From assembly GCF_002934065.1 (NCBI RefSeq), contig NZ_CP018049.1, forward strand, positions 2,726,501 to 2,790,500: a DNA stretch of 64,000 nucleotides, written 5' to 3'. This stretch comes from Pseudomonas orientalis (GTDB lineage: Bacteria > Pseudomonadota > Gammaproteobacteria > Pseudomonadales > Pseudomonadaceae). This document shows, piece after piece, positions 1-64,000 of this stretch; within the stretch, counting starts at the first letter, position 1, and each line of letters begins with the position of its first letter. The notes under the pieces are model-generated. The model was not told where the DNA came from, made no database searches, and worked only from the letters and a program-made list of their open reading frames with translations. Made by a program: the position numbers and the translations under genes.

Positions 1-412
1 CCGTGGGCGTCACATGCAAGGTGCCGCGCGGGTTACTCAGCAGGCCGCACGTGATGGCGTAGTCGCCGGGCAGCAGGTTGGCGTTGATCACCTGGCTCAA
101 GCCTGGGGCAATATTCTCCCGCTCTTCGACGACCAGCACGCCGTCGAGAATTTCCCATTCCACTGCGCGATCGGAGCGGTTGATGATGCGAAAGCTCGCG
201 CGCCCGGCCGGCACCGTCAGAGCGTTGGGCTCGCAGGCGTGGCCGTGGATGGTCACCGCGATTTCATTGTGGTTGGCCTGGCGCTTGCCGGCAGCCAACT
301 GCGAGGCGTAATAGAACAGGCCGGCGGCGGCGATCATCACCACCACTGAGCCGGCCAGGGCCCAGCGCAGCGCGCGGGACGGCGGGGCCGGTTGAGGAGT
401 TGGGCTGGACAA
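1..412 (-). CDS. efeO: Iron uptake protein EfeO, N-terminal part (cut by window edge)
   Basis: Reading the minus strand from a TTG at 412 gives an open frame to the window edge (about 137 codons). An N-terminal membrane anchor or uncleaved signal (residues about 15-35, rich in V, M, I, A) is followed by a cupredoxin-like domain containing a HGHACEPNALTVPAGR-type strand, then GDYAITCGLL. That is the layout of the EfeO N-terminal cupredoxin domain; the M75 peptidase-like domain would lie outside the window. It starts 10 bp after the efeU stop, so the two form one operon. EfeO is a periplasmic partner of the EfeU permease in ferrous/ferric iron uptake. The TTG start is an inference from position; the family call is fairly safe from context. 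Confidence 0.8.
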   Translation of the reverse strand, partial: MSSPTPQPAPPSRALRWALAGSVVVMIAAAGLFYYASQLAAGKRQANHNEIAVTIHGHACEPNALTVPAGRASFRIINRSDRAVEWEILDGVLVVEERENIAPGLSQVINANLLPGDYAITCGLLSNPRGTLHVTPT

Positions 413-422
413 GGGACGGTCC

Positions 423-1268
423 TTACTGGCTGGAGACGGAAGAAGTGGGCGTGACAGGCTTGGCGGACGGCGCGGGCAGGAAGAACATCACCAGCGCCAC
501 CACCAGGTAGATCAGATAAGCGCCGAGCGTGCTGACGGTCGGTGCTTCCTGATAGCCGAACATACCGGCGAGCACTGAGCCGAGCGGGCTGTCCATCGGC
601 AGCGAGGCGCTGAAATCGAACAGCACGGTTTGCAGGTGATTCCACACGCCCGCTTCATGAAGGGCCTGCACCGAGTTGGCGAGAATGCCGGCCGCCACCA
701 CGAGAATGAACAGCCCGGTCCAGCGGAAAAACGCGCCGAGGTTCAGGCGCATGCTGCCGGAATAGATCAAAAAGCCCACGACAATCGCGAGGATCAGGCC
801 GAGCAGGGCGCCCATCGGCGCGCCGGGGCCTTCGCTCTGCTGGAACACGGCGAGCAGAAAGAACACCGTCTCCAGGCCTTCGCGCGCCACCGCGAAAAAC
901 ACCATGGCGATCAGCGCAAACACTTGATGCCGGGAGCCGGCCAAGGCATGGTCAAGGGACTCATGCAGCGAGTGCTTGATGGAGCGCGCCACCTTGCGCA
1001 TCCAGAACACCATGGAACTGAGGATGCCCACCGCGACCAGTCCGACGATGCCTTCGAACAATTCCTGCTGTTTCTGCGGGAATTCGGCGCTGACCAGTTC
1101 CAGCCCACCGCCCACCAGCAAGGACAGGGCAGCGGCGAGAAATACACCGATCCACACGGCGGGCATCCACTGGCCGCGCCCGGTCTGTTGCAGGTAACTG
1201 GCGATGATGCCAACGATCAACGCCGCCTCAATGCCTTCGCGCAGCATGATTAAAAAAGGAACGAGCAT
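423..1268 (-). CDS. efeU: Ferrous iron permease EfeU (FTR1 family)
   Basis: 281 residues with about seven hydrophobic helices. Two REGxE iron-binding motifs are visible: REGIE at residues 10-14 and REGLE at 129-133, the hallmark of the FTR1/EfeU oxidase-dependent iron permease family. The protein sits in the inner membrane and moves iron into the cytoplasm, working with periplasmic EfeO (encoded just downstream) and usually EfeB. A good Fur-box-like sequence lies about 40-60 bp upstream, so iron repression is likely. The length is normal for the family and the gene looks intact. Confidence 0.93.
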   Translation of the reverse strand: MLVPFLIMLREGIEAALIVGIIASYLQQTGRGQWMPAVWIGVFLAAALSLLVGGGLELVSAEFPQKQQELFEGIVGLVAVGILSSMVFWMRKVARSIKHSLHESLDHALAGSRHQVFALIAMVFFAVAREGLETVFFLLAVFQQSEGPGAPMGALLGLILAIVVGFLIYSGSMRLNLGAFFRWTGLFILVVAAGILANSVQALHEAGVWNHLQTVLFDFSASLPMDSPLGSVLAGMFGYQEAPTVSTLGAYLIYLVVALVMFFLPAPSAKPVTPTSSVSSQ

Positions 1269-1308
1269 CGGGCACCACGGCGTAACTAGATAGGAAGCTA
1301 AGTTGTAA

Positions 1309-1327
1309 CATAATGATACTCATTGCT
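1309..1327 (-). promoter_or_regulatory. Fur-box-like operator upstream of efeUO
   Basis: The 19-bp site matches the classical palindromic Fur consensus at 14 positions; its core ATAATGATAcTCATT differs from the consensus core at one base. It lies 41 bp upstream of the efeU start and between the divergent efeU and AraC genes, so it could also affect the AraC gene. Confidence 0.7.
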
Positions 1328-1436
1328 AAACAAGAAATATTGACCTTTGCTGAACCTCGGCTGAACGGTGGTGGCGAAGCGCAACCGCCCTTATGATGCA
1401 GGCCACCTGGTTTGCAGTCGGATAACTCAACATCCC

Positions 1437-2459
1437 ATGTCGGAAAAAGACACCATCTCCATCCACCTTGTGCGCGAAGCCTTGCTGCAAAGCTGTGCGC
1501 CTGGTGCGGCCACTGTCGAGGCATTGAGCAAAGTCGGGATTGATCCTGCGTTGCTTGAGCAGCCCAATGCCCGTGTCCCGGCCACGGCCTATGCGCGCCT
1601 GTGGCGTTTGCTGGCGCGGCGCAGGGATGACGAGTTTTTTGGCATGGACCCGCGCAAGCTCAAAAGCGGCAGCCTGGCGTTTCTGTGCCGCGCCGCCATG
1701 GCACAACCGAGCCTGATGGCCGGCCTGGAAACCGGTTTGGGTTTTCTGTCGCTGATGCTCGAGCGCATGCCTGCCCAGTTGGTGCGTCAACAGAGCCTGG
1801 CGGAGATCGTCCTGCTCGAACCCGATGAGTCCAAGCGCGCGTTCACCTATTTCACCTATTGGATGATCGTGCACGGCGTTGCCTGCTGGCTGGCCGGACG
1901 GCGCATTCCGATCCTGGCCATCGAACTGCGCTGCGCCCGCCCGGATTTTTGTGATGATTACCAGGTGATGTTTTCCGACAACCTGCGTTTTGATCGCCCA
2001 CGCACCCGTATGATCTTTTCGGCCGAGTGCCTGGACTTGTCGATCAAGCGTACGCCGCAGGAACTGCAACGCTTTCTCGGCCAGGCGCCAGCCAATATCC
2101 TGGTCAAATACCGCGACCCGCAAAGCTTGGCCAGCCGCATCAAGCATGACCTGCGCCATATGCCCCCGCACACCTGGCCGGAGACGGACGGCCTTGCCGC
2201 CACCCTGTGCATCTCCGCGTCCACCCTGCGCCGCCGCTTGGCAGAAGAAGGGCAGACCTATCAGGGCCTCAAGGACAGCGTGCGCAAGGAGTTGGCGATT
2301 GTGTGGCTGGCTGAGCCGCAGATCAGCTTCGCCCAGATTGCCGAGCGACTGGGGTTTGCCGATGCCAGTTCTTTCTATAAGGCGTTCCGTAAATGGTCGG
2401 GGTCGAATCCGGGGCATTATCGGAGTTTGATTCTGAATGAGATAACGCCTGGAATGTAG
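1437..2459 (+). CDS. AraC-family transcriptional regulator (arabinose-binding-type N-terminus)
   Basis: 340 residues from ATG 1437; an in-frame GTG at 1368 is possible, but its N-terminal extension looks non-coding. Residues about 1-200 resemble the AraC-type arabinose-binding domain found in OruR/ArgR-like regulators. The last about 90 residues form a double helix-turn-helix: LCISASTLRRRLAEEG, then ISFAQIAERLGFADASSFYK and FRKWSGSNPG. It is divergent from efeUO. The inducer is not recognisable. No link to iron is proven beyond the shared intergenic region. Confidence 0.85.
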   Translation: MSEKDTISIHLVREALLQSCAPGAATVEALSKVGIDPALLEQPNARVPATAYARLWRLLARRRDDEFFGMDPRKLKSGSLAFLCRAAMAQPSLMAGLETGLGFLSLMLERMPAQLVRQQSLAEIVLLEPDESKRAFTYFTYWMIVHGVACWLAGRRIPILAIELRCARPDFCDDYQVMFSDNLRFDRPRTRMIFSAECLDLSIKRTPQELQRFLGQAPANILVKYRDPQSLASRIKHDLRHMPPHTWPETDGLAATLCISASTLRRRLAEEGQTYQGLKDSVRKELAIVWLAEPQISFAQIAERLGFADASSFYKAFRKWSGSNPGHYRSLILNEITPGM

Positions 2460-2731
2460 CGCCGGTGCGGGACTAGGAAGCAACTTACAGTTTCTTTCAC
2501 TTGGGTATGACAGAGCCTTCCTTATTGTTTTTAGGAAGCGGCTGGCATATCCGGAATAAAAAATCGTGCACAGTTTTAACCGTGATCCTACTCGGTAGAT
2601 GGATGAAGTCGGACGATTCAGGCCGTACGGGTCGCGTTATTAACTGTGAGGGTTTTGCTGGATACCCATTAAAGCGTGGTGTGATGACCTTCATATGTTA
2701 CGTCTCCAATCAATAACTTGATGGTGAACTT
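2460..2731. other. Intergenic region without convincing gene
   Basis: 272 bp, more AT-rich than the flanks. Short open frames exist on both strands but none has a convincing ribosome-binding site or protein-like composition. It presumably carries the promoter of the small secreted protein gene that follows. Confidence 0.5.
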
Positions 2732-3115
2732 ATGAATCGTTTCGTTGCGTTACCCTTTGCCGCGTTGATGCTGGCCTCGGTTCAGGCGTCGGCACTGTGC
2801 TTGAATATCTCGGAGAGTTTTAGCGGAACAGTAGAGCCGGAAACTGAAGTTACCGTACATGGGCCGTTCGCAATAACGGGCAATAATGGATGTTCTAATG
2901 CGAATATTGAGGCAATGATTTCAGCGGCGGGTGCGGGGAGAGCTCCCCAGATATCCATCGAGCGTGAAGTCGGCTCCTCTTGGACGAAGGTTGCGGCCAA
3001 TCCTTTGTCTCCTAGTGTGTCTTGGCTGGGGCCTCTGGGTACATATCGAGTCAGGGCGCACAATCCTGATACCGGCTCGAAGGTCTTTTCAGGAACTGTC
3101 AGATACGGACGCTAG
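2732..3115 (+). CDS. Small secreted protein of unknown function
   Basis: 127 residues. A typical Sec signal peptide (positively charged N-terminus, hydrophobic core, VQASA cleavage site near residue 21) precedes a mature part of about 106 residues that is rich in Ser, Thr and Gly, with two cysteines that could pair. The pattern of alternating polar and hydrophobic residues suggests a small beta-sandwich periplasmic or extracellular protein. No family was recognised. The base composition is lower in GC than its neighbours, which may indicate a recently acquired or fast-evolving gene. Confidence 0.65.
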   Translation: MNRFVALPFAALMLASVQASALCLNISESFSGTVEPETEVTVHGPFAITGNNGCSNANIEAMISAAGAGRAPQISIEREVGSSWTKVAANPLSPSVSWLGPLGTYRVRAHNPDTGSKVFSGTVRYGR

Positions 3116-3176
3116 GCGGCAGTGATAGCAGTGTGTCAGAGCGCTGGCACGCTGCTACCTTCCTGATGCTTCATCA

Positions 3177-3701
3177 TCAGGCCCGCTCCTCCACCGACAA
3201 ATCATGTTTTGACGAGTTTGCGAAATACGCCAGGGCATTAATGGCACGATTGGCGTCAAACATGCCCTGTATATATTCCGGAATGCCCTGTGAGCGCCCT
3301 ACGTCCGGGTTGCTTTTTACAAATGCAAGGTAGTCCTCCAGCTTTTCGTCAAACAGCGCAATTGCATTGAATTTCACATGCGTGTTCGTTTGTCGGCCGG
3401 TGGCGTCAGAGGCGCCATCTCCGGATATGAAAATCAGGAAAGCCTGCTCATCGATTACTTTACTATCGAACAACCGCCGCCCCACCTGCTTAAGCTCATC
3501 GGTGCTGATAGACGTCATATCATACTTCTTCAAAAACGCTTTCAAATCCGCCAGTTCGTCTTGCTGCCACATTCGCAGTTCGTCAACGGCGTTTGACTCC
3601 TCCGTAATGGTGAACGCATTCGTGACCTTTTCCGGGTTCTTGATGACGACCGCATCCGTCTGTTTGGAAAGTACATTAGGTATTGTCACTCTCATGTCCA
3701 T
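3177..3701 (-). CDS. Hypothetical cytoplasmic protein, 174 aa
   Basis: A strong Shine-Dalgarno sequence (AAGGAG, 7 bases before ATG 3701) supports translation. The product is acidic, with no signal peptide and no membrane segment. It contains a helical middle region (DELRMWQQDELADLKAFLKK) and a segment ISGDGASDATG that looks like a loop. No family was recognised. It stands alone between a secreted-protein gene on the other strand and the efflux operon terminator. Confidence 0.65.
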   Translation of the reverse strand: MDMRVTIPNVLSKQTDAVVIKNPEKVTNAFTITEESNAVDELRMWQQDELADLKAFLKKYDMTSISTDELKQVGRRLFDSKVIDEQAFLIFISGDGASDATGRQTNTHVKFNAIALFDEKLEDYLAFVKSNPDVGRSQGIPEYIQGMFDANRAINALAYFANSSKHDLSVEERA

Positions 3702-3843
3702 GTTCGTCTCCTTATAGGATGAAGGGTACGTCCGGTTATCGACCTCTTTTGAATGATATTTAAGTCATTTGGAACTTTGGGAAGTGTCTGACGGATAAGG
3801 ATTACCAACAGGCGAAAACTGTTTGACTCACTGATAACCGGGC

Positions 3844-3879
3844 AAAAAAAAGCCCCGCGACCGAATGGATCGCAGGGCT
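3844..3879 (-). terminator. Rho-independent terminator of the RND efflux operon
   Basis: Read on the minus strand, a 10-bp stem (AGCCCTGCGA with TCGCGGGGCT, one G-U pair) is followed by a run of T residues (A3844-A3850 on the plus strand). It lies about 40 bp after the oprN-like stop codon. Confidence 0.85.
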
Positions 3880-3920
3880 AAAAATTGGCTGGATGCGACC
3901 AACCAAAGGAGCTCTTTACA

Positions 3921-5336
3921 TCACTTGTTGCCGGCGACCACCGTGTCCGGCTGCCAGCCGCCACCCAACGCCTTGTAGATCGCCACTATGCCGCGATACA
4001 GGTCCACTTCGGCCTGGGCCTGGGCGTCTTCGGCGGCCAGGCGTTCGCGTTGGGCGTCGAGCAGGACCAGGAAGTCCACGGTGCCTTCGCGGTAGCGGAT
4101 CGCCGCGAGGTCGGCGGCGGCGCGGCTGGATTCGCTTTGGCGGATCAGCGAGACCAGGCGTTGCTGGCGCTTGCCGTAGTCGCTGAAGGCGTTTTCGGAT
4201 TCTTCCAGGGCCAGCAGCACTTGCTGCTCATAGGTTGCCAGGGCGCCGTCGGCTTCGGCATTCGCACCGCGCAAGCGGGCGCGCACGCTGCCCAGGTCGA
4301 ATGCGGCCCAGGTGATGCTCGGGCCCAGGGACCAGGCATTCGCGGCGGCCGAACCGATCTGCGAGCCGCGCCCGGCGGTGAAGCCGAGGAAGCCGCTGAG
4401 GCTGACCCGTGGAAACAGGTCGGCCTTGGCTACGCCGATCCGCGCGGTGGCGGCGGCCAGTTTGCGTTCGGCGCTGAGGATGTCCGGGCGTCGTTGCAGC
4501 AGTTGCCCCGGATCGCCGATCGGTAATGCCTTGGCAATCGCCGGCAGGTCTTTGGGGCTCAGGTCCACGCTCAGTTTGTCCGGGCGCTGGCCGAGGAGGG
4601 TGGCGATGCGGTTACGCTCGCGCACTTGCTCGGCCTGCAGTTGCGGCACGCTGGCTTCCACCGCCGCCAGGCGCGCATCGGCGCGTTCCACGTCAAGCTG
4701 ATCACCCACACCGGCATCGCGCAGGCTCACGGTGATGGAGCGCGAGTCCTGCTGGTTCTTCAGGTTGTCCAGGGCGATGCGTTCTCGCAGTTGCGCACCG
4801 CGCAGTTGGCCGTAGGCGTCCACCAGTTCGGCAATCATGGTGACTTGCAGTTGGTACAGGTCGGCTTCGGCCACTTGCTGGTCGGCGTCGCTGGCTTCCA
4901 GGTTGCGGCGGATGCGCCCGAACAGGTCGACTTCCCAGGCCATGTCCAGGCCCAGGTCATAGCGCTCGCTGTTGACACGTTTGGTGGTCTGGCCCGGAAT
5001 CTGGCCTTTGCCCACTTCACTGCTGGCGCGGGAGGTGACCACCGGCATGATGTCGTTGGCCGCGTCATCGCGAATCGCACGTGCCGCCCGCAGGCGGGCA
5101 AACGCTACGCGTAAATCACGGTTGCCGCTCAACGACTGGGTCACCAGCTGGTTAAGCGTCGGGTCTTCGAACTGCTGCCACCAGATGCCTTCGTATTTGC
5201 CATGGTCGTAGCTTTTGCTGTCGGCGGCGGCCGTGATATTGGCCGCCTCCAGCTGTTGGGTCTTGTAGTCCGGGCCTACGGCACAGGCGGCGAGCGCCAG
5301 TACCAGCAAGCTCGGCAGGAATATTTTCACACTCAT
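3921..5336 (-). CDS. oprN: RND efflux outer-membrane lipoprotein (OprN/OprM-like)
   Basis: 471 residues; a lipoprotein signal with lipobox LALAAC puts the lipidated Cys at residue 18. Two repeated outer-membrane-efflux-protein halves follow, with the usual TolC-type coiled-coil helices and phrases such as GPDYK near the N-terminus and RRPDILSAERKLAAATARIGVAKADLFP (given here only as positions about 281-308). It would form the trimeric outer-membrane channel of the MexEF pump. Its ATG overlaps the mexF stop codon (ATGA), so it is translationally coupled. The symbol is assigned from operon context; the pair MexF/OprN is the best match by memory. Confidence 0.85.
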   Translation of the reverse strand: MSVKIFLPSLLVLALAACAVGPDYKTQQLEAANITAAADSKSYDHGKYEGIWWQQFEDPTLNQLVTQSLSGNRDLRVAFARLRAARAIRDDAANDIMPVVTSRASSEVGKGQIPGQTTKRVNSERYDLGLDMAWEVDLFGRIRRNLEASDADQQVAEADLYQLQVTMIAELVDAYGQLRGAQLRERIALDNLKNQQDSRSITVSLRDAGVGDQLDVERADARLAAVEASVPQLQAEQVRERNRIATLLGQRPDKLSVDLSPKDLPAIAKALPIGDPGQLLQRRPDILSAERKLAAATARIGVAKADLFPRVSLSGFLGFTAGRGSQIGSAAANAWSLGPSITWAAFDLGSVRARLRGANAEADGALATYEQQVLLALEESENAFSDYGKRQQRLVSLIRQSESSRAAADLAAIRYREGTVDFLVLLDAQRERLAAEDAQAQAEVDLYRGIVAIYKALGGGWQPDTVVAGNK

Positions 5337-8300
5337 TGCTGTGTCTCCAGCTTCAAGGCCTTGGCCGCTTTGCGCGCTTCCTGGCGCTCCACATAACGCC
5401 GGATCAGTACGTAGAACACGGGCGTCAGCAACAGACCGAAGAAGGTCACCCCGATCATCCCGGAGAACACCGCCACACCCATGGCATGGCGCATCTCGGC
5501 ACCGGCACCGCTGGACAGCACCAGCGGCACCACACCCATGATGAAGGCGAAGGAAGTCATCAGGATCGGCCGCAGACGCAGGCGGCAGGCTTCCAGTACC
5601 GCCGCCAGCGGGTCGAGGCCTTCCTGCTGTTTATCCTTGGCAAACTCGACGATCAGGATCGCGTTCTTGCAGGCCAGGCCCACCAGTACGATCAGGCCGA
5701 TCTGGGTGAAGATGTTGTTGTCGCTGCCCGACAGAATCACCCCGGTGATGGCCGACAGCAGCGTCATCGGTACGATCAGGATCACCGCCAGCGGCAGGCT
5801 CCAGCTTTCGTATTGGGCGGCCAGTACCAGGAACGCCAGCAGTACGCAGAGCGGGAACACGAACAGCGCGGTATTGCCCGAGAGGATTTGCTGATAGGTC
5901 AGGTCGGTCCACTCATAGGTCATGCCGTTGGGCAGTTCATCTTTCAACAGCTTTTCAATGGCTATCTGGGCCTGGCCGGAGCTGTAGCCCGGTGCGGCGT
6001 TGCCGTTGATTTCAGCGGTGATAAAGCCGTTGTAGTGCATCACGCGGTCGGGGCCCGAGGTGTCGCTGACCTTGATAAAGGTCGCCAGCGGGATCATCTC
6101 GCCCTTGTTGTTGCGCACTTTCAACTGGCCGATCTGGTCGGCGTCCTGGCGGAACTGCTGCTCGGCCTGCACGTTGACCTGATAGGTGCGTCCGAAGCGG
6201 TTGAAGTCGTTGGCATACAACGAGCCCAGGTAGACCTGCAGCGTGTCGAAGATGTCGCTGATCGCCACGCCATGGGTCTTGGCCTTTTCACGGTCGATGG
6301 CCGCGTCGACTTGCGGCACGTTCACCGTGTAGCTGGTGAACAGGCCGAACAGCTCGGGCACGTTGTGGCTCTTGGCGATGACGTTCTGCACTTCTTTGTA
6401 CAGCTCGTCATAGCCGAGGTTGCCACGGTCTTCGATCTGCAGGCGGAACCCGCCGATGGTGCCCAGGCCTTGTACCGGCGGCGGCGGGAAGATCGCCATG
6501 TAGGCTTCTTCGATATTGGCGTATTGACCGTTCAGTGCACCGGCAATCGCACCGGCGGACATGCTCGCGTCCTTACGCTCGTCGAAGGGTTTCAAGGTCA
6601 CGAACACGATGCCGCTGTTTGGGCTGTTGGTGAAACCGTTGATCGACAGGCCTGGGAAGGCAATCGCGGCTTCCACACCAGGTTGTTTCAGGGCGATCTC
6701 CGACATGCGCTTCATCACGCTTTCGGTGCGATCAAGGCTCGCGGCGTCGGGCAGTTGGGCGAAGGCCACCAGGTACTGCTTGTCCTGGGCCGGTACGAAA
6801 CCGGTCGGGGTGTGGGCAAAGCCGAAGAACGTCAGCACCATCAGGCCGGCATACACGAACAGGGCAATGCCGCTGCCGCGAATCACCCGGCGGACGGTCC
6901 CCACGTAGCCATGGCTGGCCTTTTCGAAGAAGCGGTTGAACGGACGGAACAACCAGCCACCGAAGATCTTGTCGAGGAACCTGGAGAAACGATCCTTCGG
7001 CGCATCGTGGGCACGCAGCAGCACAGCGGCCAGGGCAGGGGACAGCGTCAGGGAGTTGAACGCCGAGATCACCGTCGAGATCGCAATGGTCAAGGCGAAC
7101 TGTTTGTAGAACTGTCCGGTCAAGCCGCTGATAAAGGCGGCCGGGATGAACACCGCGCACAGCACCAGCGCCGTGGCGATGATCGGGCCGGTCACTTCGC
7201 TCATGGCCTTTTCAGTGGCCGGGAACGGCTCCAGGCCCAGCTCGATATTACGCTCGACGTTCTCCACCACCACGATGGCATCGTCCACCACGATCCCGAT
7301 GGCCAGTACCAGGCCGAACAGGGACAGCGCGTTGAGCGAGAAGCCGAACAGGTGCATCACCGCAAACGTACCGATCAGGGAGACCGGCACCGCCACCAGC
7401 GGAATGATCGAGGCGCGCCAGGTCTGCAGGAACAGGATCACCACCAGCACGACCAGGATCAGCGCTTCGAACAGGGTGTGCACCACCGCTTCGATGGAGC
7501 CGCGCACGAAGATCGTCGGGTCATAGGCGATGCGGTAATCCATCCCCGCCGGAAAGCTCTTTTTCAGCTCGGCCATTTTGGCGCGCACATCGTTGGAGAT
7601 GTCGATGGCATTGGAACCGGGGCGCTGGAAAATAGGAATCGCCACGGCCGGTTGGTTATCGATCAGCGAACGCAGTGCGTATTGGCTGGAACCCAGCTCG
7701 ACGCGGGCGATGTCCTTGAGCCGCGTGATTTCACCGTTGGCGCCGGCGCGAATCACAATGTTCTCGAACTCTTCCTCGGTGACCAGGCGGCCTTGGGTAT
7801 TGACCGACAACTGGAAGCTGGTGTCACTCGGCGCAGGCTGCGCGCCCAGGGCACCGGCGGCTACCTGACGGTTCTGCTCGCGGATCGCTGTGACCACATC
7901 GGTCGCGGTCAGGTTGCGCGAAGCGGTCTTGTTCGGGTCGAGCCACACGCGCAGGGAATAGTCGCCCATGCCGAACAACTGCACGTCGCCGACGCCGCCC
8001 AGGCGGGCCAGCTCATCCTTGATATTGAGGATCGCGTAGTTGGACAGGTACAGCATGTCGTAACGCTGATCCGGTGAGGTCAAGTGCACCACCATGGTCA
8101 GGTCGGGAGAGGCCTTGTCCACGGTGATACCGATGCGGGTCACTTCCTCGGGCAGTTTTGGCTGGGTGCGCGTCACCCGGTTCTGCACTTGCACCTGCGC
8201 GTTGTCCAGGTCGGTGCCCAGGGCGAAGGTGATGGTCAGGGTCAGCTTGCCGTCGGCAGTGGATTGCGAGGACATGTACAGCATGTTCTCGACGCCGGTG

Positions 8301-8512
8301 ATGGCCTGCTCCAGCGGCGCGGCCACGGTTTCGCCGATGACTTTGGGGTTGGCGCCGGGGAAGTTGGCGCGTACCACCACGGTCGGCGGCACCACTTCCG
8401 GGTATTCACTGATCGGCAGTTGGAACAGCGAGATTGCGCCAGCGATCAGGATCAACAGCGACAGCACCGCTGCGAAGATCGGCCGCGAAATGAAGAACTT
8501 GGAAAAATTCAT
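5333..8512 (-). CDS. mexF: RND multidrug efflux permease MexF-like
   Basis: 1059 residues, the normal RND length. It opens with MNFSKFFISRPIFAAVL and carries the TM4 proton-relay motif VDDAIVVVENVER near residue 410, the GFxxP-type loop TPTGFVPAQDKQYL, and the TM10 lysine in LACKNAILIVEF. The sequence follows P. aeruginosa MexF closely from memory (for example the PISEYPEVVPPTVVVRA segment). It is the inner-membrane proton/drug antiporter of a tripartite pump; MexEF-OprN pumps typically export chloramphenicol, fluoroquinolones, trimethoprim and quinolone-type metabolites. It lies between mexE (15-bp gap) and oprN (4-bp overlap). Confidence 0.93.
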   Translation of the reverse strand: MNFSKFFISRPIFAAVLSLLILIAGAISLFQLPISEYPEVVPPTVVVRANFPGANPKVIGETVAAPLEQAITGVENMLYMSSQSTADGKLTLTITFALGTDLDNAQVQVQNRVTRTQPKLPEEVTRIGITVDKASPDLTMVVHLTSPDQRYDMLYLSNYAILNIKDELARLGGVGDVQLFGMGDYSLRVWLDPNKTASRNLTATDVVTAIREQNRQVAAGALGAQPAPSDTSFQLSVNTQGRLVTEEEFENIVIRAGANGEITRLKDIARVELGSSQYALRSLIDNQPAVAIPIFQRPGSNAIDISNDVRAKMAELKKSFPAGMDYRIAYDPTIFVRGSIEAVVHTLFEALILVVLVVILFLQTWRASIIPLVAVPVSLIGTFAVMHLFGFSLNALSLFGLVLAIGIVVDDAIVVVENVERNIELGLEPFPATEKAMSEVTGPIIATALVLCAVFIPAAFISGLTGQFYKQFALTIAISTVISAFNSLTLSPALAAVLLRAHDAPKDRFSRFLDKIFGGWLFRPFNRFFEKASHGYVGTVRRVIRGSGIALFVYAGLMVLTFFGFAHTPTGFVPAQDKQYLVAFAQLPDAASLDRTESVMKRMSEIALKQPGVEAAIAFPGLSINGFTNSPNSGIVFVTLKPFDERKDASMSAGAIAGALNGQYANIEEAYMAIFPPPPVQGLGTIGGFRLQIEDRGNLGYDELYKEVQNVIAKSHNVPELFGLFTSYTVNVPQVDAAIDREKAKTHGVAISDIFDTLQVYLGSLYANDFNRFGRTYQVNVQAEQQFRQDADQIGQLKVRNNKGEMIPLATFIKVSDTSGPDRVMHYNGFITAEINGNAAPGYSSGQAQIAIEKLLKDELPNGMTYEWTDLTYQQILSGNTALFVFPLCVLLAFLVLAAQYESWSLPLAVILIVPMTLLSAITGVILSGSDNNIFTQIGLIVLVGLACKNAILIVEFAKDKQQEGLDPLAAVLEACRLRLRPILMTSFAFIMGVVPLVLSSGAGAEMRHAMGVAVFSGMIGVTFFGLLLTPVFYVLIRRYVERQEARKAAKALKLETQQ

Positions 8513-8527
8513 CTTGAGTCGTATCCC

Positions 8528-9769
8528 TTAACCGCGTGGAGTCGCGACGCTTGCGAGCTTGGGCGCGGGTTTTTCCGGCGCCACTTGCTCCAGGTTGCTG
8601 GCTTCAAGCGCTTGTCGTTGTTGGGCCAAGGCGGCGAGGGTTTCCTGGCTGGCCATCGGAATGGTTTCCGGCGCCACCGGCGAGCCCGGGCGCACGCGCT
8701 GCAGGCCCTTGACGATGATGGTGTCGTCCTTGTTCAAGCCGCTGCGCACGATGCGCAAGCCTTCGATCTTCGGACCCAGCTCCACGGCGCGATAGGCCGG
8801 CTTGTCACCTTCCATCACCAGCACGAACTTCTTGCCCAGGTCGGTGCCCACGGCTTCGTCGTTGATCAGCACGGCGGAGTAGGTGCCGCTGCCCACCAGC
8901 TTCAGGCGCGCATACAGGCCAGGGGTGTATTCGCCCTTGCTGTTGTCGAACACCGCACGCCCACGAATGGTGCCGGTGGCCGGGTTGACCTGGTTGTCGA
9001 CGAAGTTCATCTGGCCCAGGTGCGGGTTGCCGGTTTCATTTGACAGGCCCAGGTACACCGGCGTGGTCGCGCCACGACGGCCTTGGCGGGCCAGCTCGGT
9101 GTACTTGAGGAACACACGCTCATCGGCATCGAAGTAGGCGTAGACCTTGTCGGTGGAGACCACGCTGGTCAGCGCGGTGGTATCGGCGGTGACCAGGTTA
9201 CCGGCGGTGATCTCGGCACGGCTGACGCGACCGCTGATGGGCGATGTCACGCGGGTAAAGCTCAGGTTCAACTTGGCCAGGTCCAACTGCGCCTGGATCC
9301 CGGCCATGGCGGCGCGGGCTTCCTGGGCGGCGGTGGCGCGCGAGTCGGCCAGTTCCGCCGAGATCGCATTGCTCTGGCGCAGGCGTTCGCCGCGCTGTGC
9401 TTCGTTTTCGCTGCGGGTGGCGGCGGCCTTGGTCTGAGCAAGCTGGGCTTCAAGGCGGCGCACTTCGGCCTGGAACGGGCGCGGGTCGATCTGGAACAGC
9501 AGGTCGCCTTTCTTGACCAAAGCGCCTTCGGTGAAAGCGACTTGGTCAATCTGGCCAGAAACCCGCGGACGAATCTGTACGGTTTCCGGAGCTTCCAGGC
9601 GCCCGGTGAATTCATCCCACTCGTTGACCGGTTGTTCCAGCACCTTGGCCACGCTGACTTTGGCAGCAGGCATGGCGGCCGCTTGTTCCGGGGTTTTACC
9701 GCACGCGCTCATCACCACCACGGCCAATATCGCCAGGGGGAAGCGCAAATGTTTGAGTGACTGTTCCAT
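8528..9769 (-). CDS. mexE: RND periplasmic adaptor MexE-like
   Basis: 413 residues from ATG 9769; a longer frame to 9808 exists, but this start places the lipoprotein signal correctly, with lipobox VMSAC and Cys at residue 23. The order of domains is that of HlyD/MFP adaptors: barrel-sandwich half (VSGQIDQVAFTEGALVKKGD), alpha-hairpin (residues about 100-170), second lipoyl half (SPISGRVSRAEI) and a beta-barrel. It joins MexF to the outer-membrane channel. First gene of the operon; a LysR-type box candidate lies about 150 bp upstream. Confidence 0.9.
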   Translation of the reverse strand: MEQSLKHLRFPLAILAVVVMSACGKTPEQAAAMPAAKVSVAKVLEQPVNEWDEFTGRLEAPETVQIRPRVSGQIDQVAFTEGALVKKGDLLFQIDPRPFQAEVRRLEAQLAQTKAAATRSENEAQRGERLRQSNAISAELADSRATAAQEARAAMAGIQAQLDLAKLNLSFTRVTSPISGRVSRAEITAGNLVTADTTALTSVVSTDKVYAYFDADERVFLKYTELARQGRRGATTPVYLGLSNETGNPHLGQMNFVDNQVNPATGTIRGRAVFDNSKGEYTPGLYARLKLVGSGTYSAVLINDEAVGTDLGKKFVLVMEGDKPAYRAVELGPKIEGLRIVRSGLNKDDTIIVKGLQRVRPGSPVAPETIPMASQETLAALAQQRQALEASNLEQVAPEKPAPKLASVATPRG

Positions 9770-9917
9770 GAGGTGCATCCGCCAATGTATTTGAGATGGG
9801 CGGATCATGCGCGGGGAGACGGTATGTCACGAATCGAATGAAGCAAAGGTAACTATCATTCGGAATGATATAAGCGCCGGGGACAACCCCCTAGTGTGCG
9901 ACTTTAGTTAGGGAGCT

Positions 9918-9932
9918 ATCAACTTGGTTGAT
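9918..9932 (-). promoter_or_regulatory. Candidate LysR/MexT-type (nod-box-like) operator upstream of mexE
   Basis: ATCAACttgGTTGAT is a perfect 6+6 bp palindrome with a 3-bp centre, and reads ATCA-N5-GTTGAT on either strand. The MexT nod-box consensus as I recall it begins ATCA-N5-GTCGAT, one base different; the downstream half of the consensus is not well matched. No mexT gene is adjacent, so the regulator would act from elsewhere. Confidence 0.45.
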
Positions 9933-10015
9933 GGCAAAGCACTGTTGTGGTCTGTGCAATGAAGCTCTCAGCCTCAGGTAAGCAGATTGACCGCCCTACA
10001 CATGAGGCCGAGTGC

Positions 10016-11248
10016 CTAACCAACAGACTTTAACGGAATCGGCCCTTTGATCCTTTCCATCATGGTAGCGCAGTACCAGTCATCAAACTGACATACGCCG
10101 GTCTCGGCGGTTTCGGAATACGGGCCGGGTTCATAAGATGGCGAGGTCACGCCGCGCTGGGTGCCTTCCACCAGGGTGCGATCCTGATCGTTGGTGGCGA
10201 TCCAGACCTTGGTCAGGCGGTCGATGTCGTAGTCCACGCCTTCCACGGCCGTCTTGAGCACCAGCCATTTGGTGGTGACCTGAGTTTGCGTCGCGCTGAT
10301 CGGCAGCACCCGGAAGCTCAGGGCGTGGTCGCCCAGGAAGTGGTTCCACGTAGATGGGTAGTTGAAGTACAAAAGCGCGCCGATATCCGCTTCGCCGGTG
10401 TTATCCAGGCGGCTGCTGACCGCTGGCTTGCCGTCCATGGTGTAGCTGACCGCGCCCTTGGATAACGGAATGCGGGTCATGCGGAACTGGCCCTTGATGT
10501 CCATGACCAGGCGGCTCGGCAAACCGGCTGTTTCGCATTTGTTCCAGTAGGCGCAGAGTTCCGGGTCGTCTTCGCCGCTGGTGCCGCCCACGGATAGGTT
10601 GTCCACGAACGACTGCAGCAGTTCCGGGTGGGAACCGTCACAGTGATAGCACTCACGGTTGTTTTCGAAGACCAGTTTCCAGTTGCCGTTCTCAATGATC
10701 GTGGACTCGAAAGCCACTTTGCAGTCATCGAGGTTGTGCGGTGCGACAAAGGGCGTTACGGCGCTTCGGAAGGCGTCGAAGTCCGGGGCTTTGCTGGCGA
10801 CACACACATAGATAAAGGTGTTGACGATTTCGCAGTGCACACTTTTGAGGCTGTATTCGGACTTGTCGAAGTCCTGCCCCATGTTGCCGGCGAACAGCAG
10901 GTTGCCGTCCAGTTCATAGGTCCACTTGTGGTAAGGGCACACCATCTTGGCAACTTTGCCGTGATCGGCTTCGCAGATCTTTGCGCCCCGGTGGCGGCAG
11001 GCATTGTGAAAGGCGCGAACCTGGCCATCTTTGCTACGCACCACGGCCACGGGGTAATCACCCACTTGGAGGGTGAAGTACTGACCTGGTTTTTCCAGTT
11101 CAAAGGTATGCCCGGCGAAGATCCAGTCCTTGTGCCAGATCTGTTCCAAGTCCTGGCGGTACACGTCTTCGTTGCTATAGAGCGCCCCTGGGAGTGAGTG
11201 CCATGGTTTACGTTGAGCAATCAGGTCAAAAACGGTCTGTTTATCCAT
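10016..11248 (-). CDS. Rieske non-heme iron oxygenase alpha subunit (betaine/carnitine demethylase-like)
   Basis: 410 residues from ATG 11248, chosen because GGGAGGAT sits just upstream; the frame extends further but without a good site. The Rieske cluster ligands are C84-x-H86 and C104-x2-H107. The mononuclear iron site is NNRECYHCDGSH with H202 and H207; the bridging position is Glu (E199), as in the carnitine oxygenase CntA and GbcA-like enzymes rather than the Asp of classic aromatic dioxygenases. That points to a quaternary-ammonium substrate (glycine betaine, proline betaine or a hydroxyproline betaine). No reductase gene is in the window, so electrons must come from a partner encoded elsewhere. 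It is near the betaine importer genes. Confidence 0.82.
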   Translation of the reverse strand: MDKQTVFDLIAQRKPWHSLPGALYSNEDVYRQDLEQIWHKDWIFAGHTFELEKPGQYFTLQVGDYPVAVVRSKDGQVRAFHNACRHRGAKICEADHGKVAKMVCPYHKWTYELDGNLLFAGNMGQDFDKSEYSLKSVHCEIVNTFIYVCVASKAPDFDAFRSAVTPFVAPHNLDDCKVAFESTIIENGNWKLVFENNRECYHCDGSHPELLQSFVDNLSVGGTSGEDDPELCAYWNKCETAGLPSRLVMDIKGQFRMTRIPLSKGAVSYTMDGKPAVSSRLDNTGEADIGALLYFNYPSTWNHFLGDHALSFRVLPISATQTQVTTKWLVLKTAVEGVDYDIDRLTKVWIATNDQDRTLVEGTQRGVTSPSYEPGPYSETAETGVCQFDDWYCATMMERIKGPIPLKSVG

Positions 11249-11439
11249 CTTATCCTCCCGGGATAAATAACGTGAGCGCTCACCTTTTATGGCGACTGTT
11301 ACAGCACTCTGGAAGTTCGGCATCGGTTGCAACTTAAGGGCTGCAGCAACCTTATATTGTTGTTAGATAGAGGACAGCCTATAGGGCCCATTGCAGCGCT
11401 CGCAAACGACATTTGGTGGGGGCAATCAATAATTTCAGG

Positions 11440-12810
11440 TTATCGATCACAGGCTTCGTCGGAATGCGCAACGCTGGAAAAGAGCGGTTCCAACGTGACG
11501 ATGGCTGAGGGCGACTGGTCAAGTGAATGAATAGCCTTCTTCACCGCATGACTTTTTTCAAGGCCTAGATGCTGGCTGAATAAACTGAATTTCTGCTCCA
11601 GTTCCACGCTTGTCATTGCCGTATGCGGATCACCTTTTGCTGCTGTCACAGGGCTGACGATAACAGTGCCATCGTTTAGAGAAAGAGTAATTCTGGAGAG
11701 AATTTCATCCGGGAATCGTGCCGAGATATCTGCTGCTTCCACGATTTCGATGCGCGAACTCAGTGACAGAATATCGGGTGCGGTGATTGAGTCGCCCGTG
11801 ACTTCATCAGGCCCCAGCCTGCCTCTGACAATCAGTGCTGCGAGTGGAAACGCCAGTGCGTACTGGGCTTGATCCGCGTTGCCTGGGGTATGCCCCTGCA
11901 AACACATTGACTCGTAGAAGGTCTCCACACGCATCCTCTGAATGGCCCCGGCGCTCAAGCCTGGATGCTGGCGCTGTATTTCAAGCATGGCCGTCAAGGC
12001 CGGTTGCGCCCATCGGCACACAGGCCAGGGCTTGAAGTACTGGCTATCGATTTCCCAGCGTTGCCCTATGTCGGCCCAGTGCGCGGCGACGCTTGGGTCT
12101 TCCACCGTTTCAGCGGGGGCGCCGGTCATTCCCGCCTGGGCCAACAATAATGCATTCAAGCCGACGTAGGCGCCTGCACCATGGGCATCACGCAACATCG
12201 TAGGCGACAGCACCACCCGCATCATTGGACAGCGTGCGCTGAAATATTCGGCAATGCCCAGTGCATGCCGAAAGGTCTGCTCATCAAGCCCCAGCAACCG
12301 GGCACCGGCACACACTACCCCGATGGCCGAAAAGCCGCCGGAGGCGTGGTAGGTAGGGGAGGTCGCCATCAATGCGGTGCCGGCACGCAGCGCGGTTTCA
12401 TAGCCAATGCAAAGCGCCGACAAAAATTTGTATCCATCGATGGGCTGGCCGTTGTGGTGCAACGCATCGGCCAGGGCCAGTAATGCCGGTACCACGGTTG
12501 CGCCGGCGTGCCCTTTGGATTTGAAATGGCCTTCGTGGGCGTCCAGGCTGTCCGCGGAAAAACCGCCAGCCCAGGCCGCGCCGAGCATACTGATACGCCG
12601 GCCATCGAACAGCAGCCGACTGGTGTAGGGGCCACCCGGGTAGTGAAGGCACGCATAGCCGCGCATCATCTTGCTGGTGTCATTGGAGGCTGCACCGGCC
12701 ATGACCCCGACGATATCCAGCAAACTGTTTTTCAGGATGGTCTGGGTGTTGGCGGGCGCTTGCAGGAACTCGAAATCACGGCAAAATTCGAACAGTGGCA
12801 TCCGCGGCAT
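11440..12810 (-). CDS. MmgE/PrpD family protein
   Basis: 456 residues. Family features are the N-terminal LLDIVGVMAGAA helix, the SLDAHEGHFKSKGHAGATVVPALLALAD segment (residues about 88-115) and the YFKPWPVCRWAQPALTAM segment. Relatives include 2-methylcitrate dehydratase, cis-aconitate decarboxylase and an iminodisuccinate epimerase, so the fold can support lyase or epimerase chemistry on small carboxylic acids. An in-frame ATG at 12801 has better spacing to an AGGA sequence than the one at 12810. It lies upstream of the Rieske gene in the same direction with a 191-bp gap and downstream of the LysR gene. The substrate cannot be read from the sequence. Confidence 0.75.
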   Translation of the reverse strand: MPRMPLFEFCRDFEFLQAPANTQTILKNSLLDIVGVMAGAASNDTSKMMRGYACLHYPGGPYTSRLLFDGRRISMLGAAWAGGFSADSLDAHEGHFKSKGHAGATVVPALLALADALHHNGQPIDGYKFLSALCIGYETALRAGTALMATSPTYHASGGFSAIGVVCAGARLLGLDEQTFRHALGIAEYFSARCPMMRVVLSPTMLRDAHGAGAYVGLNALLLAQAGMTGAPAETVEDPSVAAHWADIGQRWEIDSQYFKPWPVCRWAQPALTAMLEIQRQHPGLSAGAIQRMRVETFYESMCLQGHTPGNADQAQYALAFPLAALIVRGRLGPDEVTGDSITAPDILSLSSRIEIVEAADISARFPDEILSRITLSLNDGTVIVSPVTAAKGDPHTAMTSVELEQKFSLFSQHLGLEKSHAVKKAIHSLDQSPSAIVTLEPLFSSVAHSDEACDR

Positions 12811-12931
12811 TCCTTACAAAAACTATGATCGTGTGCTGCACGATGACCCACCAAGGGCTCGGCGTTCCAGTCACATTTTCGCAGGGCAATCGATAACAAA
12901 AACGGCGCACAGGCCGCCCGGGCAGGCAGTG

Positions 12932-13888
12932 TCAGCGGGGAAACTTGGACAGGATCCACTCACGAAACAGGCGCAGTTCAGCTTCGTTGTCGGCGTTCTC
13001 CCCGCAGCTCAGGTAGTGCGAACTGTTGCGCAGTTGAACCTGCTGCGGGATCGGTCGCACCAGCACGCCGCGCTCCACCAGCCGCTCGACCAGATGGTTC
13101 CACCCCAGGGCGACGCCCTGGTGGGTCAGCACCATGCTGATCAGCAGGTTGTAGTCGTTGGCATTGAAGATTTGCGGGCTGCCTGGCGGGCGCTCATCGA
13201 GGTCAATCGACTGGAACGCAAACCAGACGCCCCAGTCCACGTGCTCGGCCACCTGGGACCGGCCGTAAGGGCTCAGGTTCAGCAAGGTCGAGTTTCTCAG
13301 GCCTTCGATACTGGCGATTTGCGGGTGTTGCTCGAGAAACTGTGGGCTGCACACGGGGTAGATAACGTCATGGCACAACGGGTAGCTTTTATAGTCGTCC
13401 CTGATGCGCGCCATCTTGGTGATGAAAACGTCGGGTTGGACCCCTGGCTCCATGGTCAGGAAGTTTTGCGTGGTGATCAGGTTCAGCTCGATGCCGGGGT
13501 TCTTCTCGATGAACTCCGGCAGATGGGCCGACAACCACAGGGCGGAAAAGGCAGGGGAACAGCAGACCGTAAGCATTTTCTTGCAGGACTGGCTGCTGCG
13601 GATGCGCTCTGCCGCCTGCGCGATGTTCACGAACGACAGCTGGGCGGCATCAAAAAACAACGCGCCGGCGGACGTCAGTTCGACAGCGCGTCCTACCCGA
13701 GTGAACAACTGTGCGCCCAGGTAGTCTTCCAGTTCCCGAATCTGCCGGCTGATAGCGGCCTGCGATACACAGAGCGCCTCAGCGCCGAGGGTGAAACTTT
13801 CGTATTTGGCCGCCGCCACAAACGCTTTCACAGCCCTCAAGGACGGCATTTTCAGCAGAATGCTGTCAGGTTCGACATGCTTTGACAT
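12932..13888 (-). CDS. LysR-type transcriptional regulator (GcvA-like)
   Basis: 318 residues. A winged helix-turn-helix at residues about 15-75 (SLRAVKAFVAAAKYESFTL, then CVSQAAISRQIRELEDYLG) is followed by a substrate-binding domain. It is divergent from the proV-proW-proX operon and reads towards the MmgE/PrpD and Rieske genes, so it probably controls one or both sides. The phrase pattern is that of GcvA/AmpR-like regulators. The inducer is unknown; a betaine or its breakdown product would fit the neighbourhood. Confidence 0.88.
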   Translation of the reverse strand: MSKHVEPDSILLKMPSLRAVKAFVAAAKYESFTLGAEALCVSQAAISRQIRELEDYLGAQLFTRVGRAVELTSAGALFFDAAQLSFVNIAQAAERIRSSQSCKKMLTVCCSPAFSALWLSAHLPEFIEKNPGIELNLITTQNFLTMEPGVQPDVFITKMARIRDDYKSYPLCHDVIYPVCSPQFLEQHPQIASIEGLRNSTLLNLSPYGRSQVAEHVDWGVWFAFQSIDLDERPPGSPQIFNANDYNLLISMVLTHQGVALGWNHLVERLVERGVLVRPIPQQVQLRNSSHYLSCGENADNEAELRLFREWILSKFPR

Positions 13889-14244
13889 CTTTACGCTCTC
13901 CTCACGCAGTCGCTCCCCGGCGAAGCGACGCGAGAGTAACTGAAGCCAGACCGTAACAGAGCGCTACGGGTCGTTTTTGAGACATAACGCGTCGTGCCCC
14001 GCCATCCGAACGGACCCTGAGAGGGATCCATAACCCGACGTTATCCAATCGTCCCTGTAAATGTAGTTGGAATTGAAGGGGGGTTGCCACTAGATTTGAA
14101 ACATCCCTCTTTCCTTAGGGGCCAAAAATAATAAAAGGAAACCCGTCGTGAAACTCTCTCTTCATTACCGCTGCCGTTTAAAACTATTTTCGATCGTTTG
14201 TACATCGCTTAATGCGAATAGTGCTGAACACGAAGGGGGCAGGT
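13889..14244. promoter_or_regulatory. Long divergent control region between LysR gene and proVWX
   Basis: 356 bp with no gene. It contains an imperfect inverted repeat (ATAACGcGTCG with CGACGTTAT, about 13983-14046) and AT-rich stretches near 14120-14210 that could hold promoter elements. A LysR-family protein encoded at one edge would be expected to bind here. Individual operators could not be fixed by eye. Confidence 0.45.
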
Positions 14245-15279
14245 ATGACTGATTCCGACGAAATTATTTGCGTCAAAAATGTTTATAAGGTTTTTGGCAC
14301 TCAACCGGACCTGGCAATGAAGATGCTGGCCGAGGGCGCCTCCAAAGAGGAGGTGTTCAAGAGAACCGGGCAAGCCATTGGCGTCTTTGATGCGAACTTC
14401 TCCGTCCGCCGCGGCGAGATCTTTGTGATTATGGGTCTGTCGGGTTCCGGCAAATCAACCATGGTCCGTTTGTTCAACCGCTTGATTGAACCCACCAGTG
14501 GTTCGATCTTTCTGAACGGCAAGGAAATTACCGGCCTGGCGGACAAGGATCTTCTGCAAGTGCGCAGGAAAGACATGGGTATGGTCTTTCAATCCTTTGC
14601 ACTGATGCCGCACATGAGCGTCATTGATAACGTCAGTTTCGGCCTGGAAATCAGCGGCGTCAGCGAGAAGGAACGCTACTGCCGGGCCATGGGCGCGTTG
14701 GCGCAGGTCGGTCTCGAGGGCCAGGAATTCAGCTTTCCCCATCAGCTGTCCGGCGGCATGCAGCAACGTGTCGGCCTCGCCAGGGCGTTGGCCAACGACC
14801 CCGCGATCCTGCTGATGGACGAGGCGTTTTCCGCGCTCGACCCGATGATCCGCAGTGAGATGCAGGGTGAGCTGATCAAGCTGCAGGCCGAGCAAAACCG
14901 CACCATCATCTTTATTTCCCACGACATCGAAGAAGCGGTACGTATCGGGCATCGCATCGCAATCATGGAAGGCGGCCGCGTGGTACAGATCGGTACTCCG
15001 CGTGAGCTGCTGTGCAATCCGATCAATCAGTACGTGCGTGATTTCTTCAACGGCTTCGATACCAGTCGAATCCTCAAGGCCGGCGATATTGCTCAACAGG
15101 ACGCCAGCATCGTCTACGAGCCCGGTCGGCATACCCCTCTGAAAGCCGAAGCGTCGCTGCGAGACATTCTGCATATCGTCGCCGCGTCGGCGACGCCTAT
15201 GCCGGTGGTGGATGAGATTGGCCTGTACAAAGGCTCGATTTCCCAAGGCCATCTGCTGAGCTGCCTGAATAACAGTTAA
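14245..15279 (+). CDS. proV: Glycine betaine/proline-type ABC transporter ATPase (ProV-like)
   Basis: 344 residues from ATG 14245, which follows an AGGGGGCAGG site; the longer frame from 14212 is less likely. Walker A is GLSGSGKST, the signature LSGGMQQRVGLARAL and Walker B ILLMDEAFSALDP. An N-terminal segment ASKEEVFKRTGQAIGVFD is typical of ProV/OpuAA. The C-terminal tail is shorter than in E. coli ProV (400 aa), keeping only part of the regulatory CBS region, so osmotic gating may be reduced. That fits an importer for catabolism rather than osmoprotection. First gene of a proV-proW-proX operon. Confidence 0.92.
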   Translation: MTDSDEIICVKNVYKVFGTQPDLAMKMLAEGASKEEVFKRTGQAIGVFDANFSVRRGEIFVIMGLSGSGKSTMVRLFNRLIEPTSGSIFLNGKEITGLADKDLLQVRRKDMGMVFQSFALMPHMSVIDNVSFGLEISGVSEKERYCRAMGALAQVGLEGQEFSFPHQLSGGMQQRVGLARALANDPAILLMDEAFSALDPMIRSEMQGELIKLQAEQNRTIIFISHDIEEAVRIGHRIAIMEGGRVVQIGTPRELLCNPINQYVRDFFNGFDTSRILKAGDIAQQDASIVYEPGRHTPLKAEASLRDILHIVAASATPMPVVDEIGLYKGSISQGHLLSCLNNS

Positions 15280-15325
15280 CTTGAATAATCAGAGCAGATT
15301 CAAGTTCTGAGGGTGAGGAAACATC

Positions 15326-16279
15326 ATGTCGGACTTTAACTATCTGGATCCGTTCCAACGTTTCACTGTTCCATTGGGCACGTGGGTGGAAGCCGCACTT
15401 ACTTACCTGGTGCATAACTTTCGGGAAGTGTTCAGGTCGATCAGATGGCCGGTCGATCAGGTACTCGACGGTATTCAGTGGGGCCTGCTTTCGGTGCCGC
15501 CCACAATATTCATTATTATCGCTGGCCTGATCAGCTGGCAGATTGGCGGCAAGCGAATCGCTATCTTCAGTATCGCCACGCTGACCGGTTTGGGTCTGAT
15601 CGGCGTATGGGCCGATGCGATGGTCACTCTGGCCCTGGTGCTGACATCCCTGCTGTTCTGCGCCGTGATCGGTATTCCCCTTGGCATCCTCTGTGCCCGT
15701 AGCGACCGAATGGAAGTCATCGTTCGCCCGGTGCTGGATGCGATGCAGACATTGCCCGCCTTTGTGTATCTGGTGCCGGTGGTGATGTTGTTCGGGATCG
15801 GTAACGTGCCGGGGGTCATTGTCACCATTATCTTCTCTGTTGCGCCCTTGGTGCGCCTGACCAACCTGGGCATTCGCCAGGTTCCCGCCGACAAGGTCGA
15901 AGCCGCCCGCGCATTCGGTTGCACCGCCACACAGATGCTTCTGAAGGTCCAGTTGCCCCTCGCAGCACCGACCATGATGGCGGGGCTGAACCAGACGTTG
16001 ATGCTGTCCCTGTCCATGGTAGTCGTTGCGTCGATGATCTCCGTGGGGGGCCTGGGCTTGATGGTGTTGAGCGGCATTGGCCGCCTGGACATGGGGCTGG
16101 CCAGCGTCGGCGGGGCGGGCCTGGTACTGCTGGCAGTCTTTCTTGATCGCTTGACCCAGGCGATGGGTGAACGCAGCAGCGATCTGGCGACAGGCCAGCG
16201 CTGGTATGAAACCGGCCCGGTTGGCCTGCTGATGAAACTCAAGAAGAAAAAAAGCGTAGTGCACCCAGTGACTCACTAA
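15326..16279 (+). CDS. proW: Betaine ABC transporter permease (ProW-like)
   Basis: 317 residues with six or more hydrophobic helices. The EAA loop that docks on the ATPase is visible (VEAARAFGCTATQMLLKVQ followed by LPLAAPTMMAGLNQ, residues about 191-222). It is shorter than E. coli ProW at the N-terminus. It follows proV by 46 bp and precedes proX by 41 bp. The C-terminal tail is unusually lysine-rich (KLKKKKS). Confidence 0.92.
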   Translation: MSDFNYLDPFQRFTVPLGTWVEAALTYLVHNFREVFRSIRWPVDQVLDGIQWGLLSVPPTIFIIIAGLISWQIGGKRIAIFSIATLTGLGLIGVWADAMVTLALVLTSLLFCAVIGIPLGILCARSDRMEVIVRPVLDAMQTLPAFVYLVPVVMLFGIGNVPGVIVTIIFSVAPLVRLTNLGIRQVPADKVEAARAFGCTATQMLLKVQLPLAAPTMMAGLNQTLMLSLSMVVVASMISVGGLGLMVLSGIGRLDMGLASVGGAGLVLLAVFLDRLTQAMGERSSDLATGQRWYETGPVGLLMKLKKKKSVVHPVTH

Positions 16280-16320
16280 GCCCCTCTGCTCACCTACTAT
16301 AAATTCAAGCGTGGTGAAAT

Positions 16321-17346
16321 ATGAAACTTGCAAACTTCAAGCACACGGTAGTCGCGACGGTTATGGCTGCTTTGCTGGGCGCGACGGCCTGTTCGGCAGC
16401 GTACGCCGCTGATGCCAACAAACCGGGTGAGGGTGTTTCCATTACGCCTATTTTCCCAACGATTGCCGAAGAGCGTTTTCGCGGTGAGGTGGCCGTTGCA
16501 GGGCTCAAGGACCTTGGTTATGACGTGAAGGCGCCCAAGGAAGTCGATTATCCGGCGATGTTCCTGGCGCTGTCGTATGGCGACGCCGATTTCACTGTGC
16601 ACGAGTGGGAAAACCTGCACGCGGCGTTCTATCAGAAAGCCGGTGGCGACGACACGATGGCGAAAGTCGGGCAGGTCATGAAGGGCGTGTTGCAGGGCTA
16701 CATGATCGATAAGAAAACCGCCGAGGCCTACAACATCAAGGACCTCTCGGATTTGAAGAAACCGGAAATCGCAAAACTGTTCGACGCCAATGGCGATGGC
16801 AAAGCGGACATGACCGGCTGCAACCCCGGCTGGGGCTGCGAGGTAATGGTTGAATACCACATGAAAGCCTATGGCCTGGGGGCAACGGTGGTGGACAACC
16901 GCGGTTCCTACTTTGCATTGATGGCAGACACCATCGCAAGATTCCAGCAAGGCAAGCCCGTGTTGTATTTCACCTGGGTGCCGCAATGGATTTCCAGCGT
17001 GCTGGTGGAAGGGCGCGATGTGGTGTGGTTGCCAGTGCCTTTCACCGCGTTGCCCGACGGCAAGGACAATAAAGACACCTTTTATCAAGGCAAAAATCTT
17101 GGCTTCCCGGTGGACACCGTTAACGCGGTCATGAACAAGGAGTTTGCCGAAAAAAATCCGGTGGCGCGCAAGTTTCTGTCAGAAGTCAGTATCACCACGG
17201 ATGACGAAAGTGCGCAGAACCTGCGCATGCAGAAGGGTGAAAAGTCACTGGCGGATATCAAGCGACATGCCGCCGAATGGATCAAGGCTCACCAGGCGCA
17301 ATACGATGCCTGGTTGAGTGACGCGCGCGCTGCAGCCAAGCAATAA
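16321..17346 (+). CDS. proX: Betaine-binding periplasmic protein (ProX-like)
   Basis: 341 residues with a signal peptide ending near AYA-AD (residues about 30-32). The mature protein keeps the three ProX features that form the aromatic cage for quaternary ammonium groups: a Trp in VHEWENLH, one in TGCNPGWGCE and one in YFTWVPQW. The segment KLFDANGDGKADMTGCNPGW is nearly identical to E. coli ProX from memory. It delivers a betaine to ProW/ProV. With a Rieske demethylase, an FAD oxidoreductase and an aldehyde dehydrogenase near by, the ligand is probably used as a carbon and nitrogen source. Confidence 0.92.
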   Translation: MKLANFKHTVVATVMAALLGATACSAAYAADANKPGEGVSITPIFPTIAEERFRGEVAVAGLKDLGYDVKAPKEVDYPAMFLALSYGDADFTVHEWENLHAAFYQKAGGDDTMAKVGQVMKGVLQGYMIDKKTAEAYNIKDLSDLKKPEIAKLFDANGDGKADMTGCNPGWGCEVMVEYHMKAYGLGATVVDNRGSYFALMADTIARFQQGKPVLYFTWVPQWISSVLVEGRDVVWLPVPFTALPDGKDNKDTFYQGKNLGFPVDTVNAVMNKEFAEKNPVARKFLSEVSITTDDESAQNLRMQKGEKSLADIKRHAAEWIKAHQAQYDAWLSDARAAAKQ

Positions 17347-17445
17347 CCAAACCAGGGAAAACTGCGGTCAGCTGGATTCAAGCTGGCCGTAGGCGGGACC
17401 GGCTGCGTTTGTTTCAGGTCATACAGTGATCAGGTGGCGAAGATA

Positions 17446-18516
17446 ATGGATAACTTTCAAAGCGCGTTGAAGTTCCAGAACATCGGATTTCGGCAAACGA
17501 GCGACGTGGCAGGTCATGAAAAAGTCGTGCGCGTGGCGTTCATCCTGCTCGACCACTTTTCGTTGACCGCACTCTCGACAGCGATGGACGCGCTGGCCAC
17601 CGGCAATCTAATCAACAGTCATACCCTCTACACAGTATCGATGTATTCGGTTGCGGGCGGATGGGTGGAGAGCGATATCGGTGTACGGCTGTCCTCGCAG
17701 CGATTGAGCGTTGAGAAAATCAACCACGAGGCTGTGATTGTCGTCGGTGGGCAACGCGTGCGGCTGTCCACCAACGCCACCGTTCGCCGTACTTTAAGAA
17801 AGGCGGCAGGCGCGAGAGCCATCGTCGCCGGCATATGGAACAGCGCGTTTTATCTGGCCGATGCGGGCCTGCTCGACGGCCAGGAATGTGCCTGCCACGC
17901 CGACAGCTGTGCATTGATCAATGAGTATTTCCCCCAAGTGAATACGGTCGACGCGCACTACACCTTTGCCCAGCGCCGCGCGACGTGCGCGGGCGCCTCA
18001 TCTGCGCTGGATATGATCCTGGCAATCATGCAAACGCTCGGCTGCGCGCGGGATATGGCTGTGGCGGATGAAATCAAGCGTGTGCATCAACCCAGGCAGC
18101 AGACGTTCAGCGACAGGCCGCTCAGCGCCGTCAGCCAGGCAAGGGCCGTTCCGCGCCCGCTGAACATTGCGGTCTCGCTGATGGAAAACCACATTGAAGA
18201 GCCCATGGAAATTGACGAGATCGCCAGCCACGTCGGGGTATCCCGCCGGCAGTTGGAAAGAAGGTTTGCGCGCTACTTGAACGCGGCGCCCAACCGCTAC
18301 TACCTGGAGCTGCGTCTTACCCGCGCCAGGCAACTGATTATTCAAAGCAATCGCTCCATGACGGACGTGGCACTGGCCACCGGCTTTGTCAGCTACCCGC
18401 ACTTCTATAAACGCTTCAAGGATTTGTTCGGACTGCCGCCGATGACATTCAGGGAGAACTATTACTCAAGCGATGTCGGCAGCTCGGAACGCTACGCCAT
18501 TGCGGCCGGTTTTTAA
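17446..18516 (+). CDS. GlxA-type AraC regulator (DJ-1/PfpI plus HTH), GbdR-like
   Basis: 356 residues from ATG 17446, with AGGTGG 8 bases upstream. Residues about 25-190 form a DJ-1/PfpI-like sensing domain (FILLDHFSLTALSTAMDAL, AVIVVGGQRV, IVAGIWNSAFYLADAGLLDG). Residues about 245-345 form an AraC double helix-turn-helix (IDEIASHVGVSRRQLERRF; MTDVALATGFVSYPHFYKRFK). This arrangement is that of GbdR and related activators of betaine, carnitine or dimethylglycine catabolism. Its position between the betaine importer and the oxidative genes supports that role; the actual inducer is inferred only. Confidence 0.85.
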   Translation: MDNFQSALKFQNIGFRQTSDVAGHEKVVRVAFILLDHFSLTALSTAMDALATGNLINSHTLYTVSMYSVAGGWVESDIGVRLSSQRLSVEKINHEAVIVVGGQRVRLSTNATVRRTLRKAAGARAIVAGIWNSAFYLADAGLLDGQECACHADSCALINEYFPQVNTVDAHYTFAQRRATCAGASSALDMILAIMQTLGCARDMAVADEIKRVHQPRQQTFSDRPLSAVSQARAVPRPLNIAVSLMENHIEEPMEIDEIASHVGVSRRQLERRFARYLNAAPNRYYLELRLTRARQLIIQSNRSMTDVALATGFVSYPHFYKRFKDLFGLPPMTFRENYYSSDVGSSERYAIAAGF

Positions 18517-18599
18517 GTCTGTATTGAAGGTTTCAAATTAACGCCGCTCTGCGCGCTGTTTGTGTCGGGCTAGAAGTTAAACTTTATGGTCTCGCTCTT

Positions 18600-19916
18600 A
18601 TGAAAGTTACCTCGCTGCCCGCCGATGATAATAGTTGTGGTTGGTTTCATCTGAGCCGACCACGTGAGCCCAAACCTGCCCATCGAGGGCACCGTAACGC
18701 CCGCTGGGTCGTTATCGGCGCGGGGTTTACCGGGCTGGCCGCCGCGCGACAACTTGCGTTGAATTTTCCCAATGATGAAGTGGTGCTGGTTGAAGCTCAG
18801 GAAGTGGGACTGGGGCCCTCCGGCAGGAACGCAGGCTTTGCCATTGATCTGCCACATGATATTGGCGCCGAGGATTATATCGGTGATATCGCCCTGGCCA
18901 GGGCCAGCCTGAAGCTGAATCTGGCAGGGCAATCCATCCTGCGCGACCTGGTCGATCAGCATGGCATCGACTGCCAGATGAAAGCCTGCGGCAAGTACCA
19001 GGCGGCGGTGGAGGACCGGGGTATCGCGGTACTCGAAGCCTATCGGCGTGGGCTGGACAAGCTGGACCAGCCCTATCAGATGATCGAGCAGAATGAACTG
19101 CCCGATCATCTGGGCACGTGCTTCTACCGCAAGGCCCTGTACACACCGGGCGCCGTCCTGCTTCAGCCATCGGCGCTGGTCAAGGGCCTGGCCGAGCATT
19201 TGCCGGCTAACGTGACCTTGTATGAGCACGCCCCGATTCTGGAAGTCGAGTACGCGGCTAAAACGGTGTTGAAACATGCCAATGGCAGCATCACCGCGGA
19301 CAAGTTGATCCTGGCGAATAATTCGTTCGGCATGCGTTTCGGTTTTCTCCAGGGTCGCATGCTGCCTATCTATACCTACGGCAGTATCACCCGCCCACTG
19401 ACCCATGAAGAACAAGTGCAACTGGGCGGTAAACCGTTCTGGGGCGCGATTCCGGCTGACCCGTTTGGCACAACGGTAAGACGTACACCGGATAACCGCC
19501 TACTGATCAGAAACAGCTTCAGCTTCAATCCGGACGGTCGCAGTGACAGTCGCTATAACGAGCGATTCGTCAGGCGTCATAAAGCGTCGTTCGATAAACG
19601 TTTCCCCATGCTGCCCGCCGTCAATTTTGAATACACCTGGGGTGGCGCACTGGCCATGACGCGAAACCACAACGGTTTTTTTGGTGAGTTGGCGCCCAAC
19701 GTGTACGGCGCACTCGGATGCAACGGTTTGGGCGTGACCCGCGGCACCGTGACGGGACAACTGCTGGCGGACTGGCTGGCCGGCCAGCGTGATGAGCGCA
19801 TTGACTTTCTGTTGAGCGCGCCCGGACCCAACATCAATCCACCCGAGCCGTTTCTCTCTTTCGGTGTGAACGCAAACCTTAAATGGGGGCAGTACCGCGC
19901 CGGTCGAGAGAGCTGA
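18600..19916 (+). CDS. FAD-dependent amine oxidoreductase (DAO/PuuB-like)
   Basis: 438 residues. The dinucleotide-binding motif VVIGAGFTGLAAA lies at residues 37-49 and GPSGRNAGFAI follows; the C-terminal GCNGLGVTRGTVTGQLLADWLAG closes the FAD site. It belongs to the D-amino-acid oxidase/glycine oxidase superfamily and resembles gamma-glutamylputrescine oxidase PuuB in overall order. It would oxidise an amine or N-methyl amino acid. It is followed by a DapA-family gene (56 bp) and a PuuC-like aldehyde dehydrogenase, so the three likely act in sequence. The substrate is not determined. Confidence 0.82.
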   Translation: MKVTSLPADDNSCGWFHLSRPREPKPAHRGHRNARWVVIGAGFTGLAAARQLALNFPNDEVVLVEAQEVGLGPSGRNAGFAIDLPHDIGAEDYIGDIALARASLKLNLAGQSILRDLVDQHGIDCQMKACGKYQAAVEDRGIAVLEAYRRGLDKLDQPYQMIEQNELPDHLGTCFYRKALYTPGAVLLQPSALVKGLAEHLPANVTLYEHAPILEVEYAAKTVLKHANGSITADKLILANNSFGMRFGFLQGRMLPIYTYGSITRPLTHEEQVQLGGKPFWGAIPADPFGTTVRRTPDNRLLIRNSFSFNPDGRSDSRYNERFVRRHKASFDKRFPMLPAVNFEYTWGGALAMTRNHNGFFGELAPNVYGALGCNGLGVTRGTVTGQLLADWLAGQRDERIDFLLSAPGPNINPPEPFLSFGVNANLKWGQYRAGRES

Positions 19917-19972
19917 GACGAGGTGAAGGGGAGTGCCCCCGTATCAACCATTGAAACCACTGGAGACGAATC

Positions 19973-20875
19973 ATGAACTTTGACGGCATTTTTACCCCCG
20001 CGATTACCCCGCTGTCTTCGGATGGCCAGGTTGACTATTCGGCCTTTGATGAAGTGCTTGAATACCTGGTCGAGTCCAAGGTACACGGCATTATTATCGG
20101 CGGTTCGACGGGTGAGTATTACGCCCATACACCTGCCGAACGCCTGGCGGTGGCTGAGCGTGCCAAGGGTGTGCTGCAAGGGCGTTTGCCGCTGGTGGTC
20201 GGTACGGGAGGTATCAGAACCGAAGATTCGGTGTACTTCGCCGAACACGCCAGGGCGCTCAAGGCAGATGCGATCCTGGTGGGGTCGCCGCCTTACGCGT
20301 TGCCCACCCAGAAGGAAATCGCCGCCCATGTGCTGGCGGTGGATGAGGCTGCTGGCCTGCCCATCATGCTCTACAACTACCCGGCGCGCATGGGCGTGTC
20401 CATGGGGGACGAGTTCTTTGCAGCGATTGCGCAGTGCAGCAATATCGCAGCGATCAAGGAAAGCTCCGGGGAAATGAGCCGGCTGCATCGCCTGGCTTGC
20501 GCCCATCCTGCGGTGCAGATCTCGTGCGGCTGGGATGACCAGGCCCTGGAATTCTTCGCCTGGGGCGCGCGCAGTTGGGTGTGCGCCGGTTCCAACTTCA
20601 TTCCCCGCGAACATGTCGCGCTGTATGAAGCCTGTGTGATCGAAAAGGATTTCGACAAGGGTCGCCGCATCATGGCGGCCTTGCTGCCGCTGATGGACTT
20701 CCTCGAAGGCGGCAAGTTTGTGCAATCGATCAAACACGGCAGTGAGCTGAGCGGCCTGCGCGCCGGTGGGGTACGTGCGCCGTTGCAGGCGTTGGAAGAA
20801 TCCGAAAAACATGAGCTCAAGGGCGTGATCCACACGCTCAAGCAAAACGTTGCGCATATCGTGGGAGGTGCCTGA
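19973..20875 (+). CDS. DapA/NAL-family lyase or deaminase
   Basis: 300 residues with the (beta/alpha)8 DHDPS/N-acetylneuraminate lyase pattern: GGSTGE at 43-48, catalytic Tyr in YNYP (134-137) and Schiff-base Lys162 in IKESSG. A GGAG site precedes the ATG. A housekeeping DapA is unlikely in a catabolic operon; relatives act as pyrroline-4-hydroxy-2-carboxylate deaminases, keto-deoxy-sugar dehydratases and aldolases. It is flanked by an FAD amine oxidoreductase and an aldehyde dehydrogenase whose start lies directly after its stop. Confidence 0.82.
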   Translation: MNFDGIFTPAITPLSSDGQVDYSAFDEVLEYLVESKVHGIIIGGSTGEYYAHTPAERLAVAERAKGVLQGRLPLVVGTGGIRTEDSVYFAEHARALKADAILVGSPPYALPTQKEIAAHVLAVDEAAGLPIMLYNYPARMGVSMGDEFFAAIAQCSNIAAIKESSGEMSRLHRLACAHPAVQISCGWDDQALEFFAWGARSWVCAGSNFIPREHVALYEACVIEKDFDKGRRIMAALLPLMDFLEGGKFVQSIKHGSELSGLRAGGVRAPLQALEESEKHELKGVIHTLKQNVAHIVGGA

Positions 20876-20876
20876 A

Positions 20877-22367
20877 ATGGCCGACTTGCTGAGTAAGGAG
20901 GCCTACCGTGAACTGGCGGGCAAGCTTGAATTTCGCACCCAGGCATTTATCAACGGCCAGTTCCGCGCTGCGAAATCCGGTCGCACGTTCACCACCCTCA
21001 ATCCGGCCACTGGCGACGTACTGGCCGAGATCGCCGCGTGCGACAGCCAGGATGTAGACGCGGCTGTGGCCGCGGCCAAGGCAGCATTCGAGGACGCACG
21101 CTGGCAAGGCCTTTCACCGGCCGCGCGCAAAAGCATCCTGCTGCGTTTTGCCCAACTGCTGGAAGACAACGCCCATGAACTGGCGGTACTCGAAAGCCTG
21201 GAGAGCGGCAAACCTGTCCGCGAGTGCCAGAATGTGGATGTGCCGGAGACGATCCACACGTTGCGCTGGCATGCTGAACTGATCGACAAGATCTACGACG
21301 CCACCGCGCCGGTGGGGTCCGGTGCCGTGACAATGGTCGTGCGTGAGCCTATCGGTGTGGTGGGCCTGGTGCTGCCATGGAATTTCCCGCTGTTGATGCT
21401 CGCCTGGAAAATCGGCCCGTCGTTGGCAGCTGGCTGCTCGATCGTGGTCAAGCCGGCCAAGGAAACCACCTTGAGTGCGCTGCGCGTGGCGGAGCTGGCG
21501 TACCAGGCCGGCATTCCCGCAGGCGTGTTCAATGTGGTGCCCGGCGGCGGCCAGGAGGCCGGTGAGCCATTGGGACGCCATGGCGATGTGGCCATGGTCA
21601 GTTTTACCGGTTCGACCGACACCGGGCGGATTTTCCTCAAGTACTCCAGCGAATCCAACCTCAAGCGCATCGTGCTGGAGTGCGGCGGCAAAAACCCGGC
21701 GGTGGTGATGAACGATGCCGAGGACATTGATCAGGTCGCGCAGCACGTGGTGAACGGCGCCTTCTGGAACATGGGCGAAAACTGCTCGGCCTCCTCGCGC
21801 CTGATCGTACAGGCCGACATCAAGGACGCGCTGCTCGAGCGCATTCAGGTGCACCTGAAGGAGTGGAAGATGGGTGACCCGCTCGACCCGGACAATCGCC
21901 TGGGCTCGATGATCAGCAAAGCGCATTTTGACAAGGTACGCTCCTACATCGAGCACGCCAGGGACGAACACCTGACGGTCCTGGCGGGGGGCAATACCTG
22001 CGACGATATCTTCGTGGAACCGACCATCCTGGATGGGGTAGGGCGCAACAGTCGTTTGTTCCAGGAGGAAATTTTCGGTCCGGTGCTGAGTGTCACCACC
22101 TTCAACACCCTCGATGAAGCCATCGAACTGGCCAACGATACGGCGTATGGCTTGGCGGCGTCCGCGTATACCGGCAACCTGCGCAATGCACTCAAGCTGT
22201 CACGGGGCATTCGAGCCGGCATTGTGACGGTGAACTGCTTCGGCGAGGGGGACGCGTCCACGCCCTTCGGCGGTTACAAGGAGTCAGGCTTCGGTGGGCG
22301 GGACAAGTCCATCTGGGCGCACGACCAGTACACGGAGCTGAAAACCATCTGGATCGATGCTTCCTGA
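20877..22367 (+). CDS. NAD(P)-dependent aldehyde dehydrogenase (PuuC-like)
   Basis: 496 residues from ATG 20877 (GGGAGG upstream; one base after the DapA-like stop). Catalytic features: VPWNFPLL-type motif as LPWNFPLLML, general base Glu in LECGGKNPAVV, nucleophile Cys in GENCSASSR and the C-terminal FGGYKESGFGGRDKS. The ending TELKTIWI closely matches E. coli PuuC. It would oxidise the semialdehyde made by the preceding enzymes to an acid. Together with the neighbours it fits the end of a betaine or polyamine-like pathway. Confidence 0.9.
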   Translation: MADLLSKEAYRELAGKLEFRTQAFINGQFRAAKSGRTFTTLNPATGDVLAEIAACDSQDVDAAVAAAKAAFEDARWQGLSPAARKSILLRFAQLLEDNAHELAVLESLESGKPVRECQNVDVPETIHTLRWHAELIDKIYDATAPVGSGAVTMVVREPIGVVGLVLPWNFPLLMLAWKIGPSLAAGCSIVVKPAKETTLSALRVAELAYQAGIPAGVFNVVPGGGQEAGEPLGRHGDVAMVSFTGSTDTGRIFLKYSSESNLKRIVLECGGKNPAVVMNDAEDIDQVAQHVVNGAFWNMGENCSASSRLIVQADIKDALLERIQVHLKEWKMGDPLDPDNRLGSMISKAHFDKVRSYIEHARDEHLTVLAGGNTCDDIFVEPTILDGVGRNSRLFQEEIFGPVLSVTTFNTLDEAIELANDTAYGLAASAYTGNLRNALKLSRGIRAGIVTVNCFGEGDASTPFGGYKESGFGGRDKSIWAHDQYTELKTIWIDAS

Positions 22368-22386
22368 ACACTGCTTAAGCCGTGGA

Positions 22387-22413
22387 TTGTCCCGGTCGCG
22401 CGGGCCGGGACAA
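22387..22413. terminator. Hairpin between convergent aldehyde dehydrogenase and MFS genes
   Basis: A perfect 9-bp stem (TTGTCCCGG with CCGGGACAA) and a 9-base loop lie between two converging genes. There is no long T run, so it is only a probable bidirectional terminator. Confidence 0.55.
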
Positions 22414-22423
22414 CCGGAGGACA

Positions 22424-23716
22424 TCAGGACTGGGGCTGAGCGGGCTCACCGCTCAATGCATCCATCATGGGTGGGTGTTCCTGCACCGCCTGGCGCAGAT
22501 CCTCGGTGACCCGCAGTTCGGCGCCCGTCGGCGAGAACGTTGCCGCTGCCGCAAACGGCGCGGGGTTGGCCGGGACGGGGCGTTTGCCGCGTCGCCACAG
22601 GAAGAAGGTGACCATGCACAGGTTCACCAGCGCAAATACCCAGAACAGGCCGTTGGCGCCGAACGAATTCATCACCGGCGAAATCATCATCGGGCTGATG
22701 GCCGAGCCCAGCGAGTTGATCAGCAACAGCCCCTGGATCATCGGCACCAAGGCGTCGGCAGGCGCGCGGTCGGCGGCATGGCTGACGGCGACCGGGTACA
22801 GCGCAAATACCGCGCCGCCGAGCAGGAACAGCAGCGCCGCCAGCAGCATCGACGAGAGGGGCAGCAGTACGATCAGCAAGGACAATGCGCTGCATGCCAC
22901 CGCCAGAATGGTCAGCACCTGCAAGCGATCCTTGTGGTCGGACCAGCGTCCGACCGGGTATTGCAGGAGCATGGCGCCGAGGATCGTCCAGGCCATCATG
23001 CTGCCGACTTCGCCCACATTGAGTCCGGCGCGCTGCAGGTACAGCGGCAGCAAGGTGTAGATCGCCGCGATGCTGACCCCCGAGCCGAAACAGCCGACCA
23101 GCCCGGTCGGCGTCACGCCCAGCAATTGCCGTGGTTTGAGCGGTTCAACCTGATCCAGCAGGGGCGATACCCGGGGCAGGATCACAATCGGCAATACCGA
23201 CAACGACGCGAGCATGCCGGCCACCATGAACGGTGCGCTCTCGCTCAGGCCGGCGATTCTGCCCAGCGCCGCCTGGCCCAGCACGCCTGCGCCATACAGC
23301 ACGATCATGTACAGCGCGAGCAAGCGCCCGCGAATCTTGGCGTCGCCGGCCAGCAGCAGCCAGCTTTCGATCACCAGAAACACCCCGACCGTGGCCCAGC
23401 CGTTGACGAGGCGCAGCGCGAACCAGCCCCAGGTGTCGTAGAACAGGCCCTGCAGCAGGATGGTCACCGCGATCAGCGAGGCAAAGCTGCCGTAGGCGCG
23501 GATATGCCCGATGCGCAGAATCAGCCGGTCATTGAAGACGGCGCCCAGCGTCAGGCCGATGAAATAGGCCGATGACACGATCCCGATCATCGTGGCCGAT
23601 GCGCCAGCCGCGTCGAGTCGGAGGGTCGTCAGGGATGAAAGAAAGCCGTTGCCCAGCGCAACAATGAACAGCCCCAACAGGGGCGCCAGCGCCATGGCCA
23701 GCAAACGCGCAGACAT
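22424..23716 (-). CDS. MFS transporter, YcaD-like
   Basis: 430 residues with twelve hydrophobic helices. The loop motif between helices 2 and 3 (GAVFNDRLILRIGHIRAYG) and the order of helices fit the YcaD-type sugar/amino-acid-like MFS group. The C-terminal about 50 residues are polar and probably cytoplasmic. It is convergent with the aldehyde dehydrogenase gene. The substrate is unknown; nothing in the sequence ties it to the betaine pathway except its location. Confidence 0.8.
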   Translation of the reverse strand: MSARLLAMALAPLLGLFIVALGNGFLSSLTTLRLDAAGASATMIGIVSSAYFIGLTLGAVFNDRLILRIGHIRAYGSFASLIAVTILLQGLFYDTWGWFALRLVNGWATVGVFLVIESWLLLAGDAKIRGRLLALYMIVLYGAGVLGQAALGRIAGLSESAPFMVAGMLASLSVLPIVILPRVSPLLDQVEPLKPRQLLGVTPTGLVGCFGSGVSIAAIYTLLPLYLQRAGLNVGEVGSMMAWTILGAMLLQYPVGRWSDHKDRLQVLTILAVACSALSLLIVLLPLSSMLLAALLFLLGGAVFALYPVAVSHAADRAPADALVPMIQGLLLINSLGSAISPMMISPVMNSFGANGLFWVFALVNLCMVTFFLWRRGKRPVPANPAPFAAAATFSPTGAELRVTEDLRQAVQEHPPMMDALSGEPAQPQS

Positions 23717-24042
23717 AAAGACCTCAAGAAAATCGAACAGCGAAACAGGCGCTCGCCTGAAAGCGAGCGCGGGATTCTACGGCGTGTGCGGGATTTTCCA
23801 AGCGCTGTCTGCTGCGACGTTATGCCGCGGGCGTGGCGGGGTTGATCACATAACAAAACGTCCTCGTCTATGGCGCTGTCTGGGCGTGTTGCTGGCGATA
23901 GCCAGGAACGGGCTGAAAATTTGCCGATTGATCATTCAATTGAAATTTTCCAGGATGGAATGCAGTCTCAGGCATACACTCAGGGGGCAGCGAAGACGTC
24001 GATGGCAGACGCGTATCAGCACAGGTGCACAGAGGACGAAGT

Positions 24043-25845
24043 ATGTTGAACGTGGAGGGGGTCCCCAAAGACACAGGGGTACCCAGTGAGTACGAGAGCC
24101 TGATCGCCATGGAGACCCACGCGCTCAACGCCATTCCGGGGGCCATTTATCTCTGCGATCGCGAAGGGTGGCTCGTCAGGTTCAACAGCGAGGCGGTCAA
24201 TCTGTGGGGAAGAACACCGGCCCTGGGTGAGCAGGGCGACCGTTTTTGCGGCTCTTATCGGCTCTACACCCCAGGCGGCACGCCGTTAGCCGTTGACGAA
24301 TGCCCGATGGCTTCGACGCTCAATGCGGGCCTGTGTGCGCGTAACCAGGAAGTCATGATTGAGCGCCCGGATGGCTCGCGGTTCGTGGCGCTGATGAATA
24401 TCCGCACGCTCAGAGACCGGCATGGAGAAATCCAGGGCGCGATCAATTGCTTTCAGGACGTCTCGCTGCACCACGCCATCGCCGAAGAATTGCGACGCAA
24501 GAGTTCCGATCTCGAAGACTTTTTCGAAAACAGCGCCGTGGGCCTGCATATCGTCAGCGGCGAGGGCATTATCCTGCGGGCCAACAAAGCGGAGTTGGCG
24601 CTGCTGGGCTATTGCGCAGACGAGTACATCGGTCGCCCCATCAACGAATTTCATGTGGATGAGCCGGTCATCGACGACATCCTCAACAAGCTCGGCAGCG
24701 GTGATTGCCTCAACAGTTACCCGGCGCGTCTGCGGGCCAGGGACGGTAGCATCAAACACGTCGCGATCACCTCCAATGGGCGATTTGAAGACGGCAAATT
24801 CTTCAACACCCGTTGCTTCACTATTGATGTGACCCGCGTGCATGCCGCCGAAACCGAGCGCCAGGAAAGCGAGCGGCACATGCGCAATCTGCTGGAGGCG
24901 CTGCCGGCGGCCGTCTACACCACCGACGCCGAGGGGTGCATCACCTTCTACAATCGCGCGGCAGTCGAGTTGTCGGGGCGCACGCCGCAATTGGGCGACC
25001 AGTGGTGCGTAACCTGGAAACTGTTCAACACCGATGGCACCTACCTTCCTCACGACCAATGCCCGATGGCCGTGGCGCTCAAGGAAAACCGTTCCATACG
25101 CGGGGTCGAGGCGATTGCGGAGCGTCCGGATGGCACCCGCGTGCCCTTTGCGCCTTACCCGACCCCGCTGCACGATGGAAACGGAAACCTGATCGGCGCC
25201 ATCAACATGCTCGTGGATATCACCGAGCGAAAGCAGGCGGAAGACCGGCAGAAAAACCTGATTGACGAGCTTAACCATCGGGTCAAGAACACCCTGGCCA
25301 CGGTCCAGTCCCTGGCGGCGCAGACGGCGCGCAATGCGCTGGATGCCAAGGACGGGTATACCCGCTTCGAAGGCCGGCTGCTTGCGTTGTCGCGTGCCCA
25401 CGACCTGCTGACGAAGCGGCATTGGGGCCTGACTCCGCTGGGCGTGCTGGCCCAAGAGGTGTTAATGCCGGTATTGGGCGCCGAGCCCGGCCGCATCAGG
25501 ATCACCGGTGATGCCATCGAGGTTGACACCCGCGTTGCCTTGAGCCTCACCATGACGCTCAATGAATTGGCAATCAATGCCCTTAAATATGGCGCGATGT
25601 CCACCGAGACGGGGGCCCTGTGCGTGGACTGGAGCGTGCAACCCCAGCCGAACGGAGCGCTGCTGATCCTGGACTGGCGCGAACAGGGCGGCCCCACGGT
25701 GTCAACGCCTGCGCGCGAAGGGCTGGGCTCGCGGTTGATGAAGCGCTGCATCGAGCGCGATTTGAACGGCTCTTTTAAACTCAACTTCGCCCGTGAAGGC
25801 GTTCACTGTCATCTCTCCTTCATGGTTGCCGAGAACAAGCCATGA
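24043..25845 (+). CDS. PAS-domain HWE-family sensor histidine kinase
   Basis: 600 residues from ATG 24043 (GAGGA upstream). Three PAS-like domains in order: residues about 20-140, 150-270 and 280-400, the first and third sharing the same DxCPM phrase (VDECPMA; HDQCPMA). The kinase core shows the HWE signature: ELNHRVKNTLATVQSLAAQT (phosphoacceptor His), MTLNELAINALKYGA and DWREQGGP. It has no membrane helix, so it senses a cytoplasmic signal, possibly light or redox. It overlaps the next gene by 4 bases (ATGA), which encodes its likely receiver partner. Confidence 0.88.
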   Translation: MLNVEGVPKDTGVPSEYESLIAMETHALNAIPGAIYLCDREGWLVRFNSEAVNLWGRTPALGEQGDRFCGSYRLYTPGGTPLAVDECPMASTLNAGLCARNQEVMIERPDGSRFVALMNIRTLRDRHGEIQGAINCFQDVSLHHAIAEELRRKSSDLEDFFENSAVGLHIVSGEGIILRANKAELALLGYCADEYIGRPINEFHVDEPVIDDILNKLGSGDCLNSYPARLRARDGSIKHVAITSNGRFEDGKFFNTRCFTIDVTRVHAAETERQESERHMRNLLEALPAAVYTTDAEGCITFYNRAAVELSGRTPQLGDQWCVTWKLFNTDGTYLPHDQCPMAVALKENRSIRGVEAIAERPDGTRVPFAPYPTPLHDGNGNLIGAINMLVDITERKQAEDRQKNLIDELNHRVKNTLATVQSLAAQTARNALDAKDGYTRFEGRLLALSRAHDLLTKRHWGLTPLGVLAQEVLMPVLGAEPGRIRITGDAIEVDTRVALSLTMTLNELAINALKYGAMSTETGALCVDWSVQPQPNGALLILDWREQGGPTVSTPAREGLGSRLMKRCIERDLNGSFKLNFAREGVHCHLSFMVAENKP

Positions 25846-26204
25846 CCTCGTTCACAGGAATCAGGGTGCTTCTGGTTGAAGACGAAGGCGCCATTGCGAT
25901 GCTGATCGAGGAAATGCTCGAAGACCTGGGGTGCACGGTGGTCGCCTCCGTGGCCCACCTTGCGAAGGCGCTGCAAGTGGCCGATGTGGTGGACGTAGAC
26001 GTGGCGATCCTGGACGTGAACCTGGCGGGAGAGCGCGTTTTTCCGGCCGCCAGGATTCTGCGCTCACGCAATATCCCCTTTTTGTTCAGTACGGGCTACG
26101 GCGTCAGCGGACTGCCCGAAGAGTTCGCCGACTGTCCGGTTCTGCGTAAGCCCTTTGCCGAGAGGGATCTTCGACTGAAGGTTGCACTGACGCTCAAACG
26201 TTAG
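25842..26204 (+). CDS. Single-domain response regulator
   Basis: 120 residues made of one receiver domain: VLLVEDEGAIAMLIEEML (acidic pocket), VAILDVNL (phosphorylated Asp), FSTGYG and VLRKPF (conserved Thr/Ser and Lys regions). There is no output domain. It is co-translated with the HWE kinase (ATGA overlap), a common arrangement for alphaproteobacterial-type HWE pairs in which the receiver modulates the kinase or another protein. Confidence 0.88.
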   Translation: MTSFTGIRVLLVEDEGAIAMLIEEMLEDLGCTVVASVAHLAKALQVADVVDVDVAILDVNLAGERVFPAARILRSRNIPFLFSTGYGVSGLPEEFADCPVLRKPFAERDLRLKVALTLKR

Positions 26205-26228
26205 GCAGTAAAAACCTGTGGCGGCCTG

Positions 26229-26257
26229 TCCCGGCTGAAACCCGGGAATTTTTTTCA
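26229..26257 (+). terminator. Rho-independent terminator after the kinase/receiver pair
   Basis: Stem TCCCGG-N7-CCGGGA followed by a run of seven T residues, 25 bp after the receiver stop codon. Confidence 0.75.
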
Positions 26258-26369
26258 CTGCATCCCCTCCCGCAAAGCTTGTGTCCGGTCGGGCAAAGGC
26301 CCCGGCAGGCCTGCGTCTTGATAATCCCTGCACTCAACCCCACCGCAGCAACGAGCACCGCGTCCCGCC

Positions 26370-27452
26370 ATGAACCTGCGCACCTTCATCCGTAGCCACT
26401 GCCTTAACTGCGCGCTCGCTGCGAAGGCACTGACCCGACTGCATAAGTCGCTCTCTTTTCTGGCCACGCATCTGGCCCGACGAGGCTTCGACTCCACATC
26501 CTGTCCGATCACCAGTGACGAAGCCGCACTCGACCGTCGCATCAGCACTTTGTGCCCTGAGTTGGCCGCCACTGTGTTCAGCCATGCCCGCGACGGCATC
26601 ATCCTGGTCGACCCGTTCGGCCGCGTCATCGCCGTGAACGAGGCCTTCAGCCGGCTCACCGGCTATGGGCGGGACGAAGTGCTGGGGCGAGCGTTGAATG
26701 CCCATCCCATGGTGCGTCGGTTGGCGACGTTTTATGCGCCGATGAAGAACGCGCTGGATTTCCACGGGCATTGGTCCGGTGAGATCCAGAGCAGCCACAA
26801 GGATGGACGGCAGATGACCTCGCGCATCAGCATCAGTGCGGTGCATGACCGTCACGGCAATGTTCAGCACTATGTGGCGCTGTTCAGCGATATGACGCAG
26901 ATGAAGCAGCGCCTGCGGTTGCTGGAACGTGATGCCCGGTATGACGCGCTCACGCAACTGCCCAATCGGTTGCTGTTGGCCGAGCGGATGCGCCAGGCGC
27001 TGGGCAAGGCGCGCATTGACCGGCAGAAAGTGGCGATCGCGTTCATTGACCTTGATGGGTTCAAGGCGCTTAACGACAGTTACGGCCACGATTGGGGCGA
27101 TCGGGTGTTGCAGATTGTCGCGGCGCGGATCAACGCGACGTTGCGTGAAGGCGATACCTTGGCGCGGCTCGGTGGCGATGAGTTTGTGGCAGGGCTGGTG
27201 GGGTTGCAGGCGGTGGAAGACAGCGAGCCTTTGCTCCAGCGAATGCTGCAGGCGGCCAACGCGCCGATTTTGATTGGCACGCAGACGGTGGAGATTGCCG
27301 CGAGTATCGGCGTGGCGTTTTACCCGGAGCATGGGGCGCAGGTCGATGGCCTGATCAGCAAGGCGGACCAGGCGATGTACCTGTCGAAAAAGGCCGGTGG
27401 TAATCGTCTGGCGTTTTGTCCGGTGCGGTGTGTTTCGGCTATCGGGACATAG
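26370..27452 (+). CDS. PAS-GGDEF diguanylate cyclase
   Basis: 360 residues. A PAS domain (residues about 65-190: ARDGIILVDPFGRVIAVNEAFSRLTGY) is followed by a GGDEF domain (about 195-350) with an intact active site RLGGDEFVAG and an inhibitory I-site REGD five residues before it, so it should make cyclic di-GMP and be product-inhibited. There is no EAL domain and no clear membrane segment, although the N-terminal 30 residues are Cys- and Leu-rich. It follows the terminator of the kinase pair and so is probably its own transcription unit. Confidence 0.88.
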   Translation: MNLRTFIRSHCLNCALAAKALTRLHKSLSFLATHLARRGFDSTSCPITSDEAALDRRISTLCPELAATVFSHARDGIILVDPFGRVIAVNEAFSRLTGYGRDEVLGRALNAHPMVRRLATFYAPMKNALDFHGHWSGEIQSSHKDGRQMTSRISISAVHDRHGNVQHYVALFSDMTQMKQRLRLLERDARYDALTQLPNRLLLAERMRQALGKARIDRQKVAIAFIDLDGFKALNDSYGHDWGDRVLQIVAARINATLREGDTLARLGGDEFVAGLVGLQAVEDSEPLLQRMLQAANAPILIGTQTVEIAASIGVAFYPEHGAQVDGLISKADQAMYLSKKAGGNRLAFCPVRCVSAIGT

Positions 27453-27952
27453 GTATCTACACAACGTTGGCGTGACGCCGAGCTTGCTCCCCGTTGGGCC
27501 TGGCCGCCTATGACTATCTTACTGATACCCCACAAATCCAAATGTGGGAGGGGGCTTGCCCCCGATGGCGGCCTCCGGGCTGGCCGGGATGTTGGATTGG
27601 GTTGAGTACATATCCGTTTCTGCGGTCACGGCTGCTATGGGCTCCGCTTTTACAGCGGCTCACTTTTGAAAAGCGCAAAAGTAAGCAAAACGCTCTTGCC
27701 CCACCACTCGGCACCTCGCCTAGGCTCGGTGTGTCCGAACGCAGGCTTGAATCCGTGGGCCGCCGCAATGGGCCATCCATGGCCCAGTGCGGCTAACCCG
27801 GCGTCCTGCCGGGTTGCCCACGGATTCAAGCCTGCGTTCGGCCAGCGTGGTTTAACGGGCCGCCTGAGATCAAGATCAAAAGCCAGATCAAGAGCGGCTC
27901 GCTGCGCATCGTGGTTAGCGTTGGGCGCTACAGCGTTATGTAGATACCTATG
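27448..27952. repeat. 505-bp intergenic repeat-type element with terminal inverted repeats
   Basis: The ends form a 21-bp inverted repeat with 19 matches (27448-27468, beginning CATAGGTATCTAC, and 27932-27952). Inside are a REP-like sequence (27543-27567, GTGGGAGGGGGCTTGCCCCC core), and a perfect 25-bp inverted repeat (27736-27760 with 27816-27840) around two smaller hairpins. The left end overlaps the stop codon of the cyclase gene, and the right end stops 3 bp before the stop codon of the TonB-receptor gene, so the element exactly fills the gap between two convergent genes. No protein is encoded. Confidence 0.6.
27543..27567. repeat. REP-like palindrome
   Basis: GTGGGAGGGGGCTTGCCCCC followed by CGATG is the common REP type seen between genes in fluorescent pseudomonads. 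It can fold into a short stem (GGGGGC with GCCCCC). Confidence 0.7.
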
Positions 27953-27954
27953 GG

Positions 27955-30306
27955 TCAGTAGCGGAGCCTGACGGTGGTGCCCAGGGTGCGTTCGCTGCCC
28001 GTCATGACGCCGTAGTCACCGGCGCCGAGCAACGAGTACACGGCGGTGATGTACTGGCGGTCGAACACGTTGCGCACCCAGCCTTCCACTTCCCAGGCAC
28101 GGTCCTGGCTGCGCAACCCAAGACGCAGGTCGGTGAGCCCGTAGCTGGGTTGATAGCTGCCTTCGCCGCCTTCGAGGGTGCCGTAGTAGCCGCTCCTGAA
28201 GCTGTAGTCGATACCGCTGTAGGCCTGCAGCCCATACGCCAGCGGATGGGTGTAGTCGAGGCCGCCGCTCAAGCTCCATTGCGGCGCGTTGTAGAGGCGC
28301 TCGCCGCTGAGGTCGCAGGTCCATTGGCCCGAGGCCGGCGGACACGGGGCGTTGGGGAAGCTGCGATAGCGCGCATCGCTCCAGGCCAGGCCCAGGCGTG
28401 CGGTGAGCGGGGGGCCGAGTTGCCAGGCCGAGTCCAGTTCGATGCCGCGCAGGCGGACCTTGCCGACGTTGATCAGGTTGTCCCGCAGCGGTGGCGCAAA
28501 CAGCGAGGTCGGCGGGCTGTAGGTGAGCGCCTGGTAGTTGTCGACATCGGTCTGGTAGACGGCGAGGTCGAGCATGGCGCGGTCCTCCCAGAAGCGCGTC
28601 TTCACCCCCAGTTCAAGGGACGTGGCGCGCTCCGGCTCGAACGTGGGAGCAGTGAACGGGCCGACCACGTCGAAGTTGATCCCGCCGGCCTTGTAGCCCC
28701 GCGACACGCTGGCATAGCCCATCACCGCATCGTTGAAGCGGTAGCTGGTGCTGAGCAGGCTGGACAGGCTGTTTTCTTCAATCGAATCGTCGCGGTAATA
28801 ACCACCGCCCAGTGCGATCCCACGCAGCAATTGCGCGCCCGCCTGGAAAGCCGGCGGTAACCCATTCAGCGGGGCGAGGTTACTGACGTCGCGGGAGACC
28901 CAGCCGTTCTTGAGCTCCTGGCTGTAGCGCAGGCCGCCGGTGAGTTCAAGCGGATCGATCGGACGCCAGGAAACCTGGCCGAAAAGGGCGCGGCTTTCGC
29001 TTTTCTGCTCGCCGTCGTAGCGTTGCCGGGCGCCCTCCAGCAGCATGGACGGCACTTGGTTTGGCGCGGTGAAGGTAATGCCATAGTTTTTTTTCAGCGA
29101 TGCCAGCTGGTCGCCGACGAACCATGGCGCGGCGTCCTTGCCGAATTCGACGTCGATCTTGCGGTCGAGCTGCTGACGCAGGTAATAGAGCCCGACGACA
29201 TAGTCGATGGACGAGCCGGCGGTGCCGGACAGACGCCATTCCTGGCTGAACTGGCGGTGTCTCAGCGCGGTTGCGGACTCGGCCACCGCCAGCGCCGTGC
29301 TGTCGCCGTCGCGGGTGGCGCGGTAGTCCCAGTCGCGGTAGGCGGTGATGCTGGTAAAGCGCGTGGTCGCGTCCAGGTCCCGGTTCAACTCCAATGAGAC
29401 CCCATTCTGCAGGGTCTGCGGACGGCCCGGTGCGTCGATGCGTGTCTCGCGCCGGTAAGGCGAAGGTTCCGCCAGCGGATAGCCAAGGAACCTGGCGCGC
29501 TGGCGAGTCTGGGCGCTGTAGTGATTGGCCAACAGTACATTGCCGGCTTCGTTGTGCTCGGCATGGTCAGCGATCAGGCGCGCGCTGAAATCCGGGTCGG
29601 GCGTCCACAGCAATTGCCCGCGCAGGCCCTGGCTGTCGGCGTCACCGAGGCGGGTACCATCTTGCAGGTTGCGCACGGCGCCATCGACCGAACGGTTGAA
29701 AACGTTCAGGCGCCCGGCCAGTACGTCATCCTGCAGCGGCCCGGAAATCACGCCGCGATAGTCGCGCAGACCGTGCTCGCCGTGGCTGGCTTCGAGGTTG
29801 GCTTCGGGTGCAAAGGTTGGCGGGCGGGTGATGATGCTCAGCGCGCCGGCGGTGGTGTTCTTGCCGAACAAGGTGCCTTGCGGCCCGCGCAGGACTTCGA
29901 TGCGCTCGATGTCCATCAACTCGGTGAAGGCCATGCCCTGGCGCGCCTGGTAAACGCCATCGACGTAAGTGCCGACGCTGCCTTCCAGGCCATCATTGTA
30001 GGGGGTCGCGCCCAGGCCGCGCAGTCCGAACCCGGCGAAGCGCGCGTCATGACCGGACACCACCAGGCCGGGTACCCGCTGTTGGATGTCCTGAAGCCGA
30101 TGCAGGCCGGCCTCGTCCAATTGATCGCCGTAGAGAACGCTGATCGGGATCGGTACGTCTTGCACCGCTTCCTCGCGGCGCCGGGCGGTGACGGTTGATT
30201 CATCGAGCGTGAGAGGGCCGGGTGCCTCTTGTCCGGCATTGGCCGGCGCCCAAGGCAATGTCACAAGGCAGCCGAGCCAGAGCAGCCGATAACCTGGACC
30301 CGGCAT
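27955..30306 (-). CDS. TonB-dependent outer-membrane receptor
   Basis: 783 residues from ATG 30306, chosen for its GGGAGG site and signal peptide (residues 1-25, ending PANA); an upstream in-frame extension overlaps the kinase gene. A TonB-box-like DESTVTA is followed by a plug domain (VPIPISVLYGDQLDE; LRGLGATPYNDG) and a 22-stranded barrel ending in VRLRY, with a C-terminal aromatic Tyr. It lacks an N-terminal signalling domain, so it is not an FpvA-type transducer. It follows the hybrid kinase gene by 1 bp, implying that the ligand is linked to the sensor system. The ligand is unknown. Confidence 0.88.
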   Translation of the reverse strand: MPGPGYRLLWLGCLVTLPWAPANAGQEAPGPLTLDESTVTARRREEAVQDVPIPISVLYGDQLDEAGLHRLQDIQQRVPGLVVSGHDARFAGFGLRGLGATPYNDGLEGSVGTYVDGVYQARQGMAFTELMDIERIEVLRGPQGTLFGKNTTAGALSIITRPPTFAPEANLEASHGEHGLRDYRGVISGPLQDDVLAGRLNVFNRSVDGAVRNLQDGTRLGDADSQGLRGQLLWTPDPDFSARLIADHAEHNEAGNVLLANHYSAQTRQRARFLGYPLAEPSPYRRETRIDAPGRPQTLQNGVSLELNRDLDATTRFTSITAYRDWDYRATRDGDSTALAVAESATALRHRQFSQEWRLSGTAGSSIDYVVGLYYLRQQLDRKIDVEFGKDAAPWFVGDQLASLKKNYGITFTAPNQVPSMLLEGARQRYDGEQKSESRALFGQVSWRPIDPLELTGGLRYSQELKNGWVSRDVSNLAPLNGLPPAFQAGAQLLRGIALGGGYYRDDSIEENSLSSLLSTSYRFNDAVMGYASVSRGYKAGGINFDVVGPFTAPTFEPERATSLELGVKTRFWEDRAMLDLAVYQTDVDNYQALTYSPPTSLFAPPLRDNLINVGKVRLRGIELDSAWQLGPPLTARLGLAWSDARYRSFPNAPCPPASGQWTCDLSGERLYNAPQWSLSGGLDYTHPLAYGLQAYSGIDYSFRSGYYGTLEGGEGSYQPSYGLTDLRLGLRSQDRAWEVEGWVRNVFDRQYITAVYSLLGAGDYGVMTGSERTLGTTVRLRY

Positions 30307-30307
30307 G

Positions 30308-32710
30308 CTAAACCTCCCGGGCCATCTCGCGACGCACCGTGTCCGGGCAGGCCAGCGTCTTGACCCAGGCCAGCAACTCTCGGCTGTCGGCGGGCTTGAG
30401 CAGTGCCCCGTCAAAGGCCAGAGCGTCCGGATAATCCAGCGGCCTGCGTGGCGGGACCGCCGAATACAGCAACACGGGAAGGTGGCTCCAGCGATTGCGC
30501 ACCTGCCGCAGCAGCTCCCAGCCGTCCATGCCGGGCATCATCTGGTCGCTGATCAGCAGGTCGACCGATTGTCCGGCCAGGCACGCCAAAGCGTGCTCGG
30601 CGTTCGACGCCATGCTCACGTCAAAGCCATAGCCGGCCAGCAGGTCATACAGCCATTCGCTGTTCTGCTCTACGTCATCTACCAGCAGAACATGTTTGCC
30701 CCGGCCGTCGAGCGGCGCGGCGTTGTTGTCGATGATGCCGAGCTCCAGATCCTGCTCCCCGGCGCATTTGAGCCGTAGGCTGAAACTCAAATGGCTGCCG
30801 CCCCGTACAGTGCCGTGTGGTTCGAGCCGGCTGCCCATGCGCGCCAGCAATTGCGTCACAATCGACAAGCCCAGCCCGCTGCCCTCATGGTGCTGCGCAT
30901 TGCGGCCACGGCGGAACGGTTGCAGCAGATGTTCGAACTCGTGTGGATCGATGCCGATACCGGTGTCGATCACGCAAAAGCGCAACTCCACGCCCTCAGC
31001 CGTCGCTCCCGGGTGAGCGCTCACTTCGAAACGGATCTGGCCATCGCGGGTGAACTTTGCCGCGTTCGCCAGCAGGTTCATGAGAATTTGTCGAAGACGT
31101 TTGAAGTCGGCCTCGACCAGCGGCGGCAGGTCATCCGCCAGCACCGCTTCGAAGGTGTTGCCCTGACGCGCGGCGAGAAAGCCGGCCTCATTGGCGATCT
31201 CCTTGAGGAAGCCGTACAGGTAACCTGGCGCGAGGGTCAGTTGCACCTGCTCCAGCTCACCACGGGAAAATTCGAGCAACTCATCGATCAGTTCCAGTTG
31301 CTGGCGGGCATTGCGTTCGATCGTGGCTGGATAATTGCGGTTCGGCCCGGCGTGCAGCAGACGCGCATAGTCGATGATGCGCACCAGCGGCGAGCGCAGG
31401 TCGTGGCTGATCCGCGCCATCAGGGCGCTGCGCGCCGCCAGGGATTCGCGCAACTGCGCGGTGCGCAGCGCGACGGTGCTTTCCAGGCGTTCGTGCTCGG
31501 CCTGGCGTTGGTGTTCGAGGCTGGACAGCGCGTGCTTTTCACGGCCGCGGCTGCGCGCGACTTCCATGATCAAGGTACACACCAGCAACGCCACGCCTGC
31601 CAGCGTGGACGATAAGCTGTATTTGCTTTGCGGCGACTGCCAGGGCAACTGCTCCTGAGGCAAGAAAATCCGCATCAGCAACTGGCCCAGCAAAAGCCCC
31701 GGCACCAGCCAGGCCATCGGGCTGTAACTCAGGCGTCTGCGCCAGGCCATGCATAACGTGGCGAGCAGCACCGCATAAAAGCTCATCAGCGACCATTGGA
31801 TTATTTGTGCGCCCTGGACTGGATCGACGTTCAGCCACCAGAGCCGGCCCAGGATGCAGCCCGACAGGGGCACCCAGTAGCTCCAGCCAATGGCTCTGGG
31901 CAGGCGGGACACCTGCAGCAGCACACGCATGTAGGTCAGAAACAGGACAAACGAGACCGCGCTGGCGCAGGTCAGTAACTCGCGTGTCCAGTCCAGCGCG
32001 GCGGGCCAGTAGACCAGGTAGCCATTGAGGATGCAGGTCAGCAGGATGTAGCTGAGCACCGCGCCCGCGTTCACCGTCAGCAATCGAGAGCGCAGGATCC
32101 AGCCGACGATCAGGCCGAACGGGACGACCAGCAGAACAATGCCGAGGGTGAGTCCGTCGCTCAGGTAGGTCTGTTGCTGACTGCGCAGCAGCGCAGATTC
32201 GGACCACAGTTGCGGCTCCAGCAGCATTTGGAAACGGCTTGTCACTCGGATAAGTACCGTGACGTTTTCCCGCGCGGCCAGCGAGACCGAGAACGCAGGC
32301 TGACGTGCGGCGGGCTGGGGCCATTCGGTCAAGGGATAAGCGCTACCGGCGCGTGCATCGCTCCAGTGTCCATCGGCGCGTTGGTAGACGCGGATGTCCT
32401 CCAGGCGCGGCGCCCCTACCACCAGCAGGCGCGAACACGCCACGTCGCTGGCGTTGGTGAGCTGCACGCGCAACCAGAACGCGGAGCGGCTATAGCCCTG
32501 GGTCGGCCAGCCTGGACTTGGGGCGGCAAGACGCGTTTCGGGCAGTCGAGCAACGTCGTCCACGCTCAAGCGGGCCTGGGTGTCCTCGAAGATGCGCAGC
32601 GTGGGCATCAGCTCCAGGTGCTCAGCCTGGCAGATGTCAATGGGGGCGGCGCGCAGCAGGCCGGCGGATAACAATGCCAGCGTCAGCAACAGGAACTGTA
32701 GAAGCCGCAT
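30308..32710 (-). CDS. Hybrid sensor kinase with 7TMR-DISM input and receiver domain
   Basis: 800 residues from ATG 32710, whose A is also the last base of the upstream stop codon (TGATG). Signal peptide, then an extracellular DISMED2-type beta domain (residues about 25-165), seven transmembrane helices (about 175-380), a HisKA domain with ISHDLRSPLVRIIDYA, an ATPase domain (NLLANAAKF, DTGIGI, GSGLGLSIV) and a C-terminal receiver (LLVDDVEQN; LLISDQMMPGMDG). Extracellular 7TMR-DISM domains are thought to bind sugars or other small ligands. It is flanked by its likely regulator and a TonB receptor in one operon. Confidence 0.88.
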   Translation of the reverse strand: MRLLQFLLLTLALLSAGLLRAAPIDICQAEHLELMPTLRIFEDTQARLSVDDVARLPETRLAAPSPGWPTQGYSRSAFWLRVQLTNASDVACSRLLVVGAPRLEDIRVYQRADGHWSDARAGSAYPLTEWPQPAARQPAFSVSLAARENVTVLIRVTSRFQMLLEPQLWSESALLRSQQQTYLSDGLTLGIVLLVVPFGLIVGWILRSRLLTVNAGAVLSYILLTCILNGYLVYWPAALDWTRELLTCASAVSFVLFLTYMRVLLQVSRLPRAIGWSYWVPLSGCILGRLWWLNVDPVQGAQIIQWSLMSFYAVLLATLCMAWRRRLSYSPMAWLVPGLLLGQLLMRIFLPQEQLPWQSPQSKYSLSSTLAGVALLVCTLIMEVARSRGREKHALSSLEHQRQAEHERLESTVALRTAQLRESLAARSALMARISHDLRSPLVRIIDYARLLHAGPNRNYPATIERNARQQLELIDELLEFSRGELEQVQLTLAPGYLYGFLKEIANEAGFLAARQGNTFEAVLADDLPPLVEADFKRLRQILMNLLANAAKFTRDGQIRFEVSAHPGATAEGVELRFCVIDTGIGIDPHEFEHLLQPFRRGRNAQHHEGSGLGLSIVTQLLARMGSRLEPHGTVRGGSHLSFSLRLKCAGEQDLELGIIDNNAAPLDGRGKHVLLVDDVEQNSEWLYDLLAGYGFDVSMASNAEHALACLAGQSVDLLISDQMMPGMDGWELLRQVRNRWSHLPVLLYSAVPPRRPLDYPDALAFDGALLKPADSRELLAWVKTLACPDTVRREMAREV

Positions 32711-33513
32711 CAGGCTTGCTCGCCGCCCAGGGAGTGCTGGCGGAACTGACTGGGCGTCATGCCGATGCGCTGGCGGAATGCGGTGGTGAAGTTGCACGCA
32801 TTGCGAAAGCCCACCAGTTCGGCGACGTCCTGCACACTCATGGCGCTTTCGCAGAGCAGTGCCTGGCCACGACGCAGCCTCGCATCGCGAATGTAGGCGA
32901 ACACGGTCAGCCCCAGGTGCTCACGGAAAATCGCGGAGAGGCGTTTTTCATGGGTGCCGACTTTCTGCGCAAGGCAGGGCAGGGAGGGCACATCGTCCAG
33001 TTGCTGTTCAATCAAGCGCATGGCCGCCCGCAACACGATTTCATCGCCCTGCGGTGCTGGCTCGGCCAGGTGTTCCTGAACGGGCGGCGGCGCTCGCCAG
33101 GTCAATTGCAGATGAATCCGGATGCGCGCCAGGACTTCCTCGGGCGCGTAGGACTTGGGGATGTAGTCCACCGCGCCCACGGCCAGCCCTTCGAGGCGCT
33201 CCAATGACGTATTGGCCGATGACAGGAACAGAATCGGGGTATGCCGGGTGGCCGGCGCCTCGCGTAACAGCCTGCACAGGCTGAAGCCGTTCATATGTGG
33301 CATGTGGACATCCAGCACGATCAGGTCCGGACGCAGGGCGAGCGCCCGTTGGTAGCCCTGATGGGCGTCGCTGGCCACCGAAACGCGCCAGGGTTGGGTC
33401 TTGAGCAGGATGAGCGTGGCACGGATATCTTCAGGGACATCGTCGATCAGCAGAATATGCGGCAACGAATCGGACGCCGCCGCTGTCCGCCGCTCGTAGT
33501 GGCCATTGTTCAT
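32710..33513 (-). CDS. Response regulator with AraC-type output
   Basis: 267 residues from ATG 33513; the longer frame to 33666 is unlikely to be coding. Receiver domain at residues about 18-135 (ILLIDDVPED; LIVLDVHMPHMNG; PILFLSSAN; YIPKSY), then an AraC helix-turn-helix pair (MSVQDVAELVGFRNACNFTTAFRQ). First gene of an operon with the hybrid kinase and the TonB receptor, so it probably activates that receptor gene or a remote target. Confidence 0.87.
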   Translation of the reverse strand: MNNGHYERRTAAASDSLPHILLIDDVPEDIRATLILLKTQPWRVSVASDAHQGYQRALALRPDLIVLDVHMPHMNGFSLCRLLREAPATRHTPILFLSSANTSLERLEGLAVGAVDYIPKSYAPEEVLARIRIHLQLTWRAPPPVQEHLAEPAPQGDEIVLRAAMRLIEQQLDDVPSLPCLAQKVGTHEKRLSAIFREHLGLTVFAYIRDARLRRGQALLCESAMSVQDVAELVGFRNACNFTTAFRQRIGMTPSQFRQHSLGGEQA

Positions 33514-34072
33514 TCGCCAGGTTCTCTTATGTTTTTCGCCAGCTCGTTGCCGCGATATCGCCGGCAAGACCCGAGGGATTCGACAGCAGGCGCTCACCCA
33601 AGCGTGTCTGCCTGCCGAACTGTAGAGCGTTTTGCAACGATAAGTCACGCGCCGGGGCGGCGACAAATTGATATAGCAATAGCGGCAGATGAAGGGAGAA
33701 CTGAAGCGTTTGCAAGTTTAATGGCGATGATGCGCGGGCGTAGAAAGCTTTTGGCGGTTGACGCTTTAACTGACCTGAAAGGCCAGTTCACGGCGACGCG
33801 GTTTGTCGAAAACCCGGGTGTCGACTATCCCGTCGATCTGACCCGAGTCAACGCCGCCAGTGCCGAGCAGGTTGCCCAATCCTGGAAGGAAATCAAAGAG
33901 TGTTGAATATGCCTGCTATCCGGCGCACTGCACCTGTCTGGAACAGGTCTCGGTGTTTGCCCGGACTCCAAACGACATGGGCCGCGCTATCGGTTCAAGC
34001 AGCTTAAATCCAATAAATTGTGTGTAATCTGGGAAAATAAGCCATAAGACCCAAAATAAGGTGGCTATGCAG
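33514..34072. other. Mostly non-coding stretch
   Basis: About 560 bp between the response-regulator gene and the hipBA promoter. Apart from one doubtful 61-codon frame (33721-33906) no gene, repeat or RNA was recognised; it must hold the promoter of the regulator-kinase-receptor operon on the minus strand. Confidence 0.4.
33721..33906 (+). CDS. Doubtful small ORF, 61 aa
   Basis: From ATG 33721 the frame reads a protein-like sequence rich in Ala, Val and Thr (for example KGQFTATRFVENPG). No Shine-Dalgarno sequence was found at the usual distance and no family was recognised. It could be a small gene or a remnant of a larger one. Confidence 0.25.
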   Translation: MAMMRGRRKLLAVDALTDLKGQFTATRFVENPGVDYPVDLTRVNAASAEQVAQSWKEIKEC

Positions 34073-34115
34073 TTGGATAGAAGCTCGTGTTAATTCTATA
34101 ATTTCAGGCATTAAC
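34073..34115 (+). promoter_or_regulatory. Promoter and HipB operator candidate of hipBA
   Basis: A -35 element TTGGAT (34073-34078), 18-bp spacer and -10 element TATAAT (34097-34102). An inverted repeat GTTAAT (34089-34094) and ATTAAC (34110-34115) surrounds the -10 box, an arrangement expected for an operator bound by the HipB autorepressor. Confidence 0.6.
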
Positions 34116-34141
34116 GGGAACAGACTGGCTGGGCACACACC

Positions 34142-34459
34142 ATGTTGGATTTAAGCTTCAGCAAGCCGAGCGAGGTCGTCAAGCGCCTGTGCGACCGCCT
34201 GCGCACAGAGCGCCTGGCGTTGGGCATGACACAAGCCGACCTGGCCGGGCGTGCCGGCATCGGCGCCAACACAGTGTCCAACCTTGAAGCAGGACGCAAT
34301 GTCGGATTCGAGAACATCATTCGGGTGGCGATGGCGCTTGGCCGAACCAGAGAACTTGAAGGCCTCTTCCTGCCAAAGCTGGACAGCATCGAGGATATTC
34401 GGCGCTACGAAAACAGCGCCAAGCGCCTGCGTATAAAGAGGAAGTCCGACAATGCTTGA
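34142..34459 (+). CDS. hipB: HipB-like antitoxin (XRE family)
   Basis: 105 residues with a lambda-repressor-type helix-turn-helix at residues about 20-75 (ERLALGMTQADLAGRAGIGAN, then TVSNLEAGRNVGFENIIRVA). The C-terminal tail is basic (KRLRIKRKSDNA). It overlaps the hipA gene by 8 bases. Such proteins bind and neutralise the HipA kinase and repress their own operon; a candidate operator lies in the promoter. Confidence 0.85.
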   Translation: MLDLSFSKPSEVVKRLCDRLRTERLALGMTQADLAGRAGIGANTVSNLEAGRNVGFENIIRVAMALGRTRELEGLFLPKLDSIEDIRRYENSAKRLRIKRKSDNA

Positions 34460-35711
34460 GCAGGTTAACGTCTTCTACGAGGGCTTTGGTGAGCGGTGGC
34501 AATGGGGCACGCTGGTCTCCACGACTGCCCTGACCGGTCGCCCGATGATCGTGTTTGAGTACAGCAATGAAGCCAGGCAAAGGGGCCTGGAACTGTCCTC
34601 CTACAGGCTGGCGCTGGAAGGGCCTGCGTTGCGCCGAGATTTTCCAGACCACCAACTGCACCTGCCGGGGCCTGTTTACGATTCCCTGCCGGATGGGTGG
34701 GGCATGTTGCTGATGGACCGAATGTTCAGGCGCCGCGGGCTCACCACGGCGCGCATCGGCGCACTGGAACGATTGGCCTACGTCGGCAGCAATGCAATGG
34801 GGGCCATGACGTTTGAGCCCGTGGTACCTGAAGGTCAAGCATCGGAAGTCCACTTTCCGCTGGAACAGCTTGCTGCTCAGGTGCAGGAAGTGCTTCATGG
34901 CGACGGTGGCGAGTTCCTGCACACGTTGCTGCTGGTGGGCGGCTCGCCTCAAGGTGCAAGGCCTAAGGCTCTCATTTATCGCGATCCCGAAACCGGCGGG
35001 TTTACTACGGCCGTCACGCCGGGCTTTGAAGCATGGTTGGTCAAGTTTCCGGCCAAGGAAGAACATGCCGAGGTGTGCGCCATCGAAATGGCCTACGCCG
35101 AGTGCTTGCGCATGTGCGGTATCGAAACCCCGGAAACGCAGTATTTCAGTCTGCCTGATGGGTTGGCGGCATTTGCCAGTAAGCGATTTGACCGCCGGGA
35201 TGGCCTGCGCATACCCATGCAAAGCCTTGCGGCCTTTACCGGGGCCGATTACCGCTCGCCGGGCGTGTTGGACTACGTCAACTTCCTGCGCGCAACACAA
35301 ATGTGTACCAACGACGTGCGAGAGATGGCGGTCGCCTTTAAACGTGCCGTCTTCAACGTTGCATTCAACAACCGAGACGATCATCCCAAGAACTTTGCCT
35401 ACATCATGTCGCAAGACGGTCAGTGGAAATTGTCGCCGGCATACGATGTGACGTTCTGCGAGGGACCGGGCGGGTATCACCAGATGGATGTGATGGGGGA
35501 AGCCCTGTCGATTTCCCGCACGCACATGCTTCGGCTTGCCGAGGAAGCCGAGGTGCCCCCGCAGGTTGCCGCCAGAATGATTGACGGTATTTGTGAGGTG
35601 GCGAGCCGGTTTGCGAGCATTGCCGAGGATCTGTACCCAGAGGTGATTACTCGAGAAACATTGCGCACTATCCAAGGGCGCATCGATCAGAACGTCGCTC
35701 GGCTACAGTAA
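34452..35711 (+). CDS. hipA: HipA-like serine/threonine kinase toxin
   Basis: 419 residues. An N-terminal HipA_N subdomain (residues about 1-120, ending LPDGWGMLLMDR) is followed by the kinase core: P-loop-like GGSPQGARPKAL (near 165), catalytic loop NNRDDHPKNFA (near 302) and metal-binding LSPAYDVT (near 322). All residues needed for a HipA-type kinase appear to be present. HipA homologues phosphorylate a glutamyl- or other aminoacyl-tRNA synthetase and cause growth arrest or persistence. It forms a two-gene operon with hipB. Confidence 0.88.
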   Translation: MLEQVNVFYEGFGERWQWGTLVSTTALTGRPMIVFEYSNEARQRGLELSSYRLALEGPALRRDFPDHQLHLPGPVYDSLPDGWGMLLMDRMFRRRGLTTARIGALERLAYVGSNAMGAMTFEPVVPEGQASEVHFPLEQLAAQVQEVLHGDGGEFLHTLLLVGGSPQGARPKALIYRDPETGGFTTAVTPGFEAWLVKFPAKEEHAEVCAIEMAYAECLRMCGIETPETQYFSLPDGLAAFASKRFDRRDGLRIPMQSLAAFTGADYRSPGVLDYVNFLRATQMCTNDVREMAVAFKRAVFNVAFNNRDDHPKNFAYIMSQDGQWKLSPAYDVTFCEGPGGYHQMDVMGEALSISRTHMLRLAEEAEVPPQVAARMIDGICEVASRFASIAEDLYPEVITRETLRTIQGRIDQNVARLQ

Positions 35712-35783
35712 AAGCACCGGGCAGCGGTCTGCGTTGACGATCGGGAGGAGCGGGTCATCGCGCAAGCTATATGGGAGGGAATG

Positions 35784-36395
35784 ATGAAAACGGTTAGAGC
35801 CGGTGTTCTGGAAATCGCCTACCTGGAGGTCGGTCCGGTAGACGGACCTCCCATCGTGTTGCTGCACGGCTTCCCCTATGACGTGCATGCCTACGATGAG
35901 GTCGCCAGGATCCTTGCCTCGGCTGGGAAGCGATGTCTCACGCCTTACCTTCGTGGTTATGGCCAAACCAGATTTCTGAATGAGCAGACAATGCGCTCTG
36001 GAGAACAGGCGGCAATAGGCGCCAACCTGGGGATTCGCCCAGGAGGCGTTTGATACGACCGCCGCAGCGTTTGAGAACCACGACTTTGTTGAGGTGGTAA
36101 TACACTCGTATCGTCATCGTTTCGGATTGGTTGAAGGCGATCCAGCCTACCGGAACATAGCGTCTCGGCTTGCTGCGCAACCAAAGATCTCGGTGCCTTC
36201 ACTGGTTCTGGAGGGGGCGCTGATGCGGTCGATCCACCTGCCAGGGACGATCCATTCGCTCGTTATTTTATCGGGCCGTATCGCCGGGAGATTCTGGAAG
36301 GCGTTGGTCATAACGTGCCTCAAGAGGCTCCGGAAAGATTTGCCGATGGGGTCCTGAATCTGTTGCGTAATCAAGGAGGGAGTATTGAACGATGA
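35784..36395 (+). pseudogene. Broken alpha/beta-hydrolase gene (internal deletion and frameshift)
   Basis: The N-terminal part (PPIVLLHGFPYDVHAYDEVA, LTPYLRGYGQTR) is a normal alpha/beta hydrolase with oxyanion-hole HGFP. After GEQAAIGAN the frame changes and resumes in the family at TWGFAQEAFDTTAAAFENHD, so the part with the nucleophile elbow (about 100 residues) is missing. A second shift after SVPSLVLEGA is needed to read the C-terminal GPYRREILEGVGHNVPQEAPE, which carries the catalytic His. With no nucleophile it cannot be an active enzyme. A good GGGAGGG site still precedes the start, so the decay seems recent. Confidence 0.8.
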
Positions 36396-37636
36396 AGGAG
36401 AGGAATGAGGTGACCGGCACCCGCATCGCGCAGCACTTCAATCCGCGCAATGTCGGCTGGCTGCGGTGCAACAAGGTACTGACGGTAGGCCTTGAACGCC
36501 TCCAGCGCAGCAGCATCCTGAGGCCGATAGTCATCACCACTCTGGCGCTGCCGGTTGGCAATACATGGCCTGCCCAGCGCTACCTGGCAGGAATCGTCGG
36601 CCGACGGCGGAAGAGGCGCGAAGAGGGCGTACGCGCGGCCCGGTTGCCGGGTATCGTTAAACAGCGGGTGGGACACGTCTTCGAAGTCATTGCCTTCCGC
36701 CAGTAGATAGGAGCTGGCGGTACGCGACATGATCGCGCCCTGGTACGTCAGATGGGCAAACACGTTGTTGACCAGCTGCGCGCGTACCTCGGCATTCCCC
36801 ATGCCGCCGGAATGGGGCGCGCGTCCGGACGTGTCATGCACATAGTTGTCAAGCAGGGTCAGGGTGTCGTGATGCCCAAGAAACAGCCATACCCAGTAAT
36901 GATGACCATCGCAGGTTGCAGAGTAGGGCGTGCGGCCGTCGAATTCGTTGCTGGAGATCGTCACATGGGACGCGCTGCCCCAACCGGTGACGATCATCTG
37001 CCGACCGATACGCGCAAAGGTGTTGTGGTCGATCCATACGCCGTCGGCATCGTCCAGTGTGAGTGCGTCGCCGCCCCAGACCACACGGGGGTTGATGTCC
37101 GACAGCACCAGGTTGCGCACGATGACATTGTGCGCGCCGTTCCCGATAAACAAGCCCATGCCCTGAATGCCGGCGTGGACGCCCACGCCCAGCAGGGTCT
37201 TGTTCGAACCGATTTTCAGGCGCTGCAACCCGGCCTTGTCATACGTCACCGTGGCCGGCGGTCTCGATTGGCAGAAGTGGTTGGCACCGTCGATTGCCCA
37301 TTGCCCGCCGCCGTGGGGGCAGGCGTTGGCCATGCACCCGGCCTCTGTGACCTGGGCGCTGCCGTCGGACACCACCGAACCGCGGAAATCAAACCTATGG
37401 TCCAGGGCGATGACACGCGGTGTGTCATCGGTGCAGTTGCCGCGCGTGTCGAAGCGTGCACACAACGCCTTTTTCAGTTCGGCCGGCGTGGCGGGGTGCA
37501 CGGCCGCAAGCGGGCCACCTCCGGTCACGTCTTTGGCAAAACCCTCGGCATGGCTTGCCGCCAGAGACGGCTGCGCGACCAGCACAGCGGTTGCTAGCAC
37601 CAAGGCTGAAAGAAACGGCTGAATCGGGAAGGTCAA
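36371..37636 (-). CDS. Secreted PL1-family pectate/pectin lyase
   Basis: 421 residues with a signal peptide (cleavage near SLAAS, residue about 28). The right-handed parallel beta-helix core is evident from NVIVRNLVLSDINPRVVWGG, DALTLDDADGVWIDHNTFAR and the following turns (VTISSNEFDG; LTLLDNYVHDTSGR; NNVFAHLTYQG). VWIDHN is a PL1 hallmark. It would cleave pectic polymers outside the cell, which fits a plant-associated life style. Its 3' end overlaps the remnant hydrolase gene on the opposite strand by 25 bp. Confidence 0.85.
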   Translation of the reverse strand: MTFPIQPFLSALVLATAVLVAQPSLAASHAEGFAKDVTGGGPLAAVHPATPAELKKALCARFDTRGNCTDDTPRVIALDHRFDFRGSVVSDGSAQVTEAGCMANACPHGGGQWAIDGANHFCQSRPPATVTYDKAGLQRLKIGSNKTLLGVGVHAGIQGMGLFIGNGAHNVIVRNLVLSDINPRVVWGGDALTLDDADGVWIDHNTFARIGRQMIVTGWGSASHVTISSNEFDGRTPYSATCDGHHYWVWLFLGHHDTLTLLDNYVHDTSGRAPHSGGMGNAEVRAQLVNNVFAHLTYQGAIMSRTASSYLLAEGNDFEDVSHPLFNDTRQPGRAYALFAPLPPSADDSCQVALGRPCIANRQRQSGDDYRPQDAAALEAFKAYRQYLVAPQPADIARIEVLRDAGAGHLIPLLHRSILPP

Positions 37637-37886
37637 CGGCGTATTCCTGAGGGCTCAATACGGGCTCGCCATGATCTGAACAGGCGCGGGTATTTATCAA
37701 ACGGTTTAAGTCCGATAAGCATTGCCTTCAGCTGAGGTTCAGCCGGGCGCTGTCAGCCGGCCGTTTTTAATCGGTTTTCGTCCGTCCCAACCCTGCCTCG
37801 CAATCCTGGTGCCTGTTATCTTGCGTGCGGCGCCTGGTGGGCCTGCTTGGCGAGCCGCCGCAACGCGATATCAAGCGAATCCGCGT
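37637..37886. other. Short intergenic region
   Basis: 250 bp between the lyase gene start and the end of the phosphorelay operon. It should contain the lyase promoter (AT-rich stretch near 37685-37720). No terminator hairpin or repeat was clear. Confidence 0.4.
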
Positions 37887-38396
37887 CTAGCAGCGTCGGA
37901 TAGCGGTGGGGGCCGTCGTCGCGTGGGTGGGCCCGGTGCCGTCCTTTGAGCCGCGCCGTTGCAACAACTCAATCTGATCTGCCGGCACCAGCGTGCGCAA
38001 GGTTTTATAAAGCACGCGGGTTTCCAGCAGGTTCCACACCCGCAGCATGGTTTCCAGCGCATCCAGGGGCTTGCTGATGAAATCCCTGGCGCCGAGCGCC
38101 AGGGCGCGCAGGCGGGTGTCGCGGGTGGCATCGGCGGTCAGCACGAGGATCGGCAGGTATTCGCCGTTGGGGATGCGCCGGTTAAGTTGTTCCAGCACGG
38201 CAAAGCCATCGAGCTCGGGCATGTGCAGGTCAAGAATCACCAAGTCCGGTTCGAAACTGTTGAACAGCTCAAGTGTGCGCAATGGCTCAGTGCTGCTCAG
38301 TACGTTGCTCAGCCCTTCGCGCGCCAGCAATTGCTCCACCAGATCGAGATTCGGGCGTTGGTCGTCGATGATCAGAATGCGCTGGTCGAGGTTCAC
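37887..38396 (-). CDS. Response regulator (receiver only, with a C-terminal tail)
   Basis: 169 residues. Receiver domain: ILIIDDQRPNLDLVEQLL, LVILDLHMPELDG, PILVLTADAT and FISKPLD. The C-terminal about 40 residues (MLRVWNLLETRVLYKTL and a polar tail) resemble the linker seen before HD-GYP domains in RpfG-type regulators, but no output domain follows. It is the last gene of a four-gene chain in which every junction is a 4-base overlap. Confidence 0.85.
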   Translation of the reverse strand: MNLDQRILIIDDQRPNLDLVEQLLAREGLSNVLSSTEPLRTLELFNSFEPDLVILDLHMPELDGFAVLEQLNRRIPNGEYLPILVLTADATRDTRLRALALGARDFISKPLDALETMLRVWNLLETRVLYKTLRTLVPADQIELLQRRGSKDGTGPTHATTAPTAIRRC

Positions 38397-40711
38397 ATGG
38401 GCTCCGGAAAGTACTGGTCGAGGTGGGAAAGAAACGCGGGGACGTTAATCGGCTTATTCAATATCGCCGTTGCACCGGCGTCGTGCAGGGCCTGGCGGGT
38501 GAGGTCGCTGGTATCGGCGGTGATCATCAGCACCGGTGTGTGCCGGGTGATCGCAGACCGGCGCAAGCGCTGCAGTACGGTGAGGCCGTCGATGTCCGGC
38601 AGTGACACGTCCAGTAAAATCAACCGGGGCGCATGCTGTGCGGCCAGGTCCAGGCCCAGTTGGCCTTGCATGCTGGACAGCAGTTTTATTCCCGGCCGGC
38701 GGTGCAACAAGGTTTCGATCAGCGCCAGGCTGGAGAGATTGTCTTCGATATACACCACCTTGCCCTGCAGCGCCGGGGCAGGGCGCACCGGCGTGGTATC
38801 GATTACGGCTGCGGCCAGGTCGCCGGACGTCTGTACGCGCACGAAGGGCAGTTCCAGGGTGAAGCGTGAGCCGATGTCGGGTTGGCTGTGCACGCTCAGT
38901 CCGCCCTTCATCTTTTCCAGCAGGCTTTTGCTCAGTGCCAGGCCCAGGCCGCTACCTTCGACGTTCGGGTCGGCCCCCAGGCGCTCGAACGGCTTGAACA
39001 GCTGCCCGATGTGATTGGCCGCGATGCCCTTGCCGGTATCGCAGACGGACACGCCGATGCGTTGCCCCTCGATCTTGACTTCAATGCTCACCTGGCCCTG
39101 AGGCCGGTTGTACTTAATGGCGTTGGACAGCAGGTTCAGCAGCACCTGGGTCAGGCGCTGTCGATCGGCAACGATGCCGATATCCGCCGCCAGGGTGGGC
39201 AGCGCCTGCAACTGGATGCCCGCGTCGGCGGCCATGGGGGACACCAGCGCCAGGGCTTCTTGCAGCGTACCCGCCAAAGGGATCGGTTCGATGTTCAACG
39301 GCAAGCGTCCCGCCTCGATCTTGGCAATGTCCAACACTTCGTTGATCAGCGTCAGCAGGTGTTGGCCTGCGCGCAGGATGTGACCGACTTGCGCTTTTTG
39401 CCCTGCCGCCGAATCCAGGTCCAGCAGTTGCGCAAAGCCCAGGATCGAGTTGAGTGGGGTGCGCAGTTCATGGCTCATGCGTGAGAGAAACTCGCTCTTG
39501 GCCCGGCTGGCACGTTCGGCTTCTTCGCGGGCGGTGCCCAGCGCAATCTCCGCCGCGCGACGGTCGGTAATGTCGCGTGTGATCTTCGAGAAACCGCGCA
39601 AGGCTCCGGTCGCATCGAACTGCGCCGTGATCACCACGCTGGCCCAGAAGCGTGTGCCGTCCTGGCGCAGGCGCCAGCCTTCTTCCATGTAATGCCCCTT
39701 GCGGGTGGCTTCATCCAGCGCCATGGCCGGGTGTTGCGGGCATTCCTGTGGCAGGTAGAACAGCGAAAAATGCTGACCGATGATTTCCTGTTCGGTGTAG
39801 CCCTTGATCCGCTCCGCACCGGCGTTCCAGCTGGTGACATAGCCCGCAATATCGAGGGCAAAGATCCCGTAGTCCTTGACCCCATCGATGATCAGCCGCA
39901 AGCGCTCTTCATTCTCGCGCAACGCACGCTCGCGCTCGGCCAGCAGCAAGCCGGCCTCCACCAACCGCGTACCCAATTGGCCGATCTCGTCGTTTTCCGG
40001 TGGCTGCGGCCGCAGCGGTTGCCCCAGGGCCAGGCGTTGCGCGTTGCCTTGTACTTGCTGCACCCGGGCGACAATGCCCTTGGACAGAAACAGCACCGCG
40101 ACGATTGCGCCAAACAGCCCGCAAATGGCCGCCAGCCAAGTGGACAGCAGCAGCCGCTGGCGCGTCTCGGCCGCGGCCGTCGTGCGCTCAGCCAGCAAAG
40201 AGTCCTCAAGGGTGAGCATGGTGCCGATGTGCTGACGCAAGGCATCCAGGATGTGTTTGTTGCTGACGAGAATGCTGGTAATCGACTCAGGGCTTGTCGT
40301 CGGGTCGTTGAGCATGTCCTCCAGCCCATCGATTTTGCTGTTGATCAGCGGCGTGATCGACGCGAGTTGCTCACGCACCCGTTGATCGCGAACATCGCCG
40401 TCGAGTCGACGCAGAGCTGACTCAATCTGCGGCTTGGCGTTGAGGTAGCCCGGCAGGAAGTCATCGCGGCGAGTCAGCAGGTATCCGCGCACGCTGGCGG
40501 CGGCTTCGGCCAGCAGGGTGTGCACGGCGCGGATATCGCCTTGCACCCGCAGCACGCGGCGAACGTCCTCTTCAGCGCGGGCTGTCTGACGCTCGGTGAT
40601 GTAGATCAGCACCAACGACAACAACAGCACCACCAGCGGCAGTGAAATCACCACCAGCGCCTTGCCGCGCAGGGGCAAGTCGGCCCATCGCCTGGCGTAG
40701 AACACCCTCAT
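38393..40711 (-). CDS. Hybrid sensor kinase: CHASE3-like, HAMP, PAS, HisKA, ATPase, receiver
   Basis: 772 residues. Two membrane helices (about 17-40 and 190-215) enclose a CHASE3-like periplasmic helical domain; then HAMP, a PAS domain (DYGIFALDIAGYVTSWNAGA), HisKA (FLSRMSHELRTPLNSILGFA), an ATPase domain (NLLSNAIKYN, DTGKGIA, GSGLGLALSKSL) and a receiver (VVYIEDNLSS; LILLDVSLPDIDG). It overlaps its neighbours by 4 bases on each side. It may pass phosphate to either flanking regulator. Confidence 0.88.
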   Translation of the reverse strand: MRVFYARRWADLPLRGKALVVISLPLVVLLLSLVLIYITERQTARAEEDVRRVLRVQGDIRAVHTLLAEAAASVRGYLLTRRDDFLPGYLNAKPQIESALRRLDGDVRDQRVREQLASITPLINSKIDGLEDMLNDPTTSPESITSILVSNKHILDALRQHIGTMLTLEDSLLAERTTAAAETRQRLLLSTWLAAICGLFGAIVAVLFLSKGIVARVQQVQGNAQRLALGQPLRPQPPENDEIGQLGTRLVEAGLLLAERERALRENEERLRLIIDGVKDYGIFALDIAGYVTSWNAGAERIKGYTEQEIIGQHFSLFYLPQECPQHPAMALDEATRKGHYMEEGWRLRQDGTRFWASVVITAQFDATGALRGFSKITRDITDRRAAEIALGTAREEAERASRAKSEFLSRMSHELRTPLNSILGFAQLLDLDSAAGQKAQVGHILRAGQHLLTLINEVLDIAKIEAGRLPLNIEPIPLAGTLQEALALVSPMAADAGIQLQALPTLAADIGIVADRQRLTQVLLNLLSNAIKYNRPQGQVSIEVKIEGQRIGVSVCDTGKGIAANHIGQLFKPFERLGADPNVEGSGLGLALSKSLLEKMKGGLSVHSQPDIGSRFTLELPFVRVQTSGDLAAAVIDTTPVRPAPALQGKVVYIEDNLSSLALIETLLHRRPGIKLLSSMQGQLGLDLAAQHAPRLILLDVSLPDIDGLTVLQRLRRSAITRHTPVLMITADTSDLTRQALHDAGATAILNKPINVPAFLSHLDQYFPEPM

Positions 40712-41361
40712 GCCTGGGTTACCAGGCCAAGCGCGATACCCCGCACGGCGGCCTGGGTGCGATCGGCCGCACCGAGTTTGCCGATCACCCGTTCGACGTG
40801 GGCTTTAGCGGTGCCGGTGGTAATCCCCAGGTGTTCACCGATTTTCCGGTTGCTCATTCCGTTCGCGACCAGCCCTAGCACCTGACGCTCCCGTGGGGTC
40901 AGGTTTTCCGTTGCCGTCACGCCATTGGCGTTGCGCTCGGTCATGCGTCGCAGCAGGCGAGCGCTCACCGCACTGTTGAGCGCTTCTTCACCGGCGGCGA
41001 CCCGTTGCAAGGCATCGATCACCTCGTTACGGCTGGCGTCCTTGAGCAGGTAGCCCACCGCGCCGGCATTCATCGCGGCTTCCAGATGGTCGGGGCTGTC
41101 ATCCATGGTGAAAATCACTACCTTGATGGCCGGCAGGCGCTGTTGCAGCAGGCGGGCGGCGCCGAGCCCATTGAGCACCGGCATACGAATATCGAGAATA
41201 ACGATGTCAGGCAGCAACTGTTCGCACAGCTCCACCGCTTGTTGGCCATCACGGGCCTGGCCGACCACTTCGAACTGCGGATGGCCGGCCAGCAACGCGA
41301 CGAAGCCCGTACGCGTGACTTCATGATCATCCGCCAGCACCAGACGCAATACGGCATTCAT
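40708..41361 (-). CDS. NarL/FixJ-type response regulator
   Basis: 217 residues from ATG 41361. Receiver domain (LVLADDHEVTRTGFVALL; IVILDIRMPVLNG; VIFTMDDSP; YLLKDA) followed by a LuxR-type helix-turn-helix (LTPRERQVLGLVANGMSNRK, then IGEHLGITTGTAKAHVERVI). It overlaps the upstream kinase stop codon by 4 bases, so that GAF kinase is its probable partner. Confidence 0.9.
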   Translation of the reverse strand: MNAVLRLVLADDHEVTRTGFVALLAGHPQFEVVGQARDGQQAVELCEQLLPDIVILDIRMPVLNGLGAARLLQQRLPAIKVVIFTMDDSPDHLEAAMNAGAVGYLLKDASRNEVIDALQRVAAGEEALNSAVSARLLRRMTERNANGVTATENLTPRERQVLGLVANGMSNRKIGEHLGITTGTAKAHVERVIGKLGAADRTQAAVRGIALGLVTQA

Positions 41362-42542
41362 TGCAGTGTTCCATTCAGATAGGCCGGTACGCGGGCGTGC
41401 AGTTGCGTGCCGCAGTGGATCGCGCTGGCGCAATTGAGCTGGCCACCCAGCAGGCTGGCGCGTTCGTGCATGGTGGCGAGGCCCAGGTGCTGGGCGTCCT
41501 TGTTGTCCAGTTGCTGGCCTGGGGTAAAGCCTTTGCCGTTGTCGTTTACCTGCAGTGAAGCGTGGTCCTCGCGCAACTCCAACGCCAGTTGCACATGGCT
41601 GGCCTGCGCATGTTTAAGGACATTGTTGATGGCTTCCTGGCCGATCCTGAACAAGGCAATTTCCACCTGGCTGGGCAAGCGCCCCTCGTAGGCGGTGGCC
41701 CATTGCACGCTGACAGCGGCTTCGCGCAGGCGGTCGGCCTCTTTGTCGAGCGCCTTGAACAAGCCGAAATCATCCAGCACCGTCGGGCGTAGGCCGGCGA
41801 TCAGTTGCCGGCCTTCACCTACCGAGTGTTGGGCCAGTGTCAGAATCGCCTGCAGGTCCGCGTTCAGTGTGCCGGGCAGCGCTGGGCAACGGCCGGCGAA
41901 CCCTTGCAGACGCTGATGCAAACCGGCGAGGGTTTGCGCCAGGCCGTCATGCAGGTCGTAAGCCACCCGTTTGCGCTCGTCTTCCTGGGCGCGCAGCAGT
42001 CGGTTGACCAGGTCGGACAGCGTCCTGTCCCGCGTTTTGAGGGTGCTCAGCAATTGTTCGTTTTGCAGGTGCGCGGCCAGCAGCGTGGCGAGCAGTTGCA
42101 GGGATTCACTGTCTTCATGGTCTGGCGCGCGCAGGCTGACCCTGTTGCCCAGTATCAGTACGCCAAAGGCATCACCATCACCGCCGCGCAGCGGCACTTG
42201 CAACACACTGGGCAGGGCGCTTCCCGGCAGCTCCAGCCAGCACGGTGTGCGTAAGCGGCGATCGGCGACGGCGCTGAGGCTGCTTAATCGATGCTGGGTG
42301 CCATGGCGTGCTGTGACAGTGGCGCATCCCTCGGCATCCCACTCCTGAATCAGCCCGTGGTCCATTGCAAGGAACGCGCATGCCCGCGCCAACACGCGTT
42401 CGCGCATGGCATCAGGCGCCAGTTGCGGCAATGCCTGCCCCGTATCCACCAGCAACCGCAAACGCGCGGTGCGACTTTCGGATTGTCGATAATGCGCGCG
42501 GATCGCCAAGGCACTACCGGGATCGTGTGGCGTGTTTTGCAT
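41358..42542 (-). CDS. GAF-domain NarL-type histidine kinase (HisKA_3)
   Basis: 394 residues. A GAF-like domain lies at residues about 45-180, then a short coiled coil, then the HisKA_3 phosphoacceptor site (ERKRVAYDLHDGLAQTLAGL) and an ATPase domain (IGQEAINNVLKHAQASHV; VNDNGKGF; LGLATMHERASLLGG). There is no membrane segment, so the signal is cytoplasmic. First gene of the four-gene phosphorelay operon. Confidence 0.88.
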   Translation of the reverse strand: MQNTPHDPGSALAIRAHYRQSESRTARLRLLVDTGQALPQLAPDAMRERVLARACAFLAMDHGLIQEWDAEGCATVTARHGTQHRLSSLSAVADRRLRTPCWLELPGSALPSVLQVPLRGGDGDAFGVLILGNRVSLRAPDHEDSESLQLLATLLAAHLQNEQLLSTLKTRDRTLSDLVNRLLRAQEDERKRVAYDLHDGLAQTLAGLHQRLQGFAGRCPALPGTLNADLQAILTLAQHSVGEGRQLIAGLRPTVLDDFGLFKALDKEADRLREAAVSVQWATAYEGRLPSQVEIALFRIGQEAINNVLKHAQASHVQLALELREDHASLQVNDNGKGFTPGQQLDNKDAQHLGLATMHERASLLGGQLNCASAIHCGTQLHARVPAYLNGTLQ

Positions 42543-42709
42543 GCTTGGGCTCCGGTGTCACAGGCTCGCGGGCGCGAGGCGGGCTATTAAACCTCGTTGA
42601 GCGGGCGGGGCGCCATCTGCCAAATGGCATAGTTAAACAACTCCGGTTGGCCGATGGCGGGCAGGCAGGCGATTGGCAAAGTGTGCTCATCCACAACAGG
42701 AGCATCCCA

Positions 42710-43228
42710 ATGAACTTCAAAACCGTGTCGATCGCCGTGCTTTTCGCCTTGAGCGCCCCCTTCGTGCAGGCTGCCGAAACGTCACCCTATGTCTACCGCG
42801 AAGTGGTCCAGGCGCCTGCCAATGCGAAAGACCGTGAAATTGCCGGGTTGTTTGACCGTTGGAACAGCGCCTTGCAGACCGGTAACGTCAAGACAGTGGT
42901 TGACTTGTATGCGCCGGGCGCGGTGTTGCAGCCGACGGTGTCCAACCAGGTGCGTGTCACGCCGGAGCAGATCACGGACTACTTCAACCATTTCCTGATG
43001 CTCAAGCCGGTAGGCCAGATCAACTACCGTGAGATCCGCCAACTGGGTACTAACGTGGCGATGGACAGCGGGGTCTACACCTTCACCCTGACCGAGGCGA
43101 ACGGCAAGATCCGCCACGTGCAGGCACGCTACACCTTCGTCTACGAGCAGGTTGGCGATCAATGGAAAATCCTCAACCACCACTCCTCGGCAATGCCTGA
43201 AGTGCAGGTGAAACACGCCAAGCAGTAA
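42710..43228 (+). CDS. Secreted SnoaL-like / calmodulin-kinase-association-domain protein
   Basis: 172 residues from ATG 42710. Signal peptide (cleavage near FVQAAE, residue about 22) and one SnoaL-like cone-fold domain (IAGLFDRWNSALQTGNVKTVVDLYAPGAVL; ITDYFNHFLMLKPVGQINY; VQARYTFVYEQVGDQWKILN), of the SgcJ/EcaC and CaMKII-association type. Similar small proteins are common in Pseudomonas; their role is unclear. A terminator follows. Confidence 0.82.
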   Translation: MNFKTVSIAVLFALSAPFVQAAETSPYVYREVVQAPANAKDREIAGLFDRWNSALQTGNVKTVVDLYAPGAVLQPTVSNQVRVTPEQITDYFNHFLMLKPVGQINYREIRQLGTNVAMDSGVYTFTLTEANGKIRHVQARYTFVYEQVGDQWKILNHHSSAMPEVQVKHAKQ

Positions 43229-43243
43229 CCGCTGATTCAAACA

Positions 43244-43273
43244 GTCCACGTCCCTGCGGGTGTGGACTTTTTT
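43244..43273 (+). terminator. Rho-independent terminator
   Basis: Stem GTCCAC with GTGGAC, a 12-base loop and six T residues, 16 bp after the SnoaL-like stop codon. Confidence 0.85.
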
Positions 43274-43378
43274 GCGTTTGCGCCACGTCAGATCGGGCAA
43301 GCAATCGCATCGAGCGCTTTACCTTTCTCTGCCCGCCTTACGGGCCGAACGATAGGCAGTCTCTGCGGGCAGAAGCTG

Positions 43379-43451
43379 GGAAAGGCAGAAATGATCAAAT
43401 AAACAGACTGTCTTACGACGCCTAGAGACTCTCGGGGTCGCCAAAAAACAT
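43379..43451. repeat. Left attachment-like repeat (attL)
   Basis: Duplicate of the LysR 3' end; 43422-43451 read on the minus strand encodes MFFGDPESL and a stop. The homology with the right copy covers the full 73 bp. Immediately inside lies a GC-rich direct repeat (GTGCCCCCAGTTTTGCCCCC, 43499-43518) of the kind seen near tyrosine-integrase sites. Confidence 0.75.
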
Positions 43452-43859
43452 TTTGACTTGGCTCTAGGACGGTGTTTTCAGGCGGAAAAAATTCTAATGT
43501 GCCCCCAGTTTTGCCCCCAGTAGCGCGGGATATGCGGGCGATCGAGATTGGCGATCTCTGAGGCGGAGCAGGGTGGTCGGCGATGGCTTTCAATGTATGT
43601 CAAACTCGGCTTGCACGGGGGATGCCTGGATGATTGGTCGCCTAGGGCAGGGCACTAAGCGCCTGGTAGGACACCAAATCACATTCGGTGTCCGGTGTGT
43701 CATAGCTCAGCGACAGATATTACGGCTAGCTGCTTACGCTGCTTGCCGTAATATCTGTGTTGGGAGAAGTCTATTGATAAAGGAGCGTGCCTGTGCACTC
43801 GCCCCGATAGTTGAAGTCAATTACTCCCAGCCGAGATCAAGCGTACGCCGCAACGAATG
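43452..43859. other. Left-end non-coding part of island with two hairpins
   Basis: No gene was recognised in 408 bp. There is a perfect 14-bp inverted repeat (43713-43726 with 43745-43758, 18-base loop) preceded by a 7-bp one (43669-43675 with 43687-43693). Neither is followed by a T run. They could be protein-binding sites, a structured RNA or a terminus-type sequence. Confidence 0.45.
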
Positions 43860-44855
43860 CTAGCGTCCGCCTCGCAGATCTAGGCGGTCTAGCTCCTCAA
43901 GAGTTTGGACAACGACCTCGACAAGTTCCCCGTCAAAGTCATCGCGGTCTGCCTCCTCATGAGTGCCTTTGTTCAGGTAGGTCCAGACAAGATTATTGAC
44001 TGGAATACCCAAAATGCGGCTATACGCAGCAAGAAGTGGCTCTCTGTTCGCATGGTGGAACATCTGGGCATCTCCCAATTTCTTGACCAACGCTTCGCAT
44101 AGATTTCTCAACGCAGGCTCGGCACCGACGCCAGCCAACATCAGATTCAACACGCCTTGGCCATGACTTCCAAGCCACCGCCAAACTTTCTCGCTCAGCA
44201 TCTCCAAGGCTTGGCGAGAAGCAGCGAGCGCATCTCGGTCGTTGAGCGCTTCCCTTGCTGCCCTGGCCTTGGCAATGTAATTCGCGCTCGGTACGTTGCC
44301 GGTAAGCTATCAGCGCTGCATCTCCCTTTGACTGGCGAAGAAAAGATCGAAATCAGCTTCCGGGGAAACCCTGGGGTCCGCGTCGATGCGCTCGACGTTC
44401 TGAGCGAGGGGCATATACGCTGTCTCGGCCTTCGCACAATGCCAGCCAGCGTTCGTTGCATTCCTGGCGCACGGCCCGGTTAAAACCGTCAGGGTCGTTA
44501 TCTACCAGCCAAGAGACCTCGTCGAGGTCGGCGTTGAACAGGCATGGGGCGCCATCAAAATCGCGCGCGAGCAGTTGGCCGAACCACAGCACCGCCCCTT
44601 GCAACTGGCGACAGTAGGTTGCGCCCGGGTCGTCCGCCCGCTCAGTAAAAAAGGCCGCCAACTGCGTCAGGCGCGCCAGTGCCGCCTGGGAGGGGGCGCA
44701 CAAGCCCTCGGTGCCGGCATCGCCGAACACCCGCTGGGTGGTGTTTGCGCGGGTAGTTCGCTGGTGGCCAGTAGGACCTGCCACAGTGTCGGCAGGCAGT
44801 TTCTGACGCTGGCGACTTCAATAGCCAGTGTGTCGCAGTCCTGCTCCGTTTGCAT
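43860..44855 (-). pseudogene. Decayed ATPase-like gene
   Basis: Protein-like sequence can be followed from ATG 44855 (MQTEQDCDTLAIEVASVRN) to a stop at 43860, but only by changing frame near 44745 and near 44440 and by reading through two adjacent stops (TGA TAG, 44312-44307). The C-terminal part (WTYLNKGTHEEADRDDFDGE) resembles, from memory, the C-terminal region of large AAA/SMC-like ATPases found in bacterial defence loci. The Walker motifs are absent, so only the C-terminal third or so of such a protein is left. It is divergent from the HD-GHKL gene. Confidence 0.55.
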
Positions 44856-45017
44856 ATACAGCCAGGCGCGGTTGCCTGTGGTGACGGACTTGTGTGATGC
44901 GGCAGCCCACCTACGAGCTATATGCCAATGCGCCATTATGCAGATAAAGTAGCGCTTTTGGATCCAGAGGCTGTAAGCGCCTGGGTTGCAAGACGACAGA
45001 CCGGAGAGCGATGTTTC

Positions 45018-48000
45018 ATGGCAGATCTGCTGGTAAAGCACCTGAAGGAAAAAGCGGGCAAACATTCGGCACTGAGCCTGCTGGCCAGTCAGTGGGACTT
45101 CGACAAGAAGCTGATACCCAAGGCCTTGCAGAGCATCGGTGGGCTGTTCCCGCACTACAGTCGACATGATGAGTCCCACAGCAAGCAGATCCTGATCAAC
45201 ATCGAGCGGCTGCTAGGCGACAACATCAGGCTGCTGTCCGCCACGGATACCTGGTTGATTCTGGAAGCGGCCTACTGGCACGACATCGGCATGGTAGTAC
45301 CCCATGCCGACCTGCAGAAGGCCATCGCCGAACCAGGGTTCGCAGCATATATCGACGGGATATGTGCTCAGCCCTACCACGAGCTGAACGCCATTGCACG
45401 CGCGTTCAAGTCCCGTTCGGACACCGGGCTGATATTCGATTGCGAAAGCCCGGTGGAGATGCTGGGCAAACTGCGCGAACTGCTGGCCGAATGGTTCCGC
45501 AGGCAACACGCTGACCGTGCGGCCGAGATTGTGCGTTCGCCGATGACCTCGATCGGGCTGAGCTCGCCACGCACCGAACTGATCCCGGCCAGGCTCATCC
45601 GAGTACTTGGGCGTATCTGCCAAATGCACGGTGCCGCTTTCAAGGACCTGCTGGCCCCCGAGGGCCTGCCATTCCGTGAGGCCGGCCTGGGCAAAGATGA
45701 CTGCCACCCACGCTTCGTCGCCTGCCTGCTGCGTATGGGCGACTTGCTCGACCTAGACGACAACCGCTTCTGCCCGGTAATGCAGGGCATCGCCGGCGAA
45801 CACCGCCCGGCGCTGAGCAAGGCCCACGAAGACAAGCACGCCGGCATGCGCCACTTGCGCCTCGACCCCGAGCGTATCGAGCTGGTGGCCGAGTGCGAGA
45901 CGGTGGATGGCTACATGGAAGCGTTCAAATGGTTCAGCTGGCTGGAGGAGGAGGTCAGCAACCAGCGCAACAACTGGCGGGATATTGTGCCGAGCAGGAA
46001 GCTTGGGTTGTTGCCCATGCTGGGGCCGATTACTGTGCGGTTGAAAGGAAACTTGCAGATTCTGAAGGATGGCGTAAGGCCGGCGTTCTCACTGGACTCA
46101 GAAAAGGTCACCGAACTGCTTGAGGGCAAGAACCTTTATGGCAGCAAGTACGCGTGTATCCGTGAGCTGTTGCAGAATGCGGTGGACGCGACCTTGCTGA
46201 AAGTCTGGCTGACCCATAGGAATGATCCTGCACTGGACTGGAAACAACCAGGGTGCGAGAAGCTGAAAACAGTCTTTAATGCGCATGCGGTGACAGTCAC
46301 GCTGGAAGAACTCGATACCGAGCAGGATGCCGACTCTGCATTGACGACGTGGCAGTTGCGCATCAGAGACAAAGGTACCGGTATCACCCGAAACGACCTG
46401 GAGTTCATGCTGAGCATTGGCGGCTCGCAACGGAATCAGCAGCGCCAGAGGGAAATTTGGCAAATGCCGGAGTGGGCGAAACCTTCCGGAGCGTTCGGTA
46501 TCGGCCTGCACAGCGCATTCATCTTGTGCAACGAGATAAATGTGCGCACCAAAAATGTCGTCAATAACGAAATATTCGACATCGTCATGCACAAGCCTTC
46601 GGGCCCCAACCGTGGGCTCGTACTGCTGAGAAAGCTGCCTGAAGATATCGCTGAACCCTACGGGACCGAGATGACCTTGAGGTTCAAGCTGGATGCGTTC
46701 ACACAGCACTGGTGGTCTGACGGCGAAGACAGGGACACGGTAGCCGCCAGGATCGCACGCAAGCGAGACCCCTTGCTGGATGAGTCATTTCCCTATGAGG
46801 CGGGAAAACTTTTCGACAAGGTAGTGGAGTTTGCAAATGATCCACTGATAAAAATAGACGGCACCTTGGTAACGAAAGGAGGACGGTTCGATATCGCGGA
46901 TGTCTATGCGGGAGGTAAGTCTGGCAAAGCCGAGGGATGGCGATTCATCGACATGAAAGATACGCAACTCAAGATTCGTTACAAGCCTCTTCCTGTTGCT
47001 ACGCAGCAGGAAGAGGAAACTTTTTACGCAGCTTATCGCGGGCAGCACTTTGATACCGACTCCATTTCATTCCCTCTCGTCAATGTTGAAGTCAATCTCG
47101 TTTCCGGTGGTGCGGGAACATGGCTGGATTTTAATCGCGACACATTGTCGAAAAAAGCACGAGAAGCTTTTAGGCGAGCGGTGCTTGAGGCGCTTTATCA
47201 CACCGTTGAGTTTGATCTGGCACAGGGGCTGAAGGAGCAATTATTCAAGCAGCTTGACTGCACTAAAATAGACTACTCGATCTTCCTGAAGGAAATGGAG
47301 GCCTATTATGGTCCGCGCTGGGGGGTGTTGTCCGAAAAGTTCAGGGATACGTGGCAGGGTTTTAGGCCGGGCCGTCAGCCAGCGACTATAGAGCAGTTTT
47401 ATAGTCGGCCAACGTGGAAACTCTGGGTTGAGGATTACTATGTGGATGCGGTTGATCACCTGGAAAGCCTGCGTATACTTCCTTATGAATTTGAAGCCAT
47501 GGGGGACCTGATATTTAGAGAGTGGTTAAAAGTCCCAGGGCATTCGATTTCGGCAAAAGTCATCTACTGCCCACCGTCTGAACATTACCGAGACATGATC
47601 GGGCTTGAAGATGGTAGTACAATCGGCAGGATCTATTTTCAGTTCGCCACTGACTATCAAGAACCTTTGGATAAGGAATCATTGGCGTACTTTCTTAATA
47701 AGGCGCTGCATTCATCCGGCGGAAATTCACGGTACTACATGAACCCAGGCAAGGCTTTTGAACGTCTCTCGTTGAGAGCGGATGTCGACTTGAGACTGTT
47801 CAACCTCGCTGAGCATGACCTCTCTCAAGACAGGGTTCTCGTACCTTTGCTGTTTGTTGGCTCCAATGATTATGGCCCAGCAGAGGTTCGCTTCGATGAC
47901 GAACAACTGCAGAGAATCTGCCAATGGACCGAAGGCAAGCTGAAGCAACCGATGACCCGTGAAGAAATGCGCGAGGCCTACCAGTCGTTGGCCGACTTCA

Positions 48001-48053
48001 TCAACCTCGACGTGATGGCATGCTCGGACGCCTGGCAAAAAGCCCGCTGCTAG
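45018..48053 (+). CDS. Large HD-domain plus Hsp90-like (GHKL) ATPase protein
   Basis: 1011 residues from ATG 45018 (GGAGAG 9 bases upstream; an upstream in-frame ATG at 44922 lacks a site). Residues about 35-280 form an HD-type metal-dependent phosphohydrolase-like domain: H50/H54 (SRHDESHSK), H88-D89 (YWHDIGM) and a later acidic run (GDLLDLDDNR). Residues about 370-600 form a GHKL ATPase: N-box ELLQNAVDAT (near 382), DKGTGIT (near 450) and GAFGIGLHSAF (near 491), as in Hsp90, MORC and related bacterial proteins. The last 400 residues match nothing known to me. GC content drops in the second half. Such N-terminal HD fusions occur in defence islands, which is the setting here. Confidence 0.8.
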   Translation: MADLLVKHLKEKAGKHSALSLLASQWDFDKKLIPKALQSIGGLFPHYSRHDESHSKQILINIERLLGDNIRLLSATDTWLILEAAYWHDIGMVVPHADLQKAIAEPGFAAYIDGICAQPYHELNAIARAFKSRSDTGLIFDCESPVEMLGKLRELLAEWFRRQHADRAAEIVRSPMTSIGLSSPRTELIPARLIRVLGRICQMHGAAFKDLLAPEGLPFREAGLGKDDCHPRFVACLLRMGDLLDLDDNRFCPVMQGIAGEHRPALSKAHEDKHAGMRHLRLDPERIELVAECETVDGYMEAFKWFSWLEEEVSNQRNNWRDIVPSRKLGLLPMLGPITVRLKGNLQILKDGVRPAFSLDSEKVTELLEGKNLYGSKYACIRELLQNAVDATLLKVWLTHRNDPALDWKQPGCEKLKTVFNAHAVTVTLEELDTEQDADSALTTWQLRIRDKGTGITRNDLEFMLSIGGSQRNQQRQREIWQMPEWAKPSGAFGIGLHSAFILCNEINVRTKNVVNNEIFDIVMHKPSGPNRGLVLLRKLPEDIAEPYGTEMTLRFKLDAFTQHWWSDGEDRDTVAARIARKRDPLLDESFPYEAGKLFDKVVEFANDPLIKIDGTLVTKGGRFDIADVYAGGKSGKAEGWRFIDMKDTQLKIRYKPLPVATQQEEETFYAAYRGQHFDTDSISFPLVNVEVNLVSGGAGTWLDFNRDTLSKKAREAFRRAVLEALYHTVEFDLAQGLKEQLFKQLDCTKIDYSIFLKEMEAYYGPRWGVLSEKFRDTWQGFRPGRQPATIEQFYSRPTWKLWVEDYYVDAVDHLESLRILPYEFEAMGDLIFREWLKVPGHSISAKVIYCPPSEHYRDMIGLEDGSTIGRIYFQFATDYQEPLDKESLAYFLNKALHSSGGNSRYYMNPGKAFERLSLRADVDLRLFNLAEHDLSQDRVLVPLLFVGSNDYGPAEVRFDDEQLQRICQWTEGKLKQPMTREEMREAYQSLADFINLDVMACSDAWQKARC

Positions 48054-48137
48054 TGTCCTGTCTCGGAAATACGTTCACTTTTGGCGAGCGCCCAATTCGC
48101 CGTCAAAAGTGAACAGCTTATTTTCGAGCCAGACACT
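48052..48137. repeat. 86-bp palindromic MITE-like sequence at the gene end
   Basis: AGTGTC at 48052-48057 pairs with GACACT at 48132-48137, and inside GTTCACTTTTG (48073-48083) pairs perfectly with CAAAAGTGAAC (48104-48114). The left end overlaps the stop codon of the HD-GHKL gene and the right end touches the target TA of the IS630 copy. Confidence 0.6.
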
Positions 48138-48139
48138 TA

Positions 48140-49319
48140 GTGTGGTGTTTCAGAAGTAACGCTGAAAATTTGGACTAGGCTCTGTAGAAACCCACTCATC
48201 AAGAGTTGTGTATCGACATGGGCCGACCAGCGACTGTCATTACCCTATCTGAAACTGAAAATGCGGAGCTGCTACGTCGGGTCAAACTCCGTAAAGGCCC
48301 CAGGATGCACGTCTGCGGGCCGAAATAGTCCTCGCTTGTGCAGCCGGCGAATCTGGCAATGACATTGCACAGCGCTTGGGTACCAGCAAGGATGTCGTAT
48401 CGCGGTGGCGGCAGCGTTTCGCTAAGTTGGGATTGTTGGGTTTGAACGATGAGCCGCGCTCTGGCCGGCCACGCACGATTTCGGATGAGCAGGTTCAACA
48501 AGTAGTAAATCAGATATTGCAAGGTAAGCCCGACGACTCCAGTCACTGGAGTACGCGCCGCATGAGCCGCGAGACGGGCCTTTCTCCTGCCAGCATCATG
48601 CGTATCAGCACGCGTTCGGGATCAAGCCGCATCTGGAAAAAACCTTCAAGCTCTCCACCGATCCGTTGTTTGTCGACAAGGTCCACGACATCCTTGGGCT
48701 GTACTTGAATCCGCCCGAGAGAGCCTTGGTGCTATGCGTTGATGAGAAGAGTGAGATTCAAGCCTTGAACCACACGCAACCTGGTTTACCCCTATCGCCG
48801 GGCAACCCTGCAACTCGCACGCACGATTACAAACGACACGGTACGACCTCTCTGTTCGCTGCTCTAGATGTAGCAACCGGTGAGGTCATCGGCCGCTTGA
48901 GGCGTCAACATCGCAGCATAGAGTTTCTTGCCTTTCTGAAAGAGATCGATGCGTCGGTACCTGCTGAAATGCCGATTCATCTGATCATGGATAACTACGC
49001 AACGCACAAGACCGACAAAGTCAGAGCCTGGCTTGCGGCGCTTCCACGCTACAACATCCACTTCACACCGACGTCGGCCTCGTGGCTGAATTTGGTCGAG
49101 CGCTTTTTCTCAACGCTGAGCGAGAAATGGATCAAGCGGCAAGCACACGTTAGCGTCAAAGATCTAGAAGCTTCGATTGAGTATTACCTGGAAACGTACA
49201 ACCAGAATCCGAAGCCGTTTCGGTGGCATAAGAAGGCAGAAGATATTCTCGCCTCAGTCGCTCGTGCAGCACGAGCGCTAGGCAAGTGATTTTTCAGTGG
49301 TACTTCTGAAACACCACAC
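48140..49319 (+). mobile_element. IS630-family insertion sequence
   Basis: 1180 bp between TA dinucleotides (48138-48139 and 49320-49321), the standard IS630/mariner target duplication. The ends are inverted repeats starting GTGTGGTGTTTCAGAAGTA, about 27 of 31 bases matching. The right-hand TA is the one inside the CTA stop of the internal attachment-like repeat, so the insertion is exactly at that junction. Confidence 0.88.
48218..49289 (+). pseudogene. IS630 transposase, two frameshifts
   Basis: The protein starts MGRPATVITLSETENAELLR, then needs a change of frame near 48300 to read DIAQRLGTSKDVVSRWRQRF (helix-turn-helix), and another near 48605 to read the catalytic DDE domain: [13 protein letters not shown] (first Asp), [11 protein letters not shown] (second Asp) and [15 protein letters not shown] (Glu). 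Some IS630 members use one programmed frameshift; two separate one-base losses make decay more likely here. Confidence 0.82.
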
Positions 49320-49460
49320 TAGAGACTCTCAGGCAAGCCGAAGAACATTTTGACATGGCTCTAGGACGGTTATTTAAGGTCGAAAAAAAAGAGTTGTGCC
49401 CCCATTTGTGCCCCCACTTGCATCGGCTGTGCTAGCGATCGTGAATGGCGATTCCTGATA
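49319..49460. repeat. Internal attachment-like repeat and second left end
   Basis: 49319-49348 read on the minus strand encodes MFFGLPESL and a stop, one residue different from the LysR end. The following about 110 bp (TTTGACATGGCTCTAGGACG, then two GTGCCCCCA-type motifs and GCGATCGTGAATGGCGAT) parallels the sequence just inside the left end of the island (43452-43560, e.g. TTTGACTTGGCTCTAGGACG). Thus both elements begin with the same left terminus. Confidence 0.7.
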
Positions 49461-49617
49461 AACACCAGTGTGGCTTTGGCTAGCTTTCAGTGTGCGCCCT
49501 GAAGTCAGTATTTAATGTTCTTGTGACAGTCCTCATCCTGCTTCGGCGTTGCGTTGCAGTATTTTTATGCTGCAATGCGTCGGCAGCAGCCCGGCGAGTT
49601 CCCAGGAGACCTATTCG

Positions 49618-49768
49618 TGTCGGCGCTGATGCGATTTTGACCCAGGTTGCTGATTTTGACTGACCCACACGCAGCCTCCGAAATCACCCGCAAGGTAATC
49701 ATTTCTTGAGTACTCGGGTGGGTCAATGAATTCCGGTAGCCTGCGTCAAAATCGCATCAGCGCCAACA
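49618..49768. repeat. 151-bp inverted-repeat element, copy 1
   Basis: Begins TGTCGGCGCTGATGCGATTT and ends with the reverse complement of nearly the same sequence (24-bp inverted repeat, one mismatch). A second internal pair (CTGACCCAC and GTGGGTCA) and a partial tandem of the end motif (TGATGCGATTTTGAC, then TGCTGATTTTGAC) are present. Identical over all 151 bp to copy 2 at 56963. No coding capacity; it is probably a MITE or deletion derivative of an IS with multiple end repeats. Confidence 0.8.
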
Positions 49769-49950
49769 GGCAGTCCTTCATCCGCGGCATGCAGCCCGAG
49801 AAAGTCCTGAGCAAGGAAGAGCGCGAGCAGATACGCAAGGACAAGAAACGTATCCAGCAGCTTGAGAGCGAACTTCATCGCAAAGAGAAGGCGCTGGCAG
49901 AAACAGCCGTGTTGCTGGTGCTGCTAAAAAAGCTCAACGACTACTGGGGG
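49769..49950 (+). pseudogene. Transposase OrfA fragment
   Basis: The frame reads KVLSKEEREQIRKDKKRIQQ, then LESELHRKEKALAETAVLLV and LKKLNDYWG, the coiled-coil/leucine-zipper C-terminal part of an IS3-type OrfA. It is cut on the left by the 151-bp element and on the right by an IS66 fragment. Confidence 0.6.
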
Positions 49951-49959
49951 ATCCCCGGG

Positions 49960-50115
49960 GGGAATACCAAGGTGGTAGGGGTGCCCACTCATGCGCGCCG
50001 ACTGGATCAGGCTCATGATCGCCGCCGCCCGTTTACCACTGCGCAGTGATCCTGCGAAGAGCCAGTTCGAAGACCCAAGCGCCCATGGCCTGATTGTGTT
50101 TTCGACCTGGTTGAA
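49960..50115 (-). pseudogene. IS66 transposase (TnpC) C-terminal fragment
   Basis: Minus-strand reading gives QVENTIRPWALGSSNWLFAG followed by SLRSGKRAAAIMSLIQSARM, the conserved C-terminal part of IS66 TnpC. Both ends are truncated. Confidence 0.75.
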
Positions 50116-50133
50116 TGCCGTTGAGTCAATACA

Positions 50134-50345
50134 CTAGGTGCCCAGGTCGATCAGACCTTGAGTGTTGAGTTTGACGTGTAGGCGCTTGAGCATCTTGTCG
50201 AAGATGCCCTGGCTACACCAGTGTCTAAACCGCTGATAAACAGTAGACCAAGGGCCGTATCGCTCAGGCATGACTCGCCAGGTCGCACCGGAGCAAAACA
50301 TCCAGAACACGCCATTGAGCATCTGTTAGTCATCGGCTTGTGGAG
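50134..50345 (-). pseudogene. IS5-type transposase N-terminal fragment
   Basis: Minus-strand frame with MLNGVFWMFCSGATWRVMPE and RYGPWSTVYQRFRHWCSQG, the N-terminal domain of IS5-family transposases. It stops at 50134 after LNTQGLIDLGT; the catalytic part is gone. Confidence 0.75.
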
Positions 50346-50508
50346 GACGATTCGGAGAGGCGCGCGCTGATTGTACTGGTACACTGTCAACAGAAAGCTA
50401 TGTGTTCCGTTGTGCGAGAGTGAGAGTCCAAAGCGGCTATCATGAAATGCTCAATGAGTCAGTTGAAACTTGTGTAAACTGAAGAGGCACGCACTGGAAG
50501 GGGGACAG

Positions 50509-51831
50509 ATGTTTTTAGTACGAGTTGCACTTCATGATGTACGCTCAATAAAGTCTATCGAGCTTGACTTTCGATCGCCTAGAAGTAAAGCAAGGCGTTG
50601 GACTCTTTTGTTGGGTGAAAACGGGTGCGGAAAGAGCTCTGTGCTACGTGCTATCGCATTACTGCTTTCCGGGAGTGATGCTTTGCCAGAGCTTTTGGGG
50701 GAGCCAGACATCTGGATCCGTAATGGTGCCAAAAAGTGCAGAATTGAAGGCACATTAGTTACCGCGAAAGGTGAGGTTCGTGAAATTGCTTTAGAGATTC
50801 ACCGAGGTGATGGAATTCGAAGTATTTTCAATCGGAATCATGCGTCTCTAGAGGCGTTGGATAATGCCTTGTTTAAGGCAGAGCGAAATTATTTTGTGCT
50901 CGGTTACGGCGTTTCACGAAGACCAACTTTGGCAAATTCTAGATCAACTTTTCCTGAGGAGCGATCACGTAATCCTCGCGCCCAAGGCTTGGCTACTATG
51001 TTTTCTCCTGACGCCTCGCTTATATCCTTGGAGCAATGGGCAATGGATCTTGACTATCGCAAAGGTAGAAAATCAATTGGTGCGGTGAGCCAGGCATTGA
51101 ATCAACTCCTTCCAGGTATGGAATTTGCGCGTATTGATAGAGACCTGAGGCAAATTATTTTTAAAACTGTAGACGGTGAAGTACCTTTGAGTCAGCTATC
51201 TGATGGATATCAGAACATGGCTGCGTGGTGCGGGGATCTTCTTTTTAGAGTGACTGAAGCTTTTCCCGATCGGAAAGATCCCCTGCTAGCTCGGGGGGTG
51301 TTGCTCATTGATGAGCTGGATTTGCATCTCCATCCAGTGTGGCGTCGTCGTCTGGTGGATTTTCTCTCCACGACGTTGCCAAATTTCCAGTTCATTGCTA
51401 CGACACACTCAGCGTTGACAGCTCAACAAAGCGGGGAAGGTGAACTCTATGTGATTCGTCGAGACGGGCAAACCAATGCCCCCTGTTTGGTTCCGTTCCA
51501 GGGTGAACCTCGAAAAATGATGCTGCACCAGTTGCTAATGAGCCCCATGTTCGGATTGGAAACTTTGGATTCCGTGGAGGTGGAAAAAGCCCGCACTGTG
51601 GTTCGGGAACTGAGTGCCAGATCCGCCCCCTTAAGCACTGTCGAGCAACAACAGCTTCATCGAATGGAAAAGGTTCTGAAGGATGCTCCGGATTGGGATG
51701 TGATCCCTGAGTACGCGTTGGCTCAAAAAAAACTTCTGGATCAAATAAGCTCGTCTATCAGTCGTGGCAAAAAGCGTCCCTCTGTGTCTGCCTCAAAAAT
51801 ACGGGCGGTTGTTAAAAGCCTGGAGGGCTAG
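50509..51831 (+). CDS. Septu PtuA-like ATPase
   Basis: 440 residues from ATG 50509 (GAAGGGGGA upstream). Walker A GENGCGKSS at residues 36-44, a Q-loop-like region, signature LSDGYQNMA, Walker B GVLLIDELDLHLHP and H-loop TTHSALTA mark an OLD/RecF/SMC-type ABC ATPase. Paired with an HNH nuclease gene 2 bp downstream, it matches the Septu (PtuA-PtuB) arrangement, which is also the effector of retron Ec78. There is no reverse transcriptase gene here. PtuA is thought to sense infection or nucleotide level and release the nuclease. Confidence 0.78.
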   Translation: MFLVRVALHDVRSIKSIELDFRSPRSKARRWTLLLGENGCGKSSVLRAIALLLSGSDALPELLGEPDIWIRNGAKKCRIEGTLVTAKGEVREIALEIHRGDGIRSIFNRNHASLEALDNALFKAERNYFVLGYGVSRRPTLANSRSTFPEERSRNPRAQGLATMFSPDASLISLEQWAMDLDYRKGRKSIGAVSQALNQLLPGMEFARIDRDLRQIIFKTVDGEVPLSQLSDGYQNMAAWCGDLLFRVTEAFPDRKDPLLARGVLLIDELDLHLHPVWRRRLVDFLSTTLPNFQFIATTHSALTAQQSGEGELYVIRRDGQTNAPCLVPFQGEPRKMMLHQLLMSPMFGLETLDSVEVEKARTVVRELSARSAPLSTVEQQQLHRMEKVLKDAPDWDVIPEYALAQKKLLDQISSSISRGKKRPSVSASKIRAVVKSLEG

Positions 51832-51833
51832 GG

Positions 51834-52676
51834 ATGATTAAAATTGTCCGCATTAGAACCAGAAAAGGACTAGAAGGTTATACGGGGTCATACCTCCAGA
51901 AAAAATTGAGCAAGTTACTGGGTTATTATTATTCGGATGGCGCTACTGGGAAAGTAAGTTTTAAGTTCAAGAACCGTCAGGTTTGGCGTAAGGCCAAGCC
52001 GCAATTAAAAAAAGAGTCTCACAGTAAATGTGCATATTGTGAGGCGGATACAGCGGTTGTAGCTCATGGTGATGTCGAGCATTTTCGGCCGAAAAGTGAG
52101 TATTGGTGGTTGGCTTATTGTTATGATAACTATACGTTCAGCTGTCAGGTGTGCAATCAGGTCTATAAGGGGGATAATTTTTTTGTTTCCGGGCCTAAAC
52201 TTCCCTCTCCAGTAGTTCCGACTATTTTGCCAACTGACTCTAATGCGCTTGCCCAGTTGATAAAAAGTCTTTGTCCTGATCCGGTGACTTCGAGTGATCT
52301 AGATGTGTCTGGGTTGTTTTTGGTCGAAGATGCGAATCTTCTAAATCCCTACTTGAACGATCCGGAGCTGGACTTTTCGTGGGACCCGAAGCCGGCCACA
52401 AAGGAAGTATGGTTGGTATCAAACTCTACTGCTAGATCAACTAGGGTAGTGGATGCAGCTGTTGATATGTTGGGGCTGAATAGAGAAGAGTTACTAAGGC
52501 TCAGGTGGAATGCGTATTATGAGCTTGAAACTTTAGCGCTTGTTTTTCAGGGTGCAAACTTTACTGTTGAAAAAAGAAAAGATCTGCTGGCGCGTGTTCG
52601 ATTGCATGCTTCGGACGATAAGCCGTTTGCTGGGATGAAACGCTATTTTTTGAGAGAGTGGGGGTTGCTTGATTGA
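51834..52676 (+). CDS. Septu PtuB-like HNH endonuclease
   Basis: 280 residues, start 2 bp after the PtuA-like stop. The HNH/zinc part shows CAYCEAD (near 69), DVEHFRPKS (near 81, catalytic His) and CQVCNQVYKGDNF (near 104), in the order C-x2-C, H, C-x2-C with Asn. GC content is much lower than the chromosome average, as usual for horizontally acquired defence genes. It probably degrades nucleic acid (DNA or tRNA) when released by the ATPase. Confidence 0.78.
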   Translation: MIKIVRIRTRKGLEGYTGSYLQKKLSKLLGYYYSDGATGKVSFKFKNRQVWRKAKPQLKKESHSKCAYCEADTAVVAHGDVEHFRPKSEYWWLAYCYDNYTFSCQVCNQVYKGDNFFVSGPKLPSPVVPTILPTDSNALAQLIKSLCPDPVTSSDLDVSGLFLVEDANLLNPYLNDPELDFSWDPKPATKEVWLVSNSTARSTRVVDAAVDMLGLNREELLRLRWNAYYELETLALVFQGANFTVEKRKDLLARVRLHASDDKPFAGMKRYFLREWGLLD

Positions 52677-52741
52677 TGTCTCTATTTAGCGTCAAGGCCA
52701 GGTGCCCCCTGGGTTCTGGCTAATTCGCACCCAGCAATGAT

Positions 52742-53710
52742 TTACCGATTGCGTTGTAGCGGTGCGATGAGAAGGCCCCAAAGCGTCTCGGCACCGCCTT
52801 CTTGGGAAAGCTTCTGGTCTTGCCGAGTGTGGAACGCCATGCCGAAGGTCTTCAGGTACATGGATTGGTCGTCCGTATTTACGGTGAGCGCCTCGTTGTA
52901 CGAGCCGCCGCCAAACGAGTCTCCATGGCTGTAGTAGATACCGGCGCCCATCTGGCCGCCGGTAAACACTGCCGCTTTTGCAACGTCGTGGCCGTCCTTG
53001 TAGATATTCGCAGAAAAGCGATTTGCATCTATCCGACGGAACACCCCTTCATACCCTGAGTTGCGCGCTTGGAGCTCCAGCAACGAGTTCTCGAAATAGC
53101 GGGCGATGTACTCGAAGCTGTCGAGCAAGAAGCGGTCTTTGTCCAGCTGGGTGAAGCTCTTAGCCATTCGAAGGTTACTCGACCTAGGGCCAGCCGGGGC
53201 GATAAGGGAGGGCGCTGAACCTCCATTGAAATCGTTGCGTTCAGCTCGCGGAGCAGTGTTCGGTTGGCCACGGCTGCGTCGCTCGGCGGCCTTCCGAACC
53301 TCCTTCGCAACCTGCAAAAATGCTTCGTCCCGATCAGGCCAAAGGGTCACTGGCTTACCATCTTGGGGCGTACCAAGCAGCTTGCCGAAGGGGGCATGAT
53401 GCCAATCGCATGGGCGAAGAATCACAGGAATGACAGTCGCTTCTTTAGCGGCATGGCGCTCCATCGCGCGAGCCATCTCGATGTTGTAGCAATAGTCGGA
53501 AGCGATGAAATCGGGGCTTACCAGCAACAGGATAATTTCGTCGCTGTTGATGTGATCATCAATGGCAACATCGATCTCTTGACCTGCTCCGATTCTGCGG
53601 TCGTGCCAAGTCTCAATGACGCCTTGGCGCTTGAGCATCGAAAGCTGCTTTTCCAGCTGGTCGCGCAGCGCCTCGTCAGCATGGCAATAAGAAAAGAACA
53701 CGTTCGGCAA
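52742..53710 (-). CDS. TIR-domain protein with a C-terminal unknown domain
   Basis: 322 residues from TTG 53710 (AGGAG upstream; the open frame continues to 53920 but no start fits). N-terminal TIR domain at residues about 1-130: NVFFSYCHADEALRDQLEKQ, WHDRRIGAGQEID, ILLLVSPDFIASDYC and the putative catalytic Glu in YNIEMARAMER. TIR enzymes cleave NAD+ or make cyclic ADP-ribose signals. The last about 140 residues (from MAKSFTQLDKDRFLLDSFEY) form a separate domain with a Gly-rich stretch (GGQMGAGIYYSHGDSFGGG) that I cannot assign; it may be the sensor or ligand-binding part. Confidence 0.75.
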   Translation of the reverse strand: MPNVFFSYCHADEALRDQLEKQLSMLKRQGVIETWHDRRIGAGQEIDVAIDDHINSDEIILLLVSPDFIASDYCYNIEMARAMERHAAKEATVIPVILRPCDWHHAPFGKLLGTPQDGKPVTLWPDRDEAFLQVAKEVRKAAERRSRGQPNTAPRAERNDFNGGSAPSLIAPAGPRSSNLRMAKSFTQLDKDRFLLDSFEYIARYFENSLLELQARNSGYEGVFRRIDANRFSANIYKDGHDVAKAAVFTGGQMGAGIYYSHGDSFGGGSYNEALTVNTDDQSMYLKTFGMAFHTRQDQKLSQEGGAETLWGLLIAPLQRNR

Positions 53711-53823
53711 AAGGGTCACTCCTACTCGGATAGGTGCGATGTCAATCTTACGGGCAGCTTGGCTGCGAAGTACAGACGTGGGCTTGGTTTGACTGCTGAT
53801 TGGATGCCCTTCAGTTGAACCTG

Positions 53824-54411
53824 TTAGCCAAAAAACAACGGTGCTCGAGTCGTGACATGGTCGTAGATCGTTTTGGCTCGCTCGTAATGAATGATGTGCT
53901 TGCCGTGAGGCGTTGGCCACACGAACTGACGGATCTCAAGTGGCGCAAATGTAAAGGAATGTGGAAGGCCTAGGCGTCTCTTAACCGTGCCGTCAGCACT
54001 GTTGCATTGCTCGCAGATGATGACGGGAGCAAATGTGGTGATCCGATGAGGTTCTCCAGGAAGCGGTTTTCGTACGTAAGGGTCGGTTCCATGGTCATGG
54101 TGAGTATGGAGACCTACAGCCCAGCCTTCTCGCCTGTGCGGTTTGTTCGGGTAAAGCATCGTCCAACGTAGCAATTGGTATCGTGTCCGTTCGCAGCACG
54201 GGCATCGCCAATGATCATCAAGCTTCGCCCATAGCTGGTGGCAATGGGCGCCATCAAAGCTCAGGTATTCCTCCCAGCTAGGAATGCGCCGGAGCAGATT
54301 GCTATTCAGCGTTTTCTCTCTGTTAGCATTCTTGATTTTGGTACCGTCGCAGGCCAAAAAGTAGCCATTGGCCGAAAACTCGGGCTTGCAGGGACAGAGG
54401 TTTTTGGTCAT
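53824..54411 (-). CDS. HNH-type zinc-binding nuclease candidate
   Basis: 195 residues. Zinc and HNH-like features: C70-P-C72-C73 in RCPCCERTRYQ, LHTHHDHG (102-108) and CEQCNSADGTVKRRLGL (133-149), with a closing APLEIRQFV phrase typical for HNH proteins (the family often has LSPEEIRxFI). It lies upstream of the TIR gene in the same direction, 113 bp apart, which suggests a joint function. Confidence 0.65.
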   Translation of the reverse strand: MTKNLCPCKPEFSANGYFLACDGTKIKNANREKTLNSNLLRRIPSWEEYLSFDGAHCHQLWAKLDDHWRCPCCERTRYQLLRWTMLYPNKPHRREGWAVGLHTHHDHGTDPYVRKPLPGEPHRITTFAPVIICEQCNSADGTVKRRLGLPHSFTFAPLEIRQFVWPTPHGKHIIHYERAKTIYDHVTTRAPLFFG

Positions 54412-54625
54412 CAGAGCTTCTCAGTCTGTCGTTGGGTTAACCCACGTGATGACCGCGCGCCAGGCATTTGTGCTGGAGTTGCTAGCAGCCACCATCATTT
54501 GTAGCTACTAACGGTATGCGGGTCTCATCTGTCCACGCAAGGCCAATGCAGAACATCAGGGTCAAGGAGGCGTAGTTGATCACTGCATGTACTCCTCCTG
54601 CACTCACGTCATCAACTGCTCGGTA
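54412..54625. other. Intergenic stretch in the right element
   Basis: 214 bp with no recognised gene; expected to hold the promoter of the HNH and TIR genes on the minus strand. Confidence 0.35.
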
Positions 54626-54946
54626 TCACCATACAAGCAGATCACCAATCATCGCCCCCAACGCAGCCCTACAGGCAGTCAGCAAGCTACCTCCTACGTT
54701 GATGAAGAACGTGTGCACTTCCCGCGACCTTCCAATGAGGTGAAAGGATCGAAACGTCACCCTAAGCGTGAAGATGCTGACGATAGCGAATGCTATGAGC
54801 AGGTACACGTAGTAAGCCATGAGCTCGGGGGGCAGTAGCGCGGTCACCAAAACGCTCACCTCTTCTGGTGAGGTGTTCAGGAGTGGCAGTGACCCGATGA
54901 AGAACGCATAAATCACCCTCCCTCGATGCCCGCTGCCAGAATCCAA
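54626..54946 (-). CDS. Small membrane protein of unknown function
   Basis: 106 residues from TTG 54946 (AGGA five bases upstream) or about 96 from GTG 54916 (next to GGGAGG). Three hydrophobic stretches, residues about 10-25, 30-62 and 78-106, separated by a basic loop (RVTFRSFHLIGRSRE). No family was recognised. Between a SIR2 gene and an HNH/TIR pair it could be a membrane effector, but this is only position-based. Confidence 0.4.
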   Translation of the reverse strand: MDSGSGHRGRVIYAFFIGSLPLLNTSPEEVSVLVTALLPPELMAYYVYLLIAFAIVSIFTLRVTFRSFHLIGRSREVHTFFINVGGSLLTACRAALGAMIGDLLVW

Positions 54947-55023
54947 ACTTGTCCTAGGTTTTCAGCAGCAAACGCATGTACCCCATTTGAATCGTATTTG
55001 CATTAATTGGAATGCGTGAGGCG

Positions 55024-56799
55024 TCAGTACCTGGACAGCCGCTTCAGTCCTTCAAGCATTTGCTCCAGGTAGCTTTGCGACCCAAGTGCGAACCCTGCTG
55101 CCAGCAGCGGGGCCCTGTACTCTTCGGCCGCATATTCGTGAGCGAAGCGGTTGATGGTCTCTGAATGCCAGGAAAGCCGGCCCAATGCGATTCTCTTGAA
55201 ATCGTGGTTTTTCACCGCATCCGCGAGCGATTCTTCACTGACTCCGCGTTGCTCGCATAAGAACAGGAAACTGAAAAACTCAAACCGTTCGTAAAGCAGC
55301 CCGTGATCCTGCAGACCTGCGAAGTCAGGCGCCCACCGAGGCGCAAGACGGTCATGGAGTCGGTTGCACAAGGGGGTAAGAGCTCTACTTTGGTCTTCGA
55401 AGCTCCTCCATAATTCAAGCAGGCCATTGGCTCGCTCAACGTAGAACGGTGATAGATCAACTCCCACAGGGGAAGGCATTTCGCGCCGGTTGATAAGGGT
55501 CGTGTTAAACAGCTCGTTTAGCTCGCTCAGGCGATTGGCCCGTACAAGTCCCATGCCATACGCATAGGTAACAAGTGCTATCGGGTAACTCTTCAATGCA
55601 AGTCCAGCTACCCAGCCTGACTGCTCGACCTGAGACGCAGTGTGCAGGCCCTTGATCGCATCCAAAACGATCGAATGCTCAACACCTGCACCCCATCGCC
55701 CTAACACTGCACAAAGGCGTGCTAGTGGCTCGATGGCCGCTTCGTATATCTCAACCAGATCGGTAAAGTCCTTGGACGTGCTGCCCTGAGGTCGTTCTGT
55801 GAATAGAGGAGCCAGATGGCTGATCGCTTGATGAGCCTGGCTTGTCACTAAATCATCGAGCTGAATCCTGTGTTCGGGTCTGGCCATAAAGCGTTTGGCC
55901 ATAGCGAGAGTCAGCTCGATGCCGGCTGGGTTCTGCAGGCGGGATTGCTGGATGGTTTCCAGTTTGAGGTTCAGCCCATCGAAGAAGGTGTCGGCATCCA
56001 GGCCCGTCACGACGTTGGCGCGCCGCTGAGTGATGAGCTCTTGGCCACGCTCGCTCAATTTTCCTCGCGAAAGCCAGTAGGTCGGGTAGCGACGGGAGGG
56101 CGCCCTCAAAAACGCCGCCCTCAGCGCATGATCCCACTCACCTGACCAGCCCGCGACGATCAGCCCAAACTCATCGATGATGCGGTCAAGCAACGTATTG
56201 AACGCTGGCGGATACTTCCCCAGCTCCCCATCGGTATTGAGGATCCTGGCATCCTTGTAATCACCATGGATCTTCAGGATGTAGCAGGACGCATGAGTGA
56301 GTGGCTCCGCTCCTCCGAGGGTGTCTTCTGAGCTGACGACAGTTGGCTCAACGCCGACATCGCGCAGTGCATTTTCCATGAGTCGGTCGAAGTTCGTCGT
56401 GATGATCACGCGCACATAACCCGCTTTGACCATCGCAGCGATCGCTCGATGTGCGGGGGTAGGCAGTTTAAGGCCATCCTCTAACTCGTCTTCGCTAGGT
56501 TCCAGAAAGCCTTGAATGATCGCTCGCCGTTCAGTCTGGGTTGTCGCCAGGCGTTCGAGCAACGTGGAGTAATTGGGCTGCTCTCCTGTTTGACCTACGT
56601 ACCACGCGAGCCAATCTTCCTGTTCGCCGGCACCAGACACTATGCCCCATCGTTTCACCAGCTCCATGGTGATTTCCCAGCCGGTCGGTATTCCCGCCGA
56701 GCGTGATACCCCCGAGCCAAGAAGCACTGCGTAGACGCCTTTGTTTTCAAACATTGAAAACGCGATTTGAGCTGTTGAATCACTGATGGCAGCAGTCAT
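55024..56799 (-). CDS. SIR2-domain defence protein (putative NADase)
   Basis: 591 residues from ATG 56799 (AGGA six bases upstream; an ATG two codons earlier is too near). SIR2 domain at residues about 15-270: LLGSGVSRSAGIPTG (26-40, NAD-binding), TTNFDRL (134-140, with N136 and D138) and LKIHGDY (175-181; putative catalytic H178). There is no zinc-ribbon with four Cys, which separates it from deacetylase sirtuins and fits the SIR2 NADases used in abortive infection. The C-terminal 320 residues are helical and unassigned. It is a single-gene unit 216 bp from the small membrane protein gene on the same strand. Confidence 0.8.
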   Translation of the reverse strand: MTAAISDSTAQIAFSMFENKGVYAVLLGSGVSRSAGIPTGWEITMELVKRWGIVSGAGEQEDWLAWYVGQTGEQPNYSTLLERLATTQTERRAIIQGFLEPSEDELEDGLKLPTPAHRAIAAMVKAGYVRVIITTNFDRLMENALRDVGVEPTVVSSEDTLGGAEPLTHASCYILKIHGDYKDARILNTDGELGKYPPAFNTLLDRIIDEFGLIVAGWSGEWDHALRAAFLRAPSRRYPTYWLSRGKLSERGQELITQRRANVVTGLDADTFFDGLNLKLETIQQSRLQNPAGIELTLAMAKRFMARPEHRIQLDDLVTSQAHQAISHLAPLFTERPQGSTSKDFTDLVEIYEAAIEPLARLCAVLGRWGAGVEHSIVLDAIKGLHTASQVEQSGWVAGLALKSYPIALVTYAYGMGLVRANRLSELNELFNTTLINRREMPSPVGVDLSPFYVERANGLLELWRSFEDQSRALTPLCNRLHDRLAPRWAPDFAGLQDHGLLYERFEFFSFLFLCEQRGVSEESLADAVKNHDFKRIALGRLSWHSETINRFAHEYAAEEYRAPLLAAGFALGSQSYLEQMLEGLKRLSRY

Positions 56800-56962
56800 G
56801 CACATTCCTAAATTTCAGCGGGGAGGTGAGGTTTCTGCGCGAGCATCGGCTTATCTAAGAGTAGTCAGATCCGTGTCGGTCGGTGGCAGCGACGGTGGCT
56901 GGTGACGACTTGCTGCATCTCCAGCCAATCGACCTATTTGCGGTGCAAGATAGGCCCATGAT
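56800..56962. other. Intergenic region upstream of the SIR2 gene
   Basis: 163 bp that should contain the SIR2 promoter; nothing else seen before the 151-bp element begins. Confidence 0.35.
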
Positions 56963-57113
56963 TGTCGGCGCTGATGCGATTTTGACCCAGGTTGCTGATT
57001 TTGACTGACCCACACGCAGCCTCCGAAATCACCCGCAAGGTAATCATTTCTTGAGTACTCGGGTGGGTCAATGAATTCCGGTAGCCTGCGTCAAAATCGC
57101 ATCAGCGCCAACA
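56963..57113. repeat. 151-bp inverted-repeat element, copy 2
   Basis: Identical to copy 1 at 49618-49768 in all 151 positions and in the same orientation. It ends 2 bp before the stop codon of hxsA. No clear target duplication is seen at either copy. Confidence 0.8.
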
Positions 57114-57115
57114 AC

Positions 57116-57724
57116 TTATGGAATCTTGATACCCAACGCATTCAGCGATGCCGTATCCATCCGGCCATTCACGGTCAGCCCGCTGTCCATCTGAAAAGCC
57201 ATTAACGCACCACGTGTCGCCTTGCCCATCACACCATCAATGGTGCCTTGGTAATACTGGCGCACCATCAGTGCGGTCTGCACACGGGTGACCAGGTTGC
57301 TTTTCTGCTCATTGGTCGCGCGGTTCTTTGAAGTGCTCGAACTTATCCCGCTGGTAGTGCCAGACGACTGATAAAGGCTGTTGCTGCTTGAGGTGCTGCT
57401 CGAAGAGCTCGGCGCGCTGTAGCTTCGGGTACTGGCAGCGGGTGGGCTGTAGTAGCGAGGTGCGCTATAGCCACCCGAGCCGCTGTAGTGAGAACTATGC
57501 GAGCTGTGGGACCGGTGTGAACTGTGCGAGCGATGTGCCGCATAGATGTTGACGGTGTCTGGCGCATTGAGCGTATCGGCAAATACCGGGGGCTGTAGCT
57601 TGTCGTTGGGTTGCCAGTTCGCATCGGCGAGCGACAGATGGCCCGCCTGTGCCAGGGTGGTACCTGCCATTGGCAGCAAGCTGATCCCACTGATCAGGAC
57701 TTTCCAGCGGTCGAGCAATTTCAC
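57116..57724 (-). CDS. hxsA: His-Xaa-Ser repeat protein HxsA
   Basis: 202 residues. A signal peptide (cleavage near TTLAQA, residue about 26) is followed by six uninterrupted His-Xaa-Ser triplets at residues 64-81 (HRS, HSS, HRS, HSS, HSS, HYS), then a Ser/Tyr/Pro-rich linker, and a C-terminal peptidoglycan-binding-type domain (residues about 143-200: RVQTALMVRQYYQGTIDGVM, GKATRGALMAFQ, LNALGI). This is the layout of HxsA. It is the likely substrate of the two radical SAM enzymes encoded just upstream. Its ATG overlaps the hxsC stop (ATGA). Confidence 0.88.
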   Translation of the reverse strand: MKLLDRWKVLISGISLLPMAGTTLAQAGHLSLADANWQPNDKLQPPVFADTLNAPDTVNIYAAHRSHSSHRSHSSHSSHYSGSGGYSAPRYYSPPAASTRSYSAPSSSSSTSSSNSLYQSSGTTSGISSSTSKNRATNEQKSNLVTRVQTALMVRQYYQGTIDGVMGKATRGALMAFQMDSGLTVNGRMDTASLNALGIKIP

Positions 57725-58956
57725 TGTGCGCTCCCTGCATAGGCGCTAAAGGCCTCGGTCGATAGTAGTTGTACGCCGCGGCTCTGCCAGCGGTCGGTTT
57801 GGGATTTGAAGAAGCCAGAGCAATGTTTGACGGCAGCGCATTGTTGGCAGGTATCGATGAACAGATTCTTCCAGTCCGAGATGCTCTGGCGGGCGAAACG
57901 CGAGAGGTGGGCCGGGATCAGGCACAGGGGCAAGTTGTAGATCGAAACCGGCACTCCGCGGTTAAAAAGGAAATACACGGCCTGGCTCAACGACTCTTGA
58001 TAGTCCAGCGGGTCAACCCATAGTTCTTCGTAGTTCTTCCTGGCGAGGCCGGTACTTTCGATACCCATTAGCGCAACATGCCGCACGAAGGGCAAGTTCC
58101 TGAACACGTAGTGGGCGAGCTCGGGCAAGCGTGGCGTGGTCAGGCGATTGAGCACCACGCGTATCTCGATGATCTGGTTGGCCCGCGCTAGGTTGTAAAG
58201 ACCTTGCAGGGTTTCGCTGAACGCGCCTGGAGCCTGCACCACATGGTCATGGTCTTCGGCATTGTCAGCATACAGCGGGATGCCCCAGCTCAACTGAGGG
58301 TGGCCGATGGCAGAGAGCGCTGCGATCCAGCTCGGGTCTTGGAACAGACGCCCGTTGCTGAGCACATGAATAGATTTCTGCGGCAAAACGGCTCTGCACT
58401 TGGCCAGGATTTCGAGCAGACCGTCGCGATAAAGCGTTGGTTCTCCGCCGCTGATTCCCAGATTTTCCTCGCCCGGGTCCATCAGGTCGATCAGCCGTAG
58501 GTTCTCCTCGATGTGCCAACGGTCATCGATATCTTTGGGCGGCTGCGAGCACATCAGACAGAGGCTGTTGCAACGATCGGTCATGAACAGCAGGTTGTTG
58601 TCTGAGCTTCGTCGATAGAGCACTCGCACCATCGCGTTGCCTGGTGTGATGGCAATGACATCGCCGGGCTGCACGACATTCGCATCTTTAGGGGTGTGCA
58701 GGTGTGGCCGCGCGCTGTCGAAGTCGCCGATCAATGGCTCCGGGATCAGGAATCCACCCACTGGTAATGAGAGCAGATGCGGGCTCCGTAGCCGTTCTTC
58801 GTTTGGCAGCCAAAGCAGCAGGTCACCGAACTCAGCGCTTCCAGCACAAACAGCCAGGCCTTGTTCGATGAACTCATCCAGAGTGATGACCTTGAGCAGT
58901 TTCGGCTCATTCAGGTGAAGGATTTCGAAGTGGGTATCTTTGCGCAGCATCGCCAT
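57721..58956 (-). CDS. hxsC: Radical SAM protein HxsC
   Basis: 411 residues from ATG 58956, which shares a base with the hxsB stop (TGATG); an in-frame extension to 59049 lies inside hxsB and is not used. The radical SAM cluster motif is C129-x3-C133-x2-C136 (CNSLCLMC), followed by NLGISGGEPTLYRDG-like GGEP. A C-terminal CQQCAAVKHC suggests a second Fe-S site. Radical SAM enzymes of this type modify peptide side chains. It is the third gene of the hxsDBCA operon. Confidence 0.85.
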   Translation of the reverse strand: MAMLRKDTHFEILHLNEPKLLKVITLDEFIEQGLAVCAGSAEFGDLLLWLPNEERLRSPHLLSLPVGGFLIPEPLIGDFDSARPHLHTPKDANVVQPGDVIAITPGNAMVRVLYRRSSDNNLLFMTDRCNSLCLMCSQPPKDIDDRWHIEENLRLIDLMDPGEENLGISGGEPTLYRDGLLEILAKCRAVLPQKSIHVLSNGRLFQDPSWIAALSAIGHPQLSWGIPLYADNAEDHDHVVQAPGAFSETLQGLYNLARANQIIEIRVVLNRLTTPRLPELAHYVFRNLPFVRHVALMGIESTGLARKNYEELWVDPLDYQESLSQAVYFLFNRGVPVSIYNLPLCLIPAHLSRFARQSISDWKNLFIDTCQQCAAVKHCSGFFKSQTDRWQSRGVQLLSTEAFSAYAGSAQ

Positions 58957-60458
58957 CAGCCCCTGTAACCCGGGAACCGGACATCGTTGTAAGAGCGCCT
59001 GTTCAACCAAGACAGCAGCACCCTCTGCACGTTGTCGTCGCCATCGCAAAGCAGGCCGAAAAGATGCTTCAGCAGCCCCATGTTCTTCTTGCAGAAGCTG
59101 CTGAACACTCGGTGTCCGATCGGGTCAGCTTGGCGGGCATAGTGTTCGACGGGGTCAGCACCACAGTACGGGACAAGTGCGCAATCGGAGCATCCCGGCA
59201 GCGCCTCTGCTACACCACTGGCGAGCAACGCATTCATAACGGGCGATGCGAGTAATTCAGACAAGGGTTGCTGCACGGTGCCGAGCCTCAAGCCGTCTTC
59301 ACCCATCTCCAGCAACATTCGGGCTTCGTCCGAGGGATAGACGTCACCGTCATAGTTGTAGACCAGCGCCGCAGTGCCTGCGCCAGCGGGGGAGCGCAGG
59401 TCTACATAGCCGGAGGAGAAGGGTGTCAGGATATTCTTCAGCAACAAGCTCGCATAACTCTCTGAGAGGTATACGCCCTGTTGGTTGATATGCAGCAAAT
59501 AGGCCAGTGCCTTCTTGTAGAAGGCCAGGTATCGCTCAATAGGGTAATCAAGTCGATGGGCACTCTTGGTGGCAAATCCATAAGGGCTCAGAGGCCGAAG
59601 TGAGATGCTGGAGAAGCCCTGGCTTACATACTCATCGATGATCGCTTCAGGTTGTTCGAGGCTTCTTGAAGTCAGCGTGGTCAGCGCGGAAACTGCATCA
59701 TGGCCAAGGCGCTCACGGACCCACTGGATGCCTTTTACAGTGCGTTCGTAGGAGTCTCGTGACGGGGTAGGGCGGTTGGCATTGTGCAAGGGCGCCGGCC
59801 CATCGAGCGAGGTCGAAAACTGGATGCGATTTTGTTCTGCGAAGTCGAGTATTTCCTCCGTCAGGTGGTGCAGCGTGGTGGTAATGACGAACTGGATATC
59901 CCGTTGTTCGACCACGTTCCGTTCAACGACCCATTCGACAATCTGGCGGACGCGCTCGAAGGCCAGAAGCGGTTCGCCACCCTGAAACTCCACAGTCAGG
60001 GCGGGAGCGTTCGATTCGAACAGGCGATCGACCGCCGCCTGTGCATCCGCTTCCGACAGGTCGTGGCCGGATCCGCCCAGAGGGGCCCGCGACACCTGGC
60101 AGTACTGGCAGGTGTGGTTGCAGCGCAATGTAACCACGAACAAGTGCAGTGCAGGGCCCTGGAAGAGGAAGTCTTTGCGGCTGCGATACTGCGCGGCCAT
60201 TTCCGGGAACGGGTCGTGGCGACCTGGTTCGTAGATGAAGTGGCGGGCCAGCAGGTCCTTGTAAAAAGGCGTACTTGCTTGAACGTCGAAGTAACTGAGG
60301 GCTCGTAATTGCGCGTCGTTCACGTGCATGTACTCACCGGTATCGGAGGTGAGTAGGATGTCACGGTCTTGTCCCGTGTTCATGCGCATGAATCGAAAAG
60401 GCAGCAAGCGGTAGTGCTTGGCGTCTGTCGCAATCAGTGTCACTGGGAAATCCCACAT
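58956..60458 (-). CDS. hxsB: Radical SAM/SPASM protein HxsB
   Basis: 500 residues from ATG 60458; a GTG at 60443 would give a GTGA overlap with hxsD and an equally good protein (MTLIATDAKHYRLLPFRF). The radical SAM motif is C113-x3-C117-x2-C120 (CNHTCQYC), then VEFQGGEPLLAF. The C-terminal SPASM-like region has CSDCALVPYC and a later Cys (SSFCKKN). SPASM enzymes such as PqqE and AlbA modify ribosomally made peptides. In one SPASM position (DGDVYPSDEARML) a Ser replaces the usual Cys. Confidence 0.87.
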   Translation of the reverse strand: MWDFPVTLIATDAKHYRLLPFRFMRMNTGQDRDILLTSDTGEYMHVNDAQLRALSYFDVQASTPFYKDLLARHFIYEPGRHDPFPEMAAQYRSRKDFLFQGPALHLFVVTLRCNHTCQYCQVSRAPLGGSGHDLSEADAQAAVDRLFESNAPALTVEFQGGEPLLAFERVRQIVEWVVERNVVEQRDIQFVITTTLHHLTEEILDFAEQNRIQFSTSLDGPAPLHNANRPTPSRDSYERTVKGIQWVRERLGHDAVSALTTLTSRSLEQPEAIIDEYVSQGFSSISLRPLSPYGFATKSAHRLDYPIERYLAFYKKALAYLLHINQQGVYLSESYASLLLKNILTPFSSGYVDLRSPAGAGTAALVYNYDGDVYPSDEARMLLEMGEDGLRLGTVQQPLSELLASPVMNALLASGVAEALPGCSDCALVPYCGADPVEHYARQADPIGHRVFSSFCKKNMGLLKHLFGLLCDGDDNVQRVLLSWLNRRSYNDVRFPGYRG

Positions 60459-60739
60459 CCAGCGAGCGCGGCTCGGGCCAGGATTTCACGTAACCCTGCT
60501 GTTTCGCGGTTGATATGGTCGCGCAGGGCGAAGTCGTTCAGGTGCTGGAGGATCAGTGAGTGAGCCTGCTCCGGGGAAAGCGTTAACCTTGCTTCAGCGG
60601 GGTGGGCCGTGAGGCTAATTTGATTGGCTTCAATACCGATCTGGATTGCGACAGTGTCGGCCAGTGAATAAGCGGCGCGTTGCACCACGCTGAGCGGGTA
60701 GGCTGAGATATCGAGCTTCAGCGTGACTGGCCATGTCAT
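60440..60739 (-). CDS. hxsD: HXS-system small protein HxsD
   Basis: 99 residues, first gene of the operon, with AAGGAG nine bases before ATG 60739. Its start (PVTLKLDISAYPLSVVQRAA, YSLADTVAIQI) has strand-helix pattern without Cys motifs, typical for HxsD. It overlaps hxsB by 4 or 19 bases depending on the hxsB start. It may present the substrate to the radical SAM enzymes, like RiPP recognition elements do; that is inference. Confidence 0.78.
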   Translation of the reverse strand: MTWPVTLKLDISAYPLSVVQRAAYSLADTVAIQIGIEANQISLTAHPAEARLTLSPEQAHSLILQHLNDFALRDHINRETAGLREILARAALAGCGISQ

Positions 60740-61064
60740 CGGAACCGCTCCTTAAAATCCGTTGGGAACGTATGGATATTGCCGCTTTCCGAGGCATTAT
60801 GCCATCATAATTTTTTACATTTGCACGCATCTATTCAGTGTGAATGCGAAGAATCATCAAATGTTCATCGGCTGCATGTTCACCGTTTCGCTGAAAATCT
60901 CAGGCCGGTATAGCAACTCGCAGAGAGTCCGGTCAGACCTATCCTCATCAATAGCCTGCTTGGCCTTAGGTTGGGGGCATCCTTTTCAAACCATCCAACG
61001 CATGCCCTCAGATGTGCCCCCAATGTAGCAATCCACCGGAAATGAATGGAGCTCCATGGTTTGT
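60740..61064. other. Right end of island: hxs promoter region and terminal sequence
   Basis: No gene is certain in 325 bp. AT-rich sequence at 60795-60820 may hold the hxs promoter. A minus-strand frame (about 60859-60984, containing KQAIDEDRSDRTLCELLYRP) looks protein-like but has no start. One GTGCCCCCA motif (61009-61022 area) recalls the motifs at the two left ends. Confidence 0.4.
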
Positions 61065-61137
61065 GGAAAGGCAGAAATGATCAGCCGAACAGCCTGCCAG
61101 ACGACGTCTAAAGACTCTCAGGGTCGCCAAAAAACAT
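61065..61137. repeat. Right attachment-like repeat (attR) including the LysR 3' end
   Basis: Partner of 43379-43451. 61108-61137 is the real 3' end of the LysR gene on the minus strand (MFFGDPESL and stop). Confidence 0.75.
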
Positions 61138-62022
61138 CTGAATTCGCGACCTCAACCACCGCTCCCCCGGATCATTATCCTGCGACCCGCGCCAGGCCAT
61201 GTGCAGTTCGAACGAGCGTACCGGCAGCGGCGGGTCTTCGGCGCGCAGGCCACCGGCCGAGGTCAGCGCGTCGGCTGCGTAATCGGGCACGGTGGCGAGG
61301 ATATCGGTGCCTGCCAGTAGGGTCCCCAGGCCGTTGAACTGCGGAACGGCCAGCACCACGTGGCGTTTGCGCCCGAGTTTTTCCAGTTCTTCGTCGATAA
61401 AACCGCTCAGGTCACCGGCGAACGACACCAAGGCATGGGGTCTTGCGCAGAAGTCGTCCAGGCTCAAGGAGCCGGGCACGCTGTCGGCGCGCAGCAGTTT
61501 GGGCAGGCTGCGGCGCAGTACCTTGCGCTTGGCGTTGGCCGGCAGGTCGGCGGTGTAGCTGACGCCGATGGAAATCTCGCCAGAAGCCAGCAGGCCGGGC
61601 ATCAGGATGTAGTTGACGCGACGCACCACCAGCACGATGCCAGGGGCTTCGGCGCGCAGGCGTTTGAGCAGTTGCGGCAGCAGCGCGAATTCCACGTCGT
61701 CGGACAGGCCGATGCGGAACACCGCGTTGCTGGTGGCCGGGTCGAACTCGGCGGCGCGGCTGACGGCGGTGGAGATCGAGTCCAGCGCCGGGGAGAGCAG
61801 GGCGAAGATTTCCACGGCGCGGGCCGTCGGCTCCATGCTACGTCCAGTGCGTACGAACAACGGGTCGTCAAACAGCCCGCGCAGGCGTGACAGGGCCGCG
61901 CTGATGGCTGGCTGGCCGAGAAACAGTTTCTCGGCGGCGCGGGTCACACTGCGCTCGTGCATCAAGGTTTCGAATACGATCAAGAGGTTAAGGTCGACAC
62001 GACGCAGGTCGTTACGGTTCAT
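61108..62022 (-). CDS. LysR-type regulator; integration target of the island
   Basis: 304 residues. Helix-turn-helix at residues about 5-65 (LNLLIVFETLMHERSVTRAA; LGQPAISAALSRLRGLFDD), then a substrate-binding domain of the NahR/LinR-NodD-like group. The gene is intact: insertion restored the last codons. It is divergent from the quinone oxidoreductase gene, its likely target. Confidence 0.88.
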   Translation of the reverse strand: MNRNDLRRVDLNLLIVFETLMHERSVTRAAEKLFLGQPAISAALSRLRGLFDDPLFVRTGRSMEPTARAVEIFALLSPALDSISTAVSRAAEFDPATSNAVFRIGLSDDVEFALLPQLLKRLRAEAPGIVLVVRRVNYILMPGLLASGEISIGVSYTADLPANAKRKVLRRSLPKLLRADSVPGSLSLDDFCARPHALVSFAGDLSGFIDEELEKLGRKRHVVLAVPQFNGLGTLLAGTDILATVPDYAADALTSAGGLRAEDPPLPVRSFELHMAWRGSQDNDPGERWLRSRIQMFFGDPESL

Positions 62023-62288
62023 CTTGTGTCCTGGAAGAGTCAGCTAACTTGACGAGAGCGGCCATCAAGAACCTCCGAGGTTCCACTCCGAAGCATGACC
62101 GGCATGAATCTTACGGGGAAAGGCTGGTACTCTGCACCGGATAATTGAGTTTTCCTACGTTAGCTGAGGTCTATTCCTCACATGCGAATCAATGACAGGC
62201 ATGTCGACTATTAATGGCGACCGGTGGCCTTACCCGTAAAGCCCAGATAGAGTTCATGGCATTAGAGGTTACTTTGACGAGGTTTGCG

Positions 62289-63311
62289 ATGTCCCGCACG
62301 ATTCGTTTTCACAAGTTTGGTCCGGCCGAGGTGCTCAAATGCGAAGAGCATGCAGCCGCGCAGCCCGCACCGGGCGAAGTGCAGGTGCGTGTCGACGCGA
62401 TTGGTATCAGCTGGTATGACATTCTATGGCGCCAGAACCTGGCGTCATCCCATGCGCGTCTGCCGTCCGGCCTAGGTCATGAAATGGCGGGTGTGGTGGT
62501 CGCCTTGGGCGAGGGCGTGGACGACCTGGCGGTGGGCGACAAGGTCGCCAGTTTCCCCGCCGAAAGCCCTAACGATTACCCGGTATATGGTGAGCAGATC
62601 GTCCTGCCGCGTTCGGCCCTGACCCGTTACCCGGATGTCTTGAGCCCCATCGAGGCCAGCGTGCATTACACGCCGCTGCTGATTGCCTATTTTGCCTACA
62701 TGGACCTGGCACGGGTCAAGCCCGGGCAGTTCGCCCTGGTCACCGATGCCAGCCACTGCGCCGGGCCTTCGTTTGTGCAACTGGGCAAAGCGCTGGGTGT
62801 ACGAGTGATTGCCGCGACCAAGGACAGCGCCGAGCGCGAATATCTGCTGTCCCTTGGGGCGGAAAAAGTGATCGTCACCGAAGAGCAGGACCTGCTCATG
62901 CAAATCAACAAAATCACCGGTGATCGTGGCGTCGATGTGGTGTTCGACGGCCTCGGCGGGCCACAGATGTCGCTGCTCGGTGATGTGCTGGCGCCACGCG
63001 GCAGCCTGGTGTTGTACGGCCTGCAAGGCGGCAATCAGACGCCATTCCCGGCATGCGCGGCGTTCCAGAAGAATATTCAGTTCTTCGTGCATTGCATCGG
63101 CAACTTCACCGGCAAGCCGGAGCTGGGCATCATTCAGGACCAGGTCGCGTTGCAGCGTGCCTTGCGTGATATCAACCAACTGACTGCCGACCGGGTGCTG
63201 GTGCCGCTGAAAACCACGGTGTTTCCGTTCAGCCAGTTCGTCGAAGCCCATCGCTACATGGACGAATGCCCGTGCCGCGAACGGGTTGCGTTGCAGGTTG
63301 AAGCTGTTTGA
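62289..63311 (+). CDS. Zinc-independent quinone oxidoreductase / MDR-family dehydrogenase
   Basis: 340 residues from ATG 62289 (GAGG upstream; the longer frame to 62214 is unlikely). N-terminal GroES-like domain (RTIRFHKFGPAEVLKCEEHA; GLGHEMAGVVVALGEGVDD) and a Rossmann domain (ALGVRVIAATKDSAEREYLL; VDVVFDGLGGPQ). Cys ligands for zinc are absent, so it fits the Qor-like NADPH quinone reductase group. Divergent from the LysR gene. Confidence 0.87.
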   Translation: MSRTIRFHKFGPAEVLKCEEHAAAQPAPGEVQVRVDAIGISWYDILWRQNLASSHARLPSGLGHEMAGVVVALGEGVDDLAVGDKVASFPAESPNDYPVYGEQIVLPRSALTRYPDVLSPIEASVHYTPLLIAYFAYMDLARVKPGQFALVTDASHCAGPSFVQLGKALGVRVIAATKDSAEREYLLSLGAEKVIVTEEQDLLMQINKITGDRGVDVVFDGLGGPQMSLLGDVLAPRGSLVLYGLQGGNQTPFPACAAFQKNIQFFVHCIGNFTGKPELGIIQDQVALQRALRDINQLTADRVLVPLKTTVFPFSQFVEAHRYMDECPCRERVALQVEAV

Positions 63312-63317
63312 GCTGTA

Positions 63318-63341
63318 GGAGTATTCGCAAATGAATACTCC
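63318..63341 (+). terminator. Hairpin after the quinone oxidoreductase gene
   Basis: Perfect 8-bp stem GGAGTATT with AATACTCC, loop of 8, starting 6 bp after the stop codon. No T run follows, so it may be an operator or a weak terminator. Confidence 0.4.
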
Positions 63342-63604
63342 AGTGTCTGCGCGTATAGGGCAGATGCGCCATTTGTCAGGGCTTAACCAACGCCAGGGTT
63401 GAACCACACCGAGGGCGCCGCGCCCTGTAAACAATGCCTTTGGTCCTTACGCCGCCCTGAAATCCAGCGCGGCGTTGTCATGTGGGCGTTACTGAAGTTC
63501 GCGCGGCGGGTCATCTGAACTGCTTTCCTGCGTTGTTCTGTATCTATTAATCATTATTTGAGCGCCGATAATTGTCGCTTCACCATCATCTCAAGGATTG
63601 AGCA

Positions 63605-63718
63605 ATGATTAGCTATTGCACATTACTGTCTTGCATCAGCGAACTAACCAAGCGATACCCTGGCGGCCGAAAAGCACTCGGAATATCCAATCTTGTTGCA
63701 CGAAGCAGGATTAAATGA
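63605..63718 (+). CDS. Possible 37-aa peptide gene
   Basis: AAGGA seven bases before ATG 63605; the product starts MISYCTLLSCISELTKRYPG, has two cysteines and a basic C-terminal half (six Lys/Arg among the last 15 residues). No family known. Its stop overlaps the start of a second micro-ORF (ATGA). It may be spurious. Confidence 0.3.
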   Translation: MISYCTLLSCISELTKRYPGGRKALGISNLVARSRIK

Positions 63719-63771
63719 GTGATTTAATATTTGTCGGAAGTTTCGCTAGTTTATTAGTTAAAGCGCTGTAG
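63715..63771 (+). CDS. Possible 18-aa hydrophobic peptide gene
   Basis: Product MSDLIFVGSFASLLVKAL, hydrophobic with one Asp near the start and one Lys near the end. AGGA lies four bases after a Gly-rich codon run and 4-5 bases before the ATG, and the start overlaps the previous stop. Only composition and coupling support it. Confidence 0.25.
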   Translation: MSDLIFVGSFASLLVKAL

Positions 63772-64000
63772 GAAATTGTCAGAATATTCCTAGGGTATGC
63801 GGCGTGACCACACGAAGCCCTGGATTGCCGCGTCTGTGCACGGGTTTGGTTGTACATGGCTCAGGTGCCTGTCCCGGTGATTTTGTTGCCAGGTGCTAGT
63901 GTTTAATCATCTCTGTGCCCTCCAGCGGAAGACAAACCTACAGATGTAATGGGCCAGGCAACGACATTAAAAAGTTGCTTTGAAACTGATATTTCAACTC

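Follow-up and report, generated by a model that had tools for sequence, protein, structure and literature searches.

The genes hxsD, hxsB, hxsC and hxsA lie beside genes for SIR2, TIR and Septu proteins in a 64,000-nucleotide stretch of Pseudomonas orientalis DNA (the window), an arrangement that raises the questions of what the locus makes, how it came to this place, and whether its neighbours reveal anything of its function.

The HXS operon

The four hxs genes are all on the minus strand in the order D-B-C-A, with overlaps of 19, 1 and 4 bp. Membership in the HXS system was judged by the NCBIfam models TIGR03976-TIGR03979 and their curated cut-offs, and all four proteins scored above them: hxsD (60440-60739), encoding a small protein of 99 aa (TIGR03976, 72.4 bits, cut-off 50); hxsB (58956-60458), encoding a radical SAM maturase of 500 aa (TIGR03978, 571.4 bits, cut-off 370); hxsC (57721-58956), encoding a second radical SAM maturase, of 411 aa (TIGR03977, 385.2 bits, cut-off 267.9); and hxsA (57116-57724), encoding the 202-aa substrate (TIGR03979, 251.6 bits, cut-off 121.65). 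The start codon of hxsC is the ATG inside TGATG; a TTG further upstream is not used. The initial annotation, made from the sequence without database searches, had described a complete, overlapping hxsD-hxsB-hxsC-hxsA set, and this was confirmed, since all four reading frames are intact and their junctions overlap.

The locus is a complete copy of a gene set known before but uncharacterised. The HXS system (TIGR03976-TIGR03979) is credited to Haft and Basu in a citation given in PMC9062424, and the present locus shares with it the four genes above cut-off, the compact operon, the HxS-repeat substrate and the two paired radical SAM enzymes. It shows no defining difference and is a regular member with a peptidoglycan-binding HxsA and D-B-C-A gene order. 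HXS genes occur in many phyla and in 410 plasmid records, 317 of them from Klebsiella. HXS is thus a widespread orphan radical SAM system, and no report of its product, chemistry or role was found in the open-access literature, in agreement with the earlier view that its modification and purpose were not established. The operon has dN/dS values of 0.05-0.08 against a relative with about 83% DNA identity, indicating that it is under selection.

Insertion at the 3' end of lysR

That the segment 43,451-61,065 of the window entered as a single insertion, at the 3' end of lysR (61108-62022, minus strand), a core Pseudomonas gene present in 200 of 200 genomes, is proven by the uninterrupted site of a relative (G188) and a 73-bp duplication. 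The attachment repeats are 73-bp direct repeats on the minus strand. The lysR-proximal copy (61065-61137; direct repeat D3) was recovered as a family by nhmmer, and the distal copy lies at 43379-43451, with no chance copies expected; the empty site of the relative supports both.

The island consists of two tandem elements with conserved ends. E1 (49344-61137), whose left end is the lysR-proximal repeat and whose right end is TAGAGCCATGTCAAAATGTT (49344-49363, minus strand), carries hxsDBCA together with the SIR2, TIR and Septu genes. E2 (43447-49340), with right end TAGAGCCAAGTCAAAATGTT (43447-43466, minus strand), carries, according to Pfam, an HD-CE/HATPase protein and an IS630-type transposon. 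Neither holds an integrase: no PF00589 domain was among the matches listed for E1 and E2, and their gene content includes no conjugation genes. The genome of the window itself (G000) has neither a lysR-site integrase nor a TIGR03744 traC. lysR and most of E1 are 94.6% identical to the genome G198 over 9.4 kb, and E2 matches a module in G166 at 98.8% identity over 6.1 kb. Left and right ends of this kind are conserved in many genomes, and units of 4.4-12 kb with defined ends recur across many species in varying orders. The lysR site is a general integration hotspot, about which nothing specific was found in the open-access literature, and hxs occurs there also alone or with other cargo. An hxs-only element of 4.4 kb (in L049) represents a natural minimal experimental unit, and the element family as a whole now has testable ends, an integrase and a target.

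Horizontal transfer and proposed mobilisation

The hxs genes are 95-98% identical between species whose lysR genes are 82% identical, and against the relative L036 dS is 0.046 for hxsB and 0.72 for lysR. The near-identity of hxs despite the diverged lysR shows recent horizontal transfer of hxs between Pseudomonas species.

Among 200 genomes, at least 16 have a dedicated 426-aa integrase adjoining lysR; of the 19 genomes that carry the integrase, at least 16 have it at this position. In four genomes (G016, G175, G161 and G170) the conjugation gene traC separates this integrase from a satellite copy of the attachment site; on a single contig of G016 the order is lysR, integrase, traC, then attachment site and hxs, and hxs is the satellite in this one of the four. 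Integrase islands and satellites differ at their left ends, and G000 lacks the lysR-site integrase; both points weigh against mobilisation by this integrase. Another candidate for a recombinase acting in trans, a conserved 306-aa tyrosine recombinase about 80-130 kb from lysR, was discarded as a core syntenic gene once the lysR-adjacent integrase had been found.

The arrangement fits a cis-mobilisable element (CIME), and mobilisation would proceed by accretion with an ICE encoding the lysR-site integrase. Streptococcus CIMEs and ICE-CIME accretion (PMC7563491, PMC5704250) likewise involve attachment sites on both sides and no integrase or conjugation genes, and G016 has, as in those accretions, an ICE in tandem between target gene and putative CIME. 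Unlike in Streptococcus, the target is the lysR 3' end, the left ends differ from those of the integrase islands, and excision is here hypothetical. A P. aeruginosa MPF_G ICE that has a LysR gene on one side and a hypothetical gene on the other (PMC6299553) is similarly an ICE with a P4-like integrase beside a LysR gene; it has no link to hxs there, and its LysR gene may or may not be the same lysR.

The array could instead have arisen by homologous recombination between the lysR-end repeats or by decay of a resident ICE, the satellites being immobile now. We consider this possible but doubtful. CIMEs have been described as decayed elements (PMC7563491, PMC5704250), and G000 has no relative of the integrase; on the other hand, units of such defined size and ends, in many species and varying orders, speak against it, as does the sharp step in divergence at the attachment boundary, where L036 passes from 99% identity in the intergenic region to 82% in lysR.

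The substrate HxsA

HxsA has a predicted Sec-type signal peptide at its N-terminus, a peptidoglycan-binding domain at residues 143-197 (57134-57298, minus strand; PF01471, E 3.7e-12) and between them a run of six tandem HxS triplets (HRS HSS HRS HSS HSS HYS; 57482-57535, minus strand) that reads HRSHSSHRSHSSHSSHYS. These findings, with the CxxxCxxC motifs described below, bore out the initial picture of a secreted repeat protein encoded with two radical SAM proteins. In 100,000 composition-preserving shuffles six tandem triplets were never reached, the best result being three.

Across 79 complete operons the run comprises 5-11 triplets, in which H and S are invariant and X is S, R, Y, A or one of nine other residues. 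Since H and S are fixed and X is variable, the comparison points to H and S as the residues jointly modified, over His alone or Tyr, and narrows the candidate HXS chemistry accordingly. Nearly all HxsA precursors viewed have signal-like N-termini. In 29 of 34 operons of A-D-B-C order the precursor is short and secreted and ends with the HxS run; in Pseudomonas HxsA the run is internal and tethered to the peptidoglycan-binding domain.

The enzymes HxsB and HxsC and the probable helper HxsD

The radical SAM motif CxxxCxxC is formed by Cys113/117/120 in HxsB and Cys129/133/136 in HxsC, and is kept in both enzymes across the 79 operons, save for one HxsC sequence. Further cysteines are Cys423/426/432/456 in HxsB and Cys345/370/373/379 in HxsC, an inventory that can be used for reconstitution. 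SPASM enzymes that form cyclophanes generally have two auxiliary cysteine sets. HxsB has one (Cys423/426/432/456), and where the cysteine of a first auxiliary site would usually stand in SPASM enzymes, 77 of 79 operons have a serine (Ser376). HxsB scored 70 bits against the cyclophane-forming model YhhB, 61 against GrrM and 46 each against FxsB and AmcB, all far below the cut-offs, and 102 bits against the thioether-forming model PapB; as judged from sequence, it is no nearer to the cyclophane-forming SPASM enzymes than to the thioether-forming ones. As this first-set cysteine is lacking, its mechanism may differ from that of the known cyclophane-forming enzymes.

The AlphaFold2 model of HxsD has a beta-alpha-beta-beta-long alpha topology (pLDDT 92.7) without a confident match in the PDB, the best being Pcc1-like (E 0.04). 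An assignment of HxsD as a PqqD-type RRE, which is a beta3-alpha3 winged helix, is thus unsupported. The modelled N-terminus of HxsB has a topology compatible with a PqqD-type beta3-alpha3 RRE (pLDDT 77), with no significant Foldseek match.

A proposed maturation pathway

The reading we prefer, to which we give roughly even chances, is that a complete HXS maturation operon under selection rides on a CIME-like island at the lysR 3' end and serves to modify the HxS triplets of HxsA, which is exported. HxsA would be synthesised as a precursor that bears a Sec signal; its triplets would presumably be modified first, in the cytosol, by HxsB and HxsC, and export would follow. Each enzyme would have a single radical SAM cluster, probably joined by a single auxiliary one, and HxsD is probably a helper. 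After export, HxsA may attach to the cell wall through its peptidoglycan-binding domain.

The likeliest chemistry would link the ring of each His (i) to the beta-carbon of the Ser two positions on (i+2), closing a three-residue ring in one triplet after another. Rings between i and i+2 are formed by SPASM enzymes on Phe-Ser (MscB), His-Ala (HaaB) and His-Arg (YhhB) (PMC11002830). The triceptide enzymes (MscB/FxsB, HaaB, YhhB) share with HXS a motif logic of aromatic i, free i+1 and an sp3 carbon at i+2, as well as radical SAM enzymes of SPASM type, and their Phe-x-Ser and His-x-Ala motifs serve as precedents (PMC11002830). HXS differs in its two enzymes plus HxsD and the single auxiliary cysteine set of HxsB, and its cross-link is hypothetical. 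A bolder and less likely reading is that HxsB and HxsC turn the run into an unbroken chain of His-to-Ser rings, a stiff rod that is exported and held to the peptidoglycan, and that in Pseudomonas the system spreads on integrase-less satellites accreting onto the lysR ICE. If so, the HxsA rod would be a wall polymer of a new class, built by post-translational modification.

Somewhat less probable, and in our view unlikely, is that HxsA acts in the wall as a His-rich protein for metal binding or redox reactions, its His ligands being tuned by radical SAM modification of single His or Ser residues. Its dense His repeats, export and peptidoglycan-binding domain would suit such a protein, as would the incomplete SPASM auxiliary set of HxsB, but Ser is as invariant as His and the three-residue spacing is strict, neither of which simple metal binding requires. 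That the locus produces a secreted RiPP toxin, or a competition factor resembling a bacteriocin, is more improbable still: the C-terminal run of most A-D-B-C precursors resembles RiPP cores, but no transporter, protease or immunity gene is consistently found beside the operons, and the tethered, internal run of Pseudomonas does not match this pattern.

Defence genes as neighbours

The presence of SIR2, TIR and Septu genes beside hxs, noted at the outset, was verified by PADLOC, which identified a SIR2 protein of type PDC-S65 outside hxs (55024-56805, minus strand; E 6e-215), a ThsB-type TIR protein (52742-53719, minus strand; E 4e-179; PF13676) and Septu PtuA/PtuB (50470-52676, plus strand; E 1e-124 and 6e-29). 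This block is bracketed by a 162-bp repeat of its own, with one copy directly after hxsA (56952-57113) and a 97% identical one at the opposite end (49607-49768). A homology edge at 57114, at first taken as the end of an hxs cassette, corresponds to the position of this repeat in the present strain.

The defence or competition role that had been proposed from this position found no support, because the 162-bp repeats bracket the block, an hxs-only element exists at what is a general hotspot, and enrichment is weak. In the survey of hxs loci suggested with that proposal, 39 loci off the lysR site were not clearly above the random control: roughly at least 9 systems in 146 hxs-flanking genes, as against about 6-8 matches, mostly housekeeping, in 132 random genes, counts that are approximate, being taken from the matches listed (25 of 60 families). 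Enrichment of defence genes around other hxs loci is thus only weak. HxsB matched only viperin models in PADLOC (E 2e-7), a generic radical SAM similarity, and no known defence family. That HXS is an anti-phage or envelope-defence factor, and for this reason sits among these genes, is accordingly very improbable, even though hxs accompanies defence genes both here and in G198 and a HamB-like helicase in L050, and even though Gabija, AbiU, Tin or PDC genes lie no more than two genes away from some hxs loci elsewhere, given that some elements hold hxs alone or with a toxin-antitoxin pair only.

Since hxs travels on an island, the phage-defence genes are fellow passengers and not evidence of a defence role; mobility shows how such genes become neighbours and warns against deducing function from proximity. 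The P. aeruginosa core defence hotspots cDHS1/2 (PMC10250203) likewise keep a constant place in the chromosome while their defence cargo varies; they have other flanking genes, whereas the lysR site is explained by one element family with shared ends.

The hxs operon and its insertion site

The initial annotation had described a full His-Xaa-Ser (HXS) locus. Re-reading of the sequence confirmed the placing of all four genes, hxsD-hxsB-hxsC-hxsA on the minus strand, the sole correction being to hxsC (57721-58956), whose ATG start overlaps the hxsB stop codon (TGATG); the junction overlaps are 19, 1 and 4 bp. HxsA to HxsD each scored above the curated NCBIfam cut-off in a search with the HXS models. 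The substrate, HxsA, carries a peptidoglycan-binding domain at its C-terminal end, and its six tandem HxS triplets were found in none of 100,000 composition-preserving shuffles. The four genes have been kept functional, since each shows a dN/dS of 0.05-0.08 in comparison with a relative whose DNA is about 83% identical. The locus is a complete and typical representative of a system that is known but uncharacterised, and its mobile context is unexpectedly well resolved.

The lysR gene adjoining hxsD had a strong match in all 200 genomes of a Pseudomonas sample (one genome per species). Its 3' end is repeated 17.7 kb away, at 43,422, where chance would give no copies. In genome G188, which by the listed score has a LysR 100% identical to the window's, sequence matching the window from 43,451 (96.7% over 7 kb) comes immediately after lysR. 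Because this junction is uninterrupted, the whole block between lysR and 43,451 was inserted, with a duplication of 73 bp. It comprises two tandem elements, E1 (61.14 to 49.34 kb), which includes hxs, and E2 (49.34 to 43.45 kb). In G166 the closing module of another array matches E2 at 98.8% identity, and G198 matches lysR and the greater part of E1 at 94.6%; the modules have thus been shuffled.

By our count, the 110-bp left end, reaching query position 98 or beyond, occurs in about 47 of the 200 genomes, frequently as tandem copies, and the right end TAGAGCCnAGTCAAAATGTT precedes most downstream copies of the attachment repeat (att). HxsB exceeded its cut-off in 24 genomes; 16 of these appear to be of the D-B-C-A type, 12 of them with the operon at the lysR att. 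The lysR 3' end is a Pseudomonas integration hotspot (43447-61137 in the window) for tandem integrase-less elements with defined ends, and a dedicated 426-aa integrase occurs on islands and ICEs at the same site.

E2 also encodes a 1043-aa protein (44922-48053) with HD-CE (PF24391) and HSP90-like ATPase (PF13589) domains, which resembles predicted conflict-system proteins and had no PADLOC match at E 1e-5. An IS630-type transposon (48138-49321; 31-bp inverted repeats, DDE_3 transposase split into two ORFs) occupies the CTAG within an attachment repeat, and G166 has the same arrangement.

Transfer and mobilisation

Between the window strain and a P. cichorii locus, hxsD is identical and hxsB has a dS of 0.046, against 0.72 for the adjacent lysR, and the step in divergence from hxs to lysR is located at the attachment site. 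Judged from these sequences, the transfer is recent.

No integrase was found inside E1 or E2 among the matches listed. The 426-aa protein (Arm-DNA-bind/Phage_integrase) is present in 19 of the 200 genomes, and in at least 16 of the 19 a gap of about 145 bp separates it from the same lysR at its 3' end; it is absent from the window's own genome. An ICE traC lies between this integrase and the next att copy in G016, G175, G161 and G170, and in G016 the element that follows is an hxs element. This order is the layout expected of accretion between an ICE and an integrase-less, cis-mobilisable element (CIME) (PMC7563491, PMC5704250), the movement itself being putative. An MPF_G ICE of P. aeruginosa also lies beside a LysR gene (PMC6299553), although that gene may differ from the one discussed here.

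Plasmids carry hxs in 410 records, mostly from Klebsiella (317 Klebsiella plasmid records with hxsB). On one Klebsiella IncFIB/IncFII plasmid (NZ_CP054265.1), hxsDBCA has IS1, catA1 and a class 1 integron as neighbours. A complete A-D-B-C operon is carried by Leptospira phage LE1 (KF114877.1).

Defence neighbours

The general rule for hxs is mobility, not defence. The PADLOC matches beside the operon were borne out, namely SIR2 PDC-S65, a ThsB-type TIR and Septu. Near-identical 162-bp repeats lie directly after hxsA (56952-57113) and at the far side of this block (49607-49768), and the repeat at both ends marks the block as having been added separately. At the lysR site, further hxs elements contain either no other called gene, or a toxin-antitoxin pair of the PrlF/YhaV type, or a HamB-like helicase. 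The defence role proposed from gene neighbourhood is therefore not supported, the block being bracketed by its own repeat and missing from some other hxs elements. In a survey of 39 hxs loci elsewhere, strong PADLOC hits exceeded those among random Pseudomonas genes only modestly, both in frequency and in specificity, and not as a clear enrichment; the comparison is approximate, with 25 of 60 families listed and a control of Pseudomonas genes only.

Each 162-bp repeat has inverted arms of about 55 bp and is MITE-like. G198 conserves the linkage of the SIR2 and TIR genes (52742-56805), which are separated by a 106-aa ORF; the two may be a Thoeris-like pair whose SIR2 effector is unusual.

HXS operons across relatives and proposed chemistry

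Of 89 collected loci (genes called with our own simple ORF caller), 79 are complete operons, in two layouts: D-B-C-A in 45, the window's included, and A-D-B-C in 34. HxsA of the former is about 200 aa, with an internal HxS run and a C-terminal domain; A-D-B-C precursors are mostly short (about 80-130 aa), and the run forms the extreme C-terminus in 29 of 34. Secretion appears general across operons, since nearly all precursors viewed have a Sec-signal-like N-terminus.

Within the triplets His and Ser are fixed, and the middle position is taken by S (243), R (102), Y (74), A (50) or one of nine rarer residues. Across the 79 operons HxsB has seven conserved cysteines, three for the SAM cluster and four others, and Ser replaces the usual first SPASM auxiliary Cys in 77. 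HxsC likewise has three plus four; each enzyme therefore probably holds one auxiliary cluster. The predicted structure of HxsD is a confident beta-alpha-beta-beta-alpha fold, for which structure comparison gave no convincing match to a solved relative. The modelled HxsB N-terminus has the strand and helix order of a peptide-recognition element, with no significant structure match.

A strict triplet with residues 1 and 3 fixed and a free middle is likely the signature of three-residue cyclophanes. SPASM enzymes are known to join Phe(i) to Ser(i+2), and His(i) to Ala(i+2) or to Arg(i+2) (PMC11002830), and by analogy His would be joined to the Ser beta-carbon within each HxS triplet. HxsB is not classed among the known cyclophane enzymes, since it scored far under the cut-offs of their models and has a different set of cysteines; it may work like a cyclophane-forming enzyme without belonging to the family.

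In four A-D-B-C loci, which come from different phyla, hxsC is directly followed by a small methyltransferase-like gene, possibly an extra tailoring enzyme (L081:12787-13254, L082:12571-13095, L087:12576-13205, L107:9473-10012). A Staphylococcal-nuclease-like gene is found near hxs in three unrelated loci (L082:13208-13756, L083:8214-8942, L102:4180-4908).
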